A stretch of DNA of 64,000 nt from Pseudomonas sp. Gutcm_11s (GTDB lineage Bacteria > Pseudomonadota > Gammaproteobacteria > Pseudomonadales > Pseudomonadaceae). The notes under the pieces were generated by a model, which was not told the DNA's origin, did not search any database, and worked only from the letters and a program-made list of their open reading frames with translations. Location of the stretch: positions 1 to 64,000 of the forward strand of contig NZ_JAQSUW010000016.1 in assembly GCF_028649395.1 (NCBI RefSeq), given 5' to 3'. Both the position numbers and the translations under genes were made by a program. Positions 1 to 64,000 of the stretch are shown here, piece after piece; the stretch's first letter is position 1, and the number at the start of each line of letters is the position of its first letter.

Positions 1-1167
1 AAACCGCACGTCAACGTTGGCACCATCGGTCACGTTGACCACGGTAAAACCACTCTGACCGCTGCTCTGACTCGCGTCTGCTCCGAAGTATTCGGTTCGG
101 CCAAGGTCGACTTCGACAAGATCGACTCGGCTCCGGAAGAGAAGGCTCGTGGTATCACCATCAACACCGCTCACGTTGAGTACGACTCGGCCGTGCGTCA
201 CTACGCGCACGTTGACTGCCCGGGCCACGCCGACTACGTGAAGAACATGATCACCGGTGCTGCGCAGATGGACGGCGCGATCCTGGTTTGCTCGGCCGCC
301 GATGGCCCGATGCCGCAAACCCGTGAGCACATCCTGCTGTCCCGTCAGGTAGGCGTTCCTTACATCGTTGTCTTCCTGAACAAGGCTGACATGGTGGATG
401 ACGCTGAGCTGCTGGAACTGGTCGAGATGGAAGTTCGTGACCTGCTGTCCACCTACGACTTCCCGGGCGACGACACTCCGATCATCATCGGTTCCGCTCT
501 GATGGCTCTGAACGGCCAAGACGACAACGAAATGGGTACCAGTGCTGTTAAGAAGCTGGTCGAGACTCTGGATGCCTACATCCCTGAGCCGGTTCGTGCC
601 ATCGACATGCCGTTCCTGATGCCGATCGAAGACGTGTTCTCGATCTCCGGTCGCGGCACCGTGGTAACCGGTCGTGTTGAGCGCGGTATCGTCCGCATTC
701 AGGAAGAGATCGAAATCGTTGGTCTGCGTGCTACCACCAAGACCACCTGCACCGGCGTGGAAATGTTCCGCAAGCTGCTCGACGAAGGTCGTGCTGGCGA
801 GAACTGCGGCGTGCTGCTGCGCGGCACCAAGCGTGATGAGGTCGAGCGTGGCCAGGTTCTGGCCAAGCCGGGCACCATCAAGCCGCACACCAAGTTCGAA
901 GCTGAAGTGTACGTTCTGTCCAAAGAAGAAGGTGGTCGTCACACCCCGTTCTTCAAGGGCTACCGTCCGCAGTTCTACTTCCGTACCACCGACGTGACCG
1001 GTTCGTGCGAACTGCCGGAAGGCGTTGAGATGGTAATGCCGGGCGACAACATCAAAATGGTTGTCACCCTGATCAAGCCGATCGCCATGGACGACGGCCT
1101 GCGTTTCGCAATTCGCGAAGGCGGCCGTACCGTTGGTGCTGGCGTGGTTGCCAAAGTCATCGAGTAA
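1..1167 (+). CDS. tuf: Elongation factor Tu, 5'-truncated by the window edge
   Basis: GTPase that delivers aminoacyl-tRNA to the ribosomal A site. The frame is open from base 1 to the TAA at 1165-1167, giving 388 residues; by comparison with the usual 397-residue Pseudomonas protein about 9 N-terminal residues lie outside the window. The P-loop GHVDHGKT is encoded near the start, followed by DCPGH (switch II region) and NKAD (guanine specificity), then the beta-barrel domains 2 and 3. It lies directly before rpsJ, which is the position of the str-operon copy (tufA); a second near-identical copy is usual in Pseudomonas. Codon use is rich in CGT, GCT and GGT, as in the following ribosomal genes and unlike the GC3-rich genes further right. 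Internal GTG at 193 is not a start. Confidence 0.98.
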
Positions 1168-1183
1168 TCGAAGGCTGTTGAGG

Positions 1184-1212
1184 AAAAGGGCCCTTCGGGG
1201 CCCTTTTTCTTT
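1184..1212 (+). terminator. Rho-independent terminator after tuf
   Basis: A 10-bp stem AAAAGGGCCC (1184-1193) / GGGCCCTTTT (1198-1207) with a TTCG tetraloop runs into a T-rich tract. It closes the str operon before the rpsJ promoter. Confidence 0.93.
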
Positions 1213-1227
1213 GTGATTGGTTAAAAG

Positions 1228-1633
<406 letters not shown>

Positions 1634-1716
1634 AACCTTGCGGTTTTAGTCGTGTAACGCTCTGAAATGGGCGGCCATAGCGGGTGAAAGCCCCGTACAC
1701 TCATGAGGTTTACAAC

Positions 1717-2352
1717 ATGACTATTGGTGTAGTCGGTCGAAAAGCGGGTATGACCCGTATTTTCACCGAAGAAGGTGTCTCCATTCCGGTTACGGTCATT
1801 GAGATCGAGCCGAATCGCGTCACCCAGTTCAAATCCGAAGAAAGCGATGGCTACCGTGCTGTGCAGGTAACCGTGGGCGAGCGTCGTGCTTCCCGCGTTA
1901 CCAAGGCTCAGGCCGGTCACTTCGCCAAGGCTAATGTCGCTGCTGGTCGTGGCGTCTGGGAATTCCGCCTGGAAGAGGGCGATTACCAGGCTGGCGATCA
2001 GATCACTGCCGAACTGTTCCAAGCTGGCCAACTGGTAGACGTTACCGGTGAGTCCAAGGGTAAAGGCTATGCCGGTACCATCAAGCGCTGGAACTTCCGC
2101 GGTCAGGACAATACCCACGGTAACTCCGTTTCCCACCGTGCTCCGGGCTCCATCGGCCAGTGCCAGACTCCTGGTCGTGTCTTCAAGGGCAAGAAAATGT
2201 CCGGTCATATGGGCGCTGAGCGCGTGACCGTACAGTCCCTGGAAGTGGTCCGTGTCGACGCCGAGCGTAATCTGCTGCTGGTCAAAGGTGCCGTTCCTGG
2301 TGCTACCGGTGGCGACGTGCTGGTTCGTCCGGCTGTCAAAGCTCGCGGTTAA
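1717..2352 (+). CDS. rplC: Large ribosomal subunit protein L3
   Basis: L3 starts 50S assembly and contacts the peptidyl-transferase region. The start is set at ATG 1717 ([12 protein letters not shown], 211 residues); an in-frame GTG at 1684 would add 11 residues absent from the family, and GAGG lies at 1705-1708. The conserved loop [10 protein letters not shown], which carries the glutamine methylated by PrmB in E. coli, is present. Second gene of the S10 operon, 83 bp after rpsJ. Confidence 0.97.
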
Positions 2353-2366
2353 TAGGGGAAGCTGAG

Positions 2367-2969
2367 ATGCAACTGAATGTAAATGGCGCTCAGGCTATCG
2401 AAGTCAGCGAGCGCACGTTCGGCGGTGAGTTCAACGAGACTCTGGTGCACCAGGCTGTCGTCGCCTACATGGCTGGCGGTCGTCAGGGCTCCCGTGCTCA
2501 GAAAACTCGCGCTGAAGTCACCGGTGGTGGCAAAAAGCCGTGGCGTCAGAAGGGCACCGGTCGTGCTCGTTCCGGCTCCAGTGTTGGCCCGATCTGGCGT
2601 GGCGGTGGCGTGACCTTCGCTGCCAAGCCGCAGGATCACAGCCAAAAGCTGAACAAGAAGATGTACCGCGCTGCTCTGCGCTCCATCCTCTCCGAGCTGG
2701 TCCGTCTGGATCGCCTGGTCGTGGTTGAAGACTTCGCCGTCGATGCCCCGAAAACCAAGGCTCTGCTGGGCAAGCTGGATGGCATGGGTCTGACCGACGT
2801 GCTGATCGTTACCGAAGCCGTTGACCAGAACCTGTACCTGGCTGCGCGCAACCTGCCGCACGTTGATGTTCGCGACGTTCAAGGCACCGATCCGGTCAGC
2901 CTGATCGCCTTCGACAAAGTGCTGGTAACCGTGTCGGCCGTGAAGAAATTCGAGGAGCTGCTGGCATGA
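2367..2969 (+). CDS. rplD: Large ribosomal subunit protein L4
   Basis: L4 lines the exit tunnel with an extended loop and in enterics also represses its own operon. The 200 residues begin [16 protein letters not shown] and contain the tunnel-loop region with the basic stretch [15 protein letters not shown]. The gene starts 14 bp after rplC behind GGGGAAGCTGAG and overlaps rplW by 4 bp. The E. coli-type leader target of L4 is not visible upstream of rpsJ, so L4 feedback here is uncertain. Confidence 0.97.
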
Positions 2970-3265
2970 ACCAGGAACGCGTATTCAAAGTGCTGGTTGG
3001 CCCGCACATCTCCGAGAAAGCCTCCGTGCTGGCAGATGGTAAGAGCCAATTCGTTTTCAAGGTTGCCGTTGATGCAACCAAGCTGGAAATCAAGAAGGCC
3101 GTCGAAAGCCTGTTCAGCGTGAAAGTGGACGAGGTCCGCACTGTCAACGTACAGGGCAAGACCAAACGTACCGCTCGCGGTCTGGGCAAGCGTAACGACT
3201 GGAAGAAGGCGTACGTCTCCCTCCAGGCTGGCCAAGATCTCGATTTCACCAGCAGTGCTGAGTAA
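2966..3265 (+). CDS. rplW: Large ribosomal subunit protein L23
   Basis: L23 lies at the tunnel exit and is the docking site for trigger factor and SRP. The 99 residues start [19 protein letters not shown], a family signature, and include the basic loop [19 protein letters not shown]. The ATGA overlap with the rplD stop indicates translational coupling. Confidence 0.97.
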
Positions 3266-3279
3266 GGTAGGGGCGCATC

Positions 3280-4101
3280 ATGGCAATCGTTAAATGCAAA
3301 CCGACTTCCGCTGGCCGTCGTTTCGTGGTCAAAGTGGTCAATCAGGAGCTGCACAAAGGCGCTCCTTATGCTCCGCTGCTCGAGAAGAAGTCGAAAACTG
3401 GCGGCCGTAACAACAACGGTCGTATCACCACTCGCCACATCGGCGGTGGCCACAAGCAGCATTACCGTCTGGTCGACTTCCGTCGCAACAAGGATGGCAT
3501 CCCTGCCGTCGTTGAGCGCGTGGAATACGATCCGAACCGTACCGCCCACATCGCCCTGCTGAAATATGCGGACGGTGAGCGTCGCTACATCATCGCCCCG
3601 AAAGGTGTGAGTGCTGGCGATCAACTGGTATCCGGTGCTGCTGCTCCGATCAAGGCCGGTAACTGCCTGCCGCTGCGCAACATCCCTGTTGGTTCGACCG
3701 TTCACGGTATCGAGCTGAAGCCGGGTAAAGGCGCACAGCTGGTTCGCTCCGCTGGTGCTTCCGCCCAGCTGGTAGCTCGTGAAGGTGTCTACGTCACCCT
3801 GCGTCTGCGCTCCGGCGAGATGCGCAAGGTTCTCTCCGAGTGCCGTGCAACCCTGGGTGAAGTATCCAACTCCGAGCACAGCCTGCGCTCCCTGGGTAAA
3901 GCCGGTGCCAAACGCTGGCGCGGCGTTCGCCCGACCGTTCGTGGTGTTGCCATGAACCCGGTCGACCACCCGCATGGTGGTGGTGAGGGTCGTACCTCCG
4001 GTGGTCGTCACCCTGTTTCGCCGTGGGGCTTCCCGACTAAGGGTGCCAAAACTCGTGCGAACAAGCGTACCGACAACATGATCGTCCGCCGCCGTAAGTA
4101 A
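3280..4101 (+). CDS. rplB: Large ribosomal subunit protein L2
   Basis: L2 is needed for subunit association and peptidyl transfer. It has 273 residues, beginning [20 protein letters not shown]. The C-terminal signature [18 protein letters not shown] contains the conserved histidine implicated in peptidyl-transferase activity. It lies 14 bp after rplW behind AAGGTAGGGG and is the longest ribosomal protein gene of this operon. Confidence 0.98.
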
Positions 4102-4117
4102 TTAGAGGGATACGACA

Positions 4118-4393
4118 GTGCCGCGTTCTCTGAAAAAAGGTCCTTTTATCGATCTTCACCTACTGAAGAAGATCGAAGTGGCGGTGGAAAAGAACGATCG
4201 CAAGCCGGTGAAAACCTGGTCGCGTCGCTCCATCATTCTGCCGCAGATGGTCGGTCTGACCATTGCTGTGCATAACGGTCGTCAACATGTCCCGGTCCTC
4301 GTGAACGAAGACATGGTCGGCCATAAACTCGGCGAGTTCGCTGGTACCCGCACTTATCGTGGGCACGCTGCGGACAAGAAAGCCAAGCGTTAA
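4118..4393 (+). CDS. rpsS: Small ribosomal subunit protein S19
   Basis: S19 is a head protein next to S13. The 91 residues begin [18 protein letters not shown]. The start is GTG at 4118 behind GAGGGA; no in-frame ATG lies nearby and the family N-terminus begins exactly here. The C-terminus [16 protein letters not shown] is typical. Co-transcribed, 16 bp after rplB. Confidence 0.96.
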
Positions 4394-4405
4394 GGGGTAA
4401 GGAAG

Positions 4406-4738
4406 ATGGAAGTAGCCGCTAAGCTGTCGGGCGCTCGTATCTCCGCCCAGAAAGCCCGCTTGGTCGCCGACCAGATCCGCGGGAAGAAGGTGGGCGAAGC
4501 GCTCAACCTCCTGGCTTTCAGCTCGAAGAAAGCCGCCGAGATCATCAAGAAAGTGCTGGAGTCGGCCGTAGCCAACGCCGAGCACAACGAAGGCGCAGAC
4601 GTTGATGACCTGAAGGTCAGCACCGTTTTCGTCAACGAGGGGCGTTCGCTGAAGCGCATCATGCCGCGTGCCAAAGGCCGCGCTGATCGCATCGTCAAGC
4701 GGTCTTGCCATATCACTGTCAAGGTTGCGGACAAGTAA
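4406..4738 (+). CDS. rplV: Large ribosomal subunit protein L22
   Basis: L22 reaches from the 50S surface into the exit tunnel through a long beta hairpin, a site of macrolide-resistance changes. The 110 residues start [18 protein letters not shown]; the hairpin tip region is [18 protein letters not shown]. It starts 12 bp after rpsS behind AAGGA. Confidence 0.97.
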
Positions 4739-4751
4739 CGGAGTCGATCAG

Positions 4752-5438
4752 ATGGGTCAGAAAGTACATCCCACTGGCATTCGCCTGGGAATCGTCAAGG
4801 AGCACACCTCCGTTTGGTACGCAGACAAGCGTCAATACGCTGATTATCTGTTTGCCGACCTGAAGGTTCGTGAGTACCTCCAAGACAAACTAAAAAGCGC
4901 GTCCGTAAGCCGTATCGACATCGCTCGTCCGGCTCAGACTGCACGCATCACCATCCACACCGCTCGTCCCGGCATCGTGATCGGCAAGAAAGGTGAAGAT
5001 GTTGAGAAGCTGCGTCAGGACCTGACCAAGCAAATGGGTGTGCCGGTGCACATCAACATCGAAGAGATCCGCAAGCCGGAGCTCGACGGTATGCTGGTAG
5101 CGCAGAGCGTTGCTCAGCAGCTGGAGCGTCGTGTGATGTTCCGCCGCGCCATGAAACGTGCCGTACAAAACGCCATGCGTATTGGTGCCAAGGGCATCAA
5201 GATCCAGGTGAGCGGCCGTCTTGGCGGTGCAGAAATCGCCCGTACCGAGTGGTATCGCGAAGGTCGTGTGCCTCTGCACACCCTGCGTGCCGATATCGAC
5301 TACGCCACTTACGAAGCGCACACCACCTACGGTGTGATCGGTGTGAAGGTGTGGATCTTCAAAGGCGAGGTCATCGGTGGCCAGCTGGAAGAGTCCAAAC
5401 CTGCCGCCCCGGCGCCGCGTAAGAAAGCTGCTAAGTAA
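4752..5438 (+). CDS. rpsC: Small ribosomal subunit protein S3
   Basis: S3 forms part of the mRNA entry site. The true start is ATG 4752 ([16 protein letters not shown], 228 residues) behind GGAG; the frame stays open 28 codons upstream inside rplV but that extension is not family-like. The KH-type RNA-binding domain shows [12 protein letters not shown] near residues 77-88. The C-terminal tail is lysine- and proline-rich ([13 protein letters not shown]). Confidence 0.97.
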
Positions 5439-5450
5439 GGAGTACGCAAC

Positions 5451-5864
5451 ATGCTGCAACCCAAGCGTACAAAATTCCGCAAGCAGATGACTGGCCACAA
5501 CCGTGGTCTGGCTCATCGCGGTAGCAAGGTCAGCTTCGGCGAGTTCGCTCTCAAAGCTGTTTCCCGTGGTCGCCTGACTGCTCGTCAGATCGAATCGGCC
5601 CGTCGTGCCCTGACTCGTCACGTTAAGCGTGGCGGTAAAATCTGGATCCGTGTGTTCCCGGACAAACCAGTTACCAAAAAGCCCCTCGAAGTTCGTATGG
5701 GTAAAGGTAAGGGTGGTGTCGAGTACTGGGTAGCCCAGATCCAACCGGGCAAGGTGCTGTACGAGATCGAAGGTGTTCCGGAAGAGCTGGCGCGTGAGGC
5801 TTTCGCCCTGGCTGCTGCAAAGCTGCCCCTCGCCACCTCCTTTGTTAAGCGGACGGTGATGTGA
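5451..5864 (+). CDS. rplP: Large ribosomal subunit protein L16
   Basis: L16 organises the A-tRNA site of the 50S. The 137 residues begin [41 protein letters not shown] is the typical central region; the arginine hydroxylated by YcfD in E. coli is in this segment. Starts 12 bp after rpsC behind AAGGAG. Its TGA stop shares one base with the rpmC start. Confidence 0.97.
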
Positions 5865-6055
5865 TGAAAGCGAAAGAACTCCGTGAAAAATCGGTTCAGC
5901 AGCTGAACGAGCAACTGCTCGGCCTGCTGCGCGACCAGTTCAATCTGCGTATGCAGAAGGCGACTGGTCAGTTGGGGCAGTCTCACCTGCTCTCGCAAGT
6001 GAAACGCGACATCGCTCGCGTGAAAACTGTGCTCAACCAGCAGGCAGGTAAGTGA
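5864..6055 (+). CDS. rpmC: Large ribosomal subunit protein L29
   Basis: L29 sits beside L23 at the tunnel exit. The 63 residues ([18 protein letters not shown]) are all-helical. I choose ATG 5864, which overlaps the rplP stop in TGATGA, over the GTG at 5861 that would add one residue. Translation is probably coupled to rplP. Confidence 0.96.
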
Positions 6056-6057
6056 TC

Positions 6058-6324
6058 ATGGCTGAAGCAGAGAAAACCGTCCGTACGCTGACCGGCCGCG
6101 TGGTCAGCGACAAAATGGACAAGACCATCACCGTTCTGATCGAGCGTCGCGTTAAGCACCCGATCTACGGTAAGTACGTGAAGCGCTCGACCAAGCTGCA
6201 CGCCCACGACGAAACCAACCAGTGCAAGATCGGCGACAAGGTCACCATTCGTGAGACCCGTCCGCTGGCCAAGACCAAGTCCTGGGCCCTGGTGGAAGTC
6301 GTCGAACGTGCCGTGGAAGTCTAA
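6058..6324 (+). CDS. rpsQ: Small ribosomal subunit protein S17
   Basis: S17 is a primary 16S-binding protein with an OB fold. The 88 residues start [25 protein letters not shown] 6058 lies 2 bp after the rpmC stop; an in-frame GTG at 6052 is rejected because it overlaps rpmC and adds non-family residues. Last gene of the classical S10 operon. No terminator separates it from rplN, so S10 and spc are probably one transcript here. Confidence 0.96.
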
Positions 6325-6346
6325 GGACTAAGGGTCGGAGAAAGAT

Positions 6347-6715
6347 ATGATTCAGACTCAATCCATGCTCGACGTCGCTGACAACAGCGGTGCTCGTCGC
6401 GTTATGTGCATCAAGGTCCTTGGTGGTTCGCACCGTCGTTATGCCGGTATCGGCGACATCATCAAGGTCACCGTGAAGGAAGCGATTCCGCGCGGCAAGG
6501 TGAAGAAAGGCCAGGTAATGACCGCTGTTGTGGTCCGTACCCGTCACGGCGTACGTCGTGCCGACGGCTCGATCATCCGCTTCGACGGCAACGCTGCTGT
6601 TCTGCTGAACAACAAGCAAGAGCCGATCGGCACCCGTATCTTCGGGCCGGTGACTCGTGAACTGCGTTCTGAGAAGTTCATGAAGATCGTCTCGCTCGCC
6701 CCCGAAGTGCTGTAA
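6347..6715 (+). CDS. rplN: Large ribosomal subunit protein L14
   Basis: L14 forms an intersubunit bridge and is the RsfS silencing-factor target. The 122 residues start [27 protein letters not shown], the family signature. It opens the spc operon, 22 bp after rpsQ, behind GGAG. I see no promoter in this gap. Confidence 0.97.
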
Positions 6716-6727
6716 GGAGAAGCCGTC

Positions 6728-7042
6728 ATGCAAAAGATTCGTCGTGACGACGAGATCATCGTCATCGCCGGCAAAGACAAGGGCAAGCGTGGCAAGGTGC
6801 TGAAAGTGCTGGCTGACGATCGTCTGATCGTCGGCGGCATCAACCTCGTCAAGCGTCATACCAAACCGAACCCGATGGCTGGTGTTCAGGGCGGTATCGT
6901 CGAGAAAGAGGCGCCGCTGCACGTTTCCAACGTCGCCATCTTCAACAGCGAAACCAATAAGGCTGACCGCGTTGGTTTCAAAGTCGAAGACGGCAAAAAA
7001 ATTCGTGTCTTCAAGTCCACCCAAAAGCCGGTTGGCGCTTGA
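6728..7042 (+). CDS. rplX: Large ribosomal subunit protein L24
   Basis: L24 is an assembly initiator of the 50S. The 104 residues begin [24 protein letters not shown], a KOW motif at about residues 7-33. Starts 12 bp after rplN behind AAGGAG. Confidence 0.97.
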
Positions 7043-7061
7043 GAATCATAGGTAAAACACC

Positions 7062-7601
7062 ATGGCACGACTGAAAGAGATTTACCGGAAAGAAATCGCG
7101 CCCAAGCTGAAGGAAGAGCTGAAGCTGGGCAACGTGATGGAAGTTCCGCGCGTTACCAAAATCACCCTGAACATGGGTCTTGGCGAAGCGATCGGTGACA
7201 AGAAGATCATCGAAAACGCCGTTGCCGACCTGGAAAAGATCACCGGTCAAAAGCCCGTCGTGACCTTCGCCCGCAAATCCATTGCTGGCTTCAAGGTTCG
7301 TGAAGGTTGGCCGATCGGTGTCAAGGTGACCCTGCGTCGCGATCGTATGTACGAATTCCTGGATCGCCTGCTCTCCATCTCCCTGCCGCGCGTGCGTGAC
7401 TTCCGCGGCTTGAATGCCAAGTCCTTCGATGGTCGTGGCAACTACAGCATGGGCGTTAAAGAGCAGATCATTTTCCCGGAAATCGATTACGACAAGATCG
7501 ATGCGCTGCGTGGTCTGGATATCACCCTGACTACCACCGCCCGTACGGACGATGAAGGTCGCGCTCTGCTGCGCGCCTTCAAGTTCCCGTTCCGCAACTG
7601 A
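7062..7601 (+). CDS. rplE: Large ribosomal subunit protein L5
   Basis: L5 binds 5S rRNA and contacts P-site tRNA. The 179 residues start [31 protein letters not shown] and the C-terminal [16 protein letters not shown] are typical. The Shine-Dalgarno is poor (AGGTAAAACACC). In E. coli S8 represses this operon at the rplE start; I could not recognise an S8-type site here by eye. Confidence 0.97.
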
Positions 7602-7615
7602 TTGGAGTTTGGATC

Positions 7616-7921
7616 ATGGCCAAAACCAGCATGAAAAACCGTGAGCTGAAGCGTCAGCAAACGGTAGCCAAGTACGCCAAAAAGCGTGCCGAGCTGAAAG
7701 CTACTATTGCCAACCCTAACTCCACTCCGGAGCAGCGTTGGGAAGCCCAGGTAGCCCTGCAAAAGCAACCGCGTGACGCCAGCGCTAGCCGCCTGCGTAA
7801 CCGTTGCCGCATCACCGGCCGTCCGCACGGCGTGTACCGCAAGTTCGGCCTCGGCCGTAACAAGCTGCGCGAAGCTGCGATGCGCGGTGATGTACCAGGT
7901 CTGGTGAAAGCCAGCTGGTAA
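7616..7921 (+). CDS. rpsN: Small ribosomal subunit protein S14, zinc-independent form
   Basis: S14 is a 30S head protein. The 101-residue length and the lack of CxxC pairs (only one Cys, in the segment [10 protein letters not shown]) show the zinc-free form. It begins [19 protein letters not shown] behind GGAG. It is followed by an unusual 175-bp gap before rpsH that holds three hairpins and a promoter, whereas most spc genes here are 2-20 bp apart. Confidence 0.97.
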
Positions 7922-7929
7922 TAAAAGCG

Positions 7930-7957
7930 AAGCCGGCCTAGCGCCGGCTTTGTTTTA
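7930..7957 (+). terminator. Terminator-like hairpin 1 after rpsN
   Basis: AAGCCGGC (7930-7937) pairs perfectly with GCCGGCTT (7943-7950) around loop CTAGC and is followed by TGTTTTA. It would at least attenuate transcription leaving rpsN inside the spc operon. Confidence 0.75.
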
Positions 7958-7960
7958 TTG

Positions 7961-7992
7961 ATCAAGCCCCTTTTGGGGCTTGATTCATTTTT
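7961..7992 (+). terminator. Terminator-like hairpin 2 after rpsN
   Basis: ATCAAGCCCC (7961-7970) and GGGGCTTGAT (7975-7984) form a perfect 10-bp stem with a TTTT loop, followed by TCATTTTTT-like sequence. The 3' arm (7976-7984) is also perfectly complementary to 8088-8096, the nine bases just before the rpsH ATG, so it has two possible partners. Confidence 0.75.
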
Positions 7993-8008
7993 GATCGATC
8001 TCTAGAAT
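7980..8008 (+). promoter_or_regulatory. Candidate internal sigma70 promoter of the distal spc operon
   Basis: TTGATT (7980-7985), 17-bp spacer, TAGAAT (8003-8008). The -35 overlaps the end of hairpin 2. Transcripts would start near 8015 and carry an ~80-nt leader to rpsH. The same TTGATT-17-TAnnAT architecture behind a hairpin is found before rpsM. Confidence 0.6.
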
Positions 8009-8054
8009 GTCCGGCTCTCCTGAGCCTGGCGTTTGTCGGGGTCGAGGATGGTTC

Positions 8055-8080
8055 CAGCCGAAAGGCTGTTCTTTTTGTTT
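8055..8080 (+). promoter_or_regulatory. GAAA-loop hairpin with T-tract before rpsH (possible attenuator)
   Basis: CAGCC (8055-8059) and GGCTG (8064-8068) enclose a GAAA tetraloop and are followed by TTCTTTTTGTTTT. The stem is short (5 bp) and the T-tract abuts the rpsH Shine-Dalgarno AGGAG (8082-8086), so partial attenuation or protein-binding is more likely than full termination. Confidence 0.5.
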
Positions 8081-8096
8081 TAGGAGCATCAAGCCC

Positions 8097-8489
8097 ATGA
8101 GTATGCAGGACCCGTTAGCGGACATGCTAACTCGTATCCGTAATGCCCAGATGGCTGAAAAGTCGGTAGTAAGCATGCCGTCTTCCAAGCTGAAGGTGGC
8201 AGTTGCCAACGTTCTGAAGAACGAAGGCTACATCGCGGGATACCAGGTCAGTGGCGACGCCAAGCCGCAACTGTCCATCGAGCTGAAGTACTTCGAAGGC
8301 CGTCCGGTCATCGAAGAGGTTAAACGCATCAGCCGTCCTGGCCTGCGCCAGTACAAGCCGGCCGATCAGCTGCCGAAAGTACGCGGCGGTCTGGGCGTTT
8401 CCATCGTCTCCACCAACAAAGGTGTGATGACTGATCGCGCTGCACGCGCTGCCGGTGTCGGCGGTGAAGTGCTCTGCACCGTGTTCTAA
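8097..8489 (+). CDS. rpsH: Small ribosomal subunit protein S8
   Basis: S8 binds central-domain 16S rRNA and in E. coli is the translational repressor of the spc operon. The start is ATG 8097 ([18 protein letters not shown], 130 residues) behind AGGAG; the frame is open upstream to 8007 but that part is leader. The C-terminal signature [20 protein letters not shown] is present. Its placement behind three hairpins and a putative promoter suggests that regulation of the distal spc genes begins here. Confidence 0.97.
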
Positions 8490-8501
8490 GGGGGGATAAG
8501 C

Positions 8502-9035
8502 ATGTCTCGCGTTGCTAAGAACCCCGTAAAGCTGCCGGCTGGTGTCGAGGTCAAACTCGCAGGCCAACAGCTTTCGATCAAGGGCGCCAAGGGTACCCTC
8601 GAACTGAACGTGCACTCGTCCGTGGAAGTGACCCAGGAATCTGGTGAACTGCGTTTCGCTGCTCGCAATGGCGACCAGCAGAACAAAGCCATGGCCGGTA
8701 CCACTCGTGCGCTGGTCAACAACATGGTCATTGGCGTGAGCCAAGGCTTCGAGCGCAAGCTGCAGCTGGTTGGTGTGGGTTACAAAGCCCAAGCTAAAGG
8801 CCAGGTGCTGAACCTCGCGCTGGGCTTCTCCCATCCGATCGACTACGAACTGCCGCAGGGCGTTACTGCCGAGACCCCGAGCCAAACCGATATCCTGATC
8901 AAGGGCATCGATAAGCAACTGGTTGGTCAGGTAGCTGCGGAGATCCGCGACTTCCGTCGTCCTGAGCCGTACAAAGGCAAAGGCGTGCGTTATTCCGACG
9001 AAGTCGTACGTCGCAAAGAAGCTAAGAAGAAGTAG
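8502..9035 (+). CDS. rplF: Large ribosomal subunit protein L6
   Basis: L6 lies near the sarcin-ricin loop and has two copies of one fold. The 177 residues start [21 protein letters not shown] and end with [14 protein letters not shown], the family signature, then a KKEAKKK-like basic tail. It is 12 bp after rpsH behind GGGGGATAAGC. Confidence 0.97.
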
Positions 9036-9045
9036 GGCATAGCAA

Positions 9046-9396
9046 ATGAGCGAAAAGAAAGAAACTCGTCTGCGTCGCGCTCGCAAGGCACGCCTGAAAA
9101 TGCGCGAGCTGGAAACCGTACGCCTCTGCGTGTACCGCTCTTCCCAGCACATCTACGCCCAGGTCATTTCGGCCGACGGCGCCAAGGTTCTGGCCAGCGC
9201 CTCGACCCTGGACAAAGAACTGCGTGACGCCGCCACTGGCAACGTCGACGCGGCCAAGAAAGTCGGTCAGCTGGTTGCCGAGCGCGCGAAAGCCGCTGGC
9301 GTCACCCAGGTGGCGTTCGACCGTTCTGGCTTCAAGTACCACGGCCGTGTGAAAGCGCTGGCTGATGCTGCTCGTGAAGGCGGGCTGGAGTTCTAA
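9046..9396 (+). CDS. rplR: Large ribosomal subunit protein L18
   Basis: L18 binds 5S rRNA together with L5. The 116 residues have a basic N-terminus ([20 protein letters not shown]) and the typical end [24 protein letters not shown]. Shine-Dalgarno is weak (GGGCATAGCAA). Two bases separate its stop from the rpsE ATG region. Confidence 0.97.
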
Positions 9397-9399
9397 GTT

Positions 9400-9927
9400 A
9401 TGGCAAATAACGAGCAAAAGCGCGATCGCGGTAACCGTGATGATGCCCAGAGCGATGGCTACATCGAGAAGCTGGTCCAGGTTAACCGTGTTGCCAAAAC
9501 CGTAAAGGGTGGCCGTATTTTCACCTTCACCGCGCTGACCGTGGTGGGTGATGGTAAAGGTCGCGTCGGTTTCGGTCGCGGCAAGTCCCGCGAAGTGCCG
9601 GCCGCCATCCAGAAGGCGATGGAAGCTGCGCGTCGCAACATGATTCAGGTCGACCTGAACGGTACCACTCTGCAATACCCGATGAAGTCCGTACATGGCG
9701 CGTCCCACGTGTTCATGCAGCCGGCTTCCGAAGGTACCGGCATCATCGCCGGCGGCGCCATGCGTGCCGTGCTGGAAGTGGCTGGCGTGCAGAACGTTCT
9801 GGCCAAGTGCTATGGCTCCACCAACCCGGTGAACGTGGTATACGCCACCTTCAAGGGTCTGAAAGCCATGCAGTCGCCGGAGTCCGTGGCTGCCAAGCGT
9901 GGTAAGAGCGTCGAGGAGATCCTCTGA
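9400..9927 (+). CDS. rpsE: Small ribosomal subunit protein S5, with N-terminal insertion
   Basis: S5 is a fidelity (ram) protein at the mRNA entry. It has 175 residues, about 9 more than the 166-residue P. aeruginosa protein as I remember it; the extra residues fall at about positions 9-18 ([11 protein letters not shown] region) between MANNEQKR and [12 protein letters not shown]. The double-stranded RNA-binding-like domain [20 protein letters not shown] and the C-terminal domain are normal. It starts 3 bp after rplR with almost no Shine-Dalgarno, suggesting coupling. Confidence 0.96.
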
Positions 9928-9929
9928 TC

Positions 9930-10106
9930 ATGGCTACCGTCAAAGTTACTCTGGTCAAGAGCACCAACGGCCGTCTGGCCAACCACAAAGCTTGCGTCAA
10001 AGGCCTGGGCCTGCGCCGCATCGGTCACTCCGTTGAGGTTCAGGACACTCCTGAAAACCGCGGCATGATCAACAAGGCTTACTACCTGCTGAAGGTGGAG
10101 GGTTAA
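9930..10106 (+). CDS. rpmD: Large ribosomal subunit protein L30
   Basis: A 58-residue [18 protein letters not shown] through [10 protein letters not shown], matching the short bacterial L30. ATG 9930 follows the rpsE TGA by two bases and the stop precedes rplO by two bases, so it is translated within the coupled rpsE-rpmD-rplO run. Confidence 0.96.
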
Positions 10107-10108
10107 TC

Positions 10109-10543
10109 ATGCAACTGAACGATCTGCGTTCCGCGCCGGGTGCCCGTCGCGAAAAGCACCGTCCGGGCCGTGGTATCGGTAGCGGTCTGGGTAAGACCGG
10201 CGGCCGTGGCCACAAAGGTCAGACCTCCCGTACCGGTGGCTCCATCGCTCCGGGCTTCGAGGGTGGTCAGCAACCGCTGCACCGCCGTCTGCCGAAGTTC
10301 GGCTTCGTTTCCCTGAAAGCCATGGATCGTGCCGAAGTACGCACCTCCGAGCTGGCTAAAGTGGAAGGCGACGTCGTATCTCTGCAGTCGCTGAAGGATG
10401 CCAACGTGATCAACCAAAACGTACAGCGTGTGAAAGTCATGCTGTCCGGCGAGGTTACTCGTGCGGTCACCCTGAAAGGTATCGCCGCCACCAAAGGTGC
10501 GCGTGCGGCCATCGAAGCAGCTGGCGGTAAGTTCGAGGACTAA
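10109..10543 (+). CDS. rplO: Large ribosomal subunit protein L15
   Basis: L15 is a late assembly protein with a long glycine- and arginine-rich N-terminal extension, seen here as [20 protein letters not shown]. It has 144 residues, starts [18 protein letters not shown], and its TAA directly abuts the secY ATG. Confidence 0.97.
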
Positions 10544-11872
10544 ATGGCTAAGCAAGGTGCTCTCTCCGCGCTCAGCAATGGCGGGTTGTCCGAGCTCTGG
10601 GCTCGACTGCGTTTTCTGTTCCTGGCGATCATCGTCTATCGGATCGGCGCGCACATTCCGGTGCCCGGAATCAACCCTGACCGGCTGGCCGACCTGTTCC
10701 GGCAGAACGAGGGGACCATTCTTAGCCTGTTCAACATGTTTTCCGGCGGTGCGCTGGAGCGGATGAGTATCTTTGCACTGGGGATCATGCCGTACATCTC
10801 GGCGTCGATCATCATGCAGCTGATGACCGCTGTCAGCCCACAGCTGGAACAGTTGAAGAAGGAAGGTGAAGCTGGCCGTCGCAAGATCAGCCAGTACACC
10901 CGCTACGGCACTCTCGTCCTGGCGATCGTTCAGGCTGTCGGCATGTCCGTCGGCCTGGCTAGCCAGGGCGTAGCGTTCTCGGTTGATTTCGGCTTCCACT
11001 TCGTGGCGGTGACGACCTTCGTGGCCGGCGCTATGTTCATGATGTGGCTGGGCGAACAGATCACCGAGCGCGGTGTCGGCAACGGTATCTCGATGCTGAT
11101 TTTTGCAGGCATCGTGGCCGGTCTGCCGTCGGCAATCGGGCAGTCTTTCGAGTCTGCTCGTCAGGGCGATATCAATATCTTCGCTCTGATCGCCATCGGC
11201 ATGCTGGCGGTAGCGATCATCGGTTTCGTGGTGTTCATCGAGCGTGGTCAGCGTCGCATTGCGGTGCACTACGCCAAGCGTCAGCAGGGCCGCAAGGTCT
11301 TCGCTGCGCAGACCAGCCACCTGCCGCTGAAGGTGAACATGGCGGGCGTAATCCCGGCCATCTTCGCCAGCAGTATCCTGCTGTTCCCGGCTTCGCTGGG
11401 GACCTGGTTCGGTCAGTCCGAAGGTATGGGCTGGCTGCAGGACATCTCGCAGGCGATCGCTCCCGGTCAGCCGTTGAACATTCTGCTGTTTAGTGCAGGG
11501 ATCATCTTCTTCTGCTTCTTCTACACGGCGCTGATGTTCAACCCGAAAGACGTAGCGGAAAACCTGAAGAAGTCCGGTGCCTTTATTCCGGGCATCCGTC
11601 CGGGCGAGCAATCCGCGCGCTATATCGATGGCGTGCTGACCCGCTTGACCATGTTCGGTGCTCTGTACATGACGGCCGTTTGCCTCCTCCCGCAGTTCCT
11701 GCAGGTGGCAGCCAACGTTCCGTTCTACCTTGGCGGGACCTCGTTGCTGATCGTGGTCGTGGTTGTGATGGACTTTATGGCCCAAGTACAATCGCACCTC
11801 GTTTCGCACCAGTACGAATCCCTGATGAAGAAAGCCAACCTGAAGGGTCATGGCAGCGGCATGCTCCGCTGA
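10544..11872 (+). CDS. secY: Protein translocase subunit SecY
   Basis: Channel subunit of the SecYEG translocon in the inner membrane. The 442 residues ([21 protein letters not shown]) carry ten hydrophobic segments; the first is about residues 20-40. The plug/TM2 region [25 protein letters not shown] and the ribosome/SecA-contacting cytoplasmic loops [21 protein letters not shown] and [10 protein letters not shown] are recognisable. It begins immediately after the rplO stop, as usual in the spc operon. Confidence 0.98.
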
Positions 11873-11903
11873 CATGGTTGCCGTAAGGTTCTAGGAGTTA
11901 CTG

Positions 11904-12020
11904 ATGAAAGTTCGTGCATCGGTCAAGAAGCTGTGCCGTAACTGCAAGGTCATCCGTCGCGACGGCGTCGTGCGCGTGATCTGCAGCGCGGAACCGCGTC
12001 ACAAACAGCGCCAAGGCTGA
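11904..12020 (+). CDS. rpmJ: Large ribosomal subunit protein L36, zinc-binding form
   Basis: A 38-residue [23 protein letters not shown] to KQRQG. Cys11, Cys14, Cys27 and His32 make the classical zinc ribbon (C+ form), so a zinc-independent paralogue may be kept elsewhere for zinc starvation; the Zur-type operon at 50.7-53.9 kb makes that relevant. ATG 11904 follows AGGAG. Last gene of the spc operon, ahead of a strong hairpin. Confidence 0.95.
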
Positions 12021-12041
12021 GTGTGAGTCACGCGTAATGAG

Positions 12042-12077
12042 CCCGGCAGCTAGTGCGCTGCCGGGTTGATTCTTTGT
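12042..12077 (+). terminator. Terminator-like hairpin between rpmJ and rpsM
   Basis: CCCGGCAGC (12042-12050) pairs with GCTGCCGGG (12057-12065) around TAGTGC and runs into TTGATTCTTTG. It would separate the spc and alpha operons; its tail provides the -35 of the next promoter. Confidence 0.8.
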
Positions 12078-12094
12078 TATTACAGCGCTAATAT
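12066..12094 (+). promoter_or_regulatory. Candidate sigma70 promoter of the alpha operon
   Basis: TTGATT (12066-12071), 17-bp spacer, TAATAT (12089-12094). It begins one base after the hairpin stem. Transcription would start near 12100, giving an ~54-nt leader to rpsM. Confidence 0.7.
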
Positions 12095-12097
12095 CGC

Positions 12098-12123
12098 GCG
12101 CCCTATTTCTTGGCTTCCAGGGC
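12098..12123 (+). promoter_or_regulatory. Hairpin in the alpha-operon leader (possible S4 target)
   Basis: CGCCCT and AGGGCG can pair across a 14-nt loop in the leader before rpsM. In E. coli S4 represses the alpha operon by binding a pseudoknot around the rpsM start. The position fits, but I could not establish a pseudoknot by eye. Confidence 0.35.
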
Positions 12124-12153
12124 GTGGGTAGCTGTCAATTGGAGTTCCACTGA

Positions 12154-12510
12154 ATGGCCCGTATTGCAGGCGTCAACATTCCGGATAACAAGCACACTGT
12201 TATCTCGCTGACCTACATCTACGGTGTTGGTCGCACCACTGCGCAGAAAATCTGTGCAACCACCGGCGTAAATCCGGCGGCGAAGATCAAAGATCTCTCT
12301 GACGAGCAGATCGAGCAGCTGCGTGGCGAAGTCGCCAAGATCACCACTGAAGGTGACCTGCGCCGCGAAATCAACATGAAGATCAAGCGTCTGATGGACC
12401 TGGGCTGCTACCGCGGTCTGCGTCACCGTCGTGGCCTCCCGGTCCGCGGTCAGCGCACCAAGACCAACGCGCGCACCCGTAAGGGCCCGCGTAAGCCGAT
12501 CCGCAAGTAA
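12154..12510 (+). CDS. rpsM: Small ribosomal subunit protein S13
   Basis: S13 forms head-to-50S bridges and contacts P-site tRNA through its C-terminus. The 118 residues start [21 protein letters not shown] and end in a basic tail ([11 protein letters not shown]). ATG 12154 follows TTGGAG. First gene of the alpha operon. Confidence 0.97.
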
Positions 12511-12540
12511 TTGCGCCCGCGAATCGACAGGAAATAAGTC

Positions 12541-12930
12541 ATGGCTAAGCCTGCTGCTCGTACTCGTAAGAAAGTCAAAAAGACAGTGGTGGATGGCATC
12601 GCCCATATCCACGCTTCTTTCAATAACACCATCGTTACCATTACCGACCGTCAAGGTAATGCCCTGTCTTGGGCTACCTCCGGTGGTTCCGGTTTCCGCG
12701 GCTCCCGTAAGTCCACTCCGTTCGCTGCCCAGGTGGCTGCCGAGCGTGCTGGTCAAGCAGCCCTGGAATATGGCCTGAAGAACCTCGACGTTAACGTCAA
12801 GGGCCCAGGTCCTGGTCGCGAATCCGCTGTGCGTGCTCTGAACGCCTGCGGCTACAAAATCGCCAGCATCACCGACGTGACGCCTATCCCGCACAACGGG
12901 TGCCGTCCGCCGAAGAAGCGTCGCGTGTAA
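12541..12930 (+). CDS. rpsK: Small ribosomal subunit protein S11
   Basis: S11 lies on the platform and helps shape the mRNA exit. It has 129 residues with a basic N-terminus ([19 protein letters not shown]), the signature [20 protein letters not shown] and the C-terminal [16 protein letters not shown]. 30 bp after rpsM, preceded by CAGGAAATAAGTC. Confidence 0.97.
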
Positions 12931-12946
12931 TAGGAGACAGTGAAGA

Positions 12947-13567
12947 ATGGCTCGTTACATTGGTCCCAAATGCAAACTGTCTCGCCGTGAAGGCACCGAT
13001 CTCTTCCTGAAGAGTGGTGCGCGCGCGCTCGAATCCAAGTGCAACATCGAAGCGGCTCCTGGCCAGCACGGCGCTCGCCGTGGTCGTCAGTCCGACTACG
13101 GTACCCAGCTGCGTGAAAAGCAGAAAGTCCGTCGTATCTACGGCGTGCTGGAGCGTCAGTTCAGCGGTTACTACAAGGAAGCTGCCCGTCGCAAGGGCGC
13201 TACCGGCGAGAACCTGCTGCAGCTGCTGGAATGCCGTCTGGACAACGTGGTTTACCGCATGGGCTTTGGTGCCACTCGCGCCGAATCCCGTCAGCTGGTA
13301 TCGCACAAAGCCATCACCGTGAACGGTTCGACCGTGAACGTCCCGTCTTACCAGATCAAAGCTGGTGATGTCGTGGCAGTTCGCGAAAAGGCCAAGAACC
13401 AGCTGCGCGTTGCCCAGGCTCTTGACCTGTGCGCCCAGCGTGGTCGCGTTGAGTGGGTTGACGTAGATACTGAGAAGAAGTCTGGCGTGTTCAAAAGCGT
13501 CCCGGCTCGCAGCGATCTGTCCGCCGACATCAACGAAAGCCTGATTGTCGAGCTCTACTCCAAGTAA
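12947..13567 (+). CDS. rpsD: Small ribosomal subunit protein S4
   Basis: S4 nucleates 30S assembly and in enterics represses the alpha operon. The 206 residues begin [19 protein letters not shown]. Only isolated N-terminal cysteines (residues 9 and about 32) are present, so this is the zinc-free form. The S4 RNA-binding domain spans about residues 96-157 ([26 protein letters not shown]). Behind TAGGAGACAGTGAAGA. Confidence 0.97.
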
Positions 13568-13589
13568 GGGCTAGGAAATAGGTGCATCC

Positions 13590-14591
13590 ATGCAGATTTC
13601 GGTAAATGAGTTCCTGACCCCCCGTCACATCGACGTTCAGGCGGTCAGTTCGACCCGCGCCAAGATCACTCTCGAGCCTCTCGAGCGTGGTTTTGGTCAC
13701 ACCCTGGGCAACGCGCTGCGCCGCATCCTGTTGTCCTCCATGCCTGGCTGTGCAGTAGTCGAGGCCGAGATCGACGGCGTACTCCATGAGTACTCCGCCA
13801 TCGAAGGCGTGCAGGAAGACGTCATTGAAATCCTGCTCAACCTGAAAGGTCTGGCTATCAAGCTGCACGGTCGTGACGAAGTCACCCTGACTCTGGCCAA
13901 AAAGGGCTCGGGTGTGGTCACTGCTGCCGATATCCAGCTGGATCACGACGTCGAGATCGTCAACGGCGATCACGTAATCGCCAACCTGGCGGACAACGGC
14001 GCTCTGAACATGAAACTCACCGTGCGTCGTGGCCGTGGCTACGAGCCGGCTGACGCCCGTCAGAGCGATGAAGACGAAAGCCGTAGCATCGGTCGTCTGC
14101 AACTGGACTCCTCGTTCAGCCCGGTCCGTCGTGTTGCCTACGTGGTGGAAAACGCCCGCGTCGAGCAGCGTACCAACCTGGACAAGCTGGTCATTGACCT
14201 GGAAACCAACGGCACCCTGGATCCTGAAGAGGCTATCCGTCGTGCCGCAACCATCCTCCAGCACCAACTGGCGGCCTTCGTTGATCTGAAGGGCGACAGT
14301 GAGCCGGTAGTGGTTGAGCAGGAAGACGAGATCGATCCGATCCTCCTGCGCCCGGTTGACGACCTCGAGCTGACCGTACGTTCGGCCAACTGCCTGAAGG
14401 CGGAGAACATCTACTACATCGGTGATCTGATCCAGCGCACCGAAGTAGAGCTGCTCAAGACTCCGAACCTGGGCAAGAAGTCCCTGACCGAGATCAAGGA
14501 CGTTCTGGCTTCCCGTGGTCTGTCCCTCGGTATGCGCCTCGACAACTGGCCGCCGGCAAGTCTGAAGAAGGACGATAAGGCTACTGCCTAA
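13590..14591 (+). CDS. rpoA: RNA polymerase alpha subunit
   Basis: The 333-residue alpha subunit dimerises to nucleate core RNA polymerase and binds UP elements and activators through its C-terminal domain. The N-terminal domain (about 1-235) shows [26 protein letters not shown]; an acidic linker ([13 protein letters not shown]) leads to the C-terminal domain with [20 protein letters not shown], whose arginine corresponds to E. coli R265. It lies inside the alpha operon between rpsD and rplQ, so polymerase and ribosome synthesis are linked. Confidence 0.98.
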
Positions 14592-14636
14592 TCTTCCGTA
14601 ATCACCGAACCGAAAGTTTGGTAAGGAATTTCAATC

Positions 14637-15026
14637 ATGCGTCATCGTAAAAGTGGCCGTCACCTGAGCCGCACCAGCGCCCACCGCAAGGCCATGTTCC
14701 AGAACATGGCGGTGTCGCTGTTCGAACACGAACTGATCAAGACCACCCTGCCGAAAGCCAAGGAACTGCGCCGCGTTGCCGAGCCGCTGATCACCCTGGC
14801 CAAGGTAGACAGCGTTGCTAACCGTCGTCTGGCCTTCGACCGTACCCGTTCGAAAGCCATCGTCGGCAAGCTGTTCAACGATCTGGGCAAGCGCTACGCC
14901 ACCCGTCAGGGCGGCTACCTGCGCATCCTGAAGTGCGGCTTCCGCGCTGGCGACAACGCCCCTATGGCGTACGTCGAGCTGGTTGACCGTCAGGTCGCTG
15001 GCGAAGCCGTAGAAGCTGCCGAATAA
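14637..15026 (+). CDS. rplQ: Large ribosomal subunit protein L17
   Basis: L17 lies near the tunnel exit. The 129 residues start [21 protein letters not shown], the family signature. It is 45 bp after rpoA behind AAGGAATTTCAATC. It ends the alpha operon and is followed by a strong terminator. Confidence 0.97.
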
Positions 15027-15045
15027 GCTGCTTCTGCTTCACGAG

Positions 15046-15077
15046 AAACCGGGCCTAGTGCCCGGTTTTTTGTTTTC
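15046..15077 (+). terminator. Rho-independent terminator after rplQ
   Basis: AAACCGGGC (15046-15054) and GCCCGGTTT (15060-15068) form a 9-bp stem with loop CTAGT, followed by TTTGTTTTC. End of the ribosomal protein cluster. Confidence 0.93.
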
Positions 15078-15203
15078 TGGAGTGGCGTCTGGCGGCGACA
15101 TGCGCCGCTGGAGAACGTTGCGGTAGACGCAGCGGTGAAATCTATCGGTTAAGAGAAAAAAACTATCAGGCTATTGCCTTTCATAAATTGGCTCGTTTGT
15201 TAG

Positions 15204-17423
<2,220 letters not shown>

Positions 17424-17437
17424 TTCACCGCACCAAG

Positions 17438-17465
17438 AAAAAGCCCCGCATCTGCGGGGCTTTTT
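17438..17465. terminator. Bidirectional terminator between katG and uvrA
   Basis: AAAAAGCCCCGC (17438-17449) and GCGGGGCTTTTT (17454-17465) form a 12-bp stem with an ATCT loop. A- and T-tracts on both sides let it serve katG (+) and uvrA (-), which converge here. Confidence 0.93.
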
Positions 17466-17469
17466 CGTA

Positions 17470-20304
<2,835 letters not shown>

Positions 20305-20338
20305 GAACGGCCTCGCAGGTGGCGGGCGGAAACGGCAA

Positions 20339-20368
20339 AGTATACGGCCGCTGGCTGGTACGCGGCAA
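20339..20368 (-). promoter_or_regulatory. Candidate sigma70 promoter of uvrA
   Basis: On the minus strand, TTGCCG (20368-20363), an 18-bp spacer and TATACT (20344-20339). It lies 35 bp upstream of the uvrA GTG. Confidence 0.55.
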
Positions 20369-20456
20369 AGCACAGCGATAGCGGAATGACGGGGCCGATG
20401 CGACGTTTTGCACCTGCTCCGCGTGCCGACAAAACGTCTACAGCCCTTGCCATCAC

Positions 20457-20465
20457 TGATAGAAT
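20457..20465 (+). promoter_or_regulatory. Candidate extended -10 promoter of the YajR-like transporter gene
   Basis: TGA-TAGAAT (20457-20465) matches an extended -10; I see no good -35 at 17 bp. It is 28 bp before the ATG at 20494. Confidence 0.4.
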
Positions 20466-20493
20466 CGCCGGCCTCTTTGTTCAGGGTTTTTCC

Positions 20494-21888
20494 ATGCACG
20501 ATCCGCACAGCGAACGCATGAGCGCCAGCGAAACGCGCGCCGCCGGTGGCCTGGCGCTGGTGTTCGCCTTCCGCATGCTGGGCATGTTCATGGTCCTGCC
20601 GGTGCTGGCCACCTACGGCACCGACCTGGCCGGCGCCACGCCGGCGCTGATCGGCCTGGCCATCGGCGCCTACGGCCTGACCCAGGCGGTGCTGCAGATT
20701 CCCTTCGGCATCATCTCCGACCGCATCGGCCGCCTGCCGGTGATCTATCTCGGCCTGCTGATCTTCGCCGCCGGCGCCGCGCTGGCGGCCAATGCCGACT
20801 CCATCTGGGGCGTGATCGCCGGCCGCGTGTTGCAGGGCGCCGGGGCTATCTCGGCGGCGGTGATGGCGCTGCTCTCCGACCTGACCCGCGAACAGCACCG
20901 CACCAAGGCCATGGCCATGATCGGCATGAGCATCGGCCTGTCGTTCGCCGTGGCCATGGTGGTCGGCCCGCTGCTGACCCGCGCCTTCGGCCTTTCCGGA
21001 CTGTTCTGGGCCACCGCCGGCATGGCGCTGGTCGGCATGCTGATCATCGCCCTGTTCGTGCCGCGCGCCTCCAGCGCGCTGCAGCACCGTGAGTCCGGGG
21101 TGGCGCGCCAGGCGTTGCTGCCGACCCTGCGCAACGCCGAGCTGTTGCGCCTGAACCTGGGCATCGGCGTGCTGCACGCAATCCTCATGGCCAGCTTCGT
21201 GGTGTTGCCGCTGGCGCTGGTCGACCAGGGTGGCCTGGCCAAGGAAGAGCACTGGTGGGTCTACCTCAGTGCATTGCTGATCGGCTTCTTCGGCATGGTG
21301 CCGTTCATCATCTACGCCGAGAAAAAGCGCCAGATGAAGCGCGTGCTCTCCGGCGCGGTGCTGGCGCTGGTGCTGTGCGAGCTGTTCTTCTGGATCTTCG
21401 GCCACAGCCTGTCGGCGCTGGTGTGCGGCTTCATCCTGTTCTTCACCGCGTTCAACCTGCTGGAGGCCTCGCTGCCCTCGCTGGTGAGCAAGGTGGCGCC
21501 AGCCGGCGGCAAGGGCACGGCCATGGGCGTGTACTCCACTAGCCAGTTCCTCGGCGCCGCCGTGGGCGGCATTCTGGGGGGCTGGTTGTACCAGCATGGC
21601 GGTCTCGCCTACGTGTTCGTCGGCTGTGCGCTGCTGGGGCTTCTCTGGCTAGCGGCAGCTGCTACTATGCGCGAGCCGCCTTATGTGACCAGCCTGCGCC
21701 GGCCGCTCACGGCCCATGCCGTGGCCGATAGCGCACTGGTGGGGCGACTCCTCGCGATACCTGGCGTCAGCGACGCCATCGTGGTGGCCGAGGAGGCCGC
21801 GTTGTACATCAAAGTGGACACCCAACAATTGGACCGCGTGTTGCTCGAGCGAGTGCTCGAAGAGGCCGCGGAGACGCATTCAGCTTAG
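20494..21888 (+). CDS. MFS transporter of the YajR type with C-terminal ferredoxin-like (YAM) domain
   Basis: Inner-membrane major facilitator transporter, 464 residues from ATG 20494 ([19 protein letters not shown]); the frame upstream of this is not coding. Twelve hydrophobic segments span about residues 15-400, with the family A-motif-like [14 protein letters not shown] after TM2. The last ~60 residues ([25 protein letters not shown]) are soluble and look like the YAM domain found in E. coli YajR. Substrate unknown; proton-coupled efflux is the usual inference. It lies between divergent uvrA and downstream ssb, 9 bp before ssb, as in P. aeruginosa. Co-transcription with ssb is likely. Confidence 0.88.
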
Positions 21889-21897
21889 GAGAACGAA

Positions 21898-22392
21898 ATG
21901 GCCCGTGGGGTTAACAAAGTCATTCTGATCGGCAACGTCGGCGGCGACCCGGAAACTCGCTATCTGCCCAATGGCAACGCGGTGACCAACATCACCCTCG
22001 CCACCACCGACAGCTGGAAGGACAAGCAGACCGGCCAGCAACAGGACCGTACCGAATGGCACCGCGTGGTGTTCTTCGGCAAGCTCGCCGAGATCGCCGG
22101 TGAATACCTGCGCAAGGGCGGCCAGTGCTACGTTGAAGGCCGCCTGCAGACCCGCGAGTGGGAGAAGGACGGCGTCAAGCGTTACACCACCGAGATCGTG
22201 GTCGACATGAATGGCACCCTGCAGCTGCTCGGTGGCCGTGGCAACAACAGCGAAGGCGGCGGTGAATACGCCCCGCGCCAGCAGCAGTCGCGCCCGGCCC
22301 CGCAACAGTCCGCGCCGCGCCCGGCACCGCAACCGGCCGCCCAGCAGCCGGCCCCGGACTACGACAGCTTCGACGACGACATCCCGTTCTAA
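21898..22392 (+). CDS. ssb: Single-stranded DNA-binding protein
   Basis: Coats ssDNA in replication, recombination and repair. 164 residues; OB-fold about 1-112 ([39 protein letters not shown]), a Gln/Pro-rich linker ([19 protein letters not shown]) and the acidic partner-binding tip DDDIPF. Starts behind TTAGGAGAACGAA, 9 bp after the MFS gene. The uvrA/MFS/ssb order is a Pseudomonas trait; in E. coli uvrA and ssb diverge directly. Confidence 0.98.
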
Positions 22393-22413
22393 GTCGCGCC
22401 GCGTAGCACGAAG

Positions 22414-22439
22414 AGAGCCCGCCTTTTGGCGGGCTCTTG
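22414..22439 (+). terminator. Hairpin terminator after ssb
   Basis: AGAGCCCGCC (22414-22423) / GGCGGGCTCT (22428-22437) with a TTTT loop; the following T-tract is poor (TGCATTT). Confidence 0.75.
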
Positions 22440-22547
22440 CATTTCCGGGTGCTGCAAATAGTCCGAACCGCGACGGCGGCGGGTGGGTCGACATCTGTGT
22501 AAGGCCACTGAGGTATCGCCTCGCGGCCCAACTACGAGGAAGCTGCC

Positions 22548-22706
22548 ATGACCCTGGGAACCATACTGCTGCTCGTCCTGATCCTGCTGCTGATCGGTGC
22601 CATTCCGGCCTGGCCGCACAGCCGCGCCTGGGGCTACGGCCCCTCCGGCGGCATCGGCCTGGTAGTGGCGATCGTGCTGATCCTGCTACTGCTGGGATAT
22701 GTCTGA
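22548..22706 (+). CDS. Small membrane protein, DUF3309 family
   Basis: A 52-residue ORF, MTLGTILLLVLILLLIGAIP ... GLVVAIVLILLLLGYV, with two hydrophobic segments (about 3-20 and 34-52) joined by the loop AWPHSRAWGYGPSGG. This is the DUF3309 layout as I know it: tiny two-helix inner-membrane proteins of unknown role, common in Proteobacteria. ATG 22548 follows GAGGAAG. It stands alone between the ssb terminator and a hairpin at 22713-22732. Confidence 0.8.
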   Translation: MTLGTILLLVLILLLIGAIPAWPHSRAWGYGPSGGIGLVVAIVLILLLLGYV

Positions 22707-22712
22707 ACGGGT

Positions 22713-22732
22713 GCCGCCCCTCGCGGGGCGGC
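22713..22732. terminator. GC-rich hairpin between converging genes
   Basis: GCCGCCCC (22713-22720) / GGGGCGGC (22725-22732) with TCGC loop, between the DUF3309 gene (+) and the TonB receptor (-). It lacks a T-tract on either strand, so termination may be Rho-assisted. Confidence 0.5.
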
Positions 22733-22739
22733 GTGCCTG

Positions 22740-25133
22740 TCAGTAGGTGAGGTCGAGGGTGGTGCCGACCACCCGCTCGCGGCCGACCGAGGCGAACTGG
22801 CTACCCGGTTCGTCGTAGCGATACAGGTAGTACTCCTCGTCGGTGACGTTGTTGGCCCACAGGGTCACGCGCCACTGATCGCCGGCATAACCGGTGCGCA
22901 GGTTGAGCAGGGTGTAGACCGGCATACGGTCTTTCTCCGCCCCTTCCAGCAGTGAGCGCGAAGTGGTGCTGCCGGTGTACTTGAGATCGCCACCGACGAA
23001 CCAGCCACTGTGGTGTTGGTAGTCGGCGCCCAGCGCCGCAGTCCACTCGGGTGCCTGCGGGAAGGCTTCGCCGGCCAGGTCCAGCGGCACACCGTTCTGC
23101 ACGAAGTAGAACTCGTCGAATTCGGTCTTGGCCAGGCCGAGCGAGGCGAAGGTGTCCAGGCCTTCCAGCGGCAGATAACCCAGCTCGATCTCGAAGCCGT
23201 CAACGTGCGACTTGCCGGCGTTGATCACCACGTCGCTGGTGAAGTCGCCAGGGATCTGCGGCACGTTGACCTGCTGATCGTCCCAGTCCAGGTGGAACAG
23301 GTTGGCGTTCAGGCGCACCTTGCCGTCGGCCCACAGCGAGCGGTACGACAGCTCGTAGTTCCAGGCGTACTCGGCGTCGTAGTCATACACCTCTGAGGTC
23401 ACGTAGTTGGTCGCGGTGCCGCCACCACGGTAGGCGCGTTGCACGACGAAGCCGACGTTCTGCTGCTTGTCGATCTGGTACTGCACGCCGAGCTTGGGTA
23501 GCCAGGCGTCGTAGCTGGTGTCGCCGCCGCTGTTGAGGCTGCTGATAGGCGTGCCGCTGGCATTGTCCACGCGGCGGTTGTCGGCCTTGTAGTCCTGCTT
23601 CTCGTAGTCGTAGCGCATGCCGCTGATCAGCGTCCACTGCTCGGTCAGGTGCCAGTTCATCTCGCCGAACAGGGCGTAGTTGTCCACCTCGTTCTTGCTG
23701 CGGTCGCGGCGCTGGTAGGTTTCCCAGGGGCGTTGCTGATCGCGACGGCCCTTCTCCTCGCCGGTGTTGAGGTAGACGCCGGCCACTGCCGAGTACTGTG
23801 TGTTGTCCCAGTTCAGGCGCAGCTCCTGGGCGATCTCCTTCTCGTCGAATTCGCCGGTGGTGCCCAGGTCGACCGAGGGGCGACTGGTCTCGGTCTTCAC
23901 GTGAGTGGTCAGCGAGGTCAGCGCCAGGCCTTCGCCGAGCGGCTGGGTGATTTCCAGGCCGGTGTTGTAGTTGATGGTGCTGCGCGCCTCGGTGAACAGC
24001 GCGCTGCTCTGGTGGCCCCATTCACGGTCGAAGTAGTCGACGCCGCCACTGGGGCCGTCGACATCGTTGTAGGCCGGCGAGTCGTAGCTCTTCGAGTGGC
24101 TCAGCAGCACGCGCACGCCATCTTCGCCGTGCGGCTGGAACAGTAGCTTGCCGCGCACCTGCCAGTAGTCGTCGTCCTTGCGCTCGTCGAGGCGCGGCAT
24201 GCCCTCGAAGAAGGGGTAGTCGATGCCGCCATCGGCATGGCTGCGCTCGGCGGCCAGGCGGAAGGCCAGTTTGTCCTCGACCAGCGGGCCGGAGACCATC
24301 GCTGCATAGCCATGGGTATCGAGGCTGCCGGCGGTGCCGCGGGCGGCGCTTTCCCAGTGGTAGGTCGGGTCCTTGGATTCGATGCGGATGGCGCCGGCCA
24401 GGGCGTTGCGGCCGCTGGTGGTGGATTGCGGGCCGCGCAGCACCTCGACCTGTTCCACGTCCCACATGCCCAGCGCACCGCGCCGCGCGCCCTGCATGGT
24501 CTGCGCCACGCCATCGACATACACGGTGGCCAGCGGGCGCCCGGCCGGGCCACCCACGCCTTCGGAGTTGATGCCGCGGATGATGTAGCCGGAGTCGGCC
24601 CAGTCGGCGTCGCGCACGTTGGCCATCATGCGGAAGGCATCTGGCAGGTTCTGGATGCGTGCCTGTTCGATGCGCGCGGCGTCGACCACGGCCACGCTGC
24701 TGGTGGTCTGCTGCAGATCGCGCTCAATCTTCTCGCCGGTGATCAGGATGGGAGAAAACTCCAGCGCCTCGCCAGCGGCGGAGGAGGCAGCGGCCTGCAG
24801 GGTGACGGTACGTGCACCGGTGAAGCGATAGCTCAGGCCGGTACCGGCGAGCAGTTGCTGCAGTGCCTGCTGGCGGTCCATGCGGCCGCTGACCGGTTGC
24901 GAACTCAGGCCCTGGGTCAGGCCGGCGTCATACAGCACCTGGGCGCCACTGGCGATGCCGAAGGCACTGAGGGCCTCATCTAGGCTCTGTGCAGGGATGT
25001 CGAAGCTGAGCTGCTCGTTCTGTTCGGCAGCGGTCTCGGCGGCCCAGGCAGCCGGAGCCGAGATCAGCAGGCTGGAGCAAGCGAGCAGGATTGAGCTCGC
25101 CAGGCGGGTCCTGAGCGGAAATGGTGTTGGCAT
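22740..25133 (-). CDS. TonB-dependent receptor with N-terminal signalling (STN) domain, FecA/FpvA type
   Basis: Outer-membrane transporter, 797 residues: signal peptide about 1-31 (ending AAWA), STN/signalling domain about 42-100 (LSFDIPAQSLDEALSAFGIASGAQ style), plug about 130-250 (RGINSEGV, VEVLRGPQSTTSGRNALAGAI) and a 22-strand barrel ending in the aromatic TTLDLTY. The STN domain plus the fecI-fecR pair just upstream shows that ligand binding is transduced to the anti-sigma factor. The ligand (xenosiderophore, haem or other) cannot be named. ATG 25133 follows GGGGAG. It is separated from fecR by 102 bp holding its own ECF-type promoter candidate. Confidence 0.93.
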   Translation of the reverse strand: MPTPFPLRTRLASSILLACSSLLISAPAAWAAETAAEQNEQLSFDIPAQSLDEALSAFGIASGAQVLYDAGLTQGLSSQPVSGRMDRQQALQQLLAGTGLSYRFTGARTVTLQAAASSAAGEALEFSPILITGEKIERDLQQTTSSVAVVDAARIEQARIQNLPDAFRMMANVRDADWADSGYIIRGINSEGVGGPAGRPLATVYVDGVAQTMQGARRGALGMWDVEQVEVLRGPQSTTSGRNALAGAIRIESKDPTYHWESAARGTAGSLDTHGYAAMVSGPLVEDKLAFRLAAERSHADGGIDYPFFEGMPRLDERKDDDYWQVRGKLLFQPHGEDGVRVLLSHSKSYDSPAYNDVDGPSGGVDYFDREWGHQSSALFTEARSTINYNTGLEITQPLGEGLALTSLTTHVKTETSRPSVDLGTTGEFDEKEIAQELRLNWDNTQYSAVAGVYLNTGEEKGRRDQQRPWETYQRRDRSKNEVDNYALFGEMNWHLTEQWTLISGMRYDYEKQDYKADNRRVDNASGTPISSLNSGGDTSYDAWLPKLGVQYQIDKQQNVGFVVQRAYRGGGTATNYVTSEVYDYDAEYAWNYELSYRSLWADGKVRLNANLFHLDWDDQQVNVPQIPGDFTSDVVINAGKSHVDGFEIELGYLPLEGLDTFASLGLAKTEFDEFYFVQNGVPLDLAGEAFPQAPEWTAALGADYQHHSGWFVGGDLKYTGSTTSRSLLEGAEKDRMPVYTLLNLRTGYAGDQWRVTLWANNVTDEEYYLYRYDEPGSQFASVGRERVVGTTLDLTY

Positions 25134-25152
25134 TGTTATCTCCCCGGTGAAT

Positions 25153-25182
25153 CGTCAAATAGGTGCAGATGAAAAGCGTTCC
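25153..25182 (-). promoter_or_regulatory. Candidate ECF-sigma promoter of the TonB receptor gene
   Basis: On the minus strand GGAAC (25182-25178), 16 bp, then TATTTGACG (25161-25153), 20 bp before the receptor ATG. GGAA-type -35 boxes are typical of ECF sigma factors, and a FecI-type factor is encoded two genes upstream. Confidence 0.45.
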
Positions 25183-25235
25183 TATTCGATAGACGTTAGC
25201 CGAGGCACGGACCCGCAATGGCAGACGCAGATTTT

Positions 25236-26174
25236 TTAGCGCAGCACGATCCAGCCGCCAGGCAGGCGGGTCTCGCTCAGCCCCAGGCTGCTGCGGATAT
25301 GCGCGAGCGCCTCGTCGGGGCGCTGCAGATGGAACACGCCGCTGACTGGGCGGCGCGCGGTTTCAGCGTCGGCCAGGACGATGCGGCCAGTACGGTAGCG
25401 GTTCAGTTCGTCGACCAGTTCGGCCAGCGGGCGTTGCTTGAACACCAGCAGGTCCTGGCGCCAGGCCAGGGCTTCCTGGCTGTTGACCGGCGCCGGCGCG
25501 CTGCTGGTGCGGGTGTCGTAGCGCAGCTGCTGGCCGGCCTCCAGGCGCCGAGGTGGCTGGTCGGCCAGGCGCACGGCCACTACGCCTTCGCTGCAGGTCA
25601 CGCGTACGCCGGCGGGCTGGTGGCGAACCTCGAACACCGTGCCCAGGGCGGTGACGCTGCCGTTGTCGGCCTCGACCACGAACGGCCGGCTGGCGTCGTG
25701 TTGCACATGGAAGACGGCGGCGCCGCCGCTCAGCACCAGGCGCCGGCGTTCGGCGCTGAAGTCCAGGTCGAGGCGGGTGCGGGCGTCCAGCTCGACGCGG
25801 CTGCCGTCCTCCAGGACCACTTCACGGCGCTCGCCGACGCGGGTGCTGACATCGGCGAGCCAGGCCTGGCCGTCGACATGTTGCCCGGCCTGCAACCAGG
25901 CGAAGCCGAGCAGCAGGGCGCAGGCTGCTGCCAGCCCACCACCCAGTAGACGTCGCCCTGGTGTGCGGCGTGGCGTGGCGGCCGGCAGCTGGCCTAGTTG
26001 CTTCCACAGCTGCGTCGCTTCCTTATAAGCGCGCATATGCTCTGCGCTGGTGGCGCACCATTCGCGCAGGGCGCGGGCGTCTTCGGCCGTGGCCTGGCCA
26101 GAGGTGAGGCGCGCCACCCAGGCATTGGCCTGGCGGGTCAGCTCGAGCGAGTCGGTGGGAGTAACTGGAGTCAT
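25236..26174 (-). CDS. FecR-type anti-sigma factor / transmembrane regulator
   Basis: Relays the receptor signal across the inner membrane to the FecI-type sigma factor. 312 residues: cytoplasmic DUF4880 region (about 10-55, WVARLTSGQATAEDARALREW), one transmembrane helix about 75-95, and a periplasmic FecR domain about 105-205 (VVLEDGSRVELDARTRLDLDF) followed by a C-terminal domain that contacts the receptor. The start ATG overlaps the sigma gene stop by 4 bp (26171-26174), so the two are coupled. Confidence 0.93.
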   Translation of the reverse strand: MTPVTPTDSLELTRQANAWVARLTSGQATAEDARALREWCATSAEHMRAYKEATQLWKQLGQLPAATPRRTPGRRLLGGGLAAACALLLGFAWLQAGQHVDGQAWLADVSTRVGERREVVLEDGSRVELDARTRLDLDFSAERRRLVLSGGAAVFHVQHDASRPFVVEADNGSVTALGTVFEVRHQPAGVRVTCSEGVVAVRLADQPPRRLEAGQQLRYDTRTSSAPAPVNSQEALAWRQDLLVFKQRPLAELVDELNRYRTGRIVLADAETARRPVSGVFHLQRPDEALAHIRSSLGLSETRLPGGWIVLR

Positions 26175-26722
26175 GGTGTCGGCATTGTATCGTGGCGTGC
26201 TGGTGCCAGGCCTTCGCTCTGCTGCCTCAGGCGCAGGGCGCAGTGATCGAGGGCGCGGCGTACCTCCAGCTCGACGGTGCGCAGGCTGACGCCGAAGCGC
26301 TGGGCCAGCACCTTGTGCGGCTGGCCTTCGAGGCGGGCGGCGAGGAACAGCTCGCGGCGCCGCGCAGGCAACTCTTCGAGTATCTCGGCCAGGCGCTGCA
26401 GCTGCTGCTGGTCGGAGGTCGCCTGCTCGGCGTTGGGGGCCTCGTCGGGGACTTCCAGCAGCGACTCGATTTCCAGCGGATCGAGCAGGCGGCGGGCGTT
26501 GGCGCGGGCGTCATCGATGGCCAGGTTGGTGGCCATGCGGCGCAGGTAGGCCAATGGGTTGTCCACCAGCTCGCCGGATTGCAGGCGGTTGAGCTTGAGC
26601 CAGGCGTCCTGCAGCAGGTCTTCGGCGGTGGCGCTGCAGCCGGTGCGCCCGGTCAGGTAGCGGACCAGGTTGCGGCGCTCGGCGATGAAGCAGGCCAGGA
26701 GGGAAGGGTATTGCTGCGACAT
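26171..26722 (-). CDS. ECF sigma factor, FecI family
   Basis: 183 residues. Region 2 is about 10-77 (LVRYLTGRTGCSATAEDLLQDAWLK, YLRRMATNLAIDDAR); region 4 is about 105-162 with a helix-turn-helix (GQPHKVLAQRFGVSLRTVELEVRRAL). Typical of iron-starvation sigma factors that transcribe one receptor gene. The Shine-Dalgarno is weak. A TTGAGT-17-TAAGCT promoter overlaps a Fur-like sequence upstream. First gene of the fecI-fecR-receptor set. Confidence 0.92.
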   Translation of the reverse strand: MSQQYPSLLACFIAERRNLVRYLTGRTGCSATAEDLLQDAWLKLNRLQSGELVDNPLAYLRRMATNLAIDDARANARRLLDPLEIESLLEVPDEAPNAEQATSDQQQLQRLAEILEELPARRRELFLAARLEGQPHKVLAQRFGVSLRTVELEVRRALDHCALRLRQQSEGLAPARHDTMPTP

Positions 26723-26761
26723 CGCCGGGAAAGGGTCCAGACCTGCAGGAAAGTCGTCGAC

Positions 26762-26805
26762 AGCTTAGCGATTCACGGAAGCAGACTCAATTGCCAGTCA
26801 TTCTC
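26762..26805 (-). promoter_or_regulatory. Candidate promoter with overlapping Fur-like box before the fecI-type gene
   Basis: Minus strand: TTGAGT (26790-26785), 17-bp spacer, TAAGCT (26767-26762). Overlapping the -35, 26805-26787 reads GAGAATGACTGGCAATTGA, which matches the GATAATGATAATCATTATC Fur consensus at about 10 of 19 positions, mostly in the left half. Confidence 0.4.
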
Positions 26806-26850
26806 GATTGATCGCAGTGCGCGTCGTGAGAGGGTGCGTGCTGATCGAAC

Positions 26851-27216
26851 TCAGTTACCCGGCCCGACCAGCGCGCAGACCTTGGCGACCATCTGTGAGA
26901 CTTCGAAGGGCTTGTCGAACACCGCGGCGAACAGGTCGGGGGTGGCCCGGCCGAGGTTGCCGTGGGCGCCGCTCATGAGCAGGATCGGCAGCTCGGCCGC
27001 GCTGAGGCGGCTGCGGATCGCCTGGGCCAGTTGCAGGCCATTCATCTGCGGCATCATGAAGTCGGTGATCACCAGCGAGGGCTGTTCCAGCTCCAGCAGT
27101 TCCAGGCCGTGCTGGCCGTCGCCCGCCTTGACCACCCGATAGCCCTGGTCCTCCAGTGCATAGCCGAGCATGTTGGCGATCAGATGCTCGTCATCGACTA
27201 TCAGGATGGTCTTCAT
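26851..27216 (-). CDS. Single-domain response regulator (CheY-like receiver)
   Basis: 121 residues, only a receiver domain: acidic pocket Asp8-Asp9, phospho-acceptor Asp52 (VITDFMMP), Ser82 of the switch and Lys102 (FDKPF). There is no output domain, so it must act by protein contact or as a phosphorelay intermediate. Its start is 7 bp after the stop of the upstream histidine kinase (27224), so it is very probably the partner of that kinase. ATG 27216 follows GAGACAACC. Confidence 0.93.
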   Translation of the reverse strand: MKTILIVDDEHLIANMLGYALEDQGYRVVKAGDGQHGLELLELEQPSLVITDFMMPQMNGLQLAQAIRSRLSAAELPILLMSGAHGNLGRATPDLFAAVFDKPFEVSQMVAKVCALVGPGN

Positions 27217-27223
27217 GGTTGTC

Positions 27224-28432
27224 TCATTCGTACGTCTTGATATCGGTCAGGCCAGCGATTCCATGCTCGGGTTCATTATTTCGTGAGGCCTGCGCCCACA
27301 GGGCGCTGGCTGGCAGATAGATGGTCACGCTGGCGCCCTGTCCGAGCTCGCTCTGCACGCGCACCGAACCGCCGGCGTTGCGTGCGAAGCCGTAGACCTG
27401 GCTGAGGCCGAGGCCGGTGCCCTTGCCGAATTTCTTGGTGGTGAAAAAGGGTTCGAAGATGCGCCCCTGCAGCTCGGTGGACATGCCGGGGCCGCAGTCG
27501 ATCACCGAGAGCAGCACGAAGTCACCGCGCAGATCGTCCCAGTCACCACTCAACTGGCTATTGCGCACCTGCAGGCGAATCTGGCCGCGGCACTCCATGG
27601 CGTCGCGGGCGTTGAACACCAGGTTGAGCAGGGCCATTTCCAGCTGGTTGGGGTCGACCATCACCGGGTGTGGCATGTCGTCGAGTTCCAGCGCCAGGTC
27701 GATGCCTTCGGGCAGCGCCTGGGCGAACAGGGCGGAGGTGGCCTTGAGGGTTTCTGTCAGATCGAGCAACTGCGCCTGCGGTGCACGCCGCCGGGCGAAG
27801 GTCAGCAGGTTGGCGGTCAGCTCGCGGCCACGCAGGCCGGCTTCGTGGATGTTTTCCAGCAGGGTCTGGATGCGCTCGGGGTTGCTGCTGCGCCGGGCCA
27901 GGTCGCTGGAGCCGATGATCACCGTGAGCAGGTTGTTGAAGTCGTGCGCCATGCCGCCGGTGAGCTGGCCGAGGGCTTCCATCTTCTGCGCCTGGAACAG
28001 CTGCGAGCGGGCCTCGTCCAGATGGAGCTGGGCCTCGTGGCGCTCGGTGATGTCGCGGGTGATCTTGGCCAGGCCGACCAGGTTGCCGGCGTCGTCATGG
28101 ATGGCGTCGAGCACCACCAGCGCCCAGAAGCGCGAGCCGTCCTTGCGCAGGCGCCAGCCCTCGTCATGGGCGCGGCCCTCGCGCAGGGCGGTGGCGATCA
28201 GCCGCTCTGGCTTGCCCTGGCGGCGGTCTTCCTCGGGAAAGAACATGCTCAGCGACTGGCCGATCACTTCGTCTGCCCGATAGCCCTTGATCCGTTCCGC
28301 CCCGGTGTTCCAGGTCATGATCCGGCCTTGTGGGTCGAGCATGTAGATGGCGTAGTCGACCACGGCCCGGACGAGCAGCTCGTAGCTGTGTTCGGTCAGG
28401 CCGCCGGAGAGGCGCTGGGGTTCATCGCTCAT
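27224..28432 (-). CDS. PAS-domain sensor histidine kinase
   Basis: 402 residues from ATG 28432 (MSDEPQRLSGGLTEHSYELL); the frame is open 58 codons further but that part is intergenic. PAS domain about 15-130 (AIYMLDPQGRIMTWNTGAERIKGY, then a PAC-type DITERHEA end), HisKA with phospho-His163 (GGMAHDFNNLLT), and HATPase boxes LLNLVFNARDAM, DCGPGM, GKGTGLGLS. No transmembrane segment, so a soluble sensor, possibly of redox or a small ligand. It forms a two-gene operon with the receiver protein and diverges from the DUF2946-oprC genes. Confidence 0.93.
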   Translation of the reverse strand: MSDEPQRLSGGLTEHSYELLVRAVVDYAIYMLDPQGRIMTWNTGAERIKGYRADEVIGQSLSMFFPEEDRRQGKPERLIATALREGRAHDEGWRLRKDGSRFWALVVLDAIHDDAGNLVGLAKITRDITERHEAQLHLDEARSQLFQAQKMEALGQLTGGMAHDFNNLLTVIIGSSDLARRSSNPERIQTLLENIHEAGLRGRELTANLLTFARRRAPQAQLLDLTETLKATSALFAQALPEGIDLALELDDMPHPVMVDPNQLEMALLNLVFNARDAMECRGQIRLQVRNSQLSGDWDDLRGDFVLLSVIDCGPGMSTELQGRIFEPFFTTKKFGKGTGLGLSQVYGFARNAGGSVRVQSELGQGASVTIYLPASALWAQASRNNEPEHGIAGLTDIKTYE

Positions 28433-28587
28433 GCTGTTCTCGATGCGGTTCAGGGGCACCGCTGAGTATGCAGTGTAGAGCCATGAGATGAGCACTGTCT
28501 GCTGCCCGCCAGCCGGTTGCCGGCGGGTGCGACGCCTTGTCCGCAGCAGCCTCGCCTGGCATCGACTAGAATCCGCGACAAAGAAGG

Positions 28588-28956
28588 ATGCCCGCCCTGA
28601 ATCCACTCAGCCGTAACTTCCGCGATTGGCTCTATGCCTTTGCCCTGGTGGGTATGCTCCTGCGTGTGAGCATGCCGCTGTGGGCGCTGCCGCAGATGAG
28701 CGAAGGCGGCTTCATGCTGATGTGTACTTCGCAGGGCATGCAGTGGCAGCTGGGCGAGGAGGGCAAGGCGGGGGCGTCCCACCAGATGCCCTGCGTGCAA
28801 TGTGGCGCGCACGTCGCCAGCCTGCAGTTCTTCCCGTTCACCCCGCCCGCACCCGCCGTCGCGCCGGCACAGCGCCCGCGCTTCGCCGAGGCACTGAGCC
28901 TCAGCCCGCCGTTCCTGGTCGCGCCGCCCGGCAGGGCACCACCGTCGCTTTCCTGA
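28588..28956 (+). CDS. DUF2946 family protein upstream of oprC
   Basis: 122 residues with an N-terminal hydrophobic segment (about 14-35, YAFALVGMLLRVSMPLWALP), a cysteine pair motif CVQCGAH at about 69-75 and a proline-rich C-terminus. DUF2946 proteins are found beside TonB copper receptors and other copper genes; the CxxC-H motif suggests metal or haem handling, which is inference. A GAAGG touches the ATG with no spacer, so the start may be less certain than others. 60 bp before oprC; likely co-transcribed. Confidence 0.75.
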   Translation: MPALNPLSRNFRDWLYAFALVGMLLRVSMPLWALPQMSEGGFMLMCTSQGMQWQLGEEGKAGASHQMPCVQCGAHVASLQFFPFTPPAPAVAPAQRPRFAEALSLSPPFLVAPPGRAPPSLS

Positions 28957-29016
28957 AGTCGCCATCAGTCGCCCTCGTCGCGAGGGCATAGTGCTGTTCA
29001 TCATTCAGGAAACACC

Positions 29017-31101
29017 ATGACTCCATCCGTTTTCGTGCCGACACGTGCCGGGCGCCTGCCGTTCGTTCTCTCCGCTCTGACTCTGGCCATGGCCATGCCG
29101 ACCTTCGCCGAGGAGGCCGCCGATGCCGAGCTGGCCCCCAGCGTGGTCACCGCCGTGCAGCAGAGCTCGCCGCTGACCGTGATCGCCAACCCCAAGGACG
29201 CCCGCCAGCCGGTGCCGGCCAGTGATGCCACCGACTACCTGAAGACCATCCCCGGCTTCTCCGCCATCCGCAGCGGCGGCAGCAATGGCGACCCGGTGTT
29301 GCGCGGCATGTTCGGCTCGCGCATCAACCTGCGCACCAATGGTGGCCTGATGCTCGGTGCTTGCCCCTACCGCATGGACGCGCCGAGCTCCTATATCTCG
29401 CCGGAGACCTTCGACAAGCTGACCGTGATCAAGGGCCCGCAGACCGTGCTCTGGGGGCCGGGCGCCTCGGCCGGCACCGTGCTGTTCGAGCGTGAGCCGG
29501 AGCGCTTCGGCGAACTCGGCAGCCGCCTGCATGCCAGCGTGCTGGCCGGCTCCAACGGGCGCTTCGACAAGGTGCTGGATGGCGCGCTCGGCGGCGAACA
29601 GGGCTACCTGCGCTTCACCGGCAACCAGGCCCAGGCCGACGACTACGAGGATGGCGACGGCGATACCGTGCCGTCGCGCTGGAAGAAGTGGAACGGCGAC
29701 CTGGCCATCGGCTGGACGCCGGATGCCGACACCCTGATCGAACTGTCCGCCGGCCGCGGCGACGGCGAGGCGCGCTACGCCGGGCGTGGCATGGACGGTG
29801 CGCAGTTCGAGCGCGAGAGCCTCGGCCTGCGCTTCGAGAAGTCCAACCTCGGCGGCGTGCTCGACAAGCTGGAGGCGCAGCTCTACTACAACTACGCCGA
29901 CCACATCATGGACAACTTCAGCCTGCGCGTGCCGGACCCGACCAGCATGATGGCCGGGCCGATGGCGTCCCAGGTCGACCGGCGCACCGTCGGTGGACGC
30001 TTCGCCGGCACCTTCGTCTGGACCGATGTCGAGCTGGTGGCCGGTGTCGATGCGCTGCGCAGCGAGCACCGTGAGCGCAACTCCGACTACGACATGATGA
30101 GCGATACCTATACCGACACCGACCGCTTCCCCTGGAGCAAGGATGCGGTGATGCACAACTACGGCGCCTTCGCCGAGCTGACCTGGCAGGTCGCCGAGCG
30201 CCGCCGGGTAGTGAGCGGTGCGCGGCTGGACCGCGCCTCGGCCAAGGATTATCGGCAGAGCATCGGCGGCATGATGATGAGCATGCCCAACCCGACCGCT
30301 GACGAGACCCGTGCCGAGACCTTGCCGAGCGGCTTCGCCCGCTACGAGTACGACCTGGCCGGCTCGCCGACCACTCTCTACGCCGGCCTCGGCCACGTGC
30401 AGCGCTTCCCCGACTACTGGGAGCTGTTCTCGCCCAGCCGCGGCCCGGCCGGCGAGGTCAACGCCTTCGACGGCATCGAGCCGGAGAAGACCACCCAGCT
30501 CGACTTTGGCGTGCAGTACGCCGGCGAGGGCCTGCAGGCCTGGGCCTCCGGCTACGTCGGCCAGGTGCGCGACTACATCCTGTTCGACTACAGCGCCGGC
30601 GCGATGGGCGGCTCGCGGGCCGACAACATCGACGCACGCATCATGGGGGGCGAACTGGGCGTGGCCTACGACCTCAGTCATCACTGGAAGACCGACGCCA
30701 CCCTGGCCTACGCCTGGGGCAAGAACAGCTCGGACGGCGAGGCCCTGCCGCAGATGCCGCCGCTGGAGGCGCGCCTCGGCCTGACCTACGAGCAGGGCGC
30801 CTGGAGCACCGGCGCGCTGTGGCGCCTGGTGGCGGCGCAGAACCGGGTCGACGAGGGCAAGGGCAACGTGGTCGGCCAGGACTTCGGCAGCAGCGCCGGC
30901 TTCGGCGTGTTCTCGCTCAACGGCGCCTACCGCTTCAGCGACAACGTCAAGCTCAGCGCCGGCGTCGACAACCTGTTCGACAAGGATTACGCCGAGCACC
31001 TCAACCTGGCTGGCGATGCCGGCTTCGGCTACCCGGCCGACCCGGTGGCCATCGACGAGCCGGGCCGCACCCTGTGGGCCAAGGTCGACTTCGATTTCTG
31101 A
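29017..31101 (+). CDS. oprC: TonB-dependent copper receptor OprC
   Basis: Outer-membrane copper importer of the OprC/NosA family, 694 residues: signal peptide about 1-31 (ending TFA), plug about 50-180 and beta-barrel ending in KVDFDF. The plug contains GACPYRMDAPSSYISPE, in which Cys116 and Met120 reproduce the CxxxM copper-binding motif described for P. aeruginosa OprC; several Met-rich loops (MMMSMPNP) are present. Upstream DUF2946 gene supports a copper role. ATG 29017 follows TTCAGGAAACACC. A terminator follows. Confidence 0.94.
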   Translation: MTPSVFVPTRAGRLPFVLSALTLAMAMPTFAEEAADAELAPSVVTAVQQSSPLTVIANPKDARQPVPASDATDYLKTIPGFSAIRSGGSNGDPVLRGMFGSRINLRTNGGLMLGACPYRMDAPSSYISPETFDKLTVIKGPQTVLWGPGASAGTVLFEREPERFGELGSRLHASVLAGSNGRFDKVLDGALGGEQGYLRFTGNQAQADDYEDGDGDTVPSRWKKWNGDLAIGWTPDADTLIELSAGRGDGEARYAGRGMDGAQFERESLGLRFEKSNLGGVLDKLEAQLYYNYADHIMDNFSLRVPDPTSMMAGPMASQVDRRTVGGRFAGTFVWTDVELVAGVDALRSEHRERNSDYDMMSDTYTDTDRFPWSKDAVMHNYGAFAELTWQVAERRRVVSGARLDRASAKDYRQSIGGMMMSMPNPTADETRAETLPSGFARYEYDLAGSPTTLYAGLGHVQRFPDYWELFSPSRGPAGEVNAFDGIEPEKTTQLDFGVQYAGEGLQAWASGYVGQVRDYILFDYSAGAMGGSRADNIDARIMGGELGVAYDLSHHWKTDATLAYAWGKNSSDGEALPQMPPLEARLGLTYEQGAWSTGALWRLVAAQNRVDEGKGNVVGQDFGSSAGFGVFSLNGAYRFSDNVKLSAGVDNLFDKDYAEHLNLAGDAGFGYPADPVAIDEPGRTLWAKVDFDF

Positions 31102-31121
31102 GCCATCACCGCGCTGACCGG

Positions 31122-31147
31122 AGCCCGCCGCAAGGCGGGCTTTGCAT
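31122..31147 (+). terminator. Terminator after oprC
   Basis: AGCCCGCC (31122-31129) / GGCGGGCT (31134-31141) with GCAA loop, followed by TTGCATTT. Confidence 0.8.
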
Positions 31148-31156
31148 TTGTGCACC

Positions 31157-31199
31157 GTGCAATCTGCACAGCGCATCGGCACGGTCGTGCATTCTGCAT
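31157..31199 (+). promoter_or_regulatory. Pair of GTGCA-N3-TGCAY repeats, candidate enhancer sites
   Basis: GTGCAATCTGCAC (31157-31169) and GTGCATTCTGCAT (31187-31199) are the same dyad 30 bp apart, about three helical turns, at roughly -136 to -94 from the predicted sigma54 start. A weaker third copy lies at 31202-31214. This is the usual layout of upstream activator sites for a sigma54 enhancer-binding protein, which I cannot identify. Confidence 0.5.
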
Positions 31200-31265
31200 G
31201 CTGTCATTCTGCCGTTGCTCTTACCTAACTCGATGATTGATATGGAGTTTTTCTTTATCCCGAAA

Positions 31266-31282
31266 TTGGCACAGGCGCTGCA
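31266..31282 (+). promoter_or_regulatory. Sigma54 (RpoN) promoter of the DUF3509 gene
   Basis: TTGGCAC-AGGCGC-TGCA matches the RpoN consensus TTGGCACG-N4-TTGCW with the invariant GG (31268-31269) and GC (31280-31281) at the correct 10-bp separation. The start of transcription should be near 31293, 31 nt before the ATG at 31324. Confidence 0.8.
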
Positions 31283-31323
31283 CTGGCAAAGGTCCTGACA
31301 CATACACAATAGGGAGAAGAACG

Positions 31324-31689
31324 ATGCAACTCGCAATCAAGGAATTCTTCGACGCCTTTCCAGCCCACAAGGTTTCGATCGCTCCGCGCCCGGATGGCAT
31401 GTTGCTGCTGACGCTGCGCAAGCCGAACGAGGTGCCGCTGAGCAAGGCCATCGACAGCGCCGCGATCTTCAACCGCGACAGCGTGCGTGAGCTGATCTTC
31501 GATGTGACCCTGAGCCTCAAGCTGGCCAACGGTCAGAGCATCGACAAGGACGACGGCGACCGCTGGGGCCTGCGCGACCTGCCGACCTTCACCGGCAACC
31601 CGATTCACGTCACCGCCTCGCGCCTGCTGGTGCACAAGCGCAAGCAGGAGCTGATGCAGAAGCAGCGTCGCGAGGCGCTGGCGGTCTGA
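31324..31689 (+). CDS. DUF3509 domain protein under sigma54 control
   Basis: 121 residues from ATG 31324 (MQLAIKEFFDAFPAHKVSIAP) behind GGGAGAAG; the upstream in-frame start at 31237 would lie before the promoter. FPAHKVSIAPRPDGMLLLTLR and the following strand-rich region match DUF3509, a small cytoplasmic family I know mainly from Pseudomonas, of unknown function. This copy carries a C-terminal extension (RKQELMQKQRREALAV) that is helical and basic. Stands alone between oprC and the chemoreceptor. Confidence 0.8.
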   Translation: MQLAIKEFFDAFPAHKVSIAPRPDGMLLLTLRKPNEVPLSKAIDSAAIFNRDSVRELIFDVTLSLKLANGQSIDKDDGDRWGLRDLPTFTGNPIHVTASRLLVHKRKQELMQKQRREALAV

Positions 31690-31821
31690 GACTACGCGCT
31701 GCGGCATGGCGGCCCCGCGGGTTGTCAGGCAATTGGCCACTAAAGATTTCCTGACGACAACCGCCACAGTAGGGAGGCCGCCGCCAGTCGCGGCCCTTTA
31801 CCATCGGATGGAACTGCCGTC

Positions 31822-33462
31822 ATGCCGCTGCGCAACCTCAGCCTGCAAACCAAGCTTTTGCTGGCTTTCACCCTGGTCAACCTGATCAGCATCGCCGCCT
31901 TCATCAGCTACGCCCAATACGCCAAGTCCCAGGACATCCGTGCGCAGATGGACAACCGCCTGCGTGCTGCCGCGCATGCCGTGCCGCGCCTGCTCGGTGA
32001 CGACTACCTGGAGCGCGCGCGCAGCGCCGATGGCCTCAAGGAGGGCGAATACCTCGGCCAGGTGCACAACCTCGGCGAATACGCCTCCGAGGTGGACCTC
32101 AAGTACGCCTACACCATGATGGTGGATGGCTCCGGCCAGGTGTACTACCTCTCCGACGGCGCCAGCCCCGATGACATCGCCGCCGGCGAATACGCCAAGC
32201 ACCTGGAGCACTACTCCGATGCCAGCCCGGCAGTGACTGCCGCCGCACGCAGCAACCAGGTGCAGTTCGACGAATACACCGACAGCTACGGCAGCTTCCG
32301 CTCGATCTTCCTGCCGCTGCGCACCGCCGGCGGCCAGCCCTTCGTGGTCGGTGTGGACGTCACCCTGGACAGCCTCGACCAGGCCATCAGCGACGGCCTG
32401 CAAAGCCTGCTGCTGATCGGCGCGGCCACCCTCGGCGTCGGCCTGCTGCTGTCCTGGCTGGCGGCGCGCATGCTGGTGCATGGCATCCTCCAGCTCACCG
32501 GCCAGCTCAACCGCATCGCCGACAACCGCGACCTGTCGCGGCCGATCGCGCTGGTCAGCGGCGACGAACTGGGGCAGATGGGCGAGCGTCTGTCGGGCCT
32601 GCTGCACGACCTGCGCCAGACCCTGTCCGGCGCCTCCGGCATGGCCGACAGCAACCAGCAACTGGCCGACACCTTCCTGCTGCGCGCCGACGACATCACC
32701 CGGCAGATCCAGCAGGCCGCCAGCCAGTTGGCCGATGTCGACCAGCACGGCCAGTCGATCCAGCACGCGGCCGGGCATTCCTCCAGCCTGGCCGGCGCCG
32801 TGCGCGCCAACCTGGAACGCGCCAGCGGCGAGATGAGCCGCGCTCACCACGAGCTGCAGCGGCTGATCGGCGATGTGCACGGCAGCACCTCGGCCAACGT
32901 CGAGCTGGCCACCGACCTCGACGGGCTCAGCCGCGAGGCCGAGCAGATCGGCCAGGTGCTGCAGATGATCGCCGGCATCTCCGACCAGACCAACCTGCTG
33001 GCGCTCAACGCCGCCATCGAGGCCGCCCGCGCCGGTGAGGCCGGGCGTGGTTTCGCCGTGGTGGCGGACGAGGTACGCAAGCTGGCCAGCCAGACCCAGG
33101 CGGTGCTCGGCGATGCGCACCAGGTGATCGACAAGGTCACCGGCGCGATCCGCGTCATCGCCCAGCGCATGGGCAGCACCGCCGAGCGCTCCCGCGCCCT
33201 GGCCGGCGACGCCGACGAGGCGCTGGAGGCACTCGATGCGCTGGTGCAGCAGATGGGCCAGGTCAGCAACACGGTGGACCAGGCGCTGGCCAGCAGCGAG
33301 GAAATCCAGCACGCCGTGGCCGACATGTCCGGCCGCCTCGGCGGCATGCGCGACGCCTTCGAGCACACCCGCCAGGACGTCGACGAAATCAACCGCTCCG
33401 CCGCCGAGCTGGGCGACACCGCCCGCGCGCTGAAGGGCGGGCTGGGTGTGTTCCGTACCTGA
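31822..33462 (+). CDS. Methyl-accepting chemotaxis protein
   Basis: 546 residues: TM1 about 12-30, periplasmic ligand-binding region about 31-190 (~160 residues, compatible with a single Cache-type fold), TM2 about 194-216, HAMP, and a cytoplasmic signalling hairpin with the conserved tip [35 protein letters not shown]-type sequence near 388-420. No C-terminal methyltransferase-docking pentapeptide. The ligand is unknown. Upstream, TAAAGATTT (31741-31749) followed by ACCGCCAC could be a poor FliA (sigma28) promoter; I am not confident of it. Confidence 0.93.
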
Positions 33463-33480
33463 TCAGAGCGGCGCTCTGAT
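33462..33480. terminator. Hairpin between converging chemoreceptor and monooxygenase genes
   Basis: ATCAGAG (33462-33468) / CTCTGAT (33474-33480) with a CGGCG loop, overlapping the chemoreceptor stop. No T-tract. Confidence 0.4.
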
Positions 33481-33489
33481 TGGCGCCGT

Positions 33490-34884
33490 TCACCCAACCG
33501 GCTGCGCATGCAGCGCAGCGGAAGGGAAGTCGGTAGGTCGGCGCAGGCTGGCGTAGTAGCCCTCGTCCAGCTCACCCCAGCCCATCTGCCGGCGCAGTTT
33601 GCGCAGGTGGGTCTTCAGCGCGTGCACCTCCAGGTACACCTCGTGGCGCTGGGATTTGACGAAGTCGATGCCGCCCGAAAGGTCCGGATCATCCGTGGCG
33701 ATCAACTGCTCGAACTGCCGCGCCTGCTCCGGGCGCTGCAGCTGGTCGCGCAGGTAGCTGGCGATGGCGTGGGCCTCGTTGTCGAACAGCTTGTAGGCGC
33801 TGGAGTTGGTTTCCAGGTAGCCGATGCCGAACAGGTTGTGGTGCTGGCGGCTGAAGATCGACAGGTACAGCTGCGGGCGTCCGCTCTTCCATTCGAAGTA
33901 GTCGGCGGCGTACTTGCAGCTCCACTGGTAGCCGGTGGCGTAGAGCGCCAGGTCGATGCGTTCGCGGCTGCCGTCCTTGAACACCGCATGGTCGCCGTCG
34001 AAGTGGTCGAGATCGGGCTTGGCCTGGATGTCGCCGTGTTGCAGGTAGTGCAGCAGCTGGGTGTTCAGCAGCGGGTGGCTTTCGAACAGTTTGTGGTCCG
34101 GTCTGGGCAGACCGAAGCGGGTCAGGTCGCCGTTGATCACCCGCAGGAGCGCCTGGAAGATCGGCCGCACCAGCCAGATCGGCAGCTGCGGGCCCTTCTC
34201 GCTGACCTCGTCGGACGGCAGGCCGAATAGGTGTTTGGGGATGAAGTGGTAGCCGCGGCGCAGGCTGATAAAGGCTTTGTCGGCATGGGTGGCCGCGTCG
34301 CAGGCGATGTCCGCTCCGGAGTTGCCGGCGCCGATGATCAGCACGCGCTTGCCGCTGAATTCGGCGGCCTTCTTGTAGGTCGCCGAGTGGCGGATCTCGC
34401 CGTTGAACTGGCCCTTGATGGCCGGCATGTTCGGGTCCCAGTTGCAGCCGGTGGCGCAGACCACTGCGCGGTAGCTGCGCCGTTCGCCGTTGCCGAGGGT
34501 GACCAACCAGCGGCCGTCGTCACGCTTTTCCACCTTGCTCACCGCGGTGTTCAGGCGGATGCCGGCATACAGGTCAAAGGCCTGGGCGAAGGCGCGGACG
34601 TACTCGAGGATCTGCCGGTGGCTCGGGTAGTCGGGGAAGTGCTTAGGCATGGGGAAGTCGAGGAAGCCCGAGAGGTCGCGCGAGGAGATGAAGTGCGCGG
34701 ACTCGTACATCGGCGTGCCCGGATTGGTTATGTCCCACACGCCGCCGACGTCGCTGTGGCGTTCGAACTGTTCGTAGGCCAGACCCTGGCGCTTCAGCGC
34801 GCGGGCCATGCACAGGCCGCCGGGGCCGGCGCCGATGATGCACACGGCATCGCCGCAATCCTGGATGTCGTTCGCTGTGCTCAC
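33490..34884 (-). CDS. Flavin-containing monooxygenase (class B)
   Basis: FAD/NADPH-dependent oxygenase, 464 residues from GTG 34884 (STANDIQDCGDAVCIIGAG follows) behind GGAGCG; the longer open frame upstream overlaps the divergent promoter region. FAD-binding GAGPGG at 18-23, NADPH-binding GAGNSG, and between them FNGEIRHSATY, an exact match to the FxGxxxHxxxY fingerprint of FMO/Baeyer-Villiger enzymes. The C-terminal ~60 residues are charged and helical. Substrate unknown. Divergent from the cytochrome/oxidase operon with a 243-bp gap. Confidence 0.9.
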   Translation of the reverse strand: MSTANDIQDCGDAVCIIGAGPGGLCMARALKRQGLAYEQFERHSDVGGVWDITNPGTPMYESAHFISSRDLSGFLDFPMPKHFPDYPSHRQILEYVRAFAQAFDLYAGIRLNTAVSKVEKRDDGRWLVTLGNGERRSYRAVVCATGCNWDPNMPAIKGQFNGEIRHSATYKKAAEFSGKRVLIIGAGNSGADIACDAATHADKAFISLRRGYHFIPKHLFGLPSDEVSEKGPQLPIWLVRPIFQALLRVINGDLTRFGLPRPDHKLFESHPLLNTQLLHYLQHGDIQAKPDLDHFDGDHAVFKDGSRERIDLALYATGYQWSCKYAADYFEWKSGRPQLYLSIFSRQHHNLFGIGYLETNSSAYKLFDNEAHAIASYLRDQLQRPEQARQFEQLIATDDPDLSGGIDFVKSQRHEVYLEVHALKTHLRKLRRQMGWGELDEGYYASLRRPTDFPSAALHAQPVG

Positions 34885-35025
34885 GGGGCGCTCCGCTCGG
34901 GGTGTTGGCGATGCATTCACGTTAGCCAAGCCGATGCCGCTCCGGCAGGGGAGCGATGGCCGCGAAAGAGGGCAGCAACGGCCAGTCGACTGCTTCTGTC
35001 GCGACGTTGTGAGCGCATCGGGTGT

Positions 35026-35056
35026 TGGCCGTTTACCGGTTCCTGGCTGGCCGTTT
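35026..35056 (+). promoter_or_regulatory. Two 9-bp direct repeats, candidate AraC-family operator
   Basis: TGGCCGTTT occurs at 35026-35034 and 35048-35056, 22 bp apart (two helical turns), 72-102 bp before the cytochrome gene. Direct repeats at ~21-22 bp are typical of AraC/XylS sites, and an AraC-family gene lies at the other end of this cluster. Confidence 0.4.
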
Positions 35057-35127
35057 GAGACCTCATACGCCATGCGTCGCTGCTTTAGTGTGGCGCTATC
35101 GAGATGAGCTGAGACTCGGAGAGGACT

Positions 35128-35514
35128 ATGCAGGCAGGGCGAAACAGGGGTTGGCGCGGTTGGGCCATGGTGCTGGGGCTGGGCGCGCTGCTGGCCGGTT
35201 GTGGCGGTGACGATGCGCCGCAGGCGCAAGCCGCCGCCGGGCAGGGCGTGCCGCAGGATGCGGCGCTGGCGCAGCTGTACGGCGCCAGCTGCAAGCAGTG
35301 CCATGCCAACCCGGCCGCCGGCGCGCCGCTGACCGGCGATACCCTGGCCTGGGAACCGCGCCTGGAGAAGGGCATGGATACCCTGCTGGACCACAGCATC
35401 AACGGCTTCCAGGGCATGCCGCCGCTGGGACTGTGCATGCAATGCACGGAGCCGGACTTCCGCGCGCTGATCGAGTTCATGGCCGCCGCGCCGCAGCCTG
35501 CGGAGGGCCACTGA
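35128..35514 (+). CDS. Lipoprotein c-type cytochrome (cytochrome c5-like)
   Basis: 128 residues. Signal peptide with lipobox LLAGC (Cys25) predicts anchoring by a lipid. Haem-binding CKQCH at 55-59, likely axial Met97 in GMPPLG, and a second pair CMQC at 103-106 as in cytochrome c5. As a monohaem electron carrier it is placed to accept electrons from the oxidase encoded 1 bp downstream and pass them to the respiratory chain. ATG 35128 follows GGAGAGGACT. First gene of a three-gene operon. Confidence 0.88.
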   Translation: MQAGRNRGWRGWAMVLGLGALLAGCGGDDAPQAQAAAGQGVPQDAALAQLYGASCKQCHANPAAGAPLTGDTLAWEPRLEKGMDTLLDHSINGFQGMPPLGLCMQCTEPDFRALIEFMAAAPQPAEGH

Positions 35515-35515
35515 T

Positions 35516-36901
35516 ATGGTCTCCCGTCGTCAGCTGTTGCAACGCGCCAGCCTGCTGGGCGCCTGCCTGGCCTTGCCGGGCCGCTCGCTGTGGGCCGCAG
35601 AAACGCCGCGCCCCATTCCCTGGCGCAACTGGTCGGGCGTGCAGAGCTGCCTGCCGCTGGAGCGTCTGGCACCGAAGAATCTGGACGAGCTGGTGCAGGT
35701 CATCCGCAAAGCCTCGGGCAAGATCCGCCCGGTCGGCTCGGGGCATTCCTTCAGTGCGCTGGTACCCACCGACGATACCCTGCTGTCGCTGAGCAACTTC
35801 GCCGGGCTGCTGGCGCATGACGCGCAGACCCTGCAGGCGGAGTTCGGCAGCGGCACGCCGATGTCGACCATGGGCGCGCCGCTCAAGGAAGTCGGCCAGG
35901 CGCTGATCAACATGGCCGACACCGACTACCAGACCCTGGCCGGAGCCATTGCTACCTCGACCCACGGTACCGGTATCGGCTTCGGCTCCTACTCCTCCAA
36001 CGTCTGCGGCTTGCAGCTGGTCAGCGCCGCCGGCGAGGTGCTCGACTGCAGCCGCGAGCAGAACCCCGAGCTGTTCAATGCAGCGCGCGTCTCCCTCGGC
36101 GCGCTGGGCGTGGTGACCAAGGTGCGCATGCAGAACCGCGCCGCCTTCCGTCTGCGTGAGCGCCAGTGGCTGGGCAAGACCGAGGAGTTGCTGGAGGACA
36201 TCGACAACCTCAAGCGCGATAACCAGCACTGGGAAATGCTGGTGGTGACCCACTCCGACTACGCGCTGTCGGTGGCGCTGAACGAGACCGAGGACCCGAG
36301 CACGCCGCCGGTGCCGCCGGACGAGGAGGGCGGCAACGGCTTCATCGACATCATCGAGGGGCTGGACAAGCACCTGAGCGACTCGCCCGGCCTGCGCCGC
36401 AGCCTGCTCAACAACATGCGCCACCTGGCCAGCTTCGACGACCGGGTGGACGCGTCCTACGAGATATTCGCCAACGTGCGCAACGTGCGCTTCAACGAGA
36501 TGGAGTACTCGGTTCCGGCCGAGCACGGCCCGGCCTGCCTGCGCGAGATCCTCAAGCGCATCGACGACGGCAACCTGCGCACCTGGATGCCGGTCGAGTA
36601 CCGCTACGTGAAGGCCGACGACATCCCCCTGAGCATGTTCGAGGGGCGCGACAGTTGCGCGCTGTCAATCCACCAGCACCACTCGATGGACCATCGCGAC
36701 TTCTTCGCCGCCATCGAGCCGATCTTCTGGAAGTACGGAGGGCGGCCGCACTGGGGCAAGCTGCACAGCCTGGGCGCGCGCCAGCTGGCGGCGTTGTATC
36801 CGCGCTGGAAGGAGTTCACCGAACTGCGCCGGGACATCGATCCGCATGGGCGCTTCGTCAATGCGCATCTGGCCGGGCTGTTCGGCCTCAACATCGGATA
36901 A
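35516..36901 (+). CDS. Tat-exported FAD oxidase/dehydrogenase of the arabinonolactone/alditol oxidase (ALO) family
   Basis: 461 residues. N-terminal SRRQLLQRASLLGA is a twin-arginine type signal, cleaved near residue 28. The FAD-binding domain (about 45-220) shows RPVGSGHSFS, whose His77 is the position of covalent FAD in alditol oxidase, and LAGAIATSTHGTG. The ALO domain ends with HWGK near residue 412, the family C-terminal motif. Relatives oxidise sugar lactones or polyols. With a cytochrome c gene directly upstream, it is probably a periplasmic dehydrogenase rather than an O2-using oxidase. Substrate unknown. Confidence 0.88.
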   Translation: MVSRRQLLQRASLLGACLALPGRSLWAAETPRPIPWRNWSGVQSCLPLERLAPKNLDELVQVIRKASGKIRPVGSGHSFSALVPTDDTLLSLSNFAGLLAHDAQTLQAEFGSGTPMSTMGAPLKEVGQALINMADTDYQTLAGAIATSTHGTGIGFGSYSSNVCGLQLVSAAGEVLDCSREQNPELFNAARVSLGALGVVTKVRMQNRAAFRLRERQWLGKTEELLEDIDNLKRDNQHWEMLVVTHSDYALSVALNETEDPSTPPVPPDEEGGNGFIDIIEGLDKHLSDSPGLRRSLLNNMRHLASFDDRVDASYEIFANVRNVRFNEMEYSVPAEHGPACLREILKRIDDGNLRTWMPVEYRYVKADDIPLSMFEGRDSCALSIHQHHSMDHRDFFAAIEPIFWKYGGRPHWGKLHSLGARQLAALYPRWKEFTELRRDIDPHGRFVNAHLAGLFGLNIG

Positions 36902-36910
36902 GGAACGGCG

Positions 36911-38188
36911 ATGAAGCGACGCACTCTAGTGCTGGCCGGCCTGGGCGCCGGTGGTCTGCTGGCCGCTGCCTGGCTGCGTCCGGGTGACCGGGGCCAGCCG
37001 CACGATGCCTACTTCCAGGCGCTGAACCAGGAGCTCAAGGCCAACGGGCCGATGCGCCCGAGCCTGCTGATCGACCTCGACCGCCTCGATCACAATATCG
37101 AGGTGGTGCGCCAGTTCCTCGCCCGTAGCGGCAAGCAGCTGCGCCTGGTGGAGAAGTCGCTGCCGGCGCCCGGTCTGCTGCGCTATATCGGCGAGCGCAT
37201 CGGCACCCGCAAGCTGATGTCCTTCCACCAGCCGTTCCTCAATCACGATGCGCGGCTGTTCCCCGAGGCCGACATCCTGCTCGGCAAGCCGCTGCCGGTA
37301 CGCTCGGCGCAGCTGTTCTACCAGCAGCACAGCGGCCCCTTCGATCCGGCGAAGCAGCTGCAGTGGCTGATCGATACCCCCGAGCGCCTGCAGCAGTACC
37401 TGGAACTGGCCCGGGGGCTGGGTACGCGGCTGCGCATCAACATCGAGCTGGATGTGGGCCTGCACCGTGGCGGCGTCAGCGATACGCAGACGCTGGGGCA
37501 GTTGCTGCAGCTGATTGCGGATAACCCGCAGCAGCTGGAGTTCGCCGGGTTCATGGGTTACGACCCCTTCGTCGGCATGAACCTGCCATCGGTGCTGGGC
37601 AGCCAGGACGAACTGCTGGCCAAGGTGATGGCGCTGTATCAGGGTCATGTCGATTTCACCCGCCAGAAATTCCCGGCGCTGTGGCGCGAGGGCCTGACCC
37701 TGAATACCGCCGGCAGTCCCAGCTACCGCGCCCATGAGCACGAGACGCTGAGCAGCGAGGTGGCCATCGGCACCGGCCTGCTCAAGCCCAGTCACTACGA
37801 CCTGCCGTCGCTGGCCGAACATCAGCCGGCGGTGTATATCGCCACGCCGGTGCTCAAGCGCACGGGGGCGTTGCGTATTCCGGCGCTGGACGAGAAGTCG
37901 CGGTTGTTCGCCTGGTGGGACGTCAACCAGCGCGAGACCTTCTTCATCTATGGAGGCAACTGGCAGGCCGACCTGGCTTCGCCGGTCGGGCTGCAGCTGA
38001 GCGGCCTGTACGGGCGCAGCTCGAACCAGGAGCTGGTCAATGGCTCGCCCGCGGTGGGCCTGGCGGTGGACGACCAGGTGTTCCTGCGCCCGACCCAGAG
38101 CGAGGCGGTGTTGCTGCAGTTCGGCGATCTGCTGGCCGTGCGCGGCGGCAAGATCGTCGAGCGCTGGCCGGTGTATCAGGACTCCTGA
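36911..38188 (+). CDS. Exported PLP-dependent enzyme, DSD1 / D-threonine aldolase-like fold
   Basis: 425 residues. MKRRTLVLAGLGAGGLLAAA looks like a Tat signal or membrane anchor, unusual because this fold is normally cytoplasmic. An alanine-racemase-type barrel follows (LLIDLDRLDHNIEVVRQFL, LRLVEKSLPAPGLLRYI with the likely PLP lysine, INIELDVGLHRGG), then a D-serine-dehydratase-like C-terminal domain (AIGTGLLKPSHYDL, about 280-420). Predicted chemistry: aldol cleavage, dehydration or racemisation of a D-hydroxy amino acid. 9 bp after the oxidase gene, same operon. Its 3' end overlaps the converging AraC gene by 13 bp. Confidence 0.82.
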   Translation: MKRRTLVLAGLGAGGLLAAAWLRPGDRGQPHDAYFQALNQELKANGPMRPSLLIDLDRLDHNIEVVRQFLARSGKQLRLVEKSLPAPGLLRYIGERIGTRKLMSFHQPFLNHDARLFPEADILLGKPLPVRSAQLFYQQHSGPFDPAKQLQWLIDTPERLQQYLELARGLGTRLRINIELDVGLHRGGVSDTQTLGQLLQLIADNPQQLEFAGFMGYDPFVGMNLPSVLGSQDELLAKVMALYQGHVDFTRQKFPALWREGLTLNTAGSPSYRAHEHETLSSEVAIGTGLLKPSHYDLPSLAEHQPAVYIATPVLKRTGALRIPALDEKSRLFAWWDVNQRETFFIYGGNWQADLASPVGLQLSGLYGRSSNQELVNGSPAVGLAVDDQVFLRPTQSEAVLLQFGDLLAVRGGKIVERWPVYQDS

Positions 38189-39213
38189 GCGATCCGCTGC
38201 TTCGCTGTGCGTGGCGTCACCCCGGTCCAGCGCTTGAAGGCGCGGCGGAAGTTGCGCACGTCGCTGAAGCCGGTTTCGCTGGCCACGTCGATCAGCCGGC
38301 TGTCGCGGTGGCTGAGCAGAGCCAGGGCCTTGGCCCGGCGCACGGAGTCGACGATGCCGTGGTAGGACAGCCCGGCCTCGTCGATGCGCCGGCGCAGCGT
38401 GCGTTCGCCGAGGTTGAGTTGCTGCGCCAGCTCGGCCAGTTGCGGCGGGCGGCACAGGCTCTTGCGCACCTCGCGCTGGATGGTCTCGATCAGGTCGGAG
38501 CTGCCGTGCTGCTCCCAGCGCGCGCTGTCTAGCAGCTCGGCGATCTCGGCGGCCACGTAGTCGTCGCGGGTCGGTAGCGGCAGCTGCAGCCAGCTCGCGT
38601 CGAAGGCGATCAGGTTGTGCCCGGCACCGAACTTCACCGGGCAGCGGAATATGTCCGCGTAGCGCTGCCAGTGTGGTGGCCGCGGGTATTCCAGCTCGAT
38701 GCGGTCGATGATCAGGTCCTGGCCGGACAGGTGGCGGACGATGGCCTGGGCGCTGGCGAAGGCTTCTTCCAGGTAGAACACCGCCACTTCCGGATCGAAG
38801 AAGCGCGTGGTGGCGAACACCAGGCAGCGTTCGCCGCGCAGCTCCATCTCGCAGTCGAGCAGGGCGCCGGTGTGGCGCTGGTAACGGATGGCGAGGTCGA
38901 GCGCCTCGCCGAGTGTCGGGCTGGCCAGCATGGCCATGCCCACCAGGCCCCAGGATACGGCGGTCTGCCGATGGCCCACGGCCAGGCCCAGGCCGCTGTC
39001 GCCCAGGCTGTGCAGGGCGCGGCGCACCAGCAGGTAGCTCTGCCGGTAGGACAGGCGATAGTCGGGCTTCTTCAGGTCGTCGGGCTCGAAGCCCAGGCCT
39101 CGGCAGAGCATGGCCGGGTCGCGGCCGACGGCGGCTACGTGCTGCAGCAGGAAGCGGGAAATCTGCGGCGGGGCCGAGGCCTCCGAGTAACGCGGATCGT
39201 CGATGGGTTTCAT
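38176..39213 (-). CDS. AraC-family transcriptional regulator (Arabinose_bd / OruR-type)
   Basis: 345 residues from ATG 39213 (MKPIDDPRYSEASAPPQIS) behind GGGAG. N-terminal ligand-sensing domain about 25-210 (DYRLSYRQSYLLVRRALHSLGDSGLGLAVG), C-terminal double helix-turn-helix about 245-340 (LAQQLNLGERTLRRRIDEAGLSY, IDVASETGFSDVRNFRRAFKRWTGVTP). It converges on, and overlaps, the exported PLP enzyme gene. It probably controls the cytochrome/oxidase/PLP operon, which is inference from position and from the direct repeats at 35026-35056. Confidence 0.9.
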   Translation of the reverse strand: MKPIDDPRYSEASAPPQISRFLLQHVAAVGRDPAMLCRGLGFEPDDLKKPDYRLSYRQSYLLVRRALHSLGDSGLGLAVGHRQTAVSWGLVGMAMLASPTLGEALDLAIRYQRHTGALLDCEMELRGERCLVFATTRFFDPEVAVFYLEEAFASAQAIVRHLSGQDLIIDRIELEYPRPPHWQRYADIFRCPVKFGAGHNLIAFDASWLQLPLPTRDDYVAAEIAELLDSARWEQHGSSDLIETIQREVRKSLCRPPQLAELAQQLNLGERTLRRRIDEAGLSYHGIVDSVRRAKALALLSHRDSRLIDVASETGFSDVRNFRRAFKRWTGVTPRTAKQRIAQES

Positions 39214-39325
39214 GGACACGCTCCCAGCAGGGAAGTCGTTGAGTGGCGGCGGGCGCCTTGTTCTTGTTATGCGGCGCGCTCCTGCGCGCCGGTCTTGCAT
39301 AGTTAGCACGGCCTAGTGCACCGGG

Positions 39326-39943
39326 CTAGTAGGCGCCCAGCTCGGCGGCCTGCTCGCCAGCGGCATGGTTGCCGGCGGCGCGGGCCTGGTCCTGGCGCAG
39401 GCGCTGGCCGGCGATCAGGCGCACCCACCAGGGCACTTTCTTCACCCGCTCGCCGCCCAGGCGCGCCAGCACATAGGCCATGGCGCATTTCTCGAACAGC
39501 TCGGCATTGAACAGCATGCGGTTGCGCGTCACGCCCAAGGCCAGCAGGCGGCCTGCGAGTGGCCCGGCGTTGCCGCCGCCGGCCAGCAGGCTCGGCAGAC
39601 GCTCGACCGTGGCGGGCGCCCAGGAGCGACCGATATGCCGCGCCTGTTCGTCGAACACCGACGGCATGGCCTCGCCGAGCTGCTGCAGTTGCAGGCTCCA
39701 GCGCGGGCTGAGCAGCGCCGCCGCACCGATGTCGCCGCGCAGGCGATAGAGCCGAGCGTGCAGGCCGGCCACGCCATCCTCGCTCTGGCCCAGGTCGACC
39801 TCGCGCGGCGCCTCGCCGTAGACCTGCAGCAGGATGCGCCCGGTGCCGGGCAGCAGCAGCGAGAGGCTGTCGCCACCGTCGTTGAACAGGCCCTTGGCGG
39901 CCAGGCGCTGGCTGGCCTGGAGCAGTTCGTCGTGCATGTTCAT
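39326..39943 (-). CDS. Class II aldolase-fold protein lacking zinc ligands (probable pseudoenzyme)
   Basis: 205 residues. The N-terminal half (LLQASQRLAAKGLFNDGGDSLSLLLPGTG) resembles the class II aldolase/adducin fold, but where the active aldolase encoded two genes upstream has VHTHQ and NHG, this protein has LLSPRWSLQLQQL and LGVTRNRM, so the zinc site is missing. The C-terminus is an unrelated basic and Ala-rich tail. ATG overlaps the aminotransferase stop by 4 bp, so it is produced with it. A regulatory or scaffold subunit is possible; function unknown. Confidence 0.7.
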   Translation of the reverse strand: MNMHDELLQASQRLAAKGLFNDGGDSLSLLLPGTGRILLQVYGEAPREVDLGQSEDGVAGLHARLYRLRGDIGAAALLSPRWSLQLQQLGEAMPSVFDEQARHIGRSWAPATVERLPSLLAGGGNAGPLAGRLLALGVTRNRMLFNAELFEKCAMAYVLARLGGERVKKVPWWVRLIAGQRLRQDQARAAGNHAAGEQAAELGAY

Positions 39944-41397
39944 ACCAGTTTGAACACGTCTTCGAAGCGGTTCAGCGCCTCGTCGATGATTTCATCGGTG
40001 TCGGCCGCGCTGGTGTACATGCGGCTGCCGGCCAGGGTCACCAGGCCGTGGGCCATGTAGGCGGCGCCCATCTCTTCCATCATGTGCTTGCGCGGGTTGA
40101 CCTCGCGCAGCAGCTGGATCGGGTTGCGCACGTTGAGCAGCAGCACGCCGGAAGTCTGCAGGTGCACCACTGAGCCCTGGTTGTAGACCACGTAGGGCAG
40201 GCCCAGGCGTTCGATGATCTGGCCTAGGCCGGCGGTCAGGCGGTCACCGGCGCGGCCGGCGACGGCCGGGGCGTTGCGCCGCTCGATTTCCAGCAGGCTG
40301 TGGTAGCCGGCCACGCAGGACAGCGGGTTGGCGGTCAGGGTGCCACCGACGAAGGCGCGCTTGGTCTGCTTGCCGCCGATGCCTCCGGCCAGCAGCATCA
40401 TCACCTCGCGACGCCCGCCGATGCCGCCGGCCATGGGGTAGCCGCCGGTCAGGCACTTGCCGAAGATGGTCAGGTCGGGCAGCACGTTGAAGTAGCCCTG
40501 GGCACCGGACAGGCCGACGCGGAAGCCGCTGACCACCTCGTCGAAGATCAGCAGCGCGCCGAACTCGTCGCACAGCTTGCGCAGGTTGGCGTTGAACTCG
40601 CGGTGTGCCGGGCGGGTGCCGCTCTCCGGGCCCAGCGGCTCGACGATGATCGCCGCGGTGCCGCCGCGCAGGCGGTTGATCTGCAGGCGCCGGCGGATGG
40701 CGGCCAGGTCGTTGGGGAAGCTCTCCTGGGTGTGCGAAGTGGCGCCGCGCGGAATGCCGATGGCCTCGCGCCGGCCGGTGCCGGGAATGCGCATGCCGTA
40801 CACCAGCTGGTCGCTCCAGCCGTGGTAGGCGCCGCCGATCTTGATCACCCATTTCTTGCCGGTATAAGCGCGGGCCAGGCGGATCGCCCCCATCACCGAT
40901 TCGGTGCCGGAGGAGAGCATGCGGAACATCTCCACCGACGGCACCATGCGGCAGACCTGCTCGGCCAGCTTGACCTCGTACTCGTGCAGCAGGCCGGTGA
41001 CCGGGCCGCAGTCGCGCAGGGTCTCGATCACCTTCTCCTGCACCACCGGGTCGTTGCTGCCGAGCAGGGTTGGGCCGCCGGCCTGGAGGAAGTCGATGTA
41101 GCGGTTGCCGTCGACGTCTTGCAGATGCGCGCCTTCCGCCTTGTTCATCGCCAGCGGGAAGGGATAGTTGAACGCCAGGTTGTGCTGCACTCCGCCGGGG
41201 ATGACCGCGCAGGCCTGCTCGGCCAACTGCTTGGAGGTGCGGCAGTTGTTCTCGAAGTAGCCGAGCACCTTGTCCATGTGCTCGCGGCGGATCGGCCGGA
41301 TCGGCTGCTTGATCAGCGTCTTCAGGCGCGCGTCGATGGCATCGGTATCCGGCCAGTGGCTGATGCCGGAGGTGGGCAGTTCGGTGGAGGCGTTCAT
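39940..41397 (-). CDS. Class III PLP aminotransferase / aminomutase (glutamate-1-semialdehyde aminomutase-like)
   Basis: 485 residues. PLP contacts: SSGTES (about 162-167), YHGW (191-194), FDEVVSGFR with Asp286, and Lys314 in FGKCLTGGYPMAGG, which forms the Schiff base. The GG-S/T-TY motif FVGGTLTANPL follows. An N-terminal extension of about 60 residues precedes the usual family start. It is not hemL itself: that gene is normally elsewhere and the protein is about 55 residues longer. Overlaps both neighbours by ATGA, so it belongs to the kinase-aldolase operon. Substrate probably a carbonyl or amino compound of that pathway. Confidence 0.88.
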   Translation of the reverse strand: MNASTELPTSGISHWPDTDAIDARLKTLIKQPIRPIRREHMDKVLGYFENNCRTSKQLAEQACAVIPGGVQHNLAFNYPFPLAMNKAEGAHLQDVDGNRYIDFLQAGGPTLLGSNDPVVQEKVIETLRDCGPVTGLLHEYEVKLAEQVCRMVPSVEMFRMLSSGTESVMGAIRLARAYTGKKWVIKIGGAYHGWSDQLVYGMRIPGTGRREAIGIPRGATSHTQESFPNDLAAIRRRLQINRLRGGTAAIIVEPLGPESGTRPAHREFNANLRKLCDEFGALLIFDEVVSGFRVGLSGAQGYFNVLPDLTIFGKCLTGGYPMAGGIGGRREVMMLLAGGIGGKQTKRAFVGGTLTANPLSCVAGYHSLLEIERRNAPAVAGRAGDRLTAGLGQIIERLGLPYVVYNQGSVVHLQTSGVLLLNVRNPIQLLREVNPRKHMMEEMGAAYMAHGLVTLAGSRMYTSAADTDEIIDEALNRFEDVFKLV

Positions 41398-42029
41398 CGC
41401 AGATCCTCTTCTAGGAATTCGAGCGTCTGTCGGTACAGGCGGTTATCGGGTTGCGCAGCCAGGGCGCGGCGGAACCAGGCGATGGCTTCCTGCTCCAGCA
41501 GCCGCACCACGGTGCAGGCGTCTTCCAGGGTGGCGCCGAGGCAGACGGCGCCGTGATTGCGCATCAGGTAGGCATTGAGGTCGGCGCGCACGCGCTTGCC
41601 GACATTGCTGGCCAGCCAACTGGTGCCGGAAGGCGCATAGGCGCACATCGGTACCTCGGCGCCGATCAGCCGGCGCGCCTCGGCACCGTGCATCGGCAAT
41701 GGTCGGTCGAGCAGGGTGAAGGCGCTGGCCACCGGCTGGTGGGTATGCACGCTGGCCATGCAGTCCGGCCGCGCCTGCAGCGCGCGGGCGTGCAGGCCGC
41801 TCTCCACCGAGGGCTTGCCGCCACCTGCGAGCTGCTCGAGGTTGTCCAGGCGCAGCACGCAGATGTCGTCCGCGGTCATCGCGTAGTAGTCGCTGGCCGA
41901 GGGCGTGACGGCGAAACGCTCGGCGTCGATGCGCAACGCCAGGTTGCCGCCGACACCGGCCAGGTAGCCCTGGTCGGCCAGGGCGACGGCGGTGCGCACC
42001 ACCGCCTCGCGGGCTTCGCGCTCGTTCAT
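41394..42029 (-). CDS. Class II aldolase (fuculose-1-phosphate aldolase/adducin family)
   Basis: 211 residues from ATG 42029 (MNEREAREAVVRTAVALADQ); a much longer open frame upstream is antisense to nothing real and is out of frame with the kinase. Catalytic set is intact: Glu76 (SVESGLH), zinc ligands His95 and His97 (VHTHQ) and His159 (MRNHG). Such enzymes cleave a ketose- or aldose-phosphate retro-aldolically to DHAP or a similar piece and an aldehyde, or decarboxylate. Coupled by 4-bp overlaps to the kinase before it and the aminotransferase after it. Confidence 0.9.
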   Translation of the reverse strand: MNEREAREAVVRTAVALADQGYLAGVGGNLALRIDAERFAVTPSASDYYAMTADDICVLRLDNLEQLAGGGKPSVESGLHARALQARPDCMASVHTHQPVASAFTLLDRPLPMHGAEARRLIGAEVPMCAYAPSGTSWLASNVGKRVRADLNAYLMRNHGAVCLGATLEDACTVVRLLEQEAIAWFRRALAAQPDNRLYRQTLEFLEEDLR

Positions 42030-43606
42030 CGTGGGTCTCCATGGAGCTTGGCGTAGAAGGGCGCCAGCGCTTTGTGCGCGGCGCGGAAGGTGGCGTAGCT
42101 GTCGGTGTAGCGCTGGCGGTGCGCGGCCTGCGGCTCGAAGCGGCGGCGGATGGCGACCCGCTCGGCGAGATCGGAAAACTTCAGTGCGCCGATGCCGACT
42201 CCGGCAAGGAACGCGGCGCCGCGGGCATTGGCCTGGATCGGCTGCTCGGGCTGCAGCACGGTCATGTCCAGTACGTCGGCGAAGACCTGGCTCCACACAT
42301 CGGACTGGCCGCCGCCACCGACCAGGGTGATGCTGTCCGGCCGGGTGCCGAGGAAGCTGCGCACCGATTCCATCATCCAGCGGGTGTTGAGCGCCACGCC
42401 CTCGAGGAAGGCGCGCACCATGTCTTCGCGGGCATGCTCCAGGCTCAGGTTGAGCAGGCCGGCGCGCAGATGGCTGTCGTCCACCGGGGTGCGTTCGCCC
42501 ATCAGCCAGGGCAGGTAGAGCAGGCCGCGGGCACCGGCCGGCACGCCAGCGGCGATCTCGTCGAGGATGCGGTAGACGTCCGGGCCGGCCTCGTTCTGCA
42601 GCAGGGCATCTTTGGCGTAGAGGATGCGGTCGCGCAGGAAGCTGAGGTTGGCGCCGGCGGCGGACTGCATGGCCATCATCAGGTAGCGGTCGGGCAGGGC
42701 GCAGGGCACGGCGGCGATCTGCCTGAACACGTCGGTCTTCTTCTGCGCCACGTGGGCGCCGATCCAGGACGAGGTGCCGACGTACAGGTGCAGGGCGTGG
42801 TCCGCCACGGCGCCGGAGCCCAGCGCCGATGCGGTGTTGTCCACCGCACCGGCCACCACCGGCAGACCGGCGGGCAGGCCGAGCTTCTCGGCCACGGTCG
42901 GGCGCAGCGGGCCGAGGATGTCGCTGCAGCGCACCAGCTCCGGCAGCTGTTCGCGGCGTAGCCCGGCCAGGCGCAGCAGGCCGTCGTCGTAGCGGATGTT
43001 GGCCGGGTCGCGGTTGTCGGTGACCCAGGTGGTCAGCGCCGAATCCACGGTGGCGGCGATGCGCCCGGTCAGGCGCAGGTTCATGAAATCGAGGACGTTG
43101 AGGAACTTGTCGGTGCGCGCGTACAGCTCCGGCATCTCCTCGCGGATGAAGGCGATGTGGCCGAACGGGTCCTTGCCGGACAGCGCCGGCGCGCCGCCGG
43201 TGAGGCGCAGCCAGCGCCACAGCTTGAGCGGGTCGTAGCCGGCCACGCGCGGCAGGGCACCGCCGACCTGGCGCTGCACCGCGGCCTGGCCGCGCATGTC
43301 CATGTACAGCATGGCGCGGGCCAGCGGATTGCCGTCGCGGTCCACCGGCAGGGTGCCTTCGCCCTGGCAGGAGCAGGCCAGCGCGACGATGTTCGAGCGG
43401 GTGATCTCGGGGCGCTGCAGCACCTCGGCGGCGCTTTCCTCGAAGGCGCGCCACCAGTCTTCCGGGCACTGTTCGACGCCGGCGCCGGGCAGCAGGTGGT
43501 TGCTCACCGCGCGGAAAGCGAAGGCACGCACGTGGCCATCCAGGCCGACCAGGGCGGTCTTGCAGCCAGAGCTGCCAAGGTCCACGGCCAGTACCAGTTC
43601 ACTCAC
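42026..43606 (-). CDS. FGGY-family carbohydrate kinase
   Basis: 526 residues from GTG 43606 (SELVLAVDLGSSGCKTALVG follows); upstream in-frame codons contain no better start. Phosphate-binding DLGSSGCKT at 9-17; C-terminal adenosine region LVGGGGQSDVWSQVFADVLDMTVLQPEQPIQ-like near 435-465. Xylulokinase-like length and order. Phosphorylates a sugar, polyol or related substrate before the aldolase step. First gene of the operon; faces tetR across a 25-bp palindrome. Confidence 0.9.
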   Translation of the reverse strand: MSELVLAVDLGSSGCKTALVGLDGHVRAFAFRAVSNHLLPGAGVEQCPEDWWRAFEESAAEVLQRPEITRSNIVALACSCQGEGTLPVDRDGNPLARAMLYMDMRGQAAVQRQVGGALPRVAGYDPLKLWRWLRLTGGAPALSGKDPFGHIAFIREEMPELYARTDKFLNVLDFMNLRLTGRIAATVDSALTTWVTDNRDPANIRYDDGLLRLAGLRREQLPELVRCSDILGPLRPTVAEKLGLPAGLPVVAGAVDNTASALGSGAVADHALHLYVGTSSWIGAHVAQKKTDVFRQIAAVPCALPDRYLMMAMQSAAGANLSFLRDRILYAKDALLQNEAGPDVYRILDEIAAGVPAGARGLLYLPWLMGERTPVDDSHLRAGLLNLSLEHAREDMVRAFLEGVALNTRWMMESVRSFLGTRPDSITLVGGGGQSDVWSQVFADVLDMTVLQPEQPIQANARGAAFLAGVGIGALKFSDLAERVAIRRRFEPQAAHRQRYTDSYATFRAAHKALAPFYAKLHGDPR

Positions 43607-43657
43607 GATTTTTGTCTCGTTTGCATCGGCCTCTTTCCATTCTGCGAGAGTCGCGCT

Positions 43658-43682
43658 AAAACATAAGCATTGCTCATGTTTT
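43658..43682. promoter_or_regulatory. 25-bp palindrome, candidate operator for the adjacent TetR regulator
   Basis: The two arms AAAACAT (43658-43664) and ATGTTTT (43676-43682) flank AGCA-T-TGCT (43666-43674). Only one symmetric pair (43665/43675) fails to match. It lies 52 bp from the kinase start and 11 bp from the tetR start, so one bound dimer could block both promoters. Confidence 0.75.
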
Positions 43683-43692
43683 CGAGAATGCT

Positions 43693-44364
43693 GTGGCCAA
43701 CAAAACCTTGTCAAGCACCCCCGAGGTGAAACCCAAAGCACCGCGTGCTCCCAAGCAGGAGCGTAGCCAGGCGCGCTTCGAGTCGATCCTCAAGGTCGCC
43801 CTCGAACTGATCGCTGCACGCGGCTACGAGGCGGTATCGATGCGCGAGATCGCCCGCGAGGCCGGTCTGCCGATCGCCTCGCTGTACCTGTATTTCCCGA
43901 CCAAGCTGGCCATCGTCAAGGAGGTCTGGCAGCGCTACACCAGCAGCGTCAGCGAGCGTCTGGAAGAGGATCTCAAGCTGATCGTCGACCCGGCCAGCAG
44001 CGCTGATGCCGGCCTGCTGATCGAGCGGCTGATCGACCTGATGGTGGAGATCCAGATCAGCCATCCGGGCTTCGTCGAGGTGTGGGGTTGCGTGGCGGCG
44101 GCGCCGGAACTGCGCGAGCTGAACCAGGCCGACACTCTGGCCACCGCGGGCATGGTCGCCACGGCGATCCTCAGCGCTCATCCGAATGTCGATCCGGAGC
44201 AGGCCGAGGGCCTGGCGCTGGTGCTGTGCGAGGGCGGCAGCTCGGTGACCAAGCTGGCCCTGACCCTGCCGGCCGAGCAGCGCCAACAGCGGGTTCAGCA
44301 GCTCAAGCGCACCCTGCAGTTCATTTACACCAGCAGCCTCGAGGCCTTTGCCCGGCAGGCGTAG
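43693..44364 (+). CDS. TetR-family transcriptional regulator
   Basis: 223 residues from GTG 43693. A ~25-residue basic tail (KPKAPRAPKQERSQAR) precedes the DNA-binding domain about 28-75 (LELIAARGYEAVSMREIAREAG, LPIASLYLYFPTKLAIV). The C-terminal region is a typical helical ligand/dimer domain. It diverges from the kinase-aldolase-aminotransferase operon and probably represses it and itself through the palindrome at 43658-43682. Inducer unknown. Confidence 0.9.
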   Translation: MANKTLSSTPEVKPKAPRAPKQERSQARFESILKVALELIAARGYEAVSMREIAREAGLPIASLYLYFPTKLAIVKEVWQRYTSSVSERLEEDLKLIVDPASSADAGLLIERLIDLMVEIQISHPGFVEVWGCVAAAPELRELNQADTLATAGMVATAILSAHPNVDPEQAEGLALVLCEGGSSVTKLALTLPAEQRQQRVQQLKRTLQFIYTSSLEAFARQA

Positions 44365-44506
44365 CAAGTGCTGCGCAGAGTGCCGCACGGCACCTGTGTA
44401 GAAATGTTTCAAGGGCCCTTTCGGCGTCTCTTTTTGTCCGCCTCGGCCCCATGGAGGTTTTTGCAAGTCGGCTAGTTTCGCCACATCACCGCTAGGGGAC
44501 AGCAGC

Positions 44507-46288
44507 ATGTCGCATAACAAGAGCAAGATAGCGCTGGCAGTTGGGATAGGAATCTGGGGGATACAGGCCCAGGCGTTCGAGATCGACACCGGGCCGAATG
44601 TCACCACGTCGCTGGAGAGCGTCGCCGAGTTCACCTCGGTGTACCGCACCAGTTCGCCCGAGCACATCGAGCAGGGCGGGCAGAACGTCTTCATCAACAA
44701 CAACGACGGTAGCGAGTACTACGACACCGGCTTTGTCTCCAACGAATTCAAGCTGACCTCGGAGCTGCATGTGCGCACCGAGCAGGACGGCATGTTCGTG
44801 CGCGGCACCGCCTGGTACGACACCCAGATCATGGATAACGATCCCACGGGTGACGGCTTCGCAACGCATAACACCGACAGCGACGAGCGCTATCCCTCCG
44901 ATCTGAAGAACCGTTCCGGCCATCGCGCGCGCCTGCTCGACGCCTACCTCTACACCAACCGCTACATCGGCGAGCACCCGGTCAGCCTGCGTTTCGGCCG
45001 TCAGGTGATCAACTGGGGCGAGGGCATCTTCTATGCCGACGGCCTCAACGTGATCAACCCGGTGGATATCGGCCGCGTGGTGCTGCCCAACGCCAGCTTC
45101 AAGGACGCGCTGCTGCCGACCAACATGATCTCCGGTCAGTTCGGCCTGACCGACCAGCTCAACGTCGAGGCGTTCTACGGCCTGGAGTGGAAGGGCCACG
45201 AACTGATCCCCACCGGCGCCTTCCTCAACAACCAGGACTACTTCGGCAAGGGCAGCAACGGCGTGCTGGTCGACCTGCGCGGCGAGCTGGGTCCGCTGGC
45301 AGAGCTGGTGCCGGGGCTCAATGGCGAGAACGGCATCGTCGCCGGCGCCCGCTACGGTCGCGAGCACGACGCCCGCGATGACGGCCAGTTCGGCGTGGCG
45401 ACGCGCTATCTGGTGGAGGACTGGAACAACACCGAGTTCAGCCTCTACTACCTCAACTACCATAGCAAGGTGCCGTTCCTGAGCGTTAAGAAAGGCAATT
45501 CCTTTGCCTGCAGCAGCGGCACGGCCGGCCAGTTCAGTGGCTTGTGCGGCCTGGGCCTGGACTCGGTGGTCGACGGCCTGGCCCTGCTCGACAGCACCTA
45601 CTACGACTTCATCTATCCCGAGGACATCCGCCTGTTCGGCCTCAGTGTCTCCGGCACCGTGGGCGACACCAGCGTCGCCGGTGAGCTGACCTACCGGCCC
45701 AACGCGCCGCTGGAACCGGCGATGACCTACGAGCTGGAACAGATGGCCGAGGGCGCCCTGGGGGGCAATGGCGCCAGTGGCGGCAGCATCGACCTGGGCG
45801 AGTTCGGCGACGGCTCGGCCAACGACCCGCGCCGCTACATCGACTTGTACAAGCGCGACGAACTGTTCACCGGCTCGCTGTCCACCATCCACACCTTCGG
45901 CCCCACCGCCGGCATGGATGACCTGATGTTGCTGGCCGAGGCCGCCTTCAACTACATCCCCGGCAGCCTGCTGGATACGCCGAACTACGCCTACCTGGAC
46001 TCCTTCGCCTGGGGTTACACGGTGAACTTCTCCGGCCTGATCCAGGATGTGCAGCCCAACTTCGACCTGATGCCCGGCATCACCTTCCGCCAGGACGTGT
46101 CCGGTACCTCGCCGGCGCTCAACGAGAACTTCATCCAGGGGCGCAAGTCCGCCACCCTCGAACTGGGCGGCAAGTACGGCCAGAAGCTGGCCGGCAAGCT
46201 GGCGTACACCTCGTTCTGGGGCGCGCGTAAGGACAACGCGCTGATCGACCGCGACCACGTCGCCTTCAACGTCTCCTATTCCTTCTGA
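44507..46288 (+). CDS. DUF1302 family outer-membrane protein
   Basis: 593 residues: signal peptide about 1-23 (ending QAQA), then a strand-rich protein with many alternating aromatic/polar segments and a C-terminal aromatic end (FNVSYSF), consistent with an outer-membrane beta-barrel. Family signatures include LRFGRQVINWGEGIFYADGLNVINPVD. Two cysteines in the loop CSSGTAGQFSGLC may form a disulfide. DUF1302 genes are nearly always paired with DUF1329, and some such pairs accompany uptake of steroids or other hydrophobic compounds. ATG 44507 is 142 bp after tetR. Confidence 0.88.
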   Translation: MSHNKSKIALAVGIGIWGIQAQAFEIDTGPNVTTSLESVAEFTSVYRTSSPEHIEQGGQNVFINNNDGSEYYDTGFVSNEFKLTSELHVRTEQDGMFVRGTAWYDTQIMDNDPTGDGFATHNTDSDERYPSDLKNRSGHRARLLDAYLYTNRYIGEHPVSLRFGRQVINWGEGIFYADGLNVINPVDIGRVVLPNASFKDALLPTNMISGQFGLTDQLNVEAFYGLEWKGHELIPTGAFLNNQDYFGKGSNGVLVDLRGELGPLAELVPGLNGENGIVAGARYGREHDARDDGQFGVATRYLVEDWNNTEFSLYYLNYHSKVPFLSVKKGNSFACSSGTAGQFSGLCGLGLDSVVDGLALLDSTYYDFIYPEDIRLFGLSVSGTVGDTSVAGELTYRPNAPLEPAMTYELEQMAEGALGGNGASGGSIDLGEFGDGSANDPRRYIDLYKRDELFTGSLSTIHTFGPTAGMDDLMLLAEAAFNYIPGSLLDTPNYAYLDSFAWGYTVNFSGLIQDVQPNFDLMPGITFRQDVSGTSPALNENFIQGRKSATLELGGKYGQKLAGKLAYTSFWGARKDNALIDRDHVAFNVSYSF

Positions 46289-46297
46289 CGGCGGAAC

Positions 46298-47665
46298 ATG
46301 ACCATGACCAGAACAGTTTTGTGCGCCTCTTCAGTCCTGCTCTCCCTCGGTCTGCTGCTGCCGCTGGCGGCCCAGGCCAAGGTGAGTGCCGAGCAGGCGG
46401 CGCAGCTCGGTAGCAACCTGACCGCCTTCGGCGCTGAGCGCCAGGGCGATGCCGCCAAGGGCATTCCCGAGGCCGGGGGCGGCTTGCAGGCCCCAGCCGG
46501 CTATGGCGGCCCTGGCAGCTTCCATGTCGACCCCTTCGCCGGCGACAAGCCGCTGCGCATCATCGATGTGCAGAACATGGCGGCCGATGACGCCAACCTC
46601 AGCCCCGGGGTGAAGGCACTGCTCAAGGCCTACCCGCAGAGCTTCAAGGTGCCAGTCTACCCCAGCCATCGCAGCTTCGCCGCGCCCAGCGACATCGCCG
46701 CCAACACCCGGCGCAATGCCGAGCAGGCGACCCTGGCCGAGGGCGGCAACGGGCTCAAGGATGCCTATGCCGGCATTCCCTTCCCGATCCCGGCGGACGG
46801 CCGCGAGGCGATCTGGAACCACATCGCCCGCTGGCAGGGGCGCTACATCGACGAGGTGTCGGTAACCGCCCAGGTCACCACCAGCGGCAGCTACTCCATC
46901 CTGCGCGAGCGCATCCAGCTGCTGTCCAACTACTACAACCCGAAGAAGGACGCCGGCAGCCTGGACAACATGCTGTATTCCTTCGCCAGTGAACTGCTGC
47001 CGCCGTCGCGCGACGTCGGCCGTGCGCTGCTGGTGCACGAGACCATCGACCAGGTCGCCGAGCCGCGTTCGGCGTGGATCTACAACCCCGGACAGCGCCG
47101 CGTGCGCCGCGCGCCGACCCTGGCCTACGACACGCCGATCGACGGTATTTATGCCGACGACACCGACATGTACAACGGCGCCACCGATCGTTACGACTGG
47201 AAGCTGATCGGCAAGCAGAGCCTGCTGGTGCCCTACCACAACTACGCCATGGAGAAGCCGGGGCTGAAGGTCGACGAGCTGGTCAAACCCGGCCACCTCA
47301 ACAGCGACCTGAGCCGCTGGGAGATGCACCGCGTGTGGGTGGTCGAGGCCACGCTGCGCCCTGGCCAGCGCCACGTGCATGCCAAGCGGCGCTTCTACCT
47401 GGACGAGGACAGCTGGTACGCCCTGATGGTGGAGAACTACGATGCCCGCGGAGAGCTGTGGCACGTTAACCTGGCCTTCAGCAAGAACGCCTACGAGGTG
47501 CCCAGCATCACCCCGGTGAACCTGGTCTACCACGACCTGATCGCCCGCACCTACACGGTGATCGGCCTGCGCAACAACGAGAAGGCGCCACGCCAGTTCC
47601 TCCTGACGCCACCGCCGGAGAACTACTTCACCCCCGCCAGCCTGCGCCGCAAGGGCACCCAGTAG
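46298..47665 (+). CDS. DUF1329 family periplasmic/outer-membrane-associated protein
   Basis: 455 residues: signal peptide about 1-28 (LLPLAAQA), then the DUF1329 domain (IPFPIPADGREAIWNHIARWQG, WIYNPGQRRVRRAPTLAYD, RWEMHRVWVVEATLRPGQRH). The fold is thought to be LolA/LolB-like, which fits binding of a lipophilic molecule and partnership with the DUF1302 barrel 9 bp upstream. Ends 8 bp before the MITE-like element, which takes the place of its terminator. Confidence 0.88.
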   Translation: MTMTRTVLCASSVLLSLGLLLPLAAQAKVSAEQAAQLGSNLTAFGAERQGDAAKGIPEAGGGLQAPAGYGGPGSFHVDPFAGDKPLRIIDVQNMAADDANLSPGVKALLKAYPQSFKVPVYPSHRSFAAPSDIAANTRRNAEQATLAEGGNGLKDAYAGIPFPIPADGREAIWNHIARWQGRYIDEVSVTAQVTTSGSYSILRERIQLLSNYYNPKKDAGSLDNMLYSFASELLPPSRDVGRALLVHETIDQVAEPRSAWIYNPGQRRVRRAPTLAYDTPIDGIYADDTDMYNGATDRYDWKLIGKQSLLVPYHNYAMEKPGLKVDELVKPGHLNSDLSRWEMHRVWVVEATLRPGQRHVHAKRRFYLDEDSWYALMVENYDARGELWHVNLAFSKNAYEVPSITPVNLVYHDLIARTYTVIGLRNNEKAPRQFLLTPPPENYFTPASLRRKGTQ

Positions 47666-47672
47666 CGTCATA

Positions 47673-47940
47673 TAGGGGCTGCTGCCGTTTCGCCGCGACC
47701 GCGACGGAGCCAGTTTTTGCGCGGAGCTAGGCGCGAGACGCGAAGTTTGGTGATCCAAATGAGCCGTCGAGTAACAACGTTCCGCGCAAAAACTGGCCCG
47801 TCCCTGCGGGTTGCGCGGAAAATCTCGCCATGCGTTGTTGTGGGACTTGCCAAGGGAATGACCATTGCCTGCGTCCCACGCCTAGCCTGGCGAGATTTTT
47901 CGCAGCAACGCGGCTTGCGCCGAAACGGCAGCAGCCCCTA
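47673..47940. mobile_element. 268-bp MITE-like element with 20-bp terminal inverted repeats
   Basis: This fills most of a 370-bp gene-free gap. Termini TAGGGGCTGCTGCCGTTTCG (47673-47692) and its exact reverse complement (47921-47940). Inside are a 16-bp perfect inverted repeat (47710-47725 with 47781-47796) enclosing smaller dyads such as TTTGGTGATCCAAA (47745-47758), and a 12-bp perfect one (47819-47830 with 47888-47899) enclosing GTGGGAC/GTCCCAC (47840-47846, 47873-47879). No coding capacity. The 18-bp arm starting GGGG is flanked by TA on both sides, as left by TA-targeting transposases. Non-autonomous element, or a large structured repeat. Confidence 0.7.
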
Positions 47941-47941
47941 G

Positions 47942-47960
47942 TAGTGACGAGCCGTCACTA
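47942..47960. repeat. Small dyad next to the MITE-like element
   Basis: TAGTGACG (47942-47949) and CGTCACTA (47953-47960) form a perfect 8-bp hairpin with loop AGC, one base beyond the element's right terminus. It may be part of the element or an unrelated binding site. Confidence 0.4.
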
Positions 47961-47982
47961 AACCCGCAGAATGACCCTTTCG

Positions 47983-48004
47983 CCCCGGATTCGTCCGGGG
48001 TTTT
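47983..48004 (+). terminator. Terminator before the epimerase pair
   Basis: CCCCGGA (47983-47989) / TCCGGGG (47994-48000) with a TTCG loop and TTTT. It may be the original terminator of the DUF1302-DUF1329 unit, displaced by the inserted element. Confidence 0.75.
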
Positions 48005-48035
48005 CGTCGGGTCAGTCGAGGCTCTTTCTTAAGAT

Positions 48036-48920
48036 ATGCGAATGCGTTTGTTACTGCTGGGAGGGGGCAATGCCCTGGGCCAGGCTTTGGTGCGCCAGGG
48101 GGCGGAGGAGGACATCGGCTTCCTCGCGCCGCGCCCGCCAGAAGGCGGCTGGGACCGCGCCAGCCTGACCGAGCTGCTCGATGAGACCCGCCCGGATGCA
48201 GTGATCAACCTCGCCTACTACTTCGACTGGTTCCAGGCCGAGGCCTTCGACGCGGCGCGTTTCGCTGTGCAGGAGCGCGCCATGGAACGCCTGGCCGAGC
48301 TCTGCCAGCACCACAACATCGTCCTACTGCAACCCTCCAGCTACCGCGTATTCGACGGCTCGCGCGCTACCGCCTACAGCGAGAAGGACGAGCCAGTGCC
48401 GCTGGGGCTGCGTGGCCAGGCCCTGCTGCGTATCGAACAATGCGTGCGCGCCACCTGCCCGCGCCATGTGCTGCTGCGCTTCGGCTGGCTGCTCGACGAC
48501 AGCCAGGACGGCCTGCTCGGGCGCTTCCTGCGCCGCGCCGAGCAGGGCGAGGAACTGCTGATGGCCGACGACCGGCGCGGCAACCCGACCCCGGTCGATG
48601 ATGCCGCGCGGGTGATTCTCGCCGTGCTCAAGCAGCTGGACTGCCAGAGCCCGCTGTGGGGCGTCTATCACTACGGCGGCCACGAGGCCACCACGCCGCT
48701 GGCCCTGGGCCAGGCGCTGATCGGCGAGGCGCGTGGCCTGCAGCCACTCAAGGTGCAGGAAGTCGGCGCCCAGGCGCACGCCGCGCGTGCCGACGCCGCC
48801 GAGGAGCCGCAGCACGCGGTGCTGGCCTGCAAGAAGATCCTGCACACCTTCGGCATCAAGCCGCGGGCCTGGCGCGCCAGCCTGCCGGCCCTGCTGGGCC
48901 GCTACTATCGTCACGTCTGA
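48036..48920 (+). CDS. RmlD-like NAD(P)-dependent sugar-nucleotide reductase/epimerase family protein
   Basis: 294 residues. N-terminal Rossmann motif LLLGGGNALGQAL (about 5-17), followed by AVINLAYYFDW and PSSYRVFDGS, the positions of the SDR active-site region; the classical YxxxK is not obvious, so activity may differ from RmlD. No clear Shine-Dalgarno; a second in-frame ATG at 48042 is an alternative start. It lies 18 bp before a second epimerase gene, the same pair that precedes oprG in P. aeruginosa (PA4069-PA4068, from memory). Confidence 0.8.
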   Translation: MRMRLLLLGGGNALGQALVRQGAEEDIGFLAPRPPEGGWDRASLTELLDETRPDAVINLAYYFDWFQAEAFDAARFAVQERAMERLAELCQHHNIVLLQPSSYRVFDGSRATAYSEKDEPVPLGLRGQALLRIEQCVRATCPRHVLLRFGWLLDDSQDGLLGRFLRRAEQGEELLMADDRRGNPTPVDDAARVILAVLKQLDCQSPLWGVYHYGGHEATTPLALGQALIGEARGLQPLKVQEVGAQAHAARADAAEEPQHAVLACKKILHTFGIKPRAWRASLPALLGRYYRHV

Positions 48921-48938
48921 TTCGTTTTCGAGAACCCC

Positions 48939-49868
48939 ATGTCCGACTCTCTGATTCTGGTTACCGGCGGCGCCGGCTTCATCGGTTCCCATCTGTGTGA
49001 TGCACTGCTGGCGGCCGGTCATCGGGTGCGCGTGCTGGACGACCTGTCCACCGGCAAGCGCAGCAACTTGGCGCTGCACGACCCGCGCTTGGAACTGATC
49101 GAGGGCAACGTCGCCGACGCCACCCTGGTGCGCCGCGCCATGGCCGGCTGCAGTGCGGTGGTGCACCTGGCTGCGGTGGCCTCGGTGCAGGCCTCGGTGG
49201 ACGACCCGGTGAGCACCCACCAGAGCAACTTCGTCGGCACCCTGAATGTCTGCGAGGCCATGCGCGAGGCCGGCGTGCGCCGCGTGGTGTTCGCCTCCAG
49301 TGCCGCGGTATACGGCAACAACGGCGAAGGTGTGGCGGTCTCCGAAGACACCGCCAAGGCGCCGCTCACGCCCTACGCCGCCGACAAGCTGGCCAGCGAG
49401 CACTACCTGGACTTCTATCGCCGCGAGCACGGCTTCACGCCGGCGATCTTCCGCTTCTTCAACATCTTCGGCCCGCGCCAGGACCCGTCCTCGCCCTATT
49501 CGGGGGTGATCAGCATCTTCACCGAGCGCGCCCAGGCTGGCCGGCCGATCACGGTGTTCGGCGATGGCGAGCAGACCCGCGACTTCTTCTATGTCGCGGA
49601 CCTGGTGCCGCTGCTGGTGCAGGCGCTGGAGAAGGAAACGGCCGCGCCCGGGGCGGTGAATGTCGGGCACAGCCAGTCGGTCAGCCTCAATCAGCTGCTG
49701 GAGGCCATCGGCCAGGTGCTTGGCGGCTTGCCGGAGGTGACCTACGGCTCGGCGCGGGCTGGCGATATCCGCCACTCCAAGGCCGATAACACTCAGTTGC
49801 TGCGGCACTACCAGCTGGCGCCGGCCACCCCGCTGAACCAGGGTCTCGCGCATCTGCTGGGCAAATAG
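48939..49868 (+). CDS. NAD-dependent epimerase/dehydratase (UDP-glucose 4-epimerase-like SDR)
   Basis: 309 residues of an extended SDR: NAD-binding GGAGFIGSHL (about 10-19), catalytic Ser in FASSAAVYG and the YxxxK pair in LTPYAADKLASEHY, then FRFFNIFGPRQDPSSPYSG for nucleotide-sugar binding. Probably inverts or dehydrates a UDP/dTDP-sugar for surface polysaccharide, but the exact substrate is not evident. Follows the RmlD-like gene by 18 bp and ends at a strong terminator. Confidence 0.88.
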   Translation: MSDSLILVTGGAGFIGSHLCDALLAAGHRVRVLDDLSTGKRSNLALHDPRLELIEGNVADATLVRRAMAGCSAVVHLAAVASVQASVDDPVSTHQSNFVGTLNVCEAMREAGVRRVVFASSAAVYGNNGEGVAVSEDTAKAPLTPYAADKLASEHYLDFYRREHGFTPAIFRFFNIFGPRQDPSSPYSGVISIFTERAQAGRPITVFGDGEQTRDFFYVADLVPLLVQALEKETAAPGAVNVGHSQSVSLNQLLEAIGQVLGGLPEVTYGSARAGDIRHSKADNTQLLRHYQLAPATPLNQGLAHLLGK

Positions 49869-49883
49869 CAGCTTCTCCCGCGC

Positions 49884-49917
49884 AACAAAAAGCCCCGCAG
49901 ATGCGGGGCTTTTTGTT
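49884..49917. terminator. Bidirectional terminator between epimerase and oprG
   Basis: AACAAAAAGCCCCGC (49884-49898) / GCGGGGCTTTTTGTT (49903-49917), 15-bp stem, AGAT loop. Serves converging genes on both strands. Confidence 0.93.
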
Positions 49918-49936
49918 GGTCCAGGCAGGCCGAATC

Positions 49937-50623
49937 TTAGAACTTGTAGCCCAGGCCGATCATGTAGACGAACGGGTCGACGTCGACATCCACCTCGACC
50001 TCGCGGCCGCCGTAGTTGGTGCTGCCCTTGGTGTCGATGTCGATGTAGCGCACCTGGGCGTTGACCATCACGTTGTCGGTCAGCATGTAGTCCATGCCGA
50101 CTTGCGCGGCCAGGCCCCAGGAGTCGTCCAGGTCGAAGCCGCTGAAGCCCTTGTTCTCGGCTTCGCTGGTCAGCTCGGTATCGAAGAACCAGGTGTAGTT
50201 GATGCCGGCGCCGACATAGGGCTGGAAGGCCGAGGCGGCGTCCAGCGGGTAGTACACCACGCTCAGGGTCGGCGGCAGGTGCTTGAGCTCACCGAGCTTG
50301 CCGTTGAGACCGGCGAACGGGCCGGGCATGCCCTTGACGCCGACGTTGTGGGTGAACGGGGTGGCGGCCAGCAGTTCGACGCCGACGTGATCGGTGACCA
50401 TGTAGGCGAAGTTCAGGCCCAGCTGGGTGTCGCTGTCCAGGGTGGCCTTGGTGCCGGCCACGTCGGTGTTGAGGGCGCCGACCCAGATGTCGCTGCTGCT
50501 TTCGTGCGGGTCGACGGTCACGGCGCCGGCGCGCAGGATGATGTCACCGGCCTTGTGGGCCTGGGCCAGCGGGGCGGCCAGGGCAAGGGCAATCAGGGAG
50601 GTGGCGAGCAGGGTTTTCTTCAT
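49937..50623 (-). CDS. oprG: Outer-membrane protein OprG (OmpW family)
   Basis: 228 residues: signal peptide 1-22 (ALAAPLAQA), then an eight-stranded OmpW-type barrel ending in the aromatic VYMIGLGYKF. OmpW signatures include LPPTLSVVYYP and FQPYVGAGINYTWFFD. OmpW/OprG proteins form narrow hydrophobic channels linked to small hydrophobic solutes and iron/low-oxygen adaptation. An ANR-type box is centred about 41 bp before the predicted transcription start, supporting oxygen control. Convergent with the epimerase gene. Confidence 0.95.
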   Translation of the reverse strand: MKKTLLATSLIALALAAPLAQAHKAGDIILRAGAVTVDPHESSSDIWVGALNTDVAGTKATLDSDTQLGLNFAYMVTDHVGVELLAATPFTHNVGVKGMPGPFAGLNGKLGELKHLPPTLSVVYYPLDAASAFQPYVGAGINYTWFFDTELTSEAENKGFSGFDLDDSWGLAAQVGMDYMLTDNVMVNAQVRYIDIDTKGSTNYGGREVEVDVDVDPFVYMIGLGYKF

Positions 50624-50667
50624 CTTGGGGCTCCGAGGGAGTCAGCAATGTGTGTTGGCTGACTGTC

Positions 50668-50708
50668 ATGCTACGGAGCGCCGCGGGTGATCTCTTGACC
50701 TGGCTCAA
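50668..50708 (-). promoter_or_regulatory. ANR/FNR-type box and -10 element of oprG
   Basis: On the minus strand TTGAGCCAGGTCAA (50708-50695) matches TTGAT-N4-ATCAA except at the two inner positions. A -10 TAGCAT (50673-50668) puts the start near 50661, so the box is centred at about -41, the class II activator position. It lies 72 bp before the oprG ATG. Confidence 0.75.
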
Positions 50709-50743
50709 TGGCCGCGCACACCGTGGTGCGGCGGCCTGTCGCA

Positions 50744-51256
50744 CTACATCTCGTAGGGATAGATCTTCTCGGCTTCCATCTGGTAGCCAGCGGTGCCCAT
50801 CTCGCTGCTGTGCGCGCCGACCTTGAGCGAACCCTCGATCCAGAACGGCTGGTACAGCGCATCCATCAGCACGCCCAGCTCGCTGGTGACGTGGACGATC
50901 TGGTTGGACGGTGGCGGCGGCACGTGGATGCAGGCGCCGAAGTAGGGCACGAAGAGGAACTCGGTCACCCGGCCTTCCTCGGTCACGTCCAGCGGCACGA
51001 TGTAGCCGGGCAGCTTGATGCGCTGGCCATCCAGCTCCTTGACCACCGGGGCGTCCGGTGCCGACTGCTGAGCCGCCGGGGCACTCTCGGCGGCCAGGGC
51101 GTCGGCCAGTTGCGACAGGTCGTGCATCGGCGCCTGCTGCGCCGGTTGCGGCGGTGCATCCGCAGGGACCATCTCGCTCCAGGTCAGCTCGCGGGTGTCA
51201 GCGGCCCACAGCGGGCTGGCGATGGCGAGTAGCAGGGCGAACAACAGATGACGCAT
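50744..51256 (-). CDS. DUF3299 family exported protein of the zinc-responsive operon
   Basis: 170 residues from ATG 51256 (MRHLLFALLLAIASPLWAADT) behind GAGG at a 6-nt spacing; an ATG at 51268 that overlaps the permease stop is a less likely start. Signal peptide about 1-18, low-complexity Ala/Pro/Gln stretch about 35-70, then the DUF3299 core (KLPGYIVPLDVTEEG, FLFVPYFGACIHVPPPPSNQIV). Last gene of a four-gene operon equivalent to PA4063-PA4066. Possibly binds metal at the periplasmic face (Cys-Ile-His). Confidence 0.85.
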   Translation of the reverse strand: MRHLLFALLLAIASPLWAADTRELTWSEMVPADAPPQPAQQAPMHDLSQLADALAAESAPAAQQSAPDAPVVKELDGQRIKLPGYIVPLDVTEEGRVTEFLFVPYFGACIHVPPPPSNQIVHVTSELGVLMDALYQPFWIEGSLKVGAHSSEMGTAGYQMEAEKIYPYEM

Positions 51257-51264
51257 GGGCAACC

Positions 51265-52527
51265 TCATAGACGAATGGACAGGCCGTCGGCCAGCGACTG
51301 CCGATAGGCGCGCCAGGCCGGCACGGCGCCCATCAGCAGGGCGGCGCCCAGAATAGCGCCGAGCAGGCTCCACTCATAGGCGCTGGGCAGTGCCAACGGC
51401 AGGTACAGGCCATATTGCGCCTGCACCCAGCCCTGGCTGACGGCGATGCCGCCATACAGCAGCGCCAGGCCCAGCGCAGCACCGGCTGCGGCCAGCACCA
51501 GCGCCTCGAGCACCAGCAGCCCGGCGATATGCCAGGGCCGCGCGCCCACCGAGCGCAGGATGGCCATCTCGCGGCGGCGCTCGTTGAGGCTGGTGAGGAT
51601 GGCGGTGAGCATGCCGATCAGGCCGGTCAGCACGACGAACAGCGAGACCACGAACAACGCCTTCTCGGCCGTGCCCATCAGGCTCCACAGCTCCTGCAGG
51701 GCCACGCCCGGGAGGATCGCCAGTAGCGGCTCGCCGCGGAACTCGTTGACCTGGCGCTGCACGGCGAAGGTGGCGACCTTGCTCTTCAGGCCGAGCAGCA
51801 CGGCGGTGATCGCCTTGGGCTGCAGGTGCATGTCGCGCGCCTGCTCGGCGGAGACCTTGGCGTTGCCGCGCGCCGGCATGCCGTTCTGCCAGTCGACGTG
51901 CAACGCCTCCATGCCCTCCAGCGAGATGTGCAGGGTGCGGTCCACCGGCGTGCCGGTGCGGGCGAGGATGCCGACCACGGTGAAGGGCTTGTCGTCGTGC
52001 TGGGTCAGGCTGACGGTGGCGACGCCGTGGGCCAGGACGATCTGGTCGCCGAGCTGGTACTTCAGCGCCTCCGCCACCTCGGCGCCGAGCACTACCTCGA
52101 ACAGGTCGGCGAAGGGCTTGCCCTGGGCCAGTTGCAGCGGCTGCGCACGACCATAGCGGTAGTGCTCGAAGTAGCCGGGATCGGTACCCAGCACTCGGTA
52201 GCCGCGGTGCGAGTCACCCAGCGACAGCGGGATCGCCCACTTCACCTGCGGGTGTTTGGCCAGCGTCTCGAAGCTGTCCCAGCGGATGTTGTTGGTGGCG
52301 TTGCCGATGCGGAACACCGAGTACAGCAGCAGGTTCACGCTGCCCGAGCGCGCGCCAACGATCAGGTCGGTACCGCTGATGGTGCTGGCGAAACTGGCGC
52401 GCGCTTCGGTGCGCACGCGCTCGACGGCCAGCAGCAGGCATACCGACAGGGCGATGGCGAACACAGTGAGCAGCGCGGTGAAGCGGCGGTTGGCCAGGCT
52501 GGCCAGGGCGATGCGGATCAGGTGCAT
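51265..52527 (-). CDS. ABC transporter permease, MacB/FtsX-like
   Basis: 420 residues from ATG 52527 (MHLIRIALASLANRRFTALLT) behind GGAGG, 1 bp after the ATPase stop. One transmembrane helix near 14-36, a large periplasmic MacB-PCD-type domain, then three helices between about 285 and 410 (LNERRREMAILRSVGARP coupling region). This is the type VII ABC topology, which moves lipoproteins or powers periplasmic processes rather than importing solutes. Its place in a zinc-responsive operon suggests a role in metal or envelope homeostasis. Confidence 0.88.
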   Translation of the reverse strand: MHLIRIALASLANRRFTALLTVFAIALSVCLLLAVERVRTEARASFASTISGTDLIVGARSGSVNLLLYSVFRIGNATNNIRWDSFETLAKHPQVKWAIPLSLGDSHRGYRVLGTDPGYFEHYRYGRAQPLQLAQGKPFADLFEVVLGAEVAEALKYQLGDQIVLAHGVATVSLTQHDDKPFTVVGILARTGTPVDRTLHISLEGMEALHVDWQNGMPARGNAKVSAEQARDMHLQPKAITAVLLGLKSKVATFAVQRQVNEFRGEPLLAILPGVALQELWSLMGTAEKALFVVSLFVVLTGLIGMLTAILTSLNERRREMAILRSVGARPWHIAGLLVLEALVLAAAGAALGLALLYGGIAVSQGWVQAQYGLYLPLALPSAYEWSLLGAILGAALLMGAVPAWRAYRQSLADGLSIRL

Positions 52528-52528
52528 G

Positions 52529-53236
52529 TCAGACCTCCACCGGCTTGCTGGCGCGGTTGAGTTCTGCCAGCGAGACACTACGGTCGAACAGCGATGACAG
52601 GCTCTGGTCGTGGCTGACGAACAGCAGGCTGGCGCCGGCGGCGCGGCATTCGGCGAACAGCAACTGCAGGAAGGCCTCGCGGGCGTCGTGGTCCAGCGCC
52701 GAGGTCGGTTCGTCGGCGATCACCAGCTCCGGCTGGCCGATCAGCGCGCGGGCGGCGGCGACGCGCTGCTGCTGGCCGATGGACAGCGAATCGGCGCGGC
52801 GCTCCAGCAACTCGGCCTTCAGCCCCAGATGTTCCAGCAGTTGCGCGGCGGCACCATCGACGCTGCCATGGCGCTCGCTGGCCCGCTGTGCGCGGCTCCT
52901 GGAGAAGCGGCAGGGCAGCTCGACGTTCTCGCGTACCGAGAGGAACGGCAGCAGGTTGAACTGCTGGAAGATGTAGCCGGTGTGGTCGACGCGGAAGCGG
53001 TCGCGGGCGCCGGAGGACAGGCTGGCCAGCTCCTGGCCGAGCAGCTTGAGGCTGCCGCGGCCGGGCTTCTGCACGCCGCCGAGCAGGCCGAGCAAGGTGG
53101 TCTTGCCGCTGCCGCTGGGGCCCTTGAGGAACAGGCTCTCGCCACGTTGCAGGGTGAAGGCGGGGATATCCAGCAACTCGGCCTGGCCGGGCCAGGCGAA
53201 GCCGAGGTCGTTGAGTTCGATCAGTGCGTCGGGCAT
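52529..53236 (-). CDS. ABC transporter ATP-binding protein, MacB/LolD-like
   Basis: 235 residues: Walker A GPSGSGKTT (39-47), Q-loop FQQFNLLPF, signature LSIGQQQR (one change from LSGGQ), Walker B LVIADEPTSALD and H-loop FVSHD. Forms the motor for the permease encoded next. It starts 81 bp after the zrgA-like gene; a 9-bp hairpin in that gap (53287-53309) could reduce expression of the distal genes. Confidence 0.92.
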   Translation of the reverse strand: MPDALIELNDLGFAWPGQAELLDIPAFTLQRGESLFLKGPSGSGKTTLLGLLGGVQKPGRGSLKLLGQELASLSSGARDRFRVDHTGYIFQQFNLLPFLSVRENVELPCRFSRSRAQRASERHGSVDGAAAQLLEHLGLKAELLERRADSLSIGQQQRVAAARALIGQPELVIADEPTSALDHDAREAFLQLLFAECRAAGASLLFVSHDQSLSSLFDRSVSLAELNRASKPVEV

Positions 53237-53286
53237 GGGCGATTCGCGCGTCGGGGATGGCGACAGCTTAAAGGCAAGCAGGCGGA

Positions 53287-53309
53287 CGGCGCACCCGGCA
53301 GGTGCGCCG
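53287..53309 (-). promoter_or_regulatory. Intercistronic hairpin between zrgA-like and ABC genes
   Basis: CGGCGCACC (53287-53295) / GGTGCGCCG (53301-53309), loop CGGCA, no T-tract. Could protect the 3' end of the upstream message or attenuate readthrough. Confidence 0.5.
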
Positions 53310-53317
53310 CAAATGTG

Positions 53318-53920
53318 TCAGAAGCTCAGGCGCGAGTTGCTCGGGGTGAGCTCGGCGCCTTGCTGGCCGCCGGGGCCGATCAGCTGCACTTCCAGCTTCT
53401 CGGTGCCGGGGAAGGTGCCGAAGAAGCTGCCCAGCTCCAGGGTCTTCAGTGCCTCGGCATGGGCGCAGGCGAAGCGGTAGCTGGCGTCGATGTCGCTATG
53501 ACCATGTTCGTCGCCGTGCTCATGTTCGTGCTCGTGCTCGGCATGCTCATGCTCGGCTTCGCCGAACAGCGGGCTCTCCAGCGCGCTTTCCTGCAGTGCG
53601 CACTTGGCCTCGATCGGCAGGGCGAACAGCGCCTGCGGTTGTTCCAGATGCTCGCGGGCTGCGGCGACCTTGGCCTTGTCGGCATCGCTCTTGGCCTCGT
53701 GCTCGAAGCCGACCAGGTTCATCGCCGGGCTTTCCAGCTGGATCTCCAGGGTCTGGCCGTCCAGTGCCACGTTGAGGCTGGCCACGCCGTGCTCGTGGGC
53801 GCCGAGGCTGCCGTGTTCTTCGTGGGCATGATCGTGGTCGTGGGCATGCTCGTGGCTGGCGGCCTGGGCGAGGGACAGCGGCAGCAGGGCGAAGGGCAGG
53901 GCGAGCAGGGTGCGGCGCAT
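53318..53920 (-). CDS. Histidine-rich periplasmic zinc-binding protein, DUF2796/ZrgA family
   Basis: 200 residues from ATG 53920 (MRRTLLALPFALLPLSLAQA) behind GGAG. Signal peptide 1-20, then two His-rich segments, about 21-45 (SHEHAHDHDHAHEEHG) and about 125-150 (EHEHAEHEHEHEHGDEHGH), with the DUF2796 core between and after. ZrgA-type proteins capture zinc in the periplasm. A Zur-type palindrome lies 28-42 bp upstream of the ATG. First gene of the operon with an ABC ATPase, permease and DUF3299 protein. Confidence 0.9.
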   Translation of the reverse strand: MRRTLLALPFALLPLSLAQAASHEHAHDHDHAHEEHGSLGAHEHGVASLNVALDGQTLEIQLESPAMNLVGFEHEAKSDADKAKVAAAREHLEQPQALFALPIEAKCALQESALESPLFGEAEHEHAEHEHEHEHGDEHGHSDIDASYRFACAHAEALKTLELGSFFGTFPGTEKLEVQLIGPGGQQGAELTPSNSRLSF

Positions 53921-53948
53921 GGGGCAAACTCCGGCGATCAATTGTTAG

Positions 53949-53961
53949 GTTATGTTGTAAC
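53949..53961. promoter_or_regulatory. Zur-type box upstream of the zrgA-like operon
   Basis: GTTATGTTGTAAC (53949-53961) is a near-perfect dyad resembling the core GTTATANTATAAC of gammaproteobacterial Zur sites, embedded in AT-rich sequence. It lies between the zrgA-like gene (-) and the 114-residue gene at 54034 (+), closer to the former. Confidence 0.65.
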
Positions 53962-54033
53962 ACTTAATCACTGTGATTGGCCAGCCCCAACAGGCATGGC
54001 AGCATGGCGGCCTGATGTTCTGGAGTGGGCGAG

Positions 54034-54378
54034 ATGCTGCGAATCAAGGGGCGGATTGGCGATTGGCCGGTAGACCTGACGGTGGAAATGGATGCCGAGG
54101 ACTGGGCGCAGCTGGCCGCTCATCTACCGTCGGAAATACAGCCACCTGCCGCAGTCATAACCGCGCCCGTGGCCGCCCCGGCGAATGACCTGTGGCCGCA
54201 GGCGCTGCAGCTGTTGCAGGCGGTCGGCAGCATGGAGGGGCCGCAGTTGCTCGCTGAGCTGGCCGCCCTGGCCGGTGGCGAGGCGGCCGGCAAGCGCCTG
54301 CTAGTGCGCCTGCGCCATGCCCCGCAGGTGCAGATAGAAAACGGCGCCGAAGCGCCGTTGTATCGCTGGATCGGCTGA
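54034..54378 (+). CDS. Conserved hypothetical protein (PA4062-like position)
   Basis: 114 residues from ATG 54034 (MLRIKGRIGDWPVDLTVEMD) behind GGAG; a GTG at 54025 would add three residues. Acidic, with a strand-turn-strand N-terminus, an Ala/Pro linker (PPAAVITAPVAAPA) and a helical C-terminal half (LLAELAALAGGEAAGKRLLVRLRHA). I do not recognise a functional family. It diverges from the Zur-type operon and converges on the thioesterase gene, with abutting ends (54378/54379). Confidence 0.75.
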   Translation: MLRIKGRIGDWPVDLTVEMDAEDWAQLAAHLPSEIQPPAAVITAPVAAPANDLWPQALQLLQAVGSMEGPQLLAELAALAGGEAAGKRLLVRLRHAPQVQIENGAEAPLYRWIG

Positions 54379-54813
54379 TCAGCCGGCCTGGTTTACCGTC
54401 ACGTCCGGTGCGCCGCGCTCAAGCTGCGCGCGGATGGCGTCAGGGATCGGCATCTTGGTAAAGGCCTGGGCATCGACCATCACATAGGTGATCTCGCTGC
54501 GGGCAATGGCCGCCTGGTCGGCCTGGCGGCAGATGTCCACCTGCAGGGCGAACGAGCTGTTGCCCAGACGCAGGGTGCTGACCTCCAGCTGCAGCACGTC
54601 GTCGAAGCGCGCCGGCGCGCTCCAGTCGGTGACCATGCGTACCACCTGGCTGTCCAGGCCCTGCTCCAGCAGGACCTGGTAACTGCCGAACACGGCGCGG
54701 TAGAACTCGGTCGCCGCCACGTCCACGTAGTCGCCGTAGCGGGCGTTGAACACCACCTGCTGGGCGTCGCATTCGCCGTAGCGCACCCGCAGCAGCAGGC
54801 GGAAGGGCGTCAT
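54379..54813 (-). CDS. Acyl-CoA thioesterase, hot-dog fold (YbgC/4HBT-like)
   Basis: 144 residues. VRYGECDAQQVVFNARYGDYVDVA carries the catalytic Asp16 and the Y/N-x-x-Y arrangement of the 4HBT family; the rest is the hot-dog strand pattern (DVLQLEVSTLRLGNSSFALQVDI). Hydrolyses acyl-CoA thioesters, substrate length unknown. The ATG shares one base with the stop of the upstream thioredoxin-like gene (TGATG), so the two are coupled. Confidence 0.88.
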   Translation of the reverse strand: MTPFRLLLRVRYGECDAQQVVFNARYGDYVDVAATEFYRAVFGSYQVLLEQGLDSQVVRMVTDWSAPARFDDVLQLEVSTLRLGNSSFALQVDICRQADQAAIARSEITYVMVDAQAFTKMPIPDAIRAQLERGAPDVTVNQAG

Positions 54814-55685
54814 CAGTAGATCGCCTGATACAACTTGCGGCGATACAGGGTCACCAGCGGATGGTCGTTGCCCAGCAGGTCGAATACCTGCAGCAGGGTC
54901 TTGTGGGCGATGCCCTCGGCATAGCTGCGGTTGCGCACGAACAGCTTGAGCAGGCCGTCCAGCGCCGCCTCGTATTGCTGGCGGGCGAGCTGCTGGATGG
55001 CCAGTTGGTAGGTCGCCTCGTCGTCGCCCGGGTCTTGCGCCAGGCGGCTCTTCAGCTCGGCGCCATCCGGCAGGTCGGCGGCCTGGCGCAGGAAGGTCAG
55101 CTGCGCCTTGGCGCCGGCCAGGGCCTGCTTGTGTTCATCGCCCTTGACCGCGCCGAGCACCGCCTCGGCTTCGCCCAGCTCGCCTCGCTCGGCCAGGCAG
55201 CGGGCGTAGAGGATCAGCGCCGCGGCGTTCTCGTTGTTCTCAGTCAGCACCTGCTTGAGCAGGGTCTCGGCCTCGCCGAAGCGCTCCTCGGCGAACAGCG
55301 CCTGGGCGGTCTCCAGCGGGTCGGCGGCCAGCGGTGCCGGCTCGGCCACGTGCGGCTTGAGCATCTCGCGGATGGCCGACTCCGGTTGCGCCCCGGCGAA
55401 GCCGTCGACCGGCTGGCCGTCCTTGAACAGCACCACGGTGGGCAGGCTGCGGATGCCGAAGCGCGCGACGATGTCCTGCTCCGCATCGCAGTCGACCTTG
55501 GCCAGCAGCAGTTCACCGCGGAATTCCTCGGCGATCTTCGCCAGCAGCGGCATCAGCGCTTTGCAAGGCGCGCACCACTCGGCCCAGAAGTCCACCAGCA
55601 CTGGCTTGTGGAAGGAGTTCTGGATCACCAGCTGCTCGAAGTTGGCAGCGCCGGATACGTCGAAGATGTAGGGGGTATCGCTCAT
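54813..55685 (-). CDS. ybbN: Thioredoxin-domain chaperedoxin, YbbN/CnoX-like
   Basis: 290 residues: thioredoxin fold about 8-112 with active site WCAPC (37-41), cis-Pro in SLPTVVLF, then a helical TPR-like region about 120-288 (AQALFAEERFGEAETLLKQVL, AALILYARCLAERGELGEA). This is the CnoX layout, a holdase that protects proteins from oxidative damage; unlike E. coli YbbN, both cysteines of the CxxC are kept, so redox activity is possible. Leads a two-gene unit with the thioesterase. Confidence 0.9.
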   Translation of the reverse strand: MSDTPYIFDVSGAANFEQLVIQNSFHKPVLVDFWAEWCAPCKALMPLLAKIAEEFRGELLLAKVDCDAEQDIVARFGIRSLPTVVLFKDGQPVDGFAGAQPESAIREMLKPHVAEPAPLAADPLETAQALFAEERFGEAETLLKQVLTENNENAAALILYARCLAERGELGEAEAVLGAVKGDEHKQALAGAKAQLTFLRQAADLPDGAELKSRLAQDPGDDEATYQLAIQQLARQQYEAALDGLLKLFVRNRSYAEGIAHKTLLQVFDLLGNDHPLVTLYRRKLYQAIY

Positions 55686-55795
55686 GGCAATTCTCGGTTG
55701 GCGGCCTGCTGCGTGAGGCCGGGAACAGTGATGCGACTATAAATGCGGGCGCGGCGTTACGGAAACAAGCCCGGATGCATCCGGGCCGGCAGCGC

Positions 55796-56449
55796 TCAGC
55801 GTTTTGCGTGATACAGGCTGACGCTGCGGAACTCCGCCGGCTCGGCCAGATCCGGCCAGGTGCAGGCGTCGAGCAGGCCCAGGCGCTGGTACAGCGGGTG
55901 CTGGAAATCCTTGACCCGCGAATCGGCCACCAGGGCCTCCTGGCCGCGGGTGAGGAAAGCGTCGAGCAGCGGCAGGTTGGCGCGGTCGTAGAGCACGTCG
56001 GCAACGATGATCAGGTCGAAGCGGTCCTCTTCGGCGAAGAAGTCCAGCGAGTAACTCAATTCAACACCGTTCAGTTCGGCATTGGCCCGGCAGGACGCGA
56101 TGGCCAGCGGGTCGAGGTCGCACGCCACCACTTCTGCCGCGCCGGCCTTGGCTGCGGCGATGGCCGCCACGCCGGAGCCGGCGCCGAAGTCGAGCACGCG
56201 CTTGCCGCGTACCCATTCCGGCTTCTCCGCCAGCCAGCGCGCCAGGGCCAGGCCGCTGGCCCAGCAGAAGCTCCAGTAGGGCGGCTCCTCGAGGATGCGC
56301 CGGGTCTCTTCCGGGCTGAAGCTGCGGTCCATGTTGCTCGGGTCGACCAGCCACAGGCGGATATCGGTGCCGGGCAGGGTCTCGGCGCTCAGGCGGGCAT
56401 CGCCGAGCAGCTGTTGCAGGGCGTCCTGCAGGGCGATCGGCGGGTTCAT
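55796..56449 (-). CDS. Class I SAM methyltransferase (PrmA/ETF-beta lysine methyltransferase-like)
   Basis: 217 residues from ATG 56449 (MNPPIALQDALQQLLGDARL); the longer open frame upstream is the lipoprotein gene in another frame. SAM motif I VLDFGAGSGVAAIAA, acidic loop CDLDPLAIASCRANAELNG and motif IV VADVLYDRANLP. The pattern is closest to protein lysine methyltransferases of the METTL20/PrmA group, which is a suggestion, not a firm assignment. The ATG overlaps the preceding lipoprotein stop by 4 bp. Confidence 0.82.
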   Translation of the reverse strand: MNPPIALQDALQQLLGDARLSAETLPGTDIRLWLVDPSNMDRSFSPEETRRILEEPPYWSFCWASGLALARWLAEKPEWVRGKRVLDFGAGSGVAAIAAAKAGAAEVVACDLDPLAIASCRANAELNGVELSYSLDFFAEEDRFDLIIVADVLYDRANLPLLDAFLTRGQEALVADSRVKDFQHPLYQRLGLLDACTWPDLAEPAEFRSVSLYHAKR

Positions 56450-56901
56450 GGCGCGCTCACCAGCGACAGGGCGCCGAAGTCGCGGCTGTCGGCCAGGGTA
56501 ACCCGTTGCGGCGGCAGGCGCAGGATCAGGCGGCCGGACTGGCTGATGCGGGCGCGCAGCTCTACCCGCGCGCCAACCGGGAAATACTCGGGGTTGAACG
56601 GCAGACGGAAGGCTAGCGCCTGGCCGTCGCCCGCCAGCTTGAGGCTGCCCAGCAGCTGTTGCGGGCGGTCGCGCTCGTCCACCACCAGCAGGGCCATCTC
56701 CACCTCGCTGCCGGCCGGCGGCGTCAGCAGGCTGCCGCGCAGCTCGCGCATATGGGCGGGCAGGGCCTGCTCCAGGGGCGCGACTGGCTTGGCGGCAGGC
56801 GCCGGACGGGGCGCAGCGGCTGGGGTGACGGGCTTGGGCGGCTCGCTGGCGCAGGCGGTCAGCAGCAGGAACAGACAGGCGAGGGCAGGGCGGCGGGACA
56901 T
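56446..56901 (-). CDS. YbaY-type lipoprotein
   Basis: 151 residues from ATG 56901 (MSRRPALACLFLLLTACASE). Lipobox LLTAC, Cys17; Pro/Ala-rich linker about 20-45; C-terminal YbaY-like beta domain about 52-150 (MRELRGSLLTPPAGSEVEMALLVVDERD, LPFNPEYFPVGARVELRARIS). Probably outer-membrane anchored; function unknown. Divergent from nrdR and coupled to the methyltransferase. Confidence 0.83.
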   Translation of the reverse strand: MSRRPALACLFLLLTACASEPPKPVTPAAAPRPAPAAKPVAPLEQALPAHMRELRGSLLTPPAGSEVEMALLVVDERDRPQQLLGSLKLAGDGQALAFRLPFNPEYFPVGARVELRARISQSGRLILRLPPQRVTLADSRDFGALSLVSAP

Positions 56902-56975
56902 GGCGGCATCCGATGCGGCAGATAGTGCTGGAATAGCGCAAAAAACGGGCGCCTGTATACCGCAACGGCGCCAGC

Positions 56976-57003
56976 TTGTCTTGCCGGGACCATGCGCTAC
57001 CAT
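56976..57003 (+). promoter_or_regulatory. Candidate sigma70 promoter of the nrdR-rib cluster
   Basis: TTGTCT (56976-56981), 16-bp spacer, TACCAT (56998-57003), 30 bp before the nrdR ATG. Moderate match. Confidence 0.4.
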
Positions 57004-57033
57004 GGGCCACCGTTTCGTAGGGCCTCTTCCTCC

Positions 57034-57498
57034 ATGCATTGTCCGTTCTGCTCCGCCAACGACACCAAGGTCATCGATTCCCGCCTGGTCGCCGAGGGTG
57101 ACCAGGTGCGCCGGCGCCGCGAATGCGTGGCCTGCGGCGAACGCTTCACCACCTTCGAGACCGCCGAGCTGGTGATGCCGCGCCTGATCAAGTCCGACGG
57201 CAGCCGCCAGCCATTCGATGAAGACAAGCTGCGTGCAGGCATGCAGCGTGCGCTGGAGAAGCGCCCGGTCAGCATCGAGCGCCTGGAAGAGGCCATCGCC
57301 CACATCAAGCATCGCCTGCGCGCCACCGGCGAGCGCGAGATCAAGTCGCGGGTGCTCGGCGAGCTGGTGATGACCGAGCTGCAGAAGCTCGACGAGGTTG
57401 CCTACATCCGCTTTGCCTCCGTCTACCGGCGCTTCCAGGACCTCAACGAGTTCCGCGAAGAAATCGAGCGCTTGGCCCGCGAGCCGTCCAAGGAATGA
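57034..57498 (+). CDS. nrdR: Transcriptional repressor NrdR
   Basis: Represses ribonucleotide reductase genes in response to ATP/dATP. 154 residues from ATG 57034 ([19 protein letters not shown]); an upstream GTG-type extension to 56992 is rejected. Zinc ribbon Cys3, Cys6, Cys31, Cys34, then an ATP-cone about 49-139 ([21 protein letters not shown]). Overlaps ribD by 4 bp (ATGA), so it leads the riboflavin genes, a common gammaproteobacterial arrangement. Confidence 0.97.
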
Positions 57499-58610
57499 GC
57501 GTGGTCGACCAGCAATTCATGGCCCGCGCGCTGGAACTGGCGCGCAAGGGGCTGTATTCCACCCATCCCAACCCGCGCGTCGGCTGCGTCATCGTGCAGG
57601 ACGGCAAGATCGTCGGCGAGGGCTGGCACGCCAAGGCCGGCGAACCGCATGCCGAGGTGCACGCCCTGCGCCAAGCCGGCGACAAGGCGCGCGGCGCCAC
57701 TGCCTACGTCACTCTGGAGCCCTGCAGCCACCACGGACGCACGCCGCCCTGCGCCGAGGCGCTGGTGAATGCCGGTGTGGCCCGAGTCGTGGCTGCCATG
57801 CAGGACCCCAATCCGCAGGTCGCCGGCCGTGGCCTGCTGCGCCTGATGGGTGTCGGCATCGCCGTGCACAGCGGCGTGCTGGAGGTCGAGGCGCGTGAGT
57901 TGAACGCCGGCTTCATCAAGCGCATGGAGCAGGGCCTGCCGTTCGTGCGTGTCAAGCTGGCCATGAGCCTGGATGGTCGTACCGCCATGGCCAGCGGCGA
58001 GAGCCAGTGGATCACCGGTCCCGAGGCGCGTGCCGCGGTGCAGCGCCTGCGGGCCCGCTCCAGCGTGGTGATCACCGGTGCCGATACCGTGCTGGCCGAC
58101 CAGGCGCGGCTGACCGTGCGTGCCGAGGAACTGGGCCTGAATGCCGAACTGACCGCGCTGGCCATTGATCGTCCGCCGCTGCGCGTGCTGGTCGACGGCC
58201 GCCTGCGTGTACCGCTCTCCGCCCCGTTCTTCCAGGCCGGCCCAGCGCTGGTCGCCACCTGCGCAGCGGCCGCCGCGCGTGAACGCTTCACCGAGGAACG
58301 CCATGAGCTGCTGGCGGTGCCCGGCAGCAATGGCCATGTCGACCTGCGCAAGCTGCTCGCCGAACTGGCCGCGCGCGGTGCCAACGAGGTGCTGGTCGAG
58401 GCCGGCCCGAAACTGGCCGGCGCTTTCGCCCGCGCCGGGCTGGTCGACGAGTACCAGCTGTTCGTCGCGCCCAAGTTCCTCGGCTCCAGCGCCAAGCCGC
58501 TGCTGGACTGGCCGCTGGTCCGCATGGCCGAGGCGCAGGACCTGGAGATTCGCGATATCCGCGCGGTCGGTGGCGACTGGCGGATCACTGCGGTGCCCAA
58601 GCCGCGCTGA
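57495..58610 (+). CDS. ribD: Riboflavin biosynthesis deaminase/reductase RibD
   Basis: Two consecutive riboflavin steps: deamination of the pyrimidine 5'-phosphate, then NADPH reduction. 371 residues: deaminase about 1-145 with zinc site His52-Ala-Glu54 and the PC..C pair (Cys77, Cys86; [12 protein letters not shown]), reductase about 150-365 ([28 protein letters not shown]). It lies before the FMN riboswitch, so the riboswitch does not control ribD. Confidence 0.97.
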
Positions 58611-58697
58611 GGCATTTCGATCGGTTTGATCGAAGCGCCGCCATGCAGCGGCGCGGCAAATATGGTAAAAAGCCAGCCGCGGCCGCTCCGGTGGTCG

Positions 58698-58848
58698 CAA
58701 CGTTCTCAGGGCGGGGTGCGATTCCCCACCGGCGGTAATGGCCTCAGGCCTAGCCCGCGAGCGCTCGCCACGGCTCCTGCCGCGCGAGGTCAGCAGACCC
58801 GGTGTGATTCCGGGGCCGACGGTATAGTCCGGATAAAGAGAGAGCGGG
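58698..58848 (+). promoter_or_regulatory. FMN riboswitch (RFN element)
   Basis: Conserved blocks are present in order: AACGTTCTCAGGGCGGGGTG, GATTCCCCACCGGCGGTAAT, AGCCCGCGAGCG, a variable arm, GGTCAGCAGACCCGGTG, GATTCCGGGGCCGACGGTAT and AGTCCGGATAAAGAGAGAG. It lies between ribD and ribE and should shut off ribE-ribBA-ribH when FMN is abundant. About 90 nt of expression platform follow before the ORFs. Confidence 0.97.
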
Positions 58849-58907
58849 ATTCCCTTCCGGGGCGCCGTCCGTCTGCGCCCGCGAAAATCCCTATCGATCG
58901 GCATTGC

Positions 58908-58928
58908 CCTGTTTTTGACCAAAACAGG
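58908..58928 (+). promoter_or_regulatory. Hairpin in the FMN riboswitch expression platform
   Basis: CCTGTTTT (58908-58915) / AAAACAGG (58921-58928), loop TGACC. The 3' arm includes the AGG of the AGGAG (58926-58930) that precedes a short ORF at 58938, so folding would hide that ribosome-binding site. There is no T-tract after it, which points to translational rather than transcriptional control. Confidence 0.6.
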
Positions 58929-58937
58929 AGATCATCC

Positions 58938-58985
58938 ATGCTGCATTGCACCATTCACCGGGAGGACGCATGTTCACCGGCATAA
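58938..58985 (+). CDS. Possible 15-codon leader ORF overlapping ribE
   Basis: ATG 58938 to TAA 58983-58985 encodes [20 protein letters not shown] lies 7 nt before the ATG, an ideal spacing, and the ORF ends 15 nt inside ribE in another frame. Translating it would move ribosomes across the ribE Shine-Dalgarno. Not shown to be translated. Confidence 0.35.
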   Translation: MLHCTIHREDACSPA

Positions 58986-59632
58986 TCGAATCCATCGGTA
59001 CCATCCGTGCCATGACGCCCAAGGGCGGGGACGTACGCGTCTATGTCGAGACCGGCAAGCTGGACCTCGGCGACGTCAAGCTGGGCGACAGCATCGCGGT
59101 CAACGGCGTGTGCCTGACCGCGGTCGAGCTGCCCGGCGACGGCTTCTGGGCCGACGTCAGCCACGAGACCCTGGCGCGCACCGCCTTCATCGATCTGAAG
59201 GCAGGCAGCCGGGTCAACCTGGAAAAGGCCCTGACCCCGACCACCCGCCTCGGCGGCCACCTGGTCAGCGGCCACGTCGACGGTGTCGGCGAGATCGTCA
59301 AGCGCGAAGAAAACGCTCGCGCCATCCAGTTCACCGTGCGCGCGCCGCGCGAGCTGGCCAAGTACATCGCGCTCAAGGGCTCGATCACCGTCGATGGCAC
59401 CAGCCTGACGGTCAACGCCGTCAACGGCGCCGAGTTCGAGCTGACCATCGTGCCGCACACCCTGGTCGAAACCATCATGGCTGACTACCGGTCGGGACGT
59501 AAGGTCAACCTCGAAGTGGACCTGCTGGCGCGCTACCTGGAGCGCCTGCTGCTCGGCGACAAGGCCGCCGACCCCAGCGCTTCCGGCATCAGCGAAGCCT
59601 TCCTCGCCGAACACGGCTACCTGAACAAGTGA
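58970..59632 (+). CDS. ribE: Riboflavin synthase, alpha chain
   Basis: Dismutates two 6,7-dimethyl-8-ribityllumazine molecules to riboflavin. 220 residues from ATG 58970 ([15 protein letters not shown]) behind GGAGG. Two homologous lumazine-binding halves, about 1-97 and 98-200; [14 protein letters not shown] and [14 protein letters not shown] are the matching segments. The gene is called ribC in some Pseudomonas annotations. First gene under the FMN riboswitch. Confidence 0.97.
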
Positions 59633-59642
59633 GATTGCCAGC

Positions 59643-60722
59643 ATGGCCCTGAATACCGCAGAAGAACTGATCGAAGACATCCGCGCCGGCAAGATGGTCA
59701 TCCTCATGGATGACGAGGATCGCGAGAACGAGGGCGACATCATCATCGCCTCCGAGTGCACCACCGCCGAGCACATCAACTTCATGGCCCGCTTCGCCCG
59801 CGGCCTGATCTGCATGCCGATGAGCCGCGAGCGTTGCGAGCTGCTCAAGCTGCCGCTGATGGCGCCGCGTAATGGCTCCGGCTTCGGCACCAAGTTCACC
59901 GTCTCCATCGAGGCCGCCGAGGGCGTCACCACCGGTATCTCCGCTGCTGACCGCGCGCGTACCGTGCAGGCTGCCGTGGCGAAGAACGCCGTGGCCGACG
60001 ATATCGTCAGCCCCGGCCATATCTTCCCGCTGATGGCCCAGCCCGGCGGTGTGCTGGCTCGTGCCGGCCACACCGAGGCGGCCTGCGACCTGGCGCGCAT
60101 GGCCGGCTTCGAGCCGAGCGGCGTGATCTGCGAGATCATGAACGACGACGGCACCATGGCTCGTCGCCCGGAGCTGGAGAAGTTCGCCGAGGAGCACGGC
60201 CTGAAGATCGGCACCATCGCCGACCTGATCCACTATCGCCTGATCCACGAGCGCACCGTCGAGCGCGTCAGCGAGCAGCCTCTGGATACCGAACTGGGCC
60301 AGTTCACCCTGGTCACCTACCGCGATGGCGTGGAGAACACCGCGCACATGGCCCTGACCCTGGGCAAGGTGTGCGCCGAGGAGCCGACCCTGGTCCGTGT
60401 GCACAATATGGAGCCGCTGCGCGATTTGTTCCTGGTCAAACAGCCCGGGCGCTGGAGCCTGCGTGCGGCGATGGCCGAAGTGGCTCAGGCCGGCAGCGGC
60501 GTGGTGCTGCTGCTGGGCAACCCGCTCACCGGCCCGGAGCTGTTCGCGCACCTGAACAAACAGCCGACGCCGAGCCCGGCCACCTACAGCACCGTCGGTG
60601 CCGGCTCGCAGATCCTGCGTGATCTGGGCGTGCGCAAGATGCGCCTGATGAGCTCGCCGATGAAGTTCAACGCCATATCCGGCTTTGACCTGGAAGTTGT
60701 AGAATACCTGCCCGCCGAATAA
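59643..60722 (+). CDS. ribBA: 3,4-dihydroxy-2-butanone 4-phosphate synthase fused to a degenerate GTP cyclohydrolase II domain
   Basis: 359 residues. The N-terminal DHBP synthase (about 1-200) is intact: [10 protein letters not shown] (acidic metal site), [16 protein letters not shown] and [22 protein letters not shown]. The C-terminal domain (about 205-355) aligns with GTP cyclohydrolase II by [15 protein letters not shown] and [14 protein letters not shown], but the zinc-binding Cys cluster (normally GSxRCDCGxQL) is missing, so it should not cleave GTP. A separate ribA is therefore expected elsewhere in the genome. 10 bp after ribE. Confidence 0.95.
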
Positions 60723-60858
60723 GGCCCTGAGCCAGGAGTGCTGCGCGCCGCGTCTAGATTGGCCGCAGCCCTTGGTCAGTGCCCCGCAAGTGGGCTTAAC
60801 TTTTTCATCACGGAGTGCCACAGGCATTCCGGCTCTTTATCCGAACCGAGACTCGCCC

Positions 60859-61335
60859 ATGACCCTGAAGACCATCGAAGGTACCTTCATCGCCCCGCAA
60901 GGCAAATACGCCCTGGTGGTTGGCCGCTTCAACAGCTTCGTCGTCGAGAGCCTGGTCAGCGGCGCCGTCGACGCCCTGGTCCGCCACGGCGTGAAGGAAA
61001 GCGACATCACCGTCATCCGCGCGCCGGGTGCCTTCGAAATCCCGCTGGTCACCCAGAAAGTCGCCCAGCGCGGCGAGTTCGCTGCCATCATCGCCCTCGG
61101 CGCGGTGATCCGTGGCGGTACCCCGCACTTTGAATACGTCGCTGGTGAGTGCACCAAGGGCCTGGCCCAGGTGTCCATGGAATACGGTGTGCCGGTCGCC
61201 TTCGGCGTACTGACCGTCGACTCCATCGAGCAGGCCATCGAGCGCTCCGGCACCAAAGCCGGCAACAAGGGCGCCGAAGCCGCACTGTCCGCCCTGGAAA
61301 TGGTCAGCCTGCTGGCGGCCCTGGAGGCCAAGTGA
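60859..61335 (+). CDS. ribH: 6,7-dimethyl-8-ribityllumazine synthase
   Basis: Condenses the pyrimidine and the four-carbon phosphate into lumazine. 158 residues from ATG 60859 ([20 protein letters not shown]); the open frame upstream is not family-like. The phosphate/substrate segment [17 protein letters not shown] contains the catalytic His. It is 136 bp after ribBA; that gap contains only a weak GC hairpin followed by TTAACTTTTT. The GTGA overlap links it to nusB. Confidence 0.97.
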
Positions 61336-61817
61336 GCCTGAATCACGACGACAGCCAGGACGCTCCGCAGCCCAAGGCCAAGGGCAAGATCGCGCAGCGT
61401 CGCGTGGCCCGTAGCCTGGCCATGCAGGCGCTGTATCAGTGGCACATGGCCGGTCAGTCGCTGAACGAGATCGAAGCGCAGTTCCGCGTCGATAACGACT
61501 TCAGCGGCGTCGACGGTGCCTACTTCCACGAGATCCTGCATGGCGTGGCGCACCAGAAGACCGAGCTCGACGAGGCCTTCTCGCCGCTGCTGAGCATCCC
61601 GCTGGACGAGCTGGACCCGGTCGAACTGGCCATCCTGCGCCTGTCCGCCTGGGAGCTGAAGAGCCGCGTCGACGTGCCCTACAAGGTGGTGATCAACGAG
61701 GGCATCGAGTTGGCCAAGACCTTCGGTGCCACCGACGGGCACAAGTTCGTCAACGGCGTGCTGGACAAGCTGGCGCCGGCCCTGCGCGGGCCCGAAGTCA
61801 ACGCCGGCAAGCGCTGA
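61332..61817 (+). CDS. nusB: Transcription antitermination factor NusB
   Basis: Partner of S10/NusE in rRNA antitermination. 161 residues from GTG 61332, which overlaps the ribH stop (GTGA). The first ~17 residues are charged and variable; the all-helical core includes [37 protein letters not shown] and [16 protein letters not shown]. Common neighbour of ribH. Confidence 0.96.
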
Positions 61818-61835
61818 TCGGTTGGCGAACCCTGC

Positions 61836-62798
61836 GTGGGTGAGTTCGAGCTGATCCGTCGCTACTTCGCCGCCGCGCCCTGTGCGCAGGCGGCCGAAGG
61901 CGTCGCCCTCGGCATCGGCGACGACTGCGCCCTGCTGCAACTGCCGCCTGGCCAGCAACTGGCCCTGTCCACCGATACCCTGGTGGACGGCGTGCACTTC
62001 CCCCATTCCTGCGACCCTTTCCTGCTCGGCCAGCGCGCCCTGGCGGTGAGCGTCAGCGACCTGGCCGCGATGGGCGCCAAGCCGCTCGCCTTCACCCTGG
62101 CGCTGACCCTGCCCGCGGCCGAGCCGGCCTGGCTGGAAGGCTTCGCTCGAGGCCTGTCACAGATGGCCGGGCAGTGCGCCATCGCCCTGGTCGGTGGCGA
62201 CACCACCCGTGGCCCGCTGAGCCTGACGCTGACTGTGTTCGGCCAGCTGCCGAGCGGCCAGGCGCTGACTCGCAGCGGTGCCCGGCCGTGCGATCTGCTG
62301 TGTGTCGGCGGCAGCCTGGGTGATGCGGCTGGGGCACTGCCGCTGGTGTTGGGCCAACAGGCGGGCGAGGGGGCCGAGGTCGACTATCTGCTGCAGCGCT
62401 ACTGGGCGCCGCAGCCGCAGTTGGCCCTCGGCCAGTGGCTGCGTGGCCGGGCCACGGCGGCGCTGGATATCTCCGATGGCCTGCTGGCCGATTGTGGTCA
62501 TATCGCCGTGGCTTCAGGCGTGGTACTGCAGATCGAGCGGGAGCGCGTGCCGCTATCGCCGGCCTTGCGCGCCATCGCCGGGGTGCGGGCGCTGGATTGT
62601 GCGCTGGCCGGTGGCGATGACTACCGGCTGGCCTTTACCCTGCCGGCCGAACTCCTGCCGGCTCTGCGGGCCCAATGGCCGGAGGCCGTGGTGATTGGCC
62701 GGGTCGCGGCGGGGCAGGGCGTGCAACTGCTGGACGGCGCCGGCCAGCGTGTCGAGCCACCGCGGGCGGGCTATCAACATTTCGGACAACACATATAG
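61836..62798 (+). CDS. thiL: Thiamine-monophosphate kinase
   Basis: Makes thiamine diphosphate from thiamine phosphate. 320 residues from GTG 61836 (GEFELIRRYFAAAPC follows). AIRS/PurM fold: GIGDDCALL, STDTLVDGVHF, LVGGDTTRGPLSLTLT and ISDGLLADCGHIA are the metal- and nucleotide-binding loops. 18 bp after nusB, 6 bp before pgpA. Confidence 0.96.
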   Translation: MGEFELIRRYFAAAPCAQAAEGVALGIGDDCALLQLPPGQQLALSTDTLVDGVHFPHSCDPFLLGQRALAVSVSDLAAMGAKPLAFTLALTLPAAEPAWLEGFARGLSQMAGQCAIALVGGDTTRGPLSLTLTVFGQLPSGQALTRSGARPCDLLCVGGSLGDAAGALPLVLGQQAGEGAEVDYLLQRYWAPQPQLALGQWLRGRATAALDISDGLLADCGHIAVASGVVLQIERERVPLSPALRAIAGVRALDCALAGGDDYRLAFTLPAELLPALRAQWPEAVVIGRVAAGQGVQLLDGAGQRVEPPRAGYQHFGQHI

Positions 62799-62804
62799 AG
62801 ATGC

Positions 62805-63293
62805 ATGGTGACTGACGTCGTGAAAGTCGCGCCGCAGGTGTGGCGCAATCCCTGGCATTTCCTCGCCTTCGGCTTCGGCTCCGGGCTGATGCCCAAGGCC
62901 CCGGGGACCTGGGGCTCGCTGGTGGCGATCCCGTTCATCCCGTTGTGGCAGATGCTGCCGGACTGGGGCTACTGGCTGATGCTCGGCGTGACCATGCTGT
63001 TCGGCTTCTGGCTGTGCGGGCGGGTGGCCGAGGACATGGGCGTGCATGACCACGAGGGCATCGTCTGGGACGAAATGGTCGGCATGTGGATCACCCTGTG
63101 GCTGGTGCCCGAGGGCTGGCAGTGGTTGCTGCTAGGCTTCCTGGTATTCCGCGTGTTCGACATCCTCAAGCCGTGGCCGATTCGCTGGATCGACCGGCAC
63201 GTGCATGGTGGCGTCGGCATCATGCTGGACGACGTGCTGGCCGGGGTGTTCGCCTGGGTGGCGATGCAATTGCTGGTCTGGGGCCTGGCCTGA
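62805..63293 (+). CDS. pgpA: Phosphatidylglycerophosphatase A
   Basis: Inner-membrane enzyme dephosphorylating phosphatidylglycerol phosphate. 162 residues (MVTDVVKVAPQVWRNPWHFL). Signature FGSGLMPKAPGTWGSLVA near residues 24-41, IVWDEMVGMW and RVFDILKPWPIRWID with the acidic catalytic residues; four hydrophobic segments. Overlap-free but only 6 bp after thiL, the usual thiL-pgpA pair. Confidence 0.95.
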   Translation: MVTDVVKVAPQVWRNPWHFLAFGFGSGLMPKAPGTWGSLVAIPFIPLWQMLPDWGYWLMLGVTMLFGFWLCGRVAEDMGVHDHEGIVWDEMVGMWITLWLVPEGWQWLLLGFLVFRVFDILKPWPIRWIDRHVHGGVGIMLDDVLAGVFAWVAMQLLVWGLA

Positions 63294-63307
63294 TTCGGAG
63301 GCTGTCG

Positions 63308-64000
63308 ATGCGTGCTTGCTGGCTGCTTGTACTGCTGTGCCTGGGCTGGCCTTGCGCCCAGGCCGCAGAGCCCTTGCCGCAGGATATCCAGATGGTCAGC
63401 GAGCACTGGCCAGAGCACACCAACCCCGACGGTAGCGGCCTGGCCTGGGACATCATGCGCCAGGTGTTCGAGCCGGCTGGCGTGACCGTCGGCTTCCGCA
63501 TCGTGCCCTACACCCGCTCCATCGGCTTGGTGCAACGTGGCGAGGCCGATGCCTGGTTGGGCTCCTACCGCGACGAGATCTCAGAAGGCGTGCGCTACCC
63601 GCGCTGGCCCTACGATGCCGACCGCATCCTCGCCCTGTCGCTGCTCAGCACGCCGCAGCCGACGCTGCAGAGCATCGGCCAGTACCGCCTGGCCTGGATG
63701 CGCGGCTACGACTACCAGCAGTACCTGCCGGGCATCAGCCGCTTCCAGGAAATCGAGCGCCGCGTCGGCATCTTGCGCATGCTCGAGCTGGGCCATGCCG
63801 ACTTCTACCTGGACGCGGCCACTGAGGTCGACGAGGTGTTGCGCGAGGGCTCGGATCCTGCGCGCTTTCGCACTACGCCACTGATCCGCTTGCCGCTCTA
63901 CGTCGGCTTTGCCGATACTGCCCGCGGCCGCGCGCTGGCCGAGCTGTTCGACCGGCGCATGCCCATTCTGGTGCGTAGCGGCGCCTTGCGGCCGCTTTTC
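63308..64000 (+). CDS. Periplasmic substrate-binding-like protein (SBP_bac_3-type), 3'-truncated by the window edge
   Basis: Open from ATG 63308 to the last base (231 codons, no stop seen). Signal peptide about 1-20 (WLLVLLCLGWPCAQA). Then LPQDIQMVSEHWPEHTNPDG, GLAWDIMRQVFEPAGVTVGF and VPYTRSIGLVQRGEADAWLGSY, which resemble the polar-amino-acid type periplasmic binding fold; such stand-alone genes in Pseudomonas often lack transporter partners. 14 bp after pgpA. Ligand unknown. Confidence 0.82.
   Translation, partial: MRACWLLVLLCLGWPCAQAAEPLPQDIQMVSEHWPEHTNPDGSGLAWDIMRQVFEPAGVTVGFRIVPYTRSIGLVQRGEADAWLGSYRDEISEGVRYPRWPYDADRILALSLLSTPQPTLQSIGQYRLAWMRGYDYQQYLPGISRFQEIERRVGILRMLELGHADFYLDAATEVDEVLREGSDPARFRTTPLIRLPLYVGFADTARGRALAELFDRRMPILVRSGALRPLF

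Follow-up and report, generated by a model that had tools for sequence, protein, structure and literature searches.

A Pseudomonas sphBCD operon and a candidate periplasmic route of sphingosine breakdown by a fold-III PLP enzyme with an export signal

Three adjoining genes of Pseudomonas sp. Gutcm_11s almost certainly represent, judging by gene order and protein sequence, the sphBCD operon, that is PA5328-PA5327-PA5326 of P. aeruginosa. We consider it fairly probable that SphC oxidises sphingosine at C1, SphB takes up the electrons and SphD splits the product by retro-aldol cleavage in the periplasm. The genes lie on the plus strand of the window, the 64,000-nucleotide stretch of DNA analysed here, and comprise sphB (35128..35514), for a lipoprotein mono-heme c-type cytochrome; sphC (35516..36901), for a Tat-type FAD-linked oxidoreductase of the ALO/alditol-oxidase kind; and sphD (36911..38188), for a fold-III PLP enzyme resembling D-threonine aldolase. 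The open reading frames are separated by only 1 and 9 bases. The original prediction had described a three-gene operon whose products all carry export signals, and we recovered the reading frames, the lipobox (LAGC, Cys25) of SphB, and the starts SRRQLLQ of SphC and MKRRTLVLAG of SphD, from which export of all three proteins is predicted.

The window proteins are 66% (SphB), 75% (SphC) and 78% (SphD) identical, over most of their length, to their P. aeruginosa counterparts, and in the P. aeruginosa record NZ_CP070468.1 the same trio has as neighbours a gene for a transporter and another that is annotated as sphR. We equate the trio with sphBCD because of this shared order and these identities to SphR-flanked genes. 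In a tree of SphD, the window protein clusters with those of P. aeruginosa and other Pseudomonas. A scan of species genomes gave 80 Pseudomonas loci with the third gene, and the association of the trio is not due to chance, since the cytochrome, ALO and PLP genes adjoin in 79 of them. The record NZ_CP070468.1 is a 93-kb 'plasmid' bearing rph, pyrE, argB, dut and sphBCD-sphR, all chromosomal genes, and is possibly an assembly fragment. Separately, a frameshift interrupts sphD in one Pseudomonas (G010:C1:2283801-2285071; L011, L020), which may reflect decay or a sequencing error; G290 and G438 have similar splits.

The pathway had been thought to match no described one. The operon does have a known function in P. 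aeruginosa, the kind of finding that the original prediction had named as its refutation: sphBCD is induced there by sphingosine via SphR and is required for sphingosine metabolism and tolerance (LaBauve and Wargo, PMC3900636; DiGianivittorio et al., PMC11893366). A two-step breakdown to glycine and a long-chain aldehyde was proposed in 2014 (PMC3900636). Sphingosine loss in PAO1 requires sphBC, a deletion mutant accumulating sphingosine; growth in the presence of three sphingoid bases also depends on sphBC, and deletions in sphBCD impaired growth with sphingosine in four strains; sphD was dispensable in PAO1 for growth with sphingosine, the breakdown product could not be identified, deletion of sphBC in P. 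fluorescens WCS365 gave no phenotype, and the authors do not decide whether sphingosine is itself the substrate of SphB/C (PMC11893366). A second group found the sphBCD genes up 18- to 45-fold with sphingomyelin (PMC5150637). Our search of the open-access literature found no account of sphingosine being handled by an exported enzyme of the D-threonine-aldolase type.

In the pathway that we propose, sphingosine and other sphingoid bases would enter the periplasm, where Tat-exported SphC, with its covalent FAD, would oxidise the C1 alcohol of sphingosine to an aldehyde and, probably, further to the acid. The electrons would go to SphB, the lipoprotein cytochrome c, and from there to the respiratory chain. 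Oxidation at C1 would turn D-erythro-sphingosine (2S,3R) into a (2R,3R) 2-amino-3-hydroxy acid, D-configured at C2. By our own CIP reasoning, C3 outranks C1 at C2 of sphingosine, whereas C1 as an aldehyde or acid outranks C3, giving 2R with unchanged geometry; oxidised sphingosine would be a D-amino acid, erythro like D-allo-threonine. The presence of a D-threonine-aldolase-type enzyme beside a primary-alcohol oxidase would then make sense, because C1 oxidation yields the D configuration. Tat-exported SphD would cleave the C2-C3 bond, releasing glycine and a C16 aldehyde. The C1 site, the acid intermediate, the aldolase step, the export of SphD and the role of the local AraC protein as regulator are the parts that we infer. 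Against the full mechanism stand the dispensability of sphD in PAO1, the silent sphBC deletion of WCS365, the occurrence of SphC relatives without SphD, and a window genome with neither SphA nor ceramidase.

The reaction assigned to SphD leans on its fold and motifs. In Pfam, the protein matched Ala_racemase_N (59 bits), the sole match at E up to 0.1, and did not match the D-serine-dehydratase C-terminal domain. Its AlphaFold model (pLDDT 95.1), made with an alignment from which plasmid-record sequences were left out, has D-threonine and beta-hydroxyaspartate aldolases as its nearest folds (Z 34.8-35.6), followed by dehydratases of the same fold (Z about 33) and alanine racemases (Z 25-27). 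A profile search likewise placed aldolases on top, although the ranking of aldolases over dehydratases in the model comparison, 1-2 Z units, is too close to decide the reaction. The PLP lysine would be K82 by alignment. Near the C-terminus, 39 aligned SphD proteins share the motif Q396-S397-E398, with an invariant E and with Q and S in at least 90%, at the position where D-serine-deaminase-like relatives have HPC. The C-terminal metal-ligand motif of D-threonine aldolases is HxD. As far as the alignment tells, the metal site of SphD is altered, and the DSD1 label is unfit because QxE replaces the HxC motif; the aldolase step is possibly metal-independent. The earlier description of a DSD1-fold enzyme thus stood for the fold, according to the model comparison, whereas membership of the DSD1 family is doubtful given the QxE motif and the missing Pfam dehydratase domain. 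That the enzyme acts on a compound like a D-hydroxy amino acid, as was also suggested, is probably correct.

SphD resembles D-threonine aldolases (4v15, 7yqa, 7dib) and BhcC (6qkb) in fold (Z about 35 over an alignment of about 345 residues) and in the region of the PLP lysine, but differs from them in its low identity (17-19%), predicted export, QxE metal motif and substrate, presumably a C18 lipid. With eukaryotic sphingosine-1-phosphate lyase it would share PLP-dependent C2-C3 cleavage of a sphingoid to a C16 aldehyde. That lyase is a fold-I enzyme that converts the phosphorylated, unoxidised base and releases phosphoethanolamine, whereas SphD belongs to fold III and is proposed to act after C1 oxidation. 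It is unlikely, in our view, that SphD is instead a dehydratase/deaminase or a racemase of the same fold, working on the product of SphC or on a D-amino acid: D-serine and beta-hydroxyaspartate dehydratases do share the fold (Z 33), the P. aeruginosa record labels SphD 'DSD1 family', and periplasmic fold-III racemases of the BsrV type are known, but SphD has QxE where dehydratase-like relatives have HxC, does not match the dehydratase domain, and finds aldolases as its best fold and profile matches, albeit by a Z difference too small to settle the matter.

For the oxidative half of the proposed pathway, SphB matched Pfam Cytochrome_CBB3 (9.6e-14) and contains one CxxCH in addition to its lipobox. 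SphC scored 446 bits with TIGR01679, against a cut-off of 292, and begins with the Tat-type MVSRRQLLQ. Sequence alignment to AldO (8ot8) identified the FAD-histidine H77 and the catalytic residues E361, R363 and K415 of SphC; H77 and the HWGK motif (H412-K415) are invariant in the aligned proteins. Members of the alditol oxidase family convert primary alcohols to the aldehyde or acid (PMC10771423), and SphC retains the alditol-oxidase FAD histidine, Glu, Arg and Lys. SphC is thus like AldO (8ot8, 2vfr; TIGR01679 kind) in its covalent-FAD histidine and catalytic residues and unlike it in its predicted Tat export and dedicated cytochrome c. Three pocket residues of AldO, Ser103, Gln295 and His350, correspond to Asp135, Glu328 and Ser384 in SphC. 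We rejected Asp135 and Glu328 as a signature of amino-alcohol substrates, for SphC-like proteins of genomes lacking SphD, and weaker ALO homologues, have these acids too.

Lactones or polyols had at first been suggested as substrates, a suggestion that is not supported, given the part of P. aeruginosa sphBCD in sphingosine metabolism. More generally, SphC and SphB could oxidise another periplasmic compound, such as a polyol, lactone or aldehyde, with an indirect effect on sphingosine. Direct action on sphingosine was left open by the authors of the deletion study (PMC11893366), the characterised relatives of SphC are alditol oxidases, and SphC-like genes also occur without SphD, no SphD match being found in the genomes of some close SphC relatives (six genomes). 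We nevertheless regard this explanation as distinctly unlikely, considering that sphingosine induces sphBCD through SphR, that the deletion mutant accumulates sphingosine and three sphingoid bases are affected, and that SphC is paired with a PLP enzyme of the kind that handles D-hydroxy amino acids.

The aldolase step of the proposed pathway is placed in the periplasm by the N-terminus of SphD. The first residues of the window protein form a twin-arginine segment, MKRRTLVLAGLGAGGLLAAAWL (36911..36976, plus strand), which would serve as a signal or a signal anchor, and its model has a helix at residues 3-21. An RR segment followed by a hydrophobic stretch opens SphD in all 80 Pseudomonas loci, with an ATG start in 78. 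In the P. aeruginosa record NZ_CP070468.1 (L160:5935-6006), the annotated start of SphD lies 23 codons inside the longer frame, and upstream there are an in-frame GTG and an AAAGGAG ribosome-binding site; read from that GTG, the protein begins VNRRKFMFAGLGAGALLAG, twin-arginine signal included. Since the export signal is conserved, the annotated start is suspect, and it is probably wrong and hides the signal, an error to be put right ahead of any expression or localisation work. The Tat substrates listed in PMC6085387 include P. aeruginosa SphC, whereas PA5326 (SphD) is unnamed in the main text of the same study, which may be because its annotated start is too late. The RR N-terminus could be no working Tat signal and SphD cytoplasmic, as the want of a clear signal-peptidase site, the signal-less SphD proteins of distant families and the silence of PMC6085387 on PA5326 might suggest, but this is very unlikely with the signal present in 80/80 Pseudomonas loci and paired with an SphC predicted to be exported in 40/40 proteobacterial loci, and with an annotation that may explain that silence. 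The view of the operon as a periplasmic oxidation module, in which a flavin enzyme and its cytochrome c acceptor are joined by an exported PLP enzyme, gains support from the Tat listing of SphC and the conserved signal of SphD.

Other arrangements were seen among SphD relatives. Three Pseudomonas genomes of 4.4-4.8 Mb contain a relative (44-46%) with a Tat-type start and no SphC beside it (L103:7028-8287, L104, L221), in L103 downstream of a nitronate-monooxygenase-like gene. In another clade (L194, L197, L215-L217, L232), the N-terminal membrane segment lacks the twin arginines and the locus contains no SphC.

We read 82 further loci, mostly from outside Pseudomonas, and could judge the signals of both SphC and SphD in 57, window included; two labels were set by eye, and one more for a mixed case on opposite strands. 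Both proteins have a signal in 40 loci, neither in 14, SphC only in three (Ruegeria pomeroyi, Yoonia and one more) and SphD only in none. Thus, wherever a proteobacterial SphD starts with RR and a hydrophobic stretch and SphC is readable, SphC is exported by its signal (40/40). A SphB-type cytochrome accompanies 28 of the 43 SphC predicted by signal to be exported and none of the 14 others. A DUF819 membrane protein occurs in seven loci, all with a signal-less SphD, and covers the three mixed cases. The simplest reading of these sequences is that SphD has to be in the same compartment as the product of SphC, DUF819 otherwise importing that product. This reading needs strong caution because the co-variation of signals (Fisher 9e-11, 57 loci) is backed by only about 3-5 independent changes in the tree; a pairs test gave 2-3 contrasts, too few for significance, and we rejected the co-variation as statistical proof. 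We put forward tentatively the broader idea of extracytoplasmic sphingoid breakdown by C1 oxidation and then retro-aldol cleavage by a new exported QxE subfamily of PLP enzymes, with three layouts among bacteria: export of both enzymes; a cytoplasmic location for both, with no cytochrome; or an exported oxidase with a cytosolic aldolase and import of the intermediate by DUF819.

The window operon is like that of P. aeruginosa in its three genes and their order; it also has a candidate SphR box upstream and an AraC-type gene nearby. The box is a direct repeat, TGGCCGTTTACCGGT-7 nt-TGGCCGTTTGAGACC (35026..35062, plus strand), between 102 and 66 bases ahead of sphB. It is alike in placement and spacing to the P. 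aeruginosa sphB box but deviates from the P. aeruginosa consensus, matching 14 of 18 positions as compared with 18 of 18, a score within chance given the 341 placements of at least 14 on both strands of the window. Boxes of P. aeruginosa and the fluorescens group match 16-18 of 18 positions at the corresponding place, and the window type of repeat is kept in several sister species. We therefore rejected the box by consensus score alone as insignificant and retained it for position and conservation. The AraC-type gene (38176..39213, minus strand; Pfam Arabinose_bd and HTH_18), a probable counterpart of sphR, starts at an internal ATG of our choosing in an open frame that extends to 39309. Unlike in P. 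aeruginosa, this gene converges on sphD, and its product is only 37% identical to SphR. It was still the top match when SphR was compared with the whole genome (223 bits; second, 132 bits), and may be the regulator of sphBCD.

A further difference from P. aeruginosa is that the genome of the window strain gave no match to SphA, with a query that had no positive control. Neutral ceramidase was also absent from this genome, by a query that was positive in three relatives. A sister genome, whose SphD is 96% identical, encodes a full neutral ceramidase, in which both ceramidase domains are present, some 10 kb away from sphD (L176:4613-6613), flanked by a DUF1329 gene on one side and an epimerase-like gene pair on the other; at 47665-48036 of the window, the DUF1329 and epimerase-like neighbours are present without ceramidase. 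Independently of the operon itself, the ceramidase of the sister genome lends context to a sphingolipid role of sphBCD. Beside the AraC gene, the window has genes for an unknown 205-aa protein, a GSA-type class-III aminotransferase, a class-II aldolase and an FGGY kinase (39326-43741), found in one Pseudomonas clade, and, after the kinase gene, for a TetR-like regulator, DUF1302 and DUF1329 proteins, both DUFs confirmed by Pfam (43693-47665). DUF1302 and DUF1329 genes are often associated with the way in which hydrophobic compounds are handled at the outer membrane.

Sphingosine acts as an antimicrobial lipid on the surfaces of skin, airway and plants. Published work on its destruction by Pseudomonas gives neither a product nor a role for SphD. 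The sphBCD operon itself was already known; what is new is the proposed exported, possibly metal-independent aldolase step, with its three layouts, and an export signal of SphD throughout the 80 Pseudomonas loci. Its fold, the argument from D configuration and the pairing of export signals together assign to SphD a compartment and one particular reaction that can be tested, and the proposed pathway predicts that one compound would build up when sphD alone is removed. SphD looks like a PLP enzyme fitted to split an oxidised lipid in the periplasm.

What the first reader, a model, noticed from the sequence alone, without database searches (positions are those of the whole stretch)
39326..44364. 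Kinase / class II aldolase / aminotransferase / dead-aldolase operon under a TetR palindrome: a candidate undescribed catabolic pathway
Seen: four minus-strand genes joined by 4-bp ATGA overlaps (FGGY kinase, intact class II aldolase, class III PLP aminotransferase, aldolase-fold protein), divergent from tetR. Known: FGGY kinases phosphorylate sugars or polyols and class II aldolases cleave the phosphorylated product. Inference: an aminotransferase between them suggests an amino-sugar, amino-polyol or an aldehyde that is transaminated after cleavage. I do not know a named pathway with exactly this set.
Basis: partly seen in the sequence, partly recalled or inferred. Interest (0 to 1): 0.75.

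Follow-up and report, generated by a model that had tools for sequence, protein, structure and literature searches.

The report
Likely phytosphingosine-degrading operon in Pseudomonas
Four neighbouring genes in this Pseudomonas, found together in many other bacteria and often beside the genes that sense and break down sphingosine, probably take apart the plant and fungal lipid phytosphingosine, a toxic compound, into a sugar-pathway intermediate and a fatty aldehyde.

Summary
In detail: FGGY kinase, intact class II aldolase, class III aminotransferase and a zinc-site-less aldolase-fold protein form one minus-strand operon (three ATGA overlaps), divergent from tetR over a palindrome conserved in relatives. 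The set is a conserved cassette: in 80 loci holding the aminotransferase (67-98% identity) the aldolase is nearby in 79, the kinase in 75, the zinc-less protein in 68. Here the cassette sits between an SphR-type AraC gene (sphBCD beyond it) and DUF1302/DUF1329; two relatives without the cassette have those flanks joined. Of 11 other cassette genomes with an SphC homologue, 8 have it within the cassette locus. Cassette-side AraC genes group with sph-locus regulators (32 of 33; 19 paralogues outside). Best explanation, inferred and untested: breakdown of sphingoid bases, most likely phytosphingosine: aminotransferase makes the 2-ketone, kinase the 1-phosphate, aldolase cleaves C3-C4 to DHAP plus pentadecanal. 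A linked class-3 aldehyde dehydrogenase, Mpo1-like genes beside a few cassettes and matching stereochemistry support this. Ten searches of open-licence papers listed no such bacterial pathway. Against: no biochemistry; 49 of 80 loci show no SphC or SphR-clade gene nearby; neutral ceramidase is rare (4 of 49).

The parts
42026..43606 (-). KIN: FGGY-family kinase, 526 aa, GTG start; proposed to phosphorylate C1-OH of the long-chain ketone
   Evidence: PF00370/PF02782; nearest NCBIfam xylulokinase, far below cut-off; in 75 of 80 loci
41394..42029 (-). ALD: class II aldolase, 211 aa, catalytic motifs kept; proposed C3-C4 cleavage to DHAP + aldehyde
   Evidence: PF00596; best NCBIfam ribulose-1-phosphate aldolase, below cut-off; aligns with the catalytic regions of solved FucA-family aldolases; in 79 of 80 loci
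39940..41397 (-). AT: class III PLP aminotransferase, 485 aa; proposed 2-amino to 2-keto step
   Evidence: PF00202; 67-98% identity in the 80 loci kept; next closest paralogues in Pseudomonas genomes about 40%
39326..39943 (-). DALD: aldolase-fold protein without the zinc ligands, own conserved FDEQ.R motif; role unknown
   Evidence: hhalign to ALD probability 99.5; AF2 pLDDT 93.7, Foldseek to class II aldolases; invariant columns; 68 of 80 loci at over 80 bits
43658..43682 (.). palindrome in the kinase/tetR gap, candidate TetR operator
   Evidence: arms 11/12; 21-bp core with 0-2 mismatches before the kinase in 10 of 10 related loci checked
43693..44364 (+). TetR-family regulator, divergent from the cassette
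   Evidence: PF00440 with TetR_C_22/TetR_C_15
38176..39213 (-). AraC-family regulator of the SphR clade
   Evidence: Arabinose_bd + HTH_18; best G000 hit of an sph-locus AraC, 235 vs 156 bits; tree
36911..38188 (+). SphD-like PLP (alanine racemase N-terminal fold) enzyme
   Evidence: PF01168; family as published for SphD (PMC5150637 passage)
35516..36901 (+). SphC-like oxidase (D-arabinono-lactone oxidase family)
   Evidence: PF04030 + PF01565; family as published for SphC
35128..35514 (+). SphB-like small cytochrome c
   Evidence: PF13442; family as published for SphB
34948..34984 (-). SphR-like direct repeat (spacer 7) in the FMO/sphB gap, reads towards FMO
   Evidence: 2 mismatches to the published consensus; 9 such hits in the window against 3.0 in shuffles, so weak alone; same site in L014, L015, L113, L114, weaker in L017
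33490..34884 (-). flavin monooxygenase (FMO-like), possible further SphR-type unit
   Evidence: PF00743; FMO homologues in fluorescens-group islands have SphR-like sites
44507..46288 (+). DUF1302 protein; directly beside the SphR-like AraC in two relatives without the cassette
   Evidence: PF06980; L109, L110
46298..47665 (+). DUF1329 protein, paired with DUF1302
   Evidence: PF07044; L109, L110

Best explanation
The operon is a catabolic (and detoxifying) pathway for sphingoid bases, most likely phytosphingosine (2-amino-octadecane-1,3,4-triol), the major long-chain base of plants. Step 1 (inferred): the aminotransferase turns the 2-amino group into a ketone, giving 1,3,4-trihydroxy-octadecan-2-one, a ketose with a hydrocarbon tail. 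Step 2 (inferred): the FGGY kinase phosphorylates C1-OH. Step 3 (inferred): the class II aldolase cleaves C3-C4, giving DHAP for glycolysis and pentadecanal. Step 4 (inferred): a class-3 aldehyde dehydrogenase, linked in many genomes but not in the window's clade, makes pentadecanoic acid for beta-oxidation. The zinc-less aldolase homologue may be a partner or regulatory subunit (guess). TetR probably represses the operon from the palindrome; an SphR-type AraC probably controls the neighbouring sph genes. Shown: gene content, conservation, linkage to sph genes and SphR-clade regulators, kept aldolase motifs, conserved palindrome. Not shown: every reaction and the substrate.
For: 1) SphC linkage: of 50 loci given as handles (of 80), 49 genomes were searched; 11 have one SphC homologue and 8 of those 11 have it within the +-10 kb cassette locus (binomial figure 2e-17, lineages not independent). 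SphB, SphC and SphD homologues lie in a row beside the cassette in 6 of these 8 and in L050. 2) Window clade: cassette + tetR lie between the SphR-like AraC and DUF1302/DUF1329; L109 and L110 have AraC and DUF1302 adjacent. 3) AraC tree: one 100/100 clade holds the window AraC, 6 of 6 sph-locus AraCs and 32 of 33 cassette-side AraCs, none of 19 paralogues. The sph loci are recognised by sphBCD content, in L112 by the published gene order, and by the published SphR motif at 1 mismatch before sphB in 9 of 18 loci scanned (PMC3900636 passages). 4) Published: SphR binds phytosphingosine (PMC5150637 passage) and sphBC matter for growth with it (PMC11893366 passages). 5) An ALDH in 39 of 80 loci at over 80 bits, 21 of them at 50% identity or more to the L050 query; that query's second-best solved relative is fatty aldehyde dehydrogenase 4qgk, E 4e-100. 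6) Mpo1-like (PF06127) genes beside cassettes in L049, L077, L115 and the B. ambifaria plasmid; yeast Mpo1 acts in phytosphingosine breakdown (recalled). 7) Chemistry (established knowledge, worked by hand): the ketone from D-ribo-phytosphingosine is 3R,4R, as in D-ribulose and L-fuculose; the aldolase's two best NCBIfam matches are a ribulose-1-phosphate and an L-fuculose-phosphate aldolase (that the first acts on the D-form is recalled).
Against: No enzyme has been assayed. Of 80 cassette loci, 49 have no SphR-clade AraC and no SphC within the held +-10 kb (31 have), among them the Chloroflexi loci; some loci are cut short by contig ends. Within the genus the cassette (13 of 199) and SphC (45 of 199) co-occur in 6, Fisher p 0.078. 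Neutral ceramidase is in only 4 of 49 cassette genomes and was not found in the window's genome. No SphR-like site lies before the kinase in the window. In the window-clade loci L013-L020 no ALDH or MFS gene of the linked types lies within 10 kb; the window genome's closest ALDH is 40% identical, elsewhere. Mpo1-like genes are common (39 of 50 genomes), so a few near the cassette could be partly chance. P. aeruginosa SphR itself was not in hand. sphBC of P. aeruginosa already matter for phytosphingosine, so the cassette is not the only route.
Confidence: 0.6

Rival explanations
1. The cassette acts on sphingoid bases in general (sphingosine, sphinganine), or only disarms them (transamination or phosphorylation), without a phytosphingosine-specific C3-C4 cleavage.
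For: The linkage evidence points to sphingoid bases rather than to one of them; sphBC matter for three bases (PMC11893366 passages); phytosphingosine-1-phosphate did not inhibit P. syringae (PMC8776846 passages).
Against: An aldol cleavage needs the 4-OH, which sphingosine and sphinganine lack; the aldolase's catalytic motifs are kept in over 90% of 80 aligned sequences; Mpo1-like genes beside several cassettes point to phytosphingosine or phytoceramide.
Confidence: 0.2
2. A small, water-soluble amino sugar or amino-polyol is the substrate; sph genes are incidental neighbours.
For: FGGY kinases and FucA-type aldolases usually act on sugars (recalled; nearest families); an MFS transporter of the linked type is in 41 of 80 loci; 49 of 80 loci have no SphC or SphR-clade gene nearby.
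Against: SphC in 8 of 11 genomes and SphR-clade AraC beside cassettes in several families; fatty-aldehyde-type ALDH; no isomerase or sugar ABC transporter among the recurrent neighbour clusters that were identified.
Confidence: 0.12
3. A salvage route of the 5-deoxyribose / methylthioribose DHAP-shunt type, in which a class II aldolase cleaves 5-substituted ribulose-1-phosphates.
For: Close solved relatives of the aldolase and of the zinc-less protein include the B. thuringiensis aldolase 6btd/6btg, which I recall as the 5-deoxyribose disposal enzyme.
Against: No isomerase or nucleosidase in the cassette or among the recurrent neighbours identified, and the aminotransferase is unexplained.
Confidence: 0.05

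Closest known systems
SphR / SphBCD sphingosine-response system of Pseudomonas aeruginosa (PMC3900636, PMC5150637: passages; PMC11893366: abstract, sections 20 and 22, passages)
   Same: The window carries sphB, sphC and sphD homologues of the published families and an SphR-clade AraC beside the operon; the same class of substrate is inferred.
   Different: Kinase, aldolase, aminotransferase and zinc-less aldolase are not in the published SphR regulon; here a TetR gene faces them; an sphA homologue was not found in the window.
Kinase plus class II aldolase sugar pathways (L-fuculose, L-rhamnulose, ribulose-1-phosphate)
   Same: FGGY kinase feeding a ketose-1-phosphate to a FucA-like aldolase that yields DHAP.
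   Different: The ketone would come from transamination, not from an isomerase, and would carry a long alkyl chain; the listed NCBIfam matches of kinase and aldolase are all below their cut-offs.
Eukaryotic phytosphingosine degradation (S1P-type lyase, then 2-hydroxy acid alpha-oxidation by Mpo1 in yeast; recalled; of Kondo 2014 only the title was seen, in reference lists)
   Same: End products would be an odd-chain fatty aldehyde and acid from phytosphingosine; Mpo1-like genes lie beside some cassettes.
   Different: The proposed route releases the C15 aldehyde in one aldol step and returns DHAP rather than ethanolamine phosphate; it needs no lyase and no alpha-oxidation of the base.
5-deoxyribose / methylthioribose DHAP shunt (recalled)
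   Same: Class II aldolase cleaving a ketose-1-phosphate with a non-sugar tail.
   Different: No isomerase; an aminotransferase instead; FGGY-type kinase.

Membership tests
SphR/SphBCD sphingosine system (neighbouring locus) | sphB cytochrome c, sphC ALO-type oxidase, sphD alanine-racemase-N-fold enzyme in a row | tested here: met
   35128-35514, 35516-36901, 36911-38188, same strand; PF13442, PF04030, PF01168
SphR/SphBCD sphingosine system (neighbouring locus) | SphR-type AraC regulator next to it | tested here: met
   Best G000 hit of an sph-locus AraC (L112), 235 vs 156 bits; 100/100 clade; P. aeruginosa SphR itself not compared
SphR/SphBCD sphingosine system (neighbouring locus) | SphR site in the sphB promoter | tested here: inconclusive
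   2-mismatch repeat, spacer 7, in the FMO/sphB gap but reading towards FMO; a 4-mismatch repeat at 35026-35062 reads towards sphB
SphR/SphBCD sphingosine system (neighbouring locus) | sphA outer-membrane channel (Phenol_MetA_deg in L112) | tested here: not met
   tblastn of L112 SphA hits L108, L111, L112, L116 only; no hit in the window; rest of the genome not tested
SphR regulon as published | an SphR site before the kinase-aldolase-aminotransferase operon | tested here: not met
   No site within 6 mismatches in the 86-bp gap before the kinase
FGGY carbohydrate kinases | FGGY_N and FGGY_C domains above curated cut-off | tested here: met
   113 and 104 bits against cut-offs 28.8 and 27
FGGY carbohydrate kinases | membership of a named substrate class (xylulokinase, gluconokinase and others) | tested here: not met
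   All 12 NCBIfam matches below their cut-offs
Class II (FucA-type) aldolases | catalytic Glu and three zinc His | tested here: met
   ALD aligns in these regions to FucA-family structures (residue roles recalled); motifs kept in over 90% of 80 sequences
Class II (FucA-type) aldolases | the same residues in the 205-aa protein (DALD) | tested here: not met
   HTH aligned to LSP, Glu to Ala; fold retained
Class III aminotransferases | Aminotran_3 domain | tested here: met
   172 bits, cut-off 30.5
Phytosphingosine catabolic pathway (proposed) | the four reactions on the C18 substrate | not testable with these tools
   Needs enzyme assays
5-deoxyribose / methylthioribose DHAP shunt | sugar-phosphate isomerase in the gene set | tested here: not met
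   None among the cassette genes or the recurrent neighbours scanned

The most novel reading that the evidence does not exclude
A widespread bacterial pathway that handles a membrane-lipid base as if it were a sugar: transaminate phytosphingosine to a long-chain ketose, phosphorylate it, and split it by a FucA-type aldolase into DHAP and pentadecanal, with no sphingosine-1-phosphate lyase; together with sphBCD it would give some bacteria two parallel ways to open sphingoid bases.
Probability: 0.55. Interest if true: 0.82.

Novelty: new variant of a known kind. Interest (0 to 1): 0.72.

Why it matters
Sphingoid bases are antimicrobial barrier lipids; phytosphingosine is the major plant long-chain base and inhibits or kills plant-associated bacteria (PMC8776846, passages). 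How bacteria break these bases down is largely open: the product of SphBC-dependent metabolism is unknown, and the authors name sphBC-independent systems for managing sphingosine as unidentified (PMC11893366, abstract and section 22). This cassette is a concrete, directly testable candidate, present in many genera and also on a rhizosphere plasmid predicted to be conjugative and on a rumen plasmid. If right, it would add an aldol route from lipid base to glycolysis, suggest sphingolipid roles for DUF1302/DUF1329, TorF, DUF2147 and FMO genes, and give function to families now annotated only as generic kinase, aldolase and aminotransferase.

Tried and rejected
Named sugar pathway: rejected as a direct assignment; the NCBIfam matches listed for kinase and aldolase are all far below their cut-offs. 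Literature searches for an assigned pathway listed no bacterial transaminase-kinase-aldolase route; only open-licence PMC papers are held and only the top rows were shown, so a subscription paper or preprint could be missed. SphR site before the kinase: none in the window; in Duganella and relatives the best repeats in the AraC/kinase gap have 4 mismatches or more, no better than background, so not claimed. Genus-wide co-occurrence with SphC: not significant (p 0.078). Neutral ceramidase: rare (4 of 49). SphB counts are invalid because I gave a mis-framed SphB query; searches use the right frame. mis-anchored the kinase start in L013, L018 and L113 and missed others, so its alignment of the kinase/tetR gap is not relied on; one search looks for the palindrome core directly. 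One search's scan before FMO in the window clade used ORF starts that were too far upstream; searches are relied on there. The background came from random 263-bp stretches of held loci. One search counts the zinc-less protein at bit score over 80; L059 has a weaker one.

Full report
Observation. The four minus-strand genes are present as described: FGGY kinase 42026-43606, class II aldolase 41394-42029, class III aminotransferase 39940-41397 and a 205-aa protein 39326-39943, each pair overlapping by ATGA. The kinase starts with GTG at 43606 and faces a TetR gene (43693-44364) across 86 bp that hold a 12-bp-arm palindrome (11 of 12 matched) at 43658-43682. Its 21-bp core occurs before the kinase with 0-2 mismatches in all 10 related loci checked (L013-L020, L113, L114). 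Pfam gives FGGY_N/C, Aldolase_II, Aminotran_3 and TetR_N, and nothing for the 205-aa protein. In the NCBIfam rows shown (the best 25 for aldolase and aminotransferase), no cut-off is reached by kinase, aldolase or aminotransferase.

The fourth protein. It is a relative of the intact aldolase (hhalign probability 99.5, 19% identity); its AlphaFold model (mean pLDDT 93.7) matches class II aldolases such as E. coli FucA (TM about 0.75). The intact aldolase aligns with the catalytic regions of FucA-family structures and its motifs are kept in over 90% of 80 sequences; in the fourth protein the HTH pair and the Glu are gone. It has 25 invariant columns in an alignment of 26 chosen sequences, so it is kept for a purpose, perhaps as a partner subunit. 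That role is a guess.

A conserved cassette. A scan of GTDB species genomes with the aminotransferase kept the best 80 of 195 relatives (67-98% identity; Pseudomonas, Burkholderiales, Xanthomonadales, Acidobacteria, spirochaete and Chloroflexi genomes). Within the held stretch (up to 10 kb each side) the aldolase is found in 79, the kinase in 75 and the zinc-less aldolase in 68 of the 80; several of the loci lacking one are short contigs, and the Chloroflexi loci have no zinc-less aldolase. Recurrent neighbours at over 80 bits: MFS transporter 41, ALDH 39 (21 at 50% identity or more), TorF porin 35, DUF2147 35, AraC 24 of 80 (families). A Burkholderia ambifaria rhizosphere plasmid, predicted to be conjugative, carries kinase, aldolase, aminotransferase, zinc-less protein, TetR, MFS, TorF, DUF2147, SDR and ALDH genes together, and a Butyrivibrio rumen plasmid a kinase-aldolase-aminotransferase version.

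The sph connection. In the window the genes beyond the operon are sphB-, sphC- and sphD-like (35128-38188), whose families (cytochrome CBB3, D-arabinono-lactone oxidase, alanine racemase N-domain) are those published for P. aeruginosa SphBCD (PMC5150637 passages), and an AraC regulator. Two related Pseudomonas genomes without the cassette (L109, L110) have sphBCD, this AraC and DUF1302-DUF1329 in a row; in the window clade the cassette and tetR lie exactly between the AraC and DUF1302. Which state is older was not tested.

Independent linkage. Forty-nine cassette genomes outside the window's clade were searched with SphC; 11 have one copy and in 8 of the 11 it lies within the cassette locus (by coordinates). 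L023, L041 and L043 are the three where it does not. SphB, SphC and SphD homologues lie in a row beside the cassette in L047, L050, L054, L055, L060, L066 and L071; L027 has C and D, L065 only C. L050 was not held. The same 49 genomes have 29 close relatives of the window AraC; by coordinates 15 of these lie in a cassette locus and two more 7-15 kb from the kinase of L034 (compared). In a 59-row tree, 32 of 33 cassette-side AraCs and all 6 sph-locus AraCs form one clade with full support, apart from 19 paralogues; the exception is L057_19287, about 8 kb from its cassette. The paralogues came only from four Pseudomonas genomes. In G010 the cassette and SphC are about 278 kb apart, and the two best relatives of the window AraC are one beside each (242 and 234 bits, next 153).

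Is the sph-locus AraC really SphR? P. aeruginosa SphR was not in hand. L112 has the published order (sphR divergent from sphA, sphBCD convergent with it), sphA being a Phenol_MetA_deg channel. The published direct-repeat consensus (PMC3900636 passages) was sought before sphB in 18 loci: 9 have it at 1 mismatch, 6 at 2, 2 at 3 and L109 has none at 3 or fewer. In the window and the five other cassette-bearing relatives among the 18 (L014, L015, L017, L113, L114) the best site reads towards the FMO gene, not sphB. In the window it lies at 34948-34984; 9 hits this good occur in 64 kb against 3.0 in Markov shuffles, so alone it is weak. In fluorescens-group islands the FMO gene has such a site in 7 of 7 loci at 2 mismatches or fewer, 4 at 1 (background 60 and 10 of 3000 random stretches); the seven are close relatives. 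In L049 and L141 an Mpo1-like gene follows FMO and SDR. PF06127 is the family of the 2-hydroxypalmitic acid dioxygenase Mpo1, which in yeast acts in phytosphingosine degradation (recalled). Mpo1-like genes are common (39 of 50 genomes); within the cassette locus they are intact in L049 and L077, truncated in L065 and carry a stop in L041, and are also present in L115 and the plasmid.

Mechanism. Phytosphingosine is a 2-amino-1,3,4-triol. Transamination at C2 gives a 1,3,4-trihydroxy-2-ketone, in form a ketose with a C14 tail; phosphorylation at C1 gives a ketose-1-phosphate; a FucA-type aldolase would cleave C3-C4 to DHAP and pentadecanal. The configuration of the ketone from the natural D-ribo base is 3R,4R (worked by hand from CIP rules), that of D-ribulose and L-fuculose; ribulose-1-phosphate and L-fuculose-phosphate aldolases are the two best NCBIfam matches of this aldolase, both far below cut-off. 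Sphingosine and sphinganine lack the 4-OH and could not be cleaved so. The linked ALDH of L050 has fatty aldehyde dehydrogenase 4qgk as its second-best solved relative (E 4e-100). All four reaction steps are inference.

Against. Of 80 loci, 49 show neither SphC nor an SphR-clade AraC in the held stretch. Genus-wide co-occurrence is not significant (6 of 13 against 39 of 186, p 0.078). Neutral ceramidase is rare (4 of 49) and not found in the window genome, so free bases or other amidases would have to supply the substrate. In the window-clade loci no linked-type ALDH or MFS lies within 10 kb; the window genome has an ALDH of 40% identity elsewhere and three Mpo1-like genes elsewhere. P. aeruginosa sphBC already matter for growth with phytosphingosine.

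Novelty. Ten literature searches in open-licence PMC text showed no such bacterial pathway in the rows listed. The 2025 paper on sphBCD states that the sphingosine product and the sphBC-independent systems are unknown (PMC11893366, abstract, sections 20 and 22). The kind (kinase plus class II aldolase catabolism; sphingoid base metabolism) is known; the combination is, as far as these searches show, new, so I rate it a new variant of a known kind. Interest 0.72.

Noticed in passing
window 33490-34884 and L037, L041, L042, L045, L046, L049, L052, L141: An FMO-like monooxygenase (with an SDR, in L049 and L141 also Mpo1-like) has SphR-like sites upstream in fluorescens-group islands (7 of 7 loci tested at 2 mismatches or fewer; L141 not tested); it is not in the published P. 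aeruginosa regulon table.
   Followed up: partly
window 44507-47665; L109 11383-14551; L110 11196-14380: The DUF1302/DUF1329 pair stands directly divergent from the SphR-like AraC in two cassette-free relatives, the place that sphA has in the published arrangement; these families may be sphingoid-base transport parts (guess).
   Followed up: partly
L142 (Albitalea genome G225:C22): A Mpo1-like gene lies about 6 kb from a neutral ceramidase gene.
   Followed up: no
L137 (NZ_CP152372.1): The island, with transposase genes around it, is on a plasmid of a rhizosphere Burkholderia ambifaria that MOB-suite types as conjugative.
   Followed up: partly
G000:C13:23269-23553 and 24111-25070: In the window's genome a Mpo1-like gene lies next to an AraC paralogue outside the SphR clade.
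   Followed up: no
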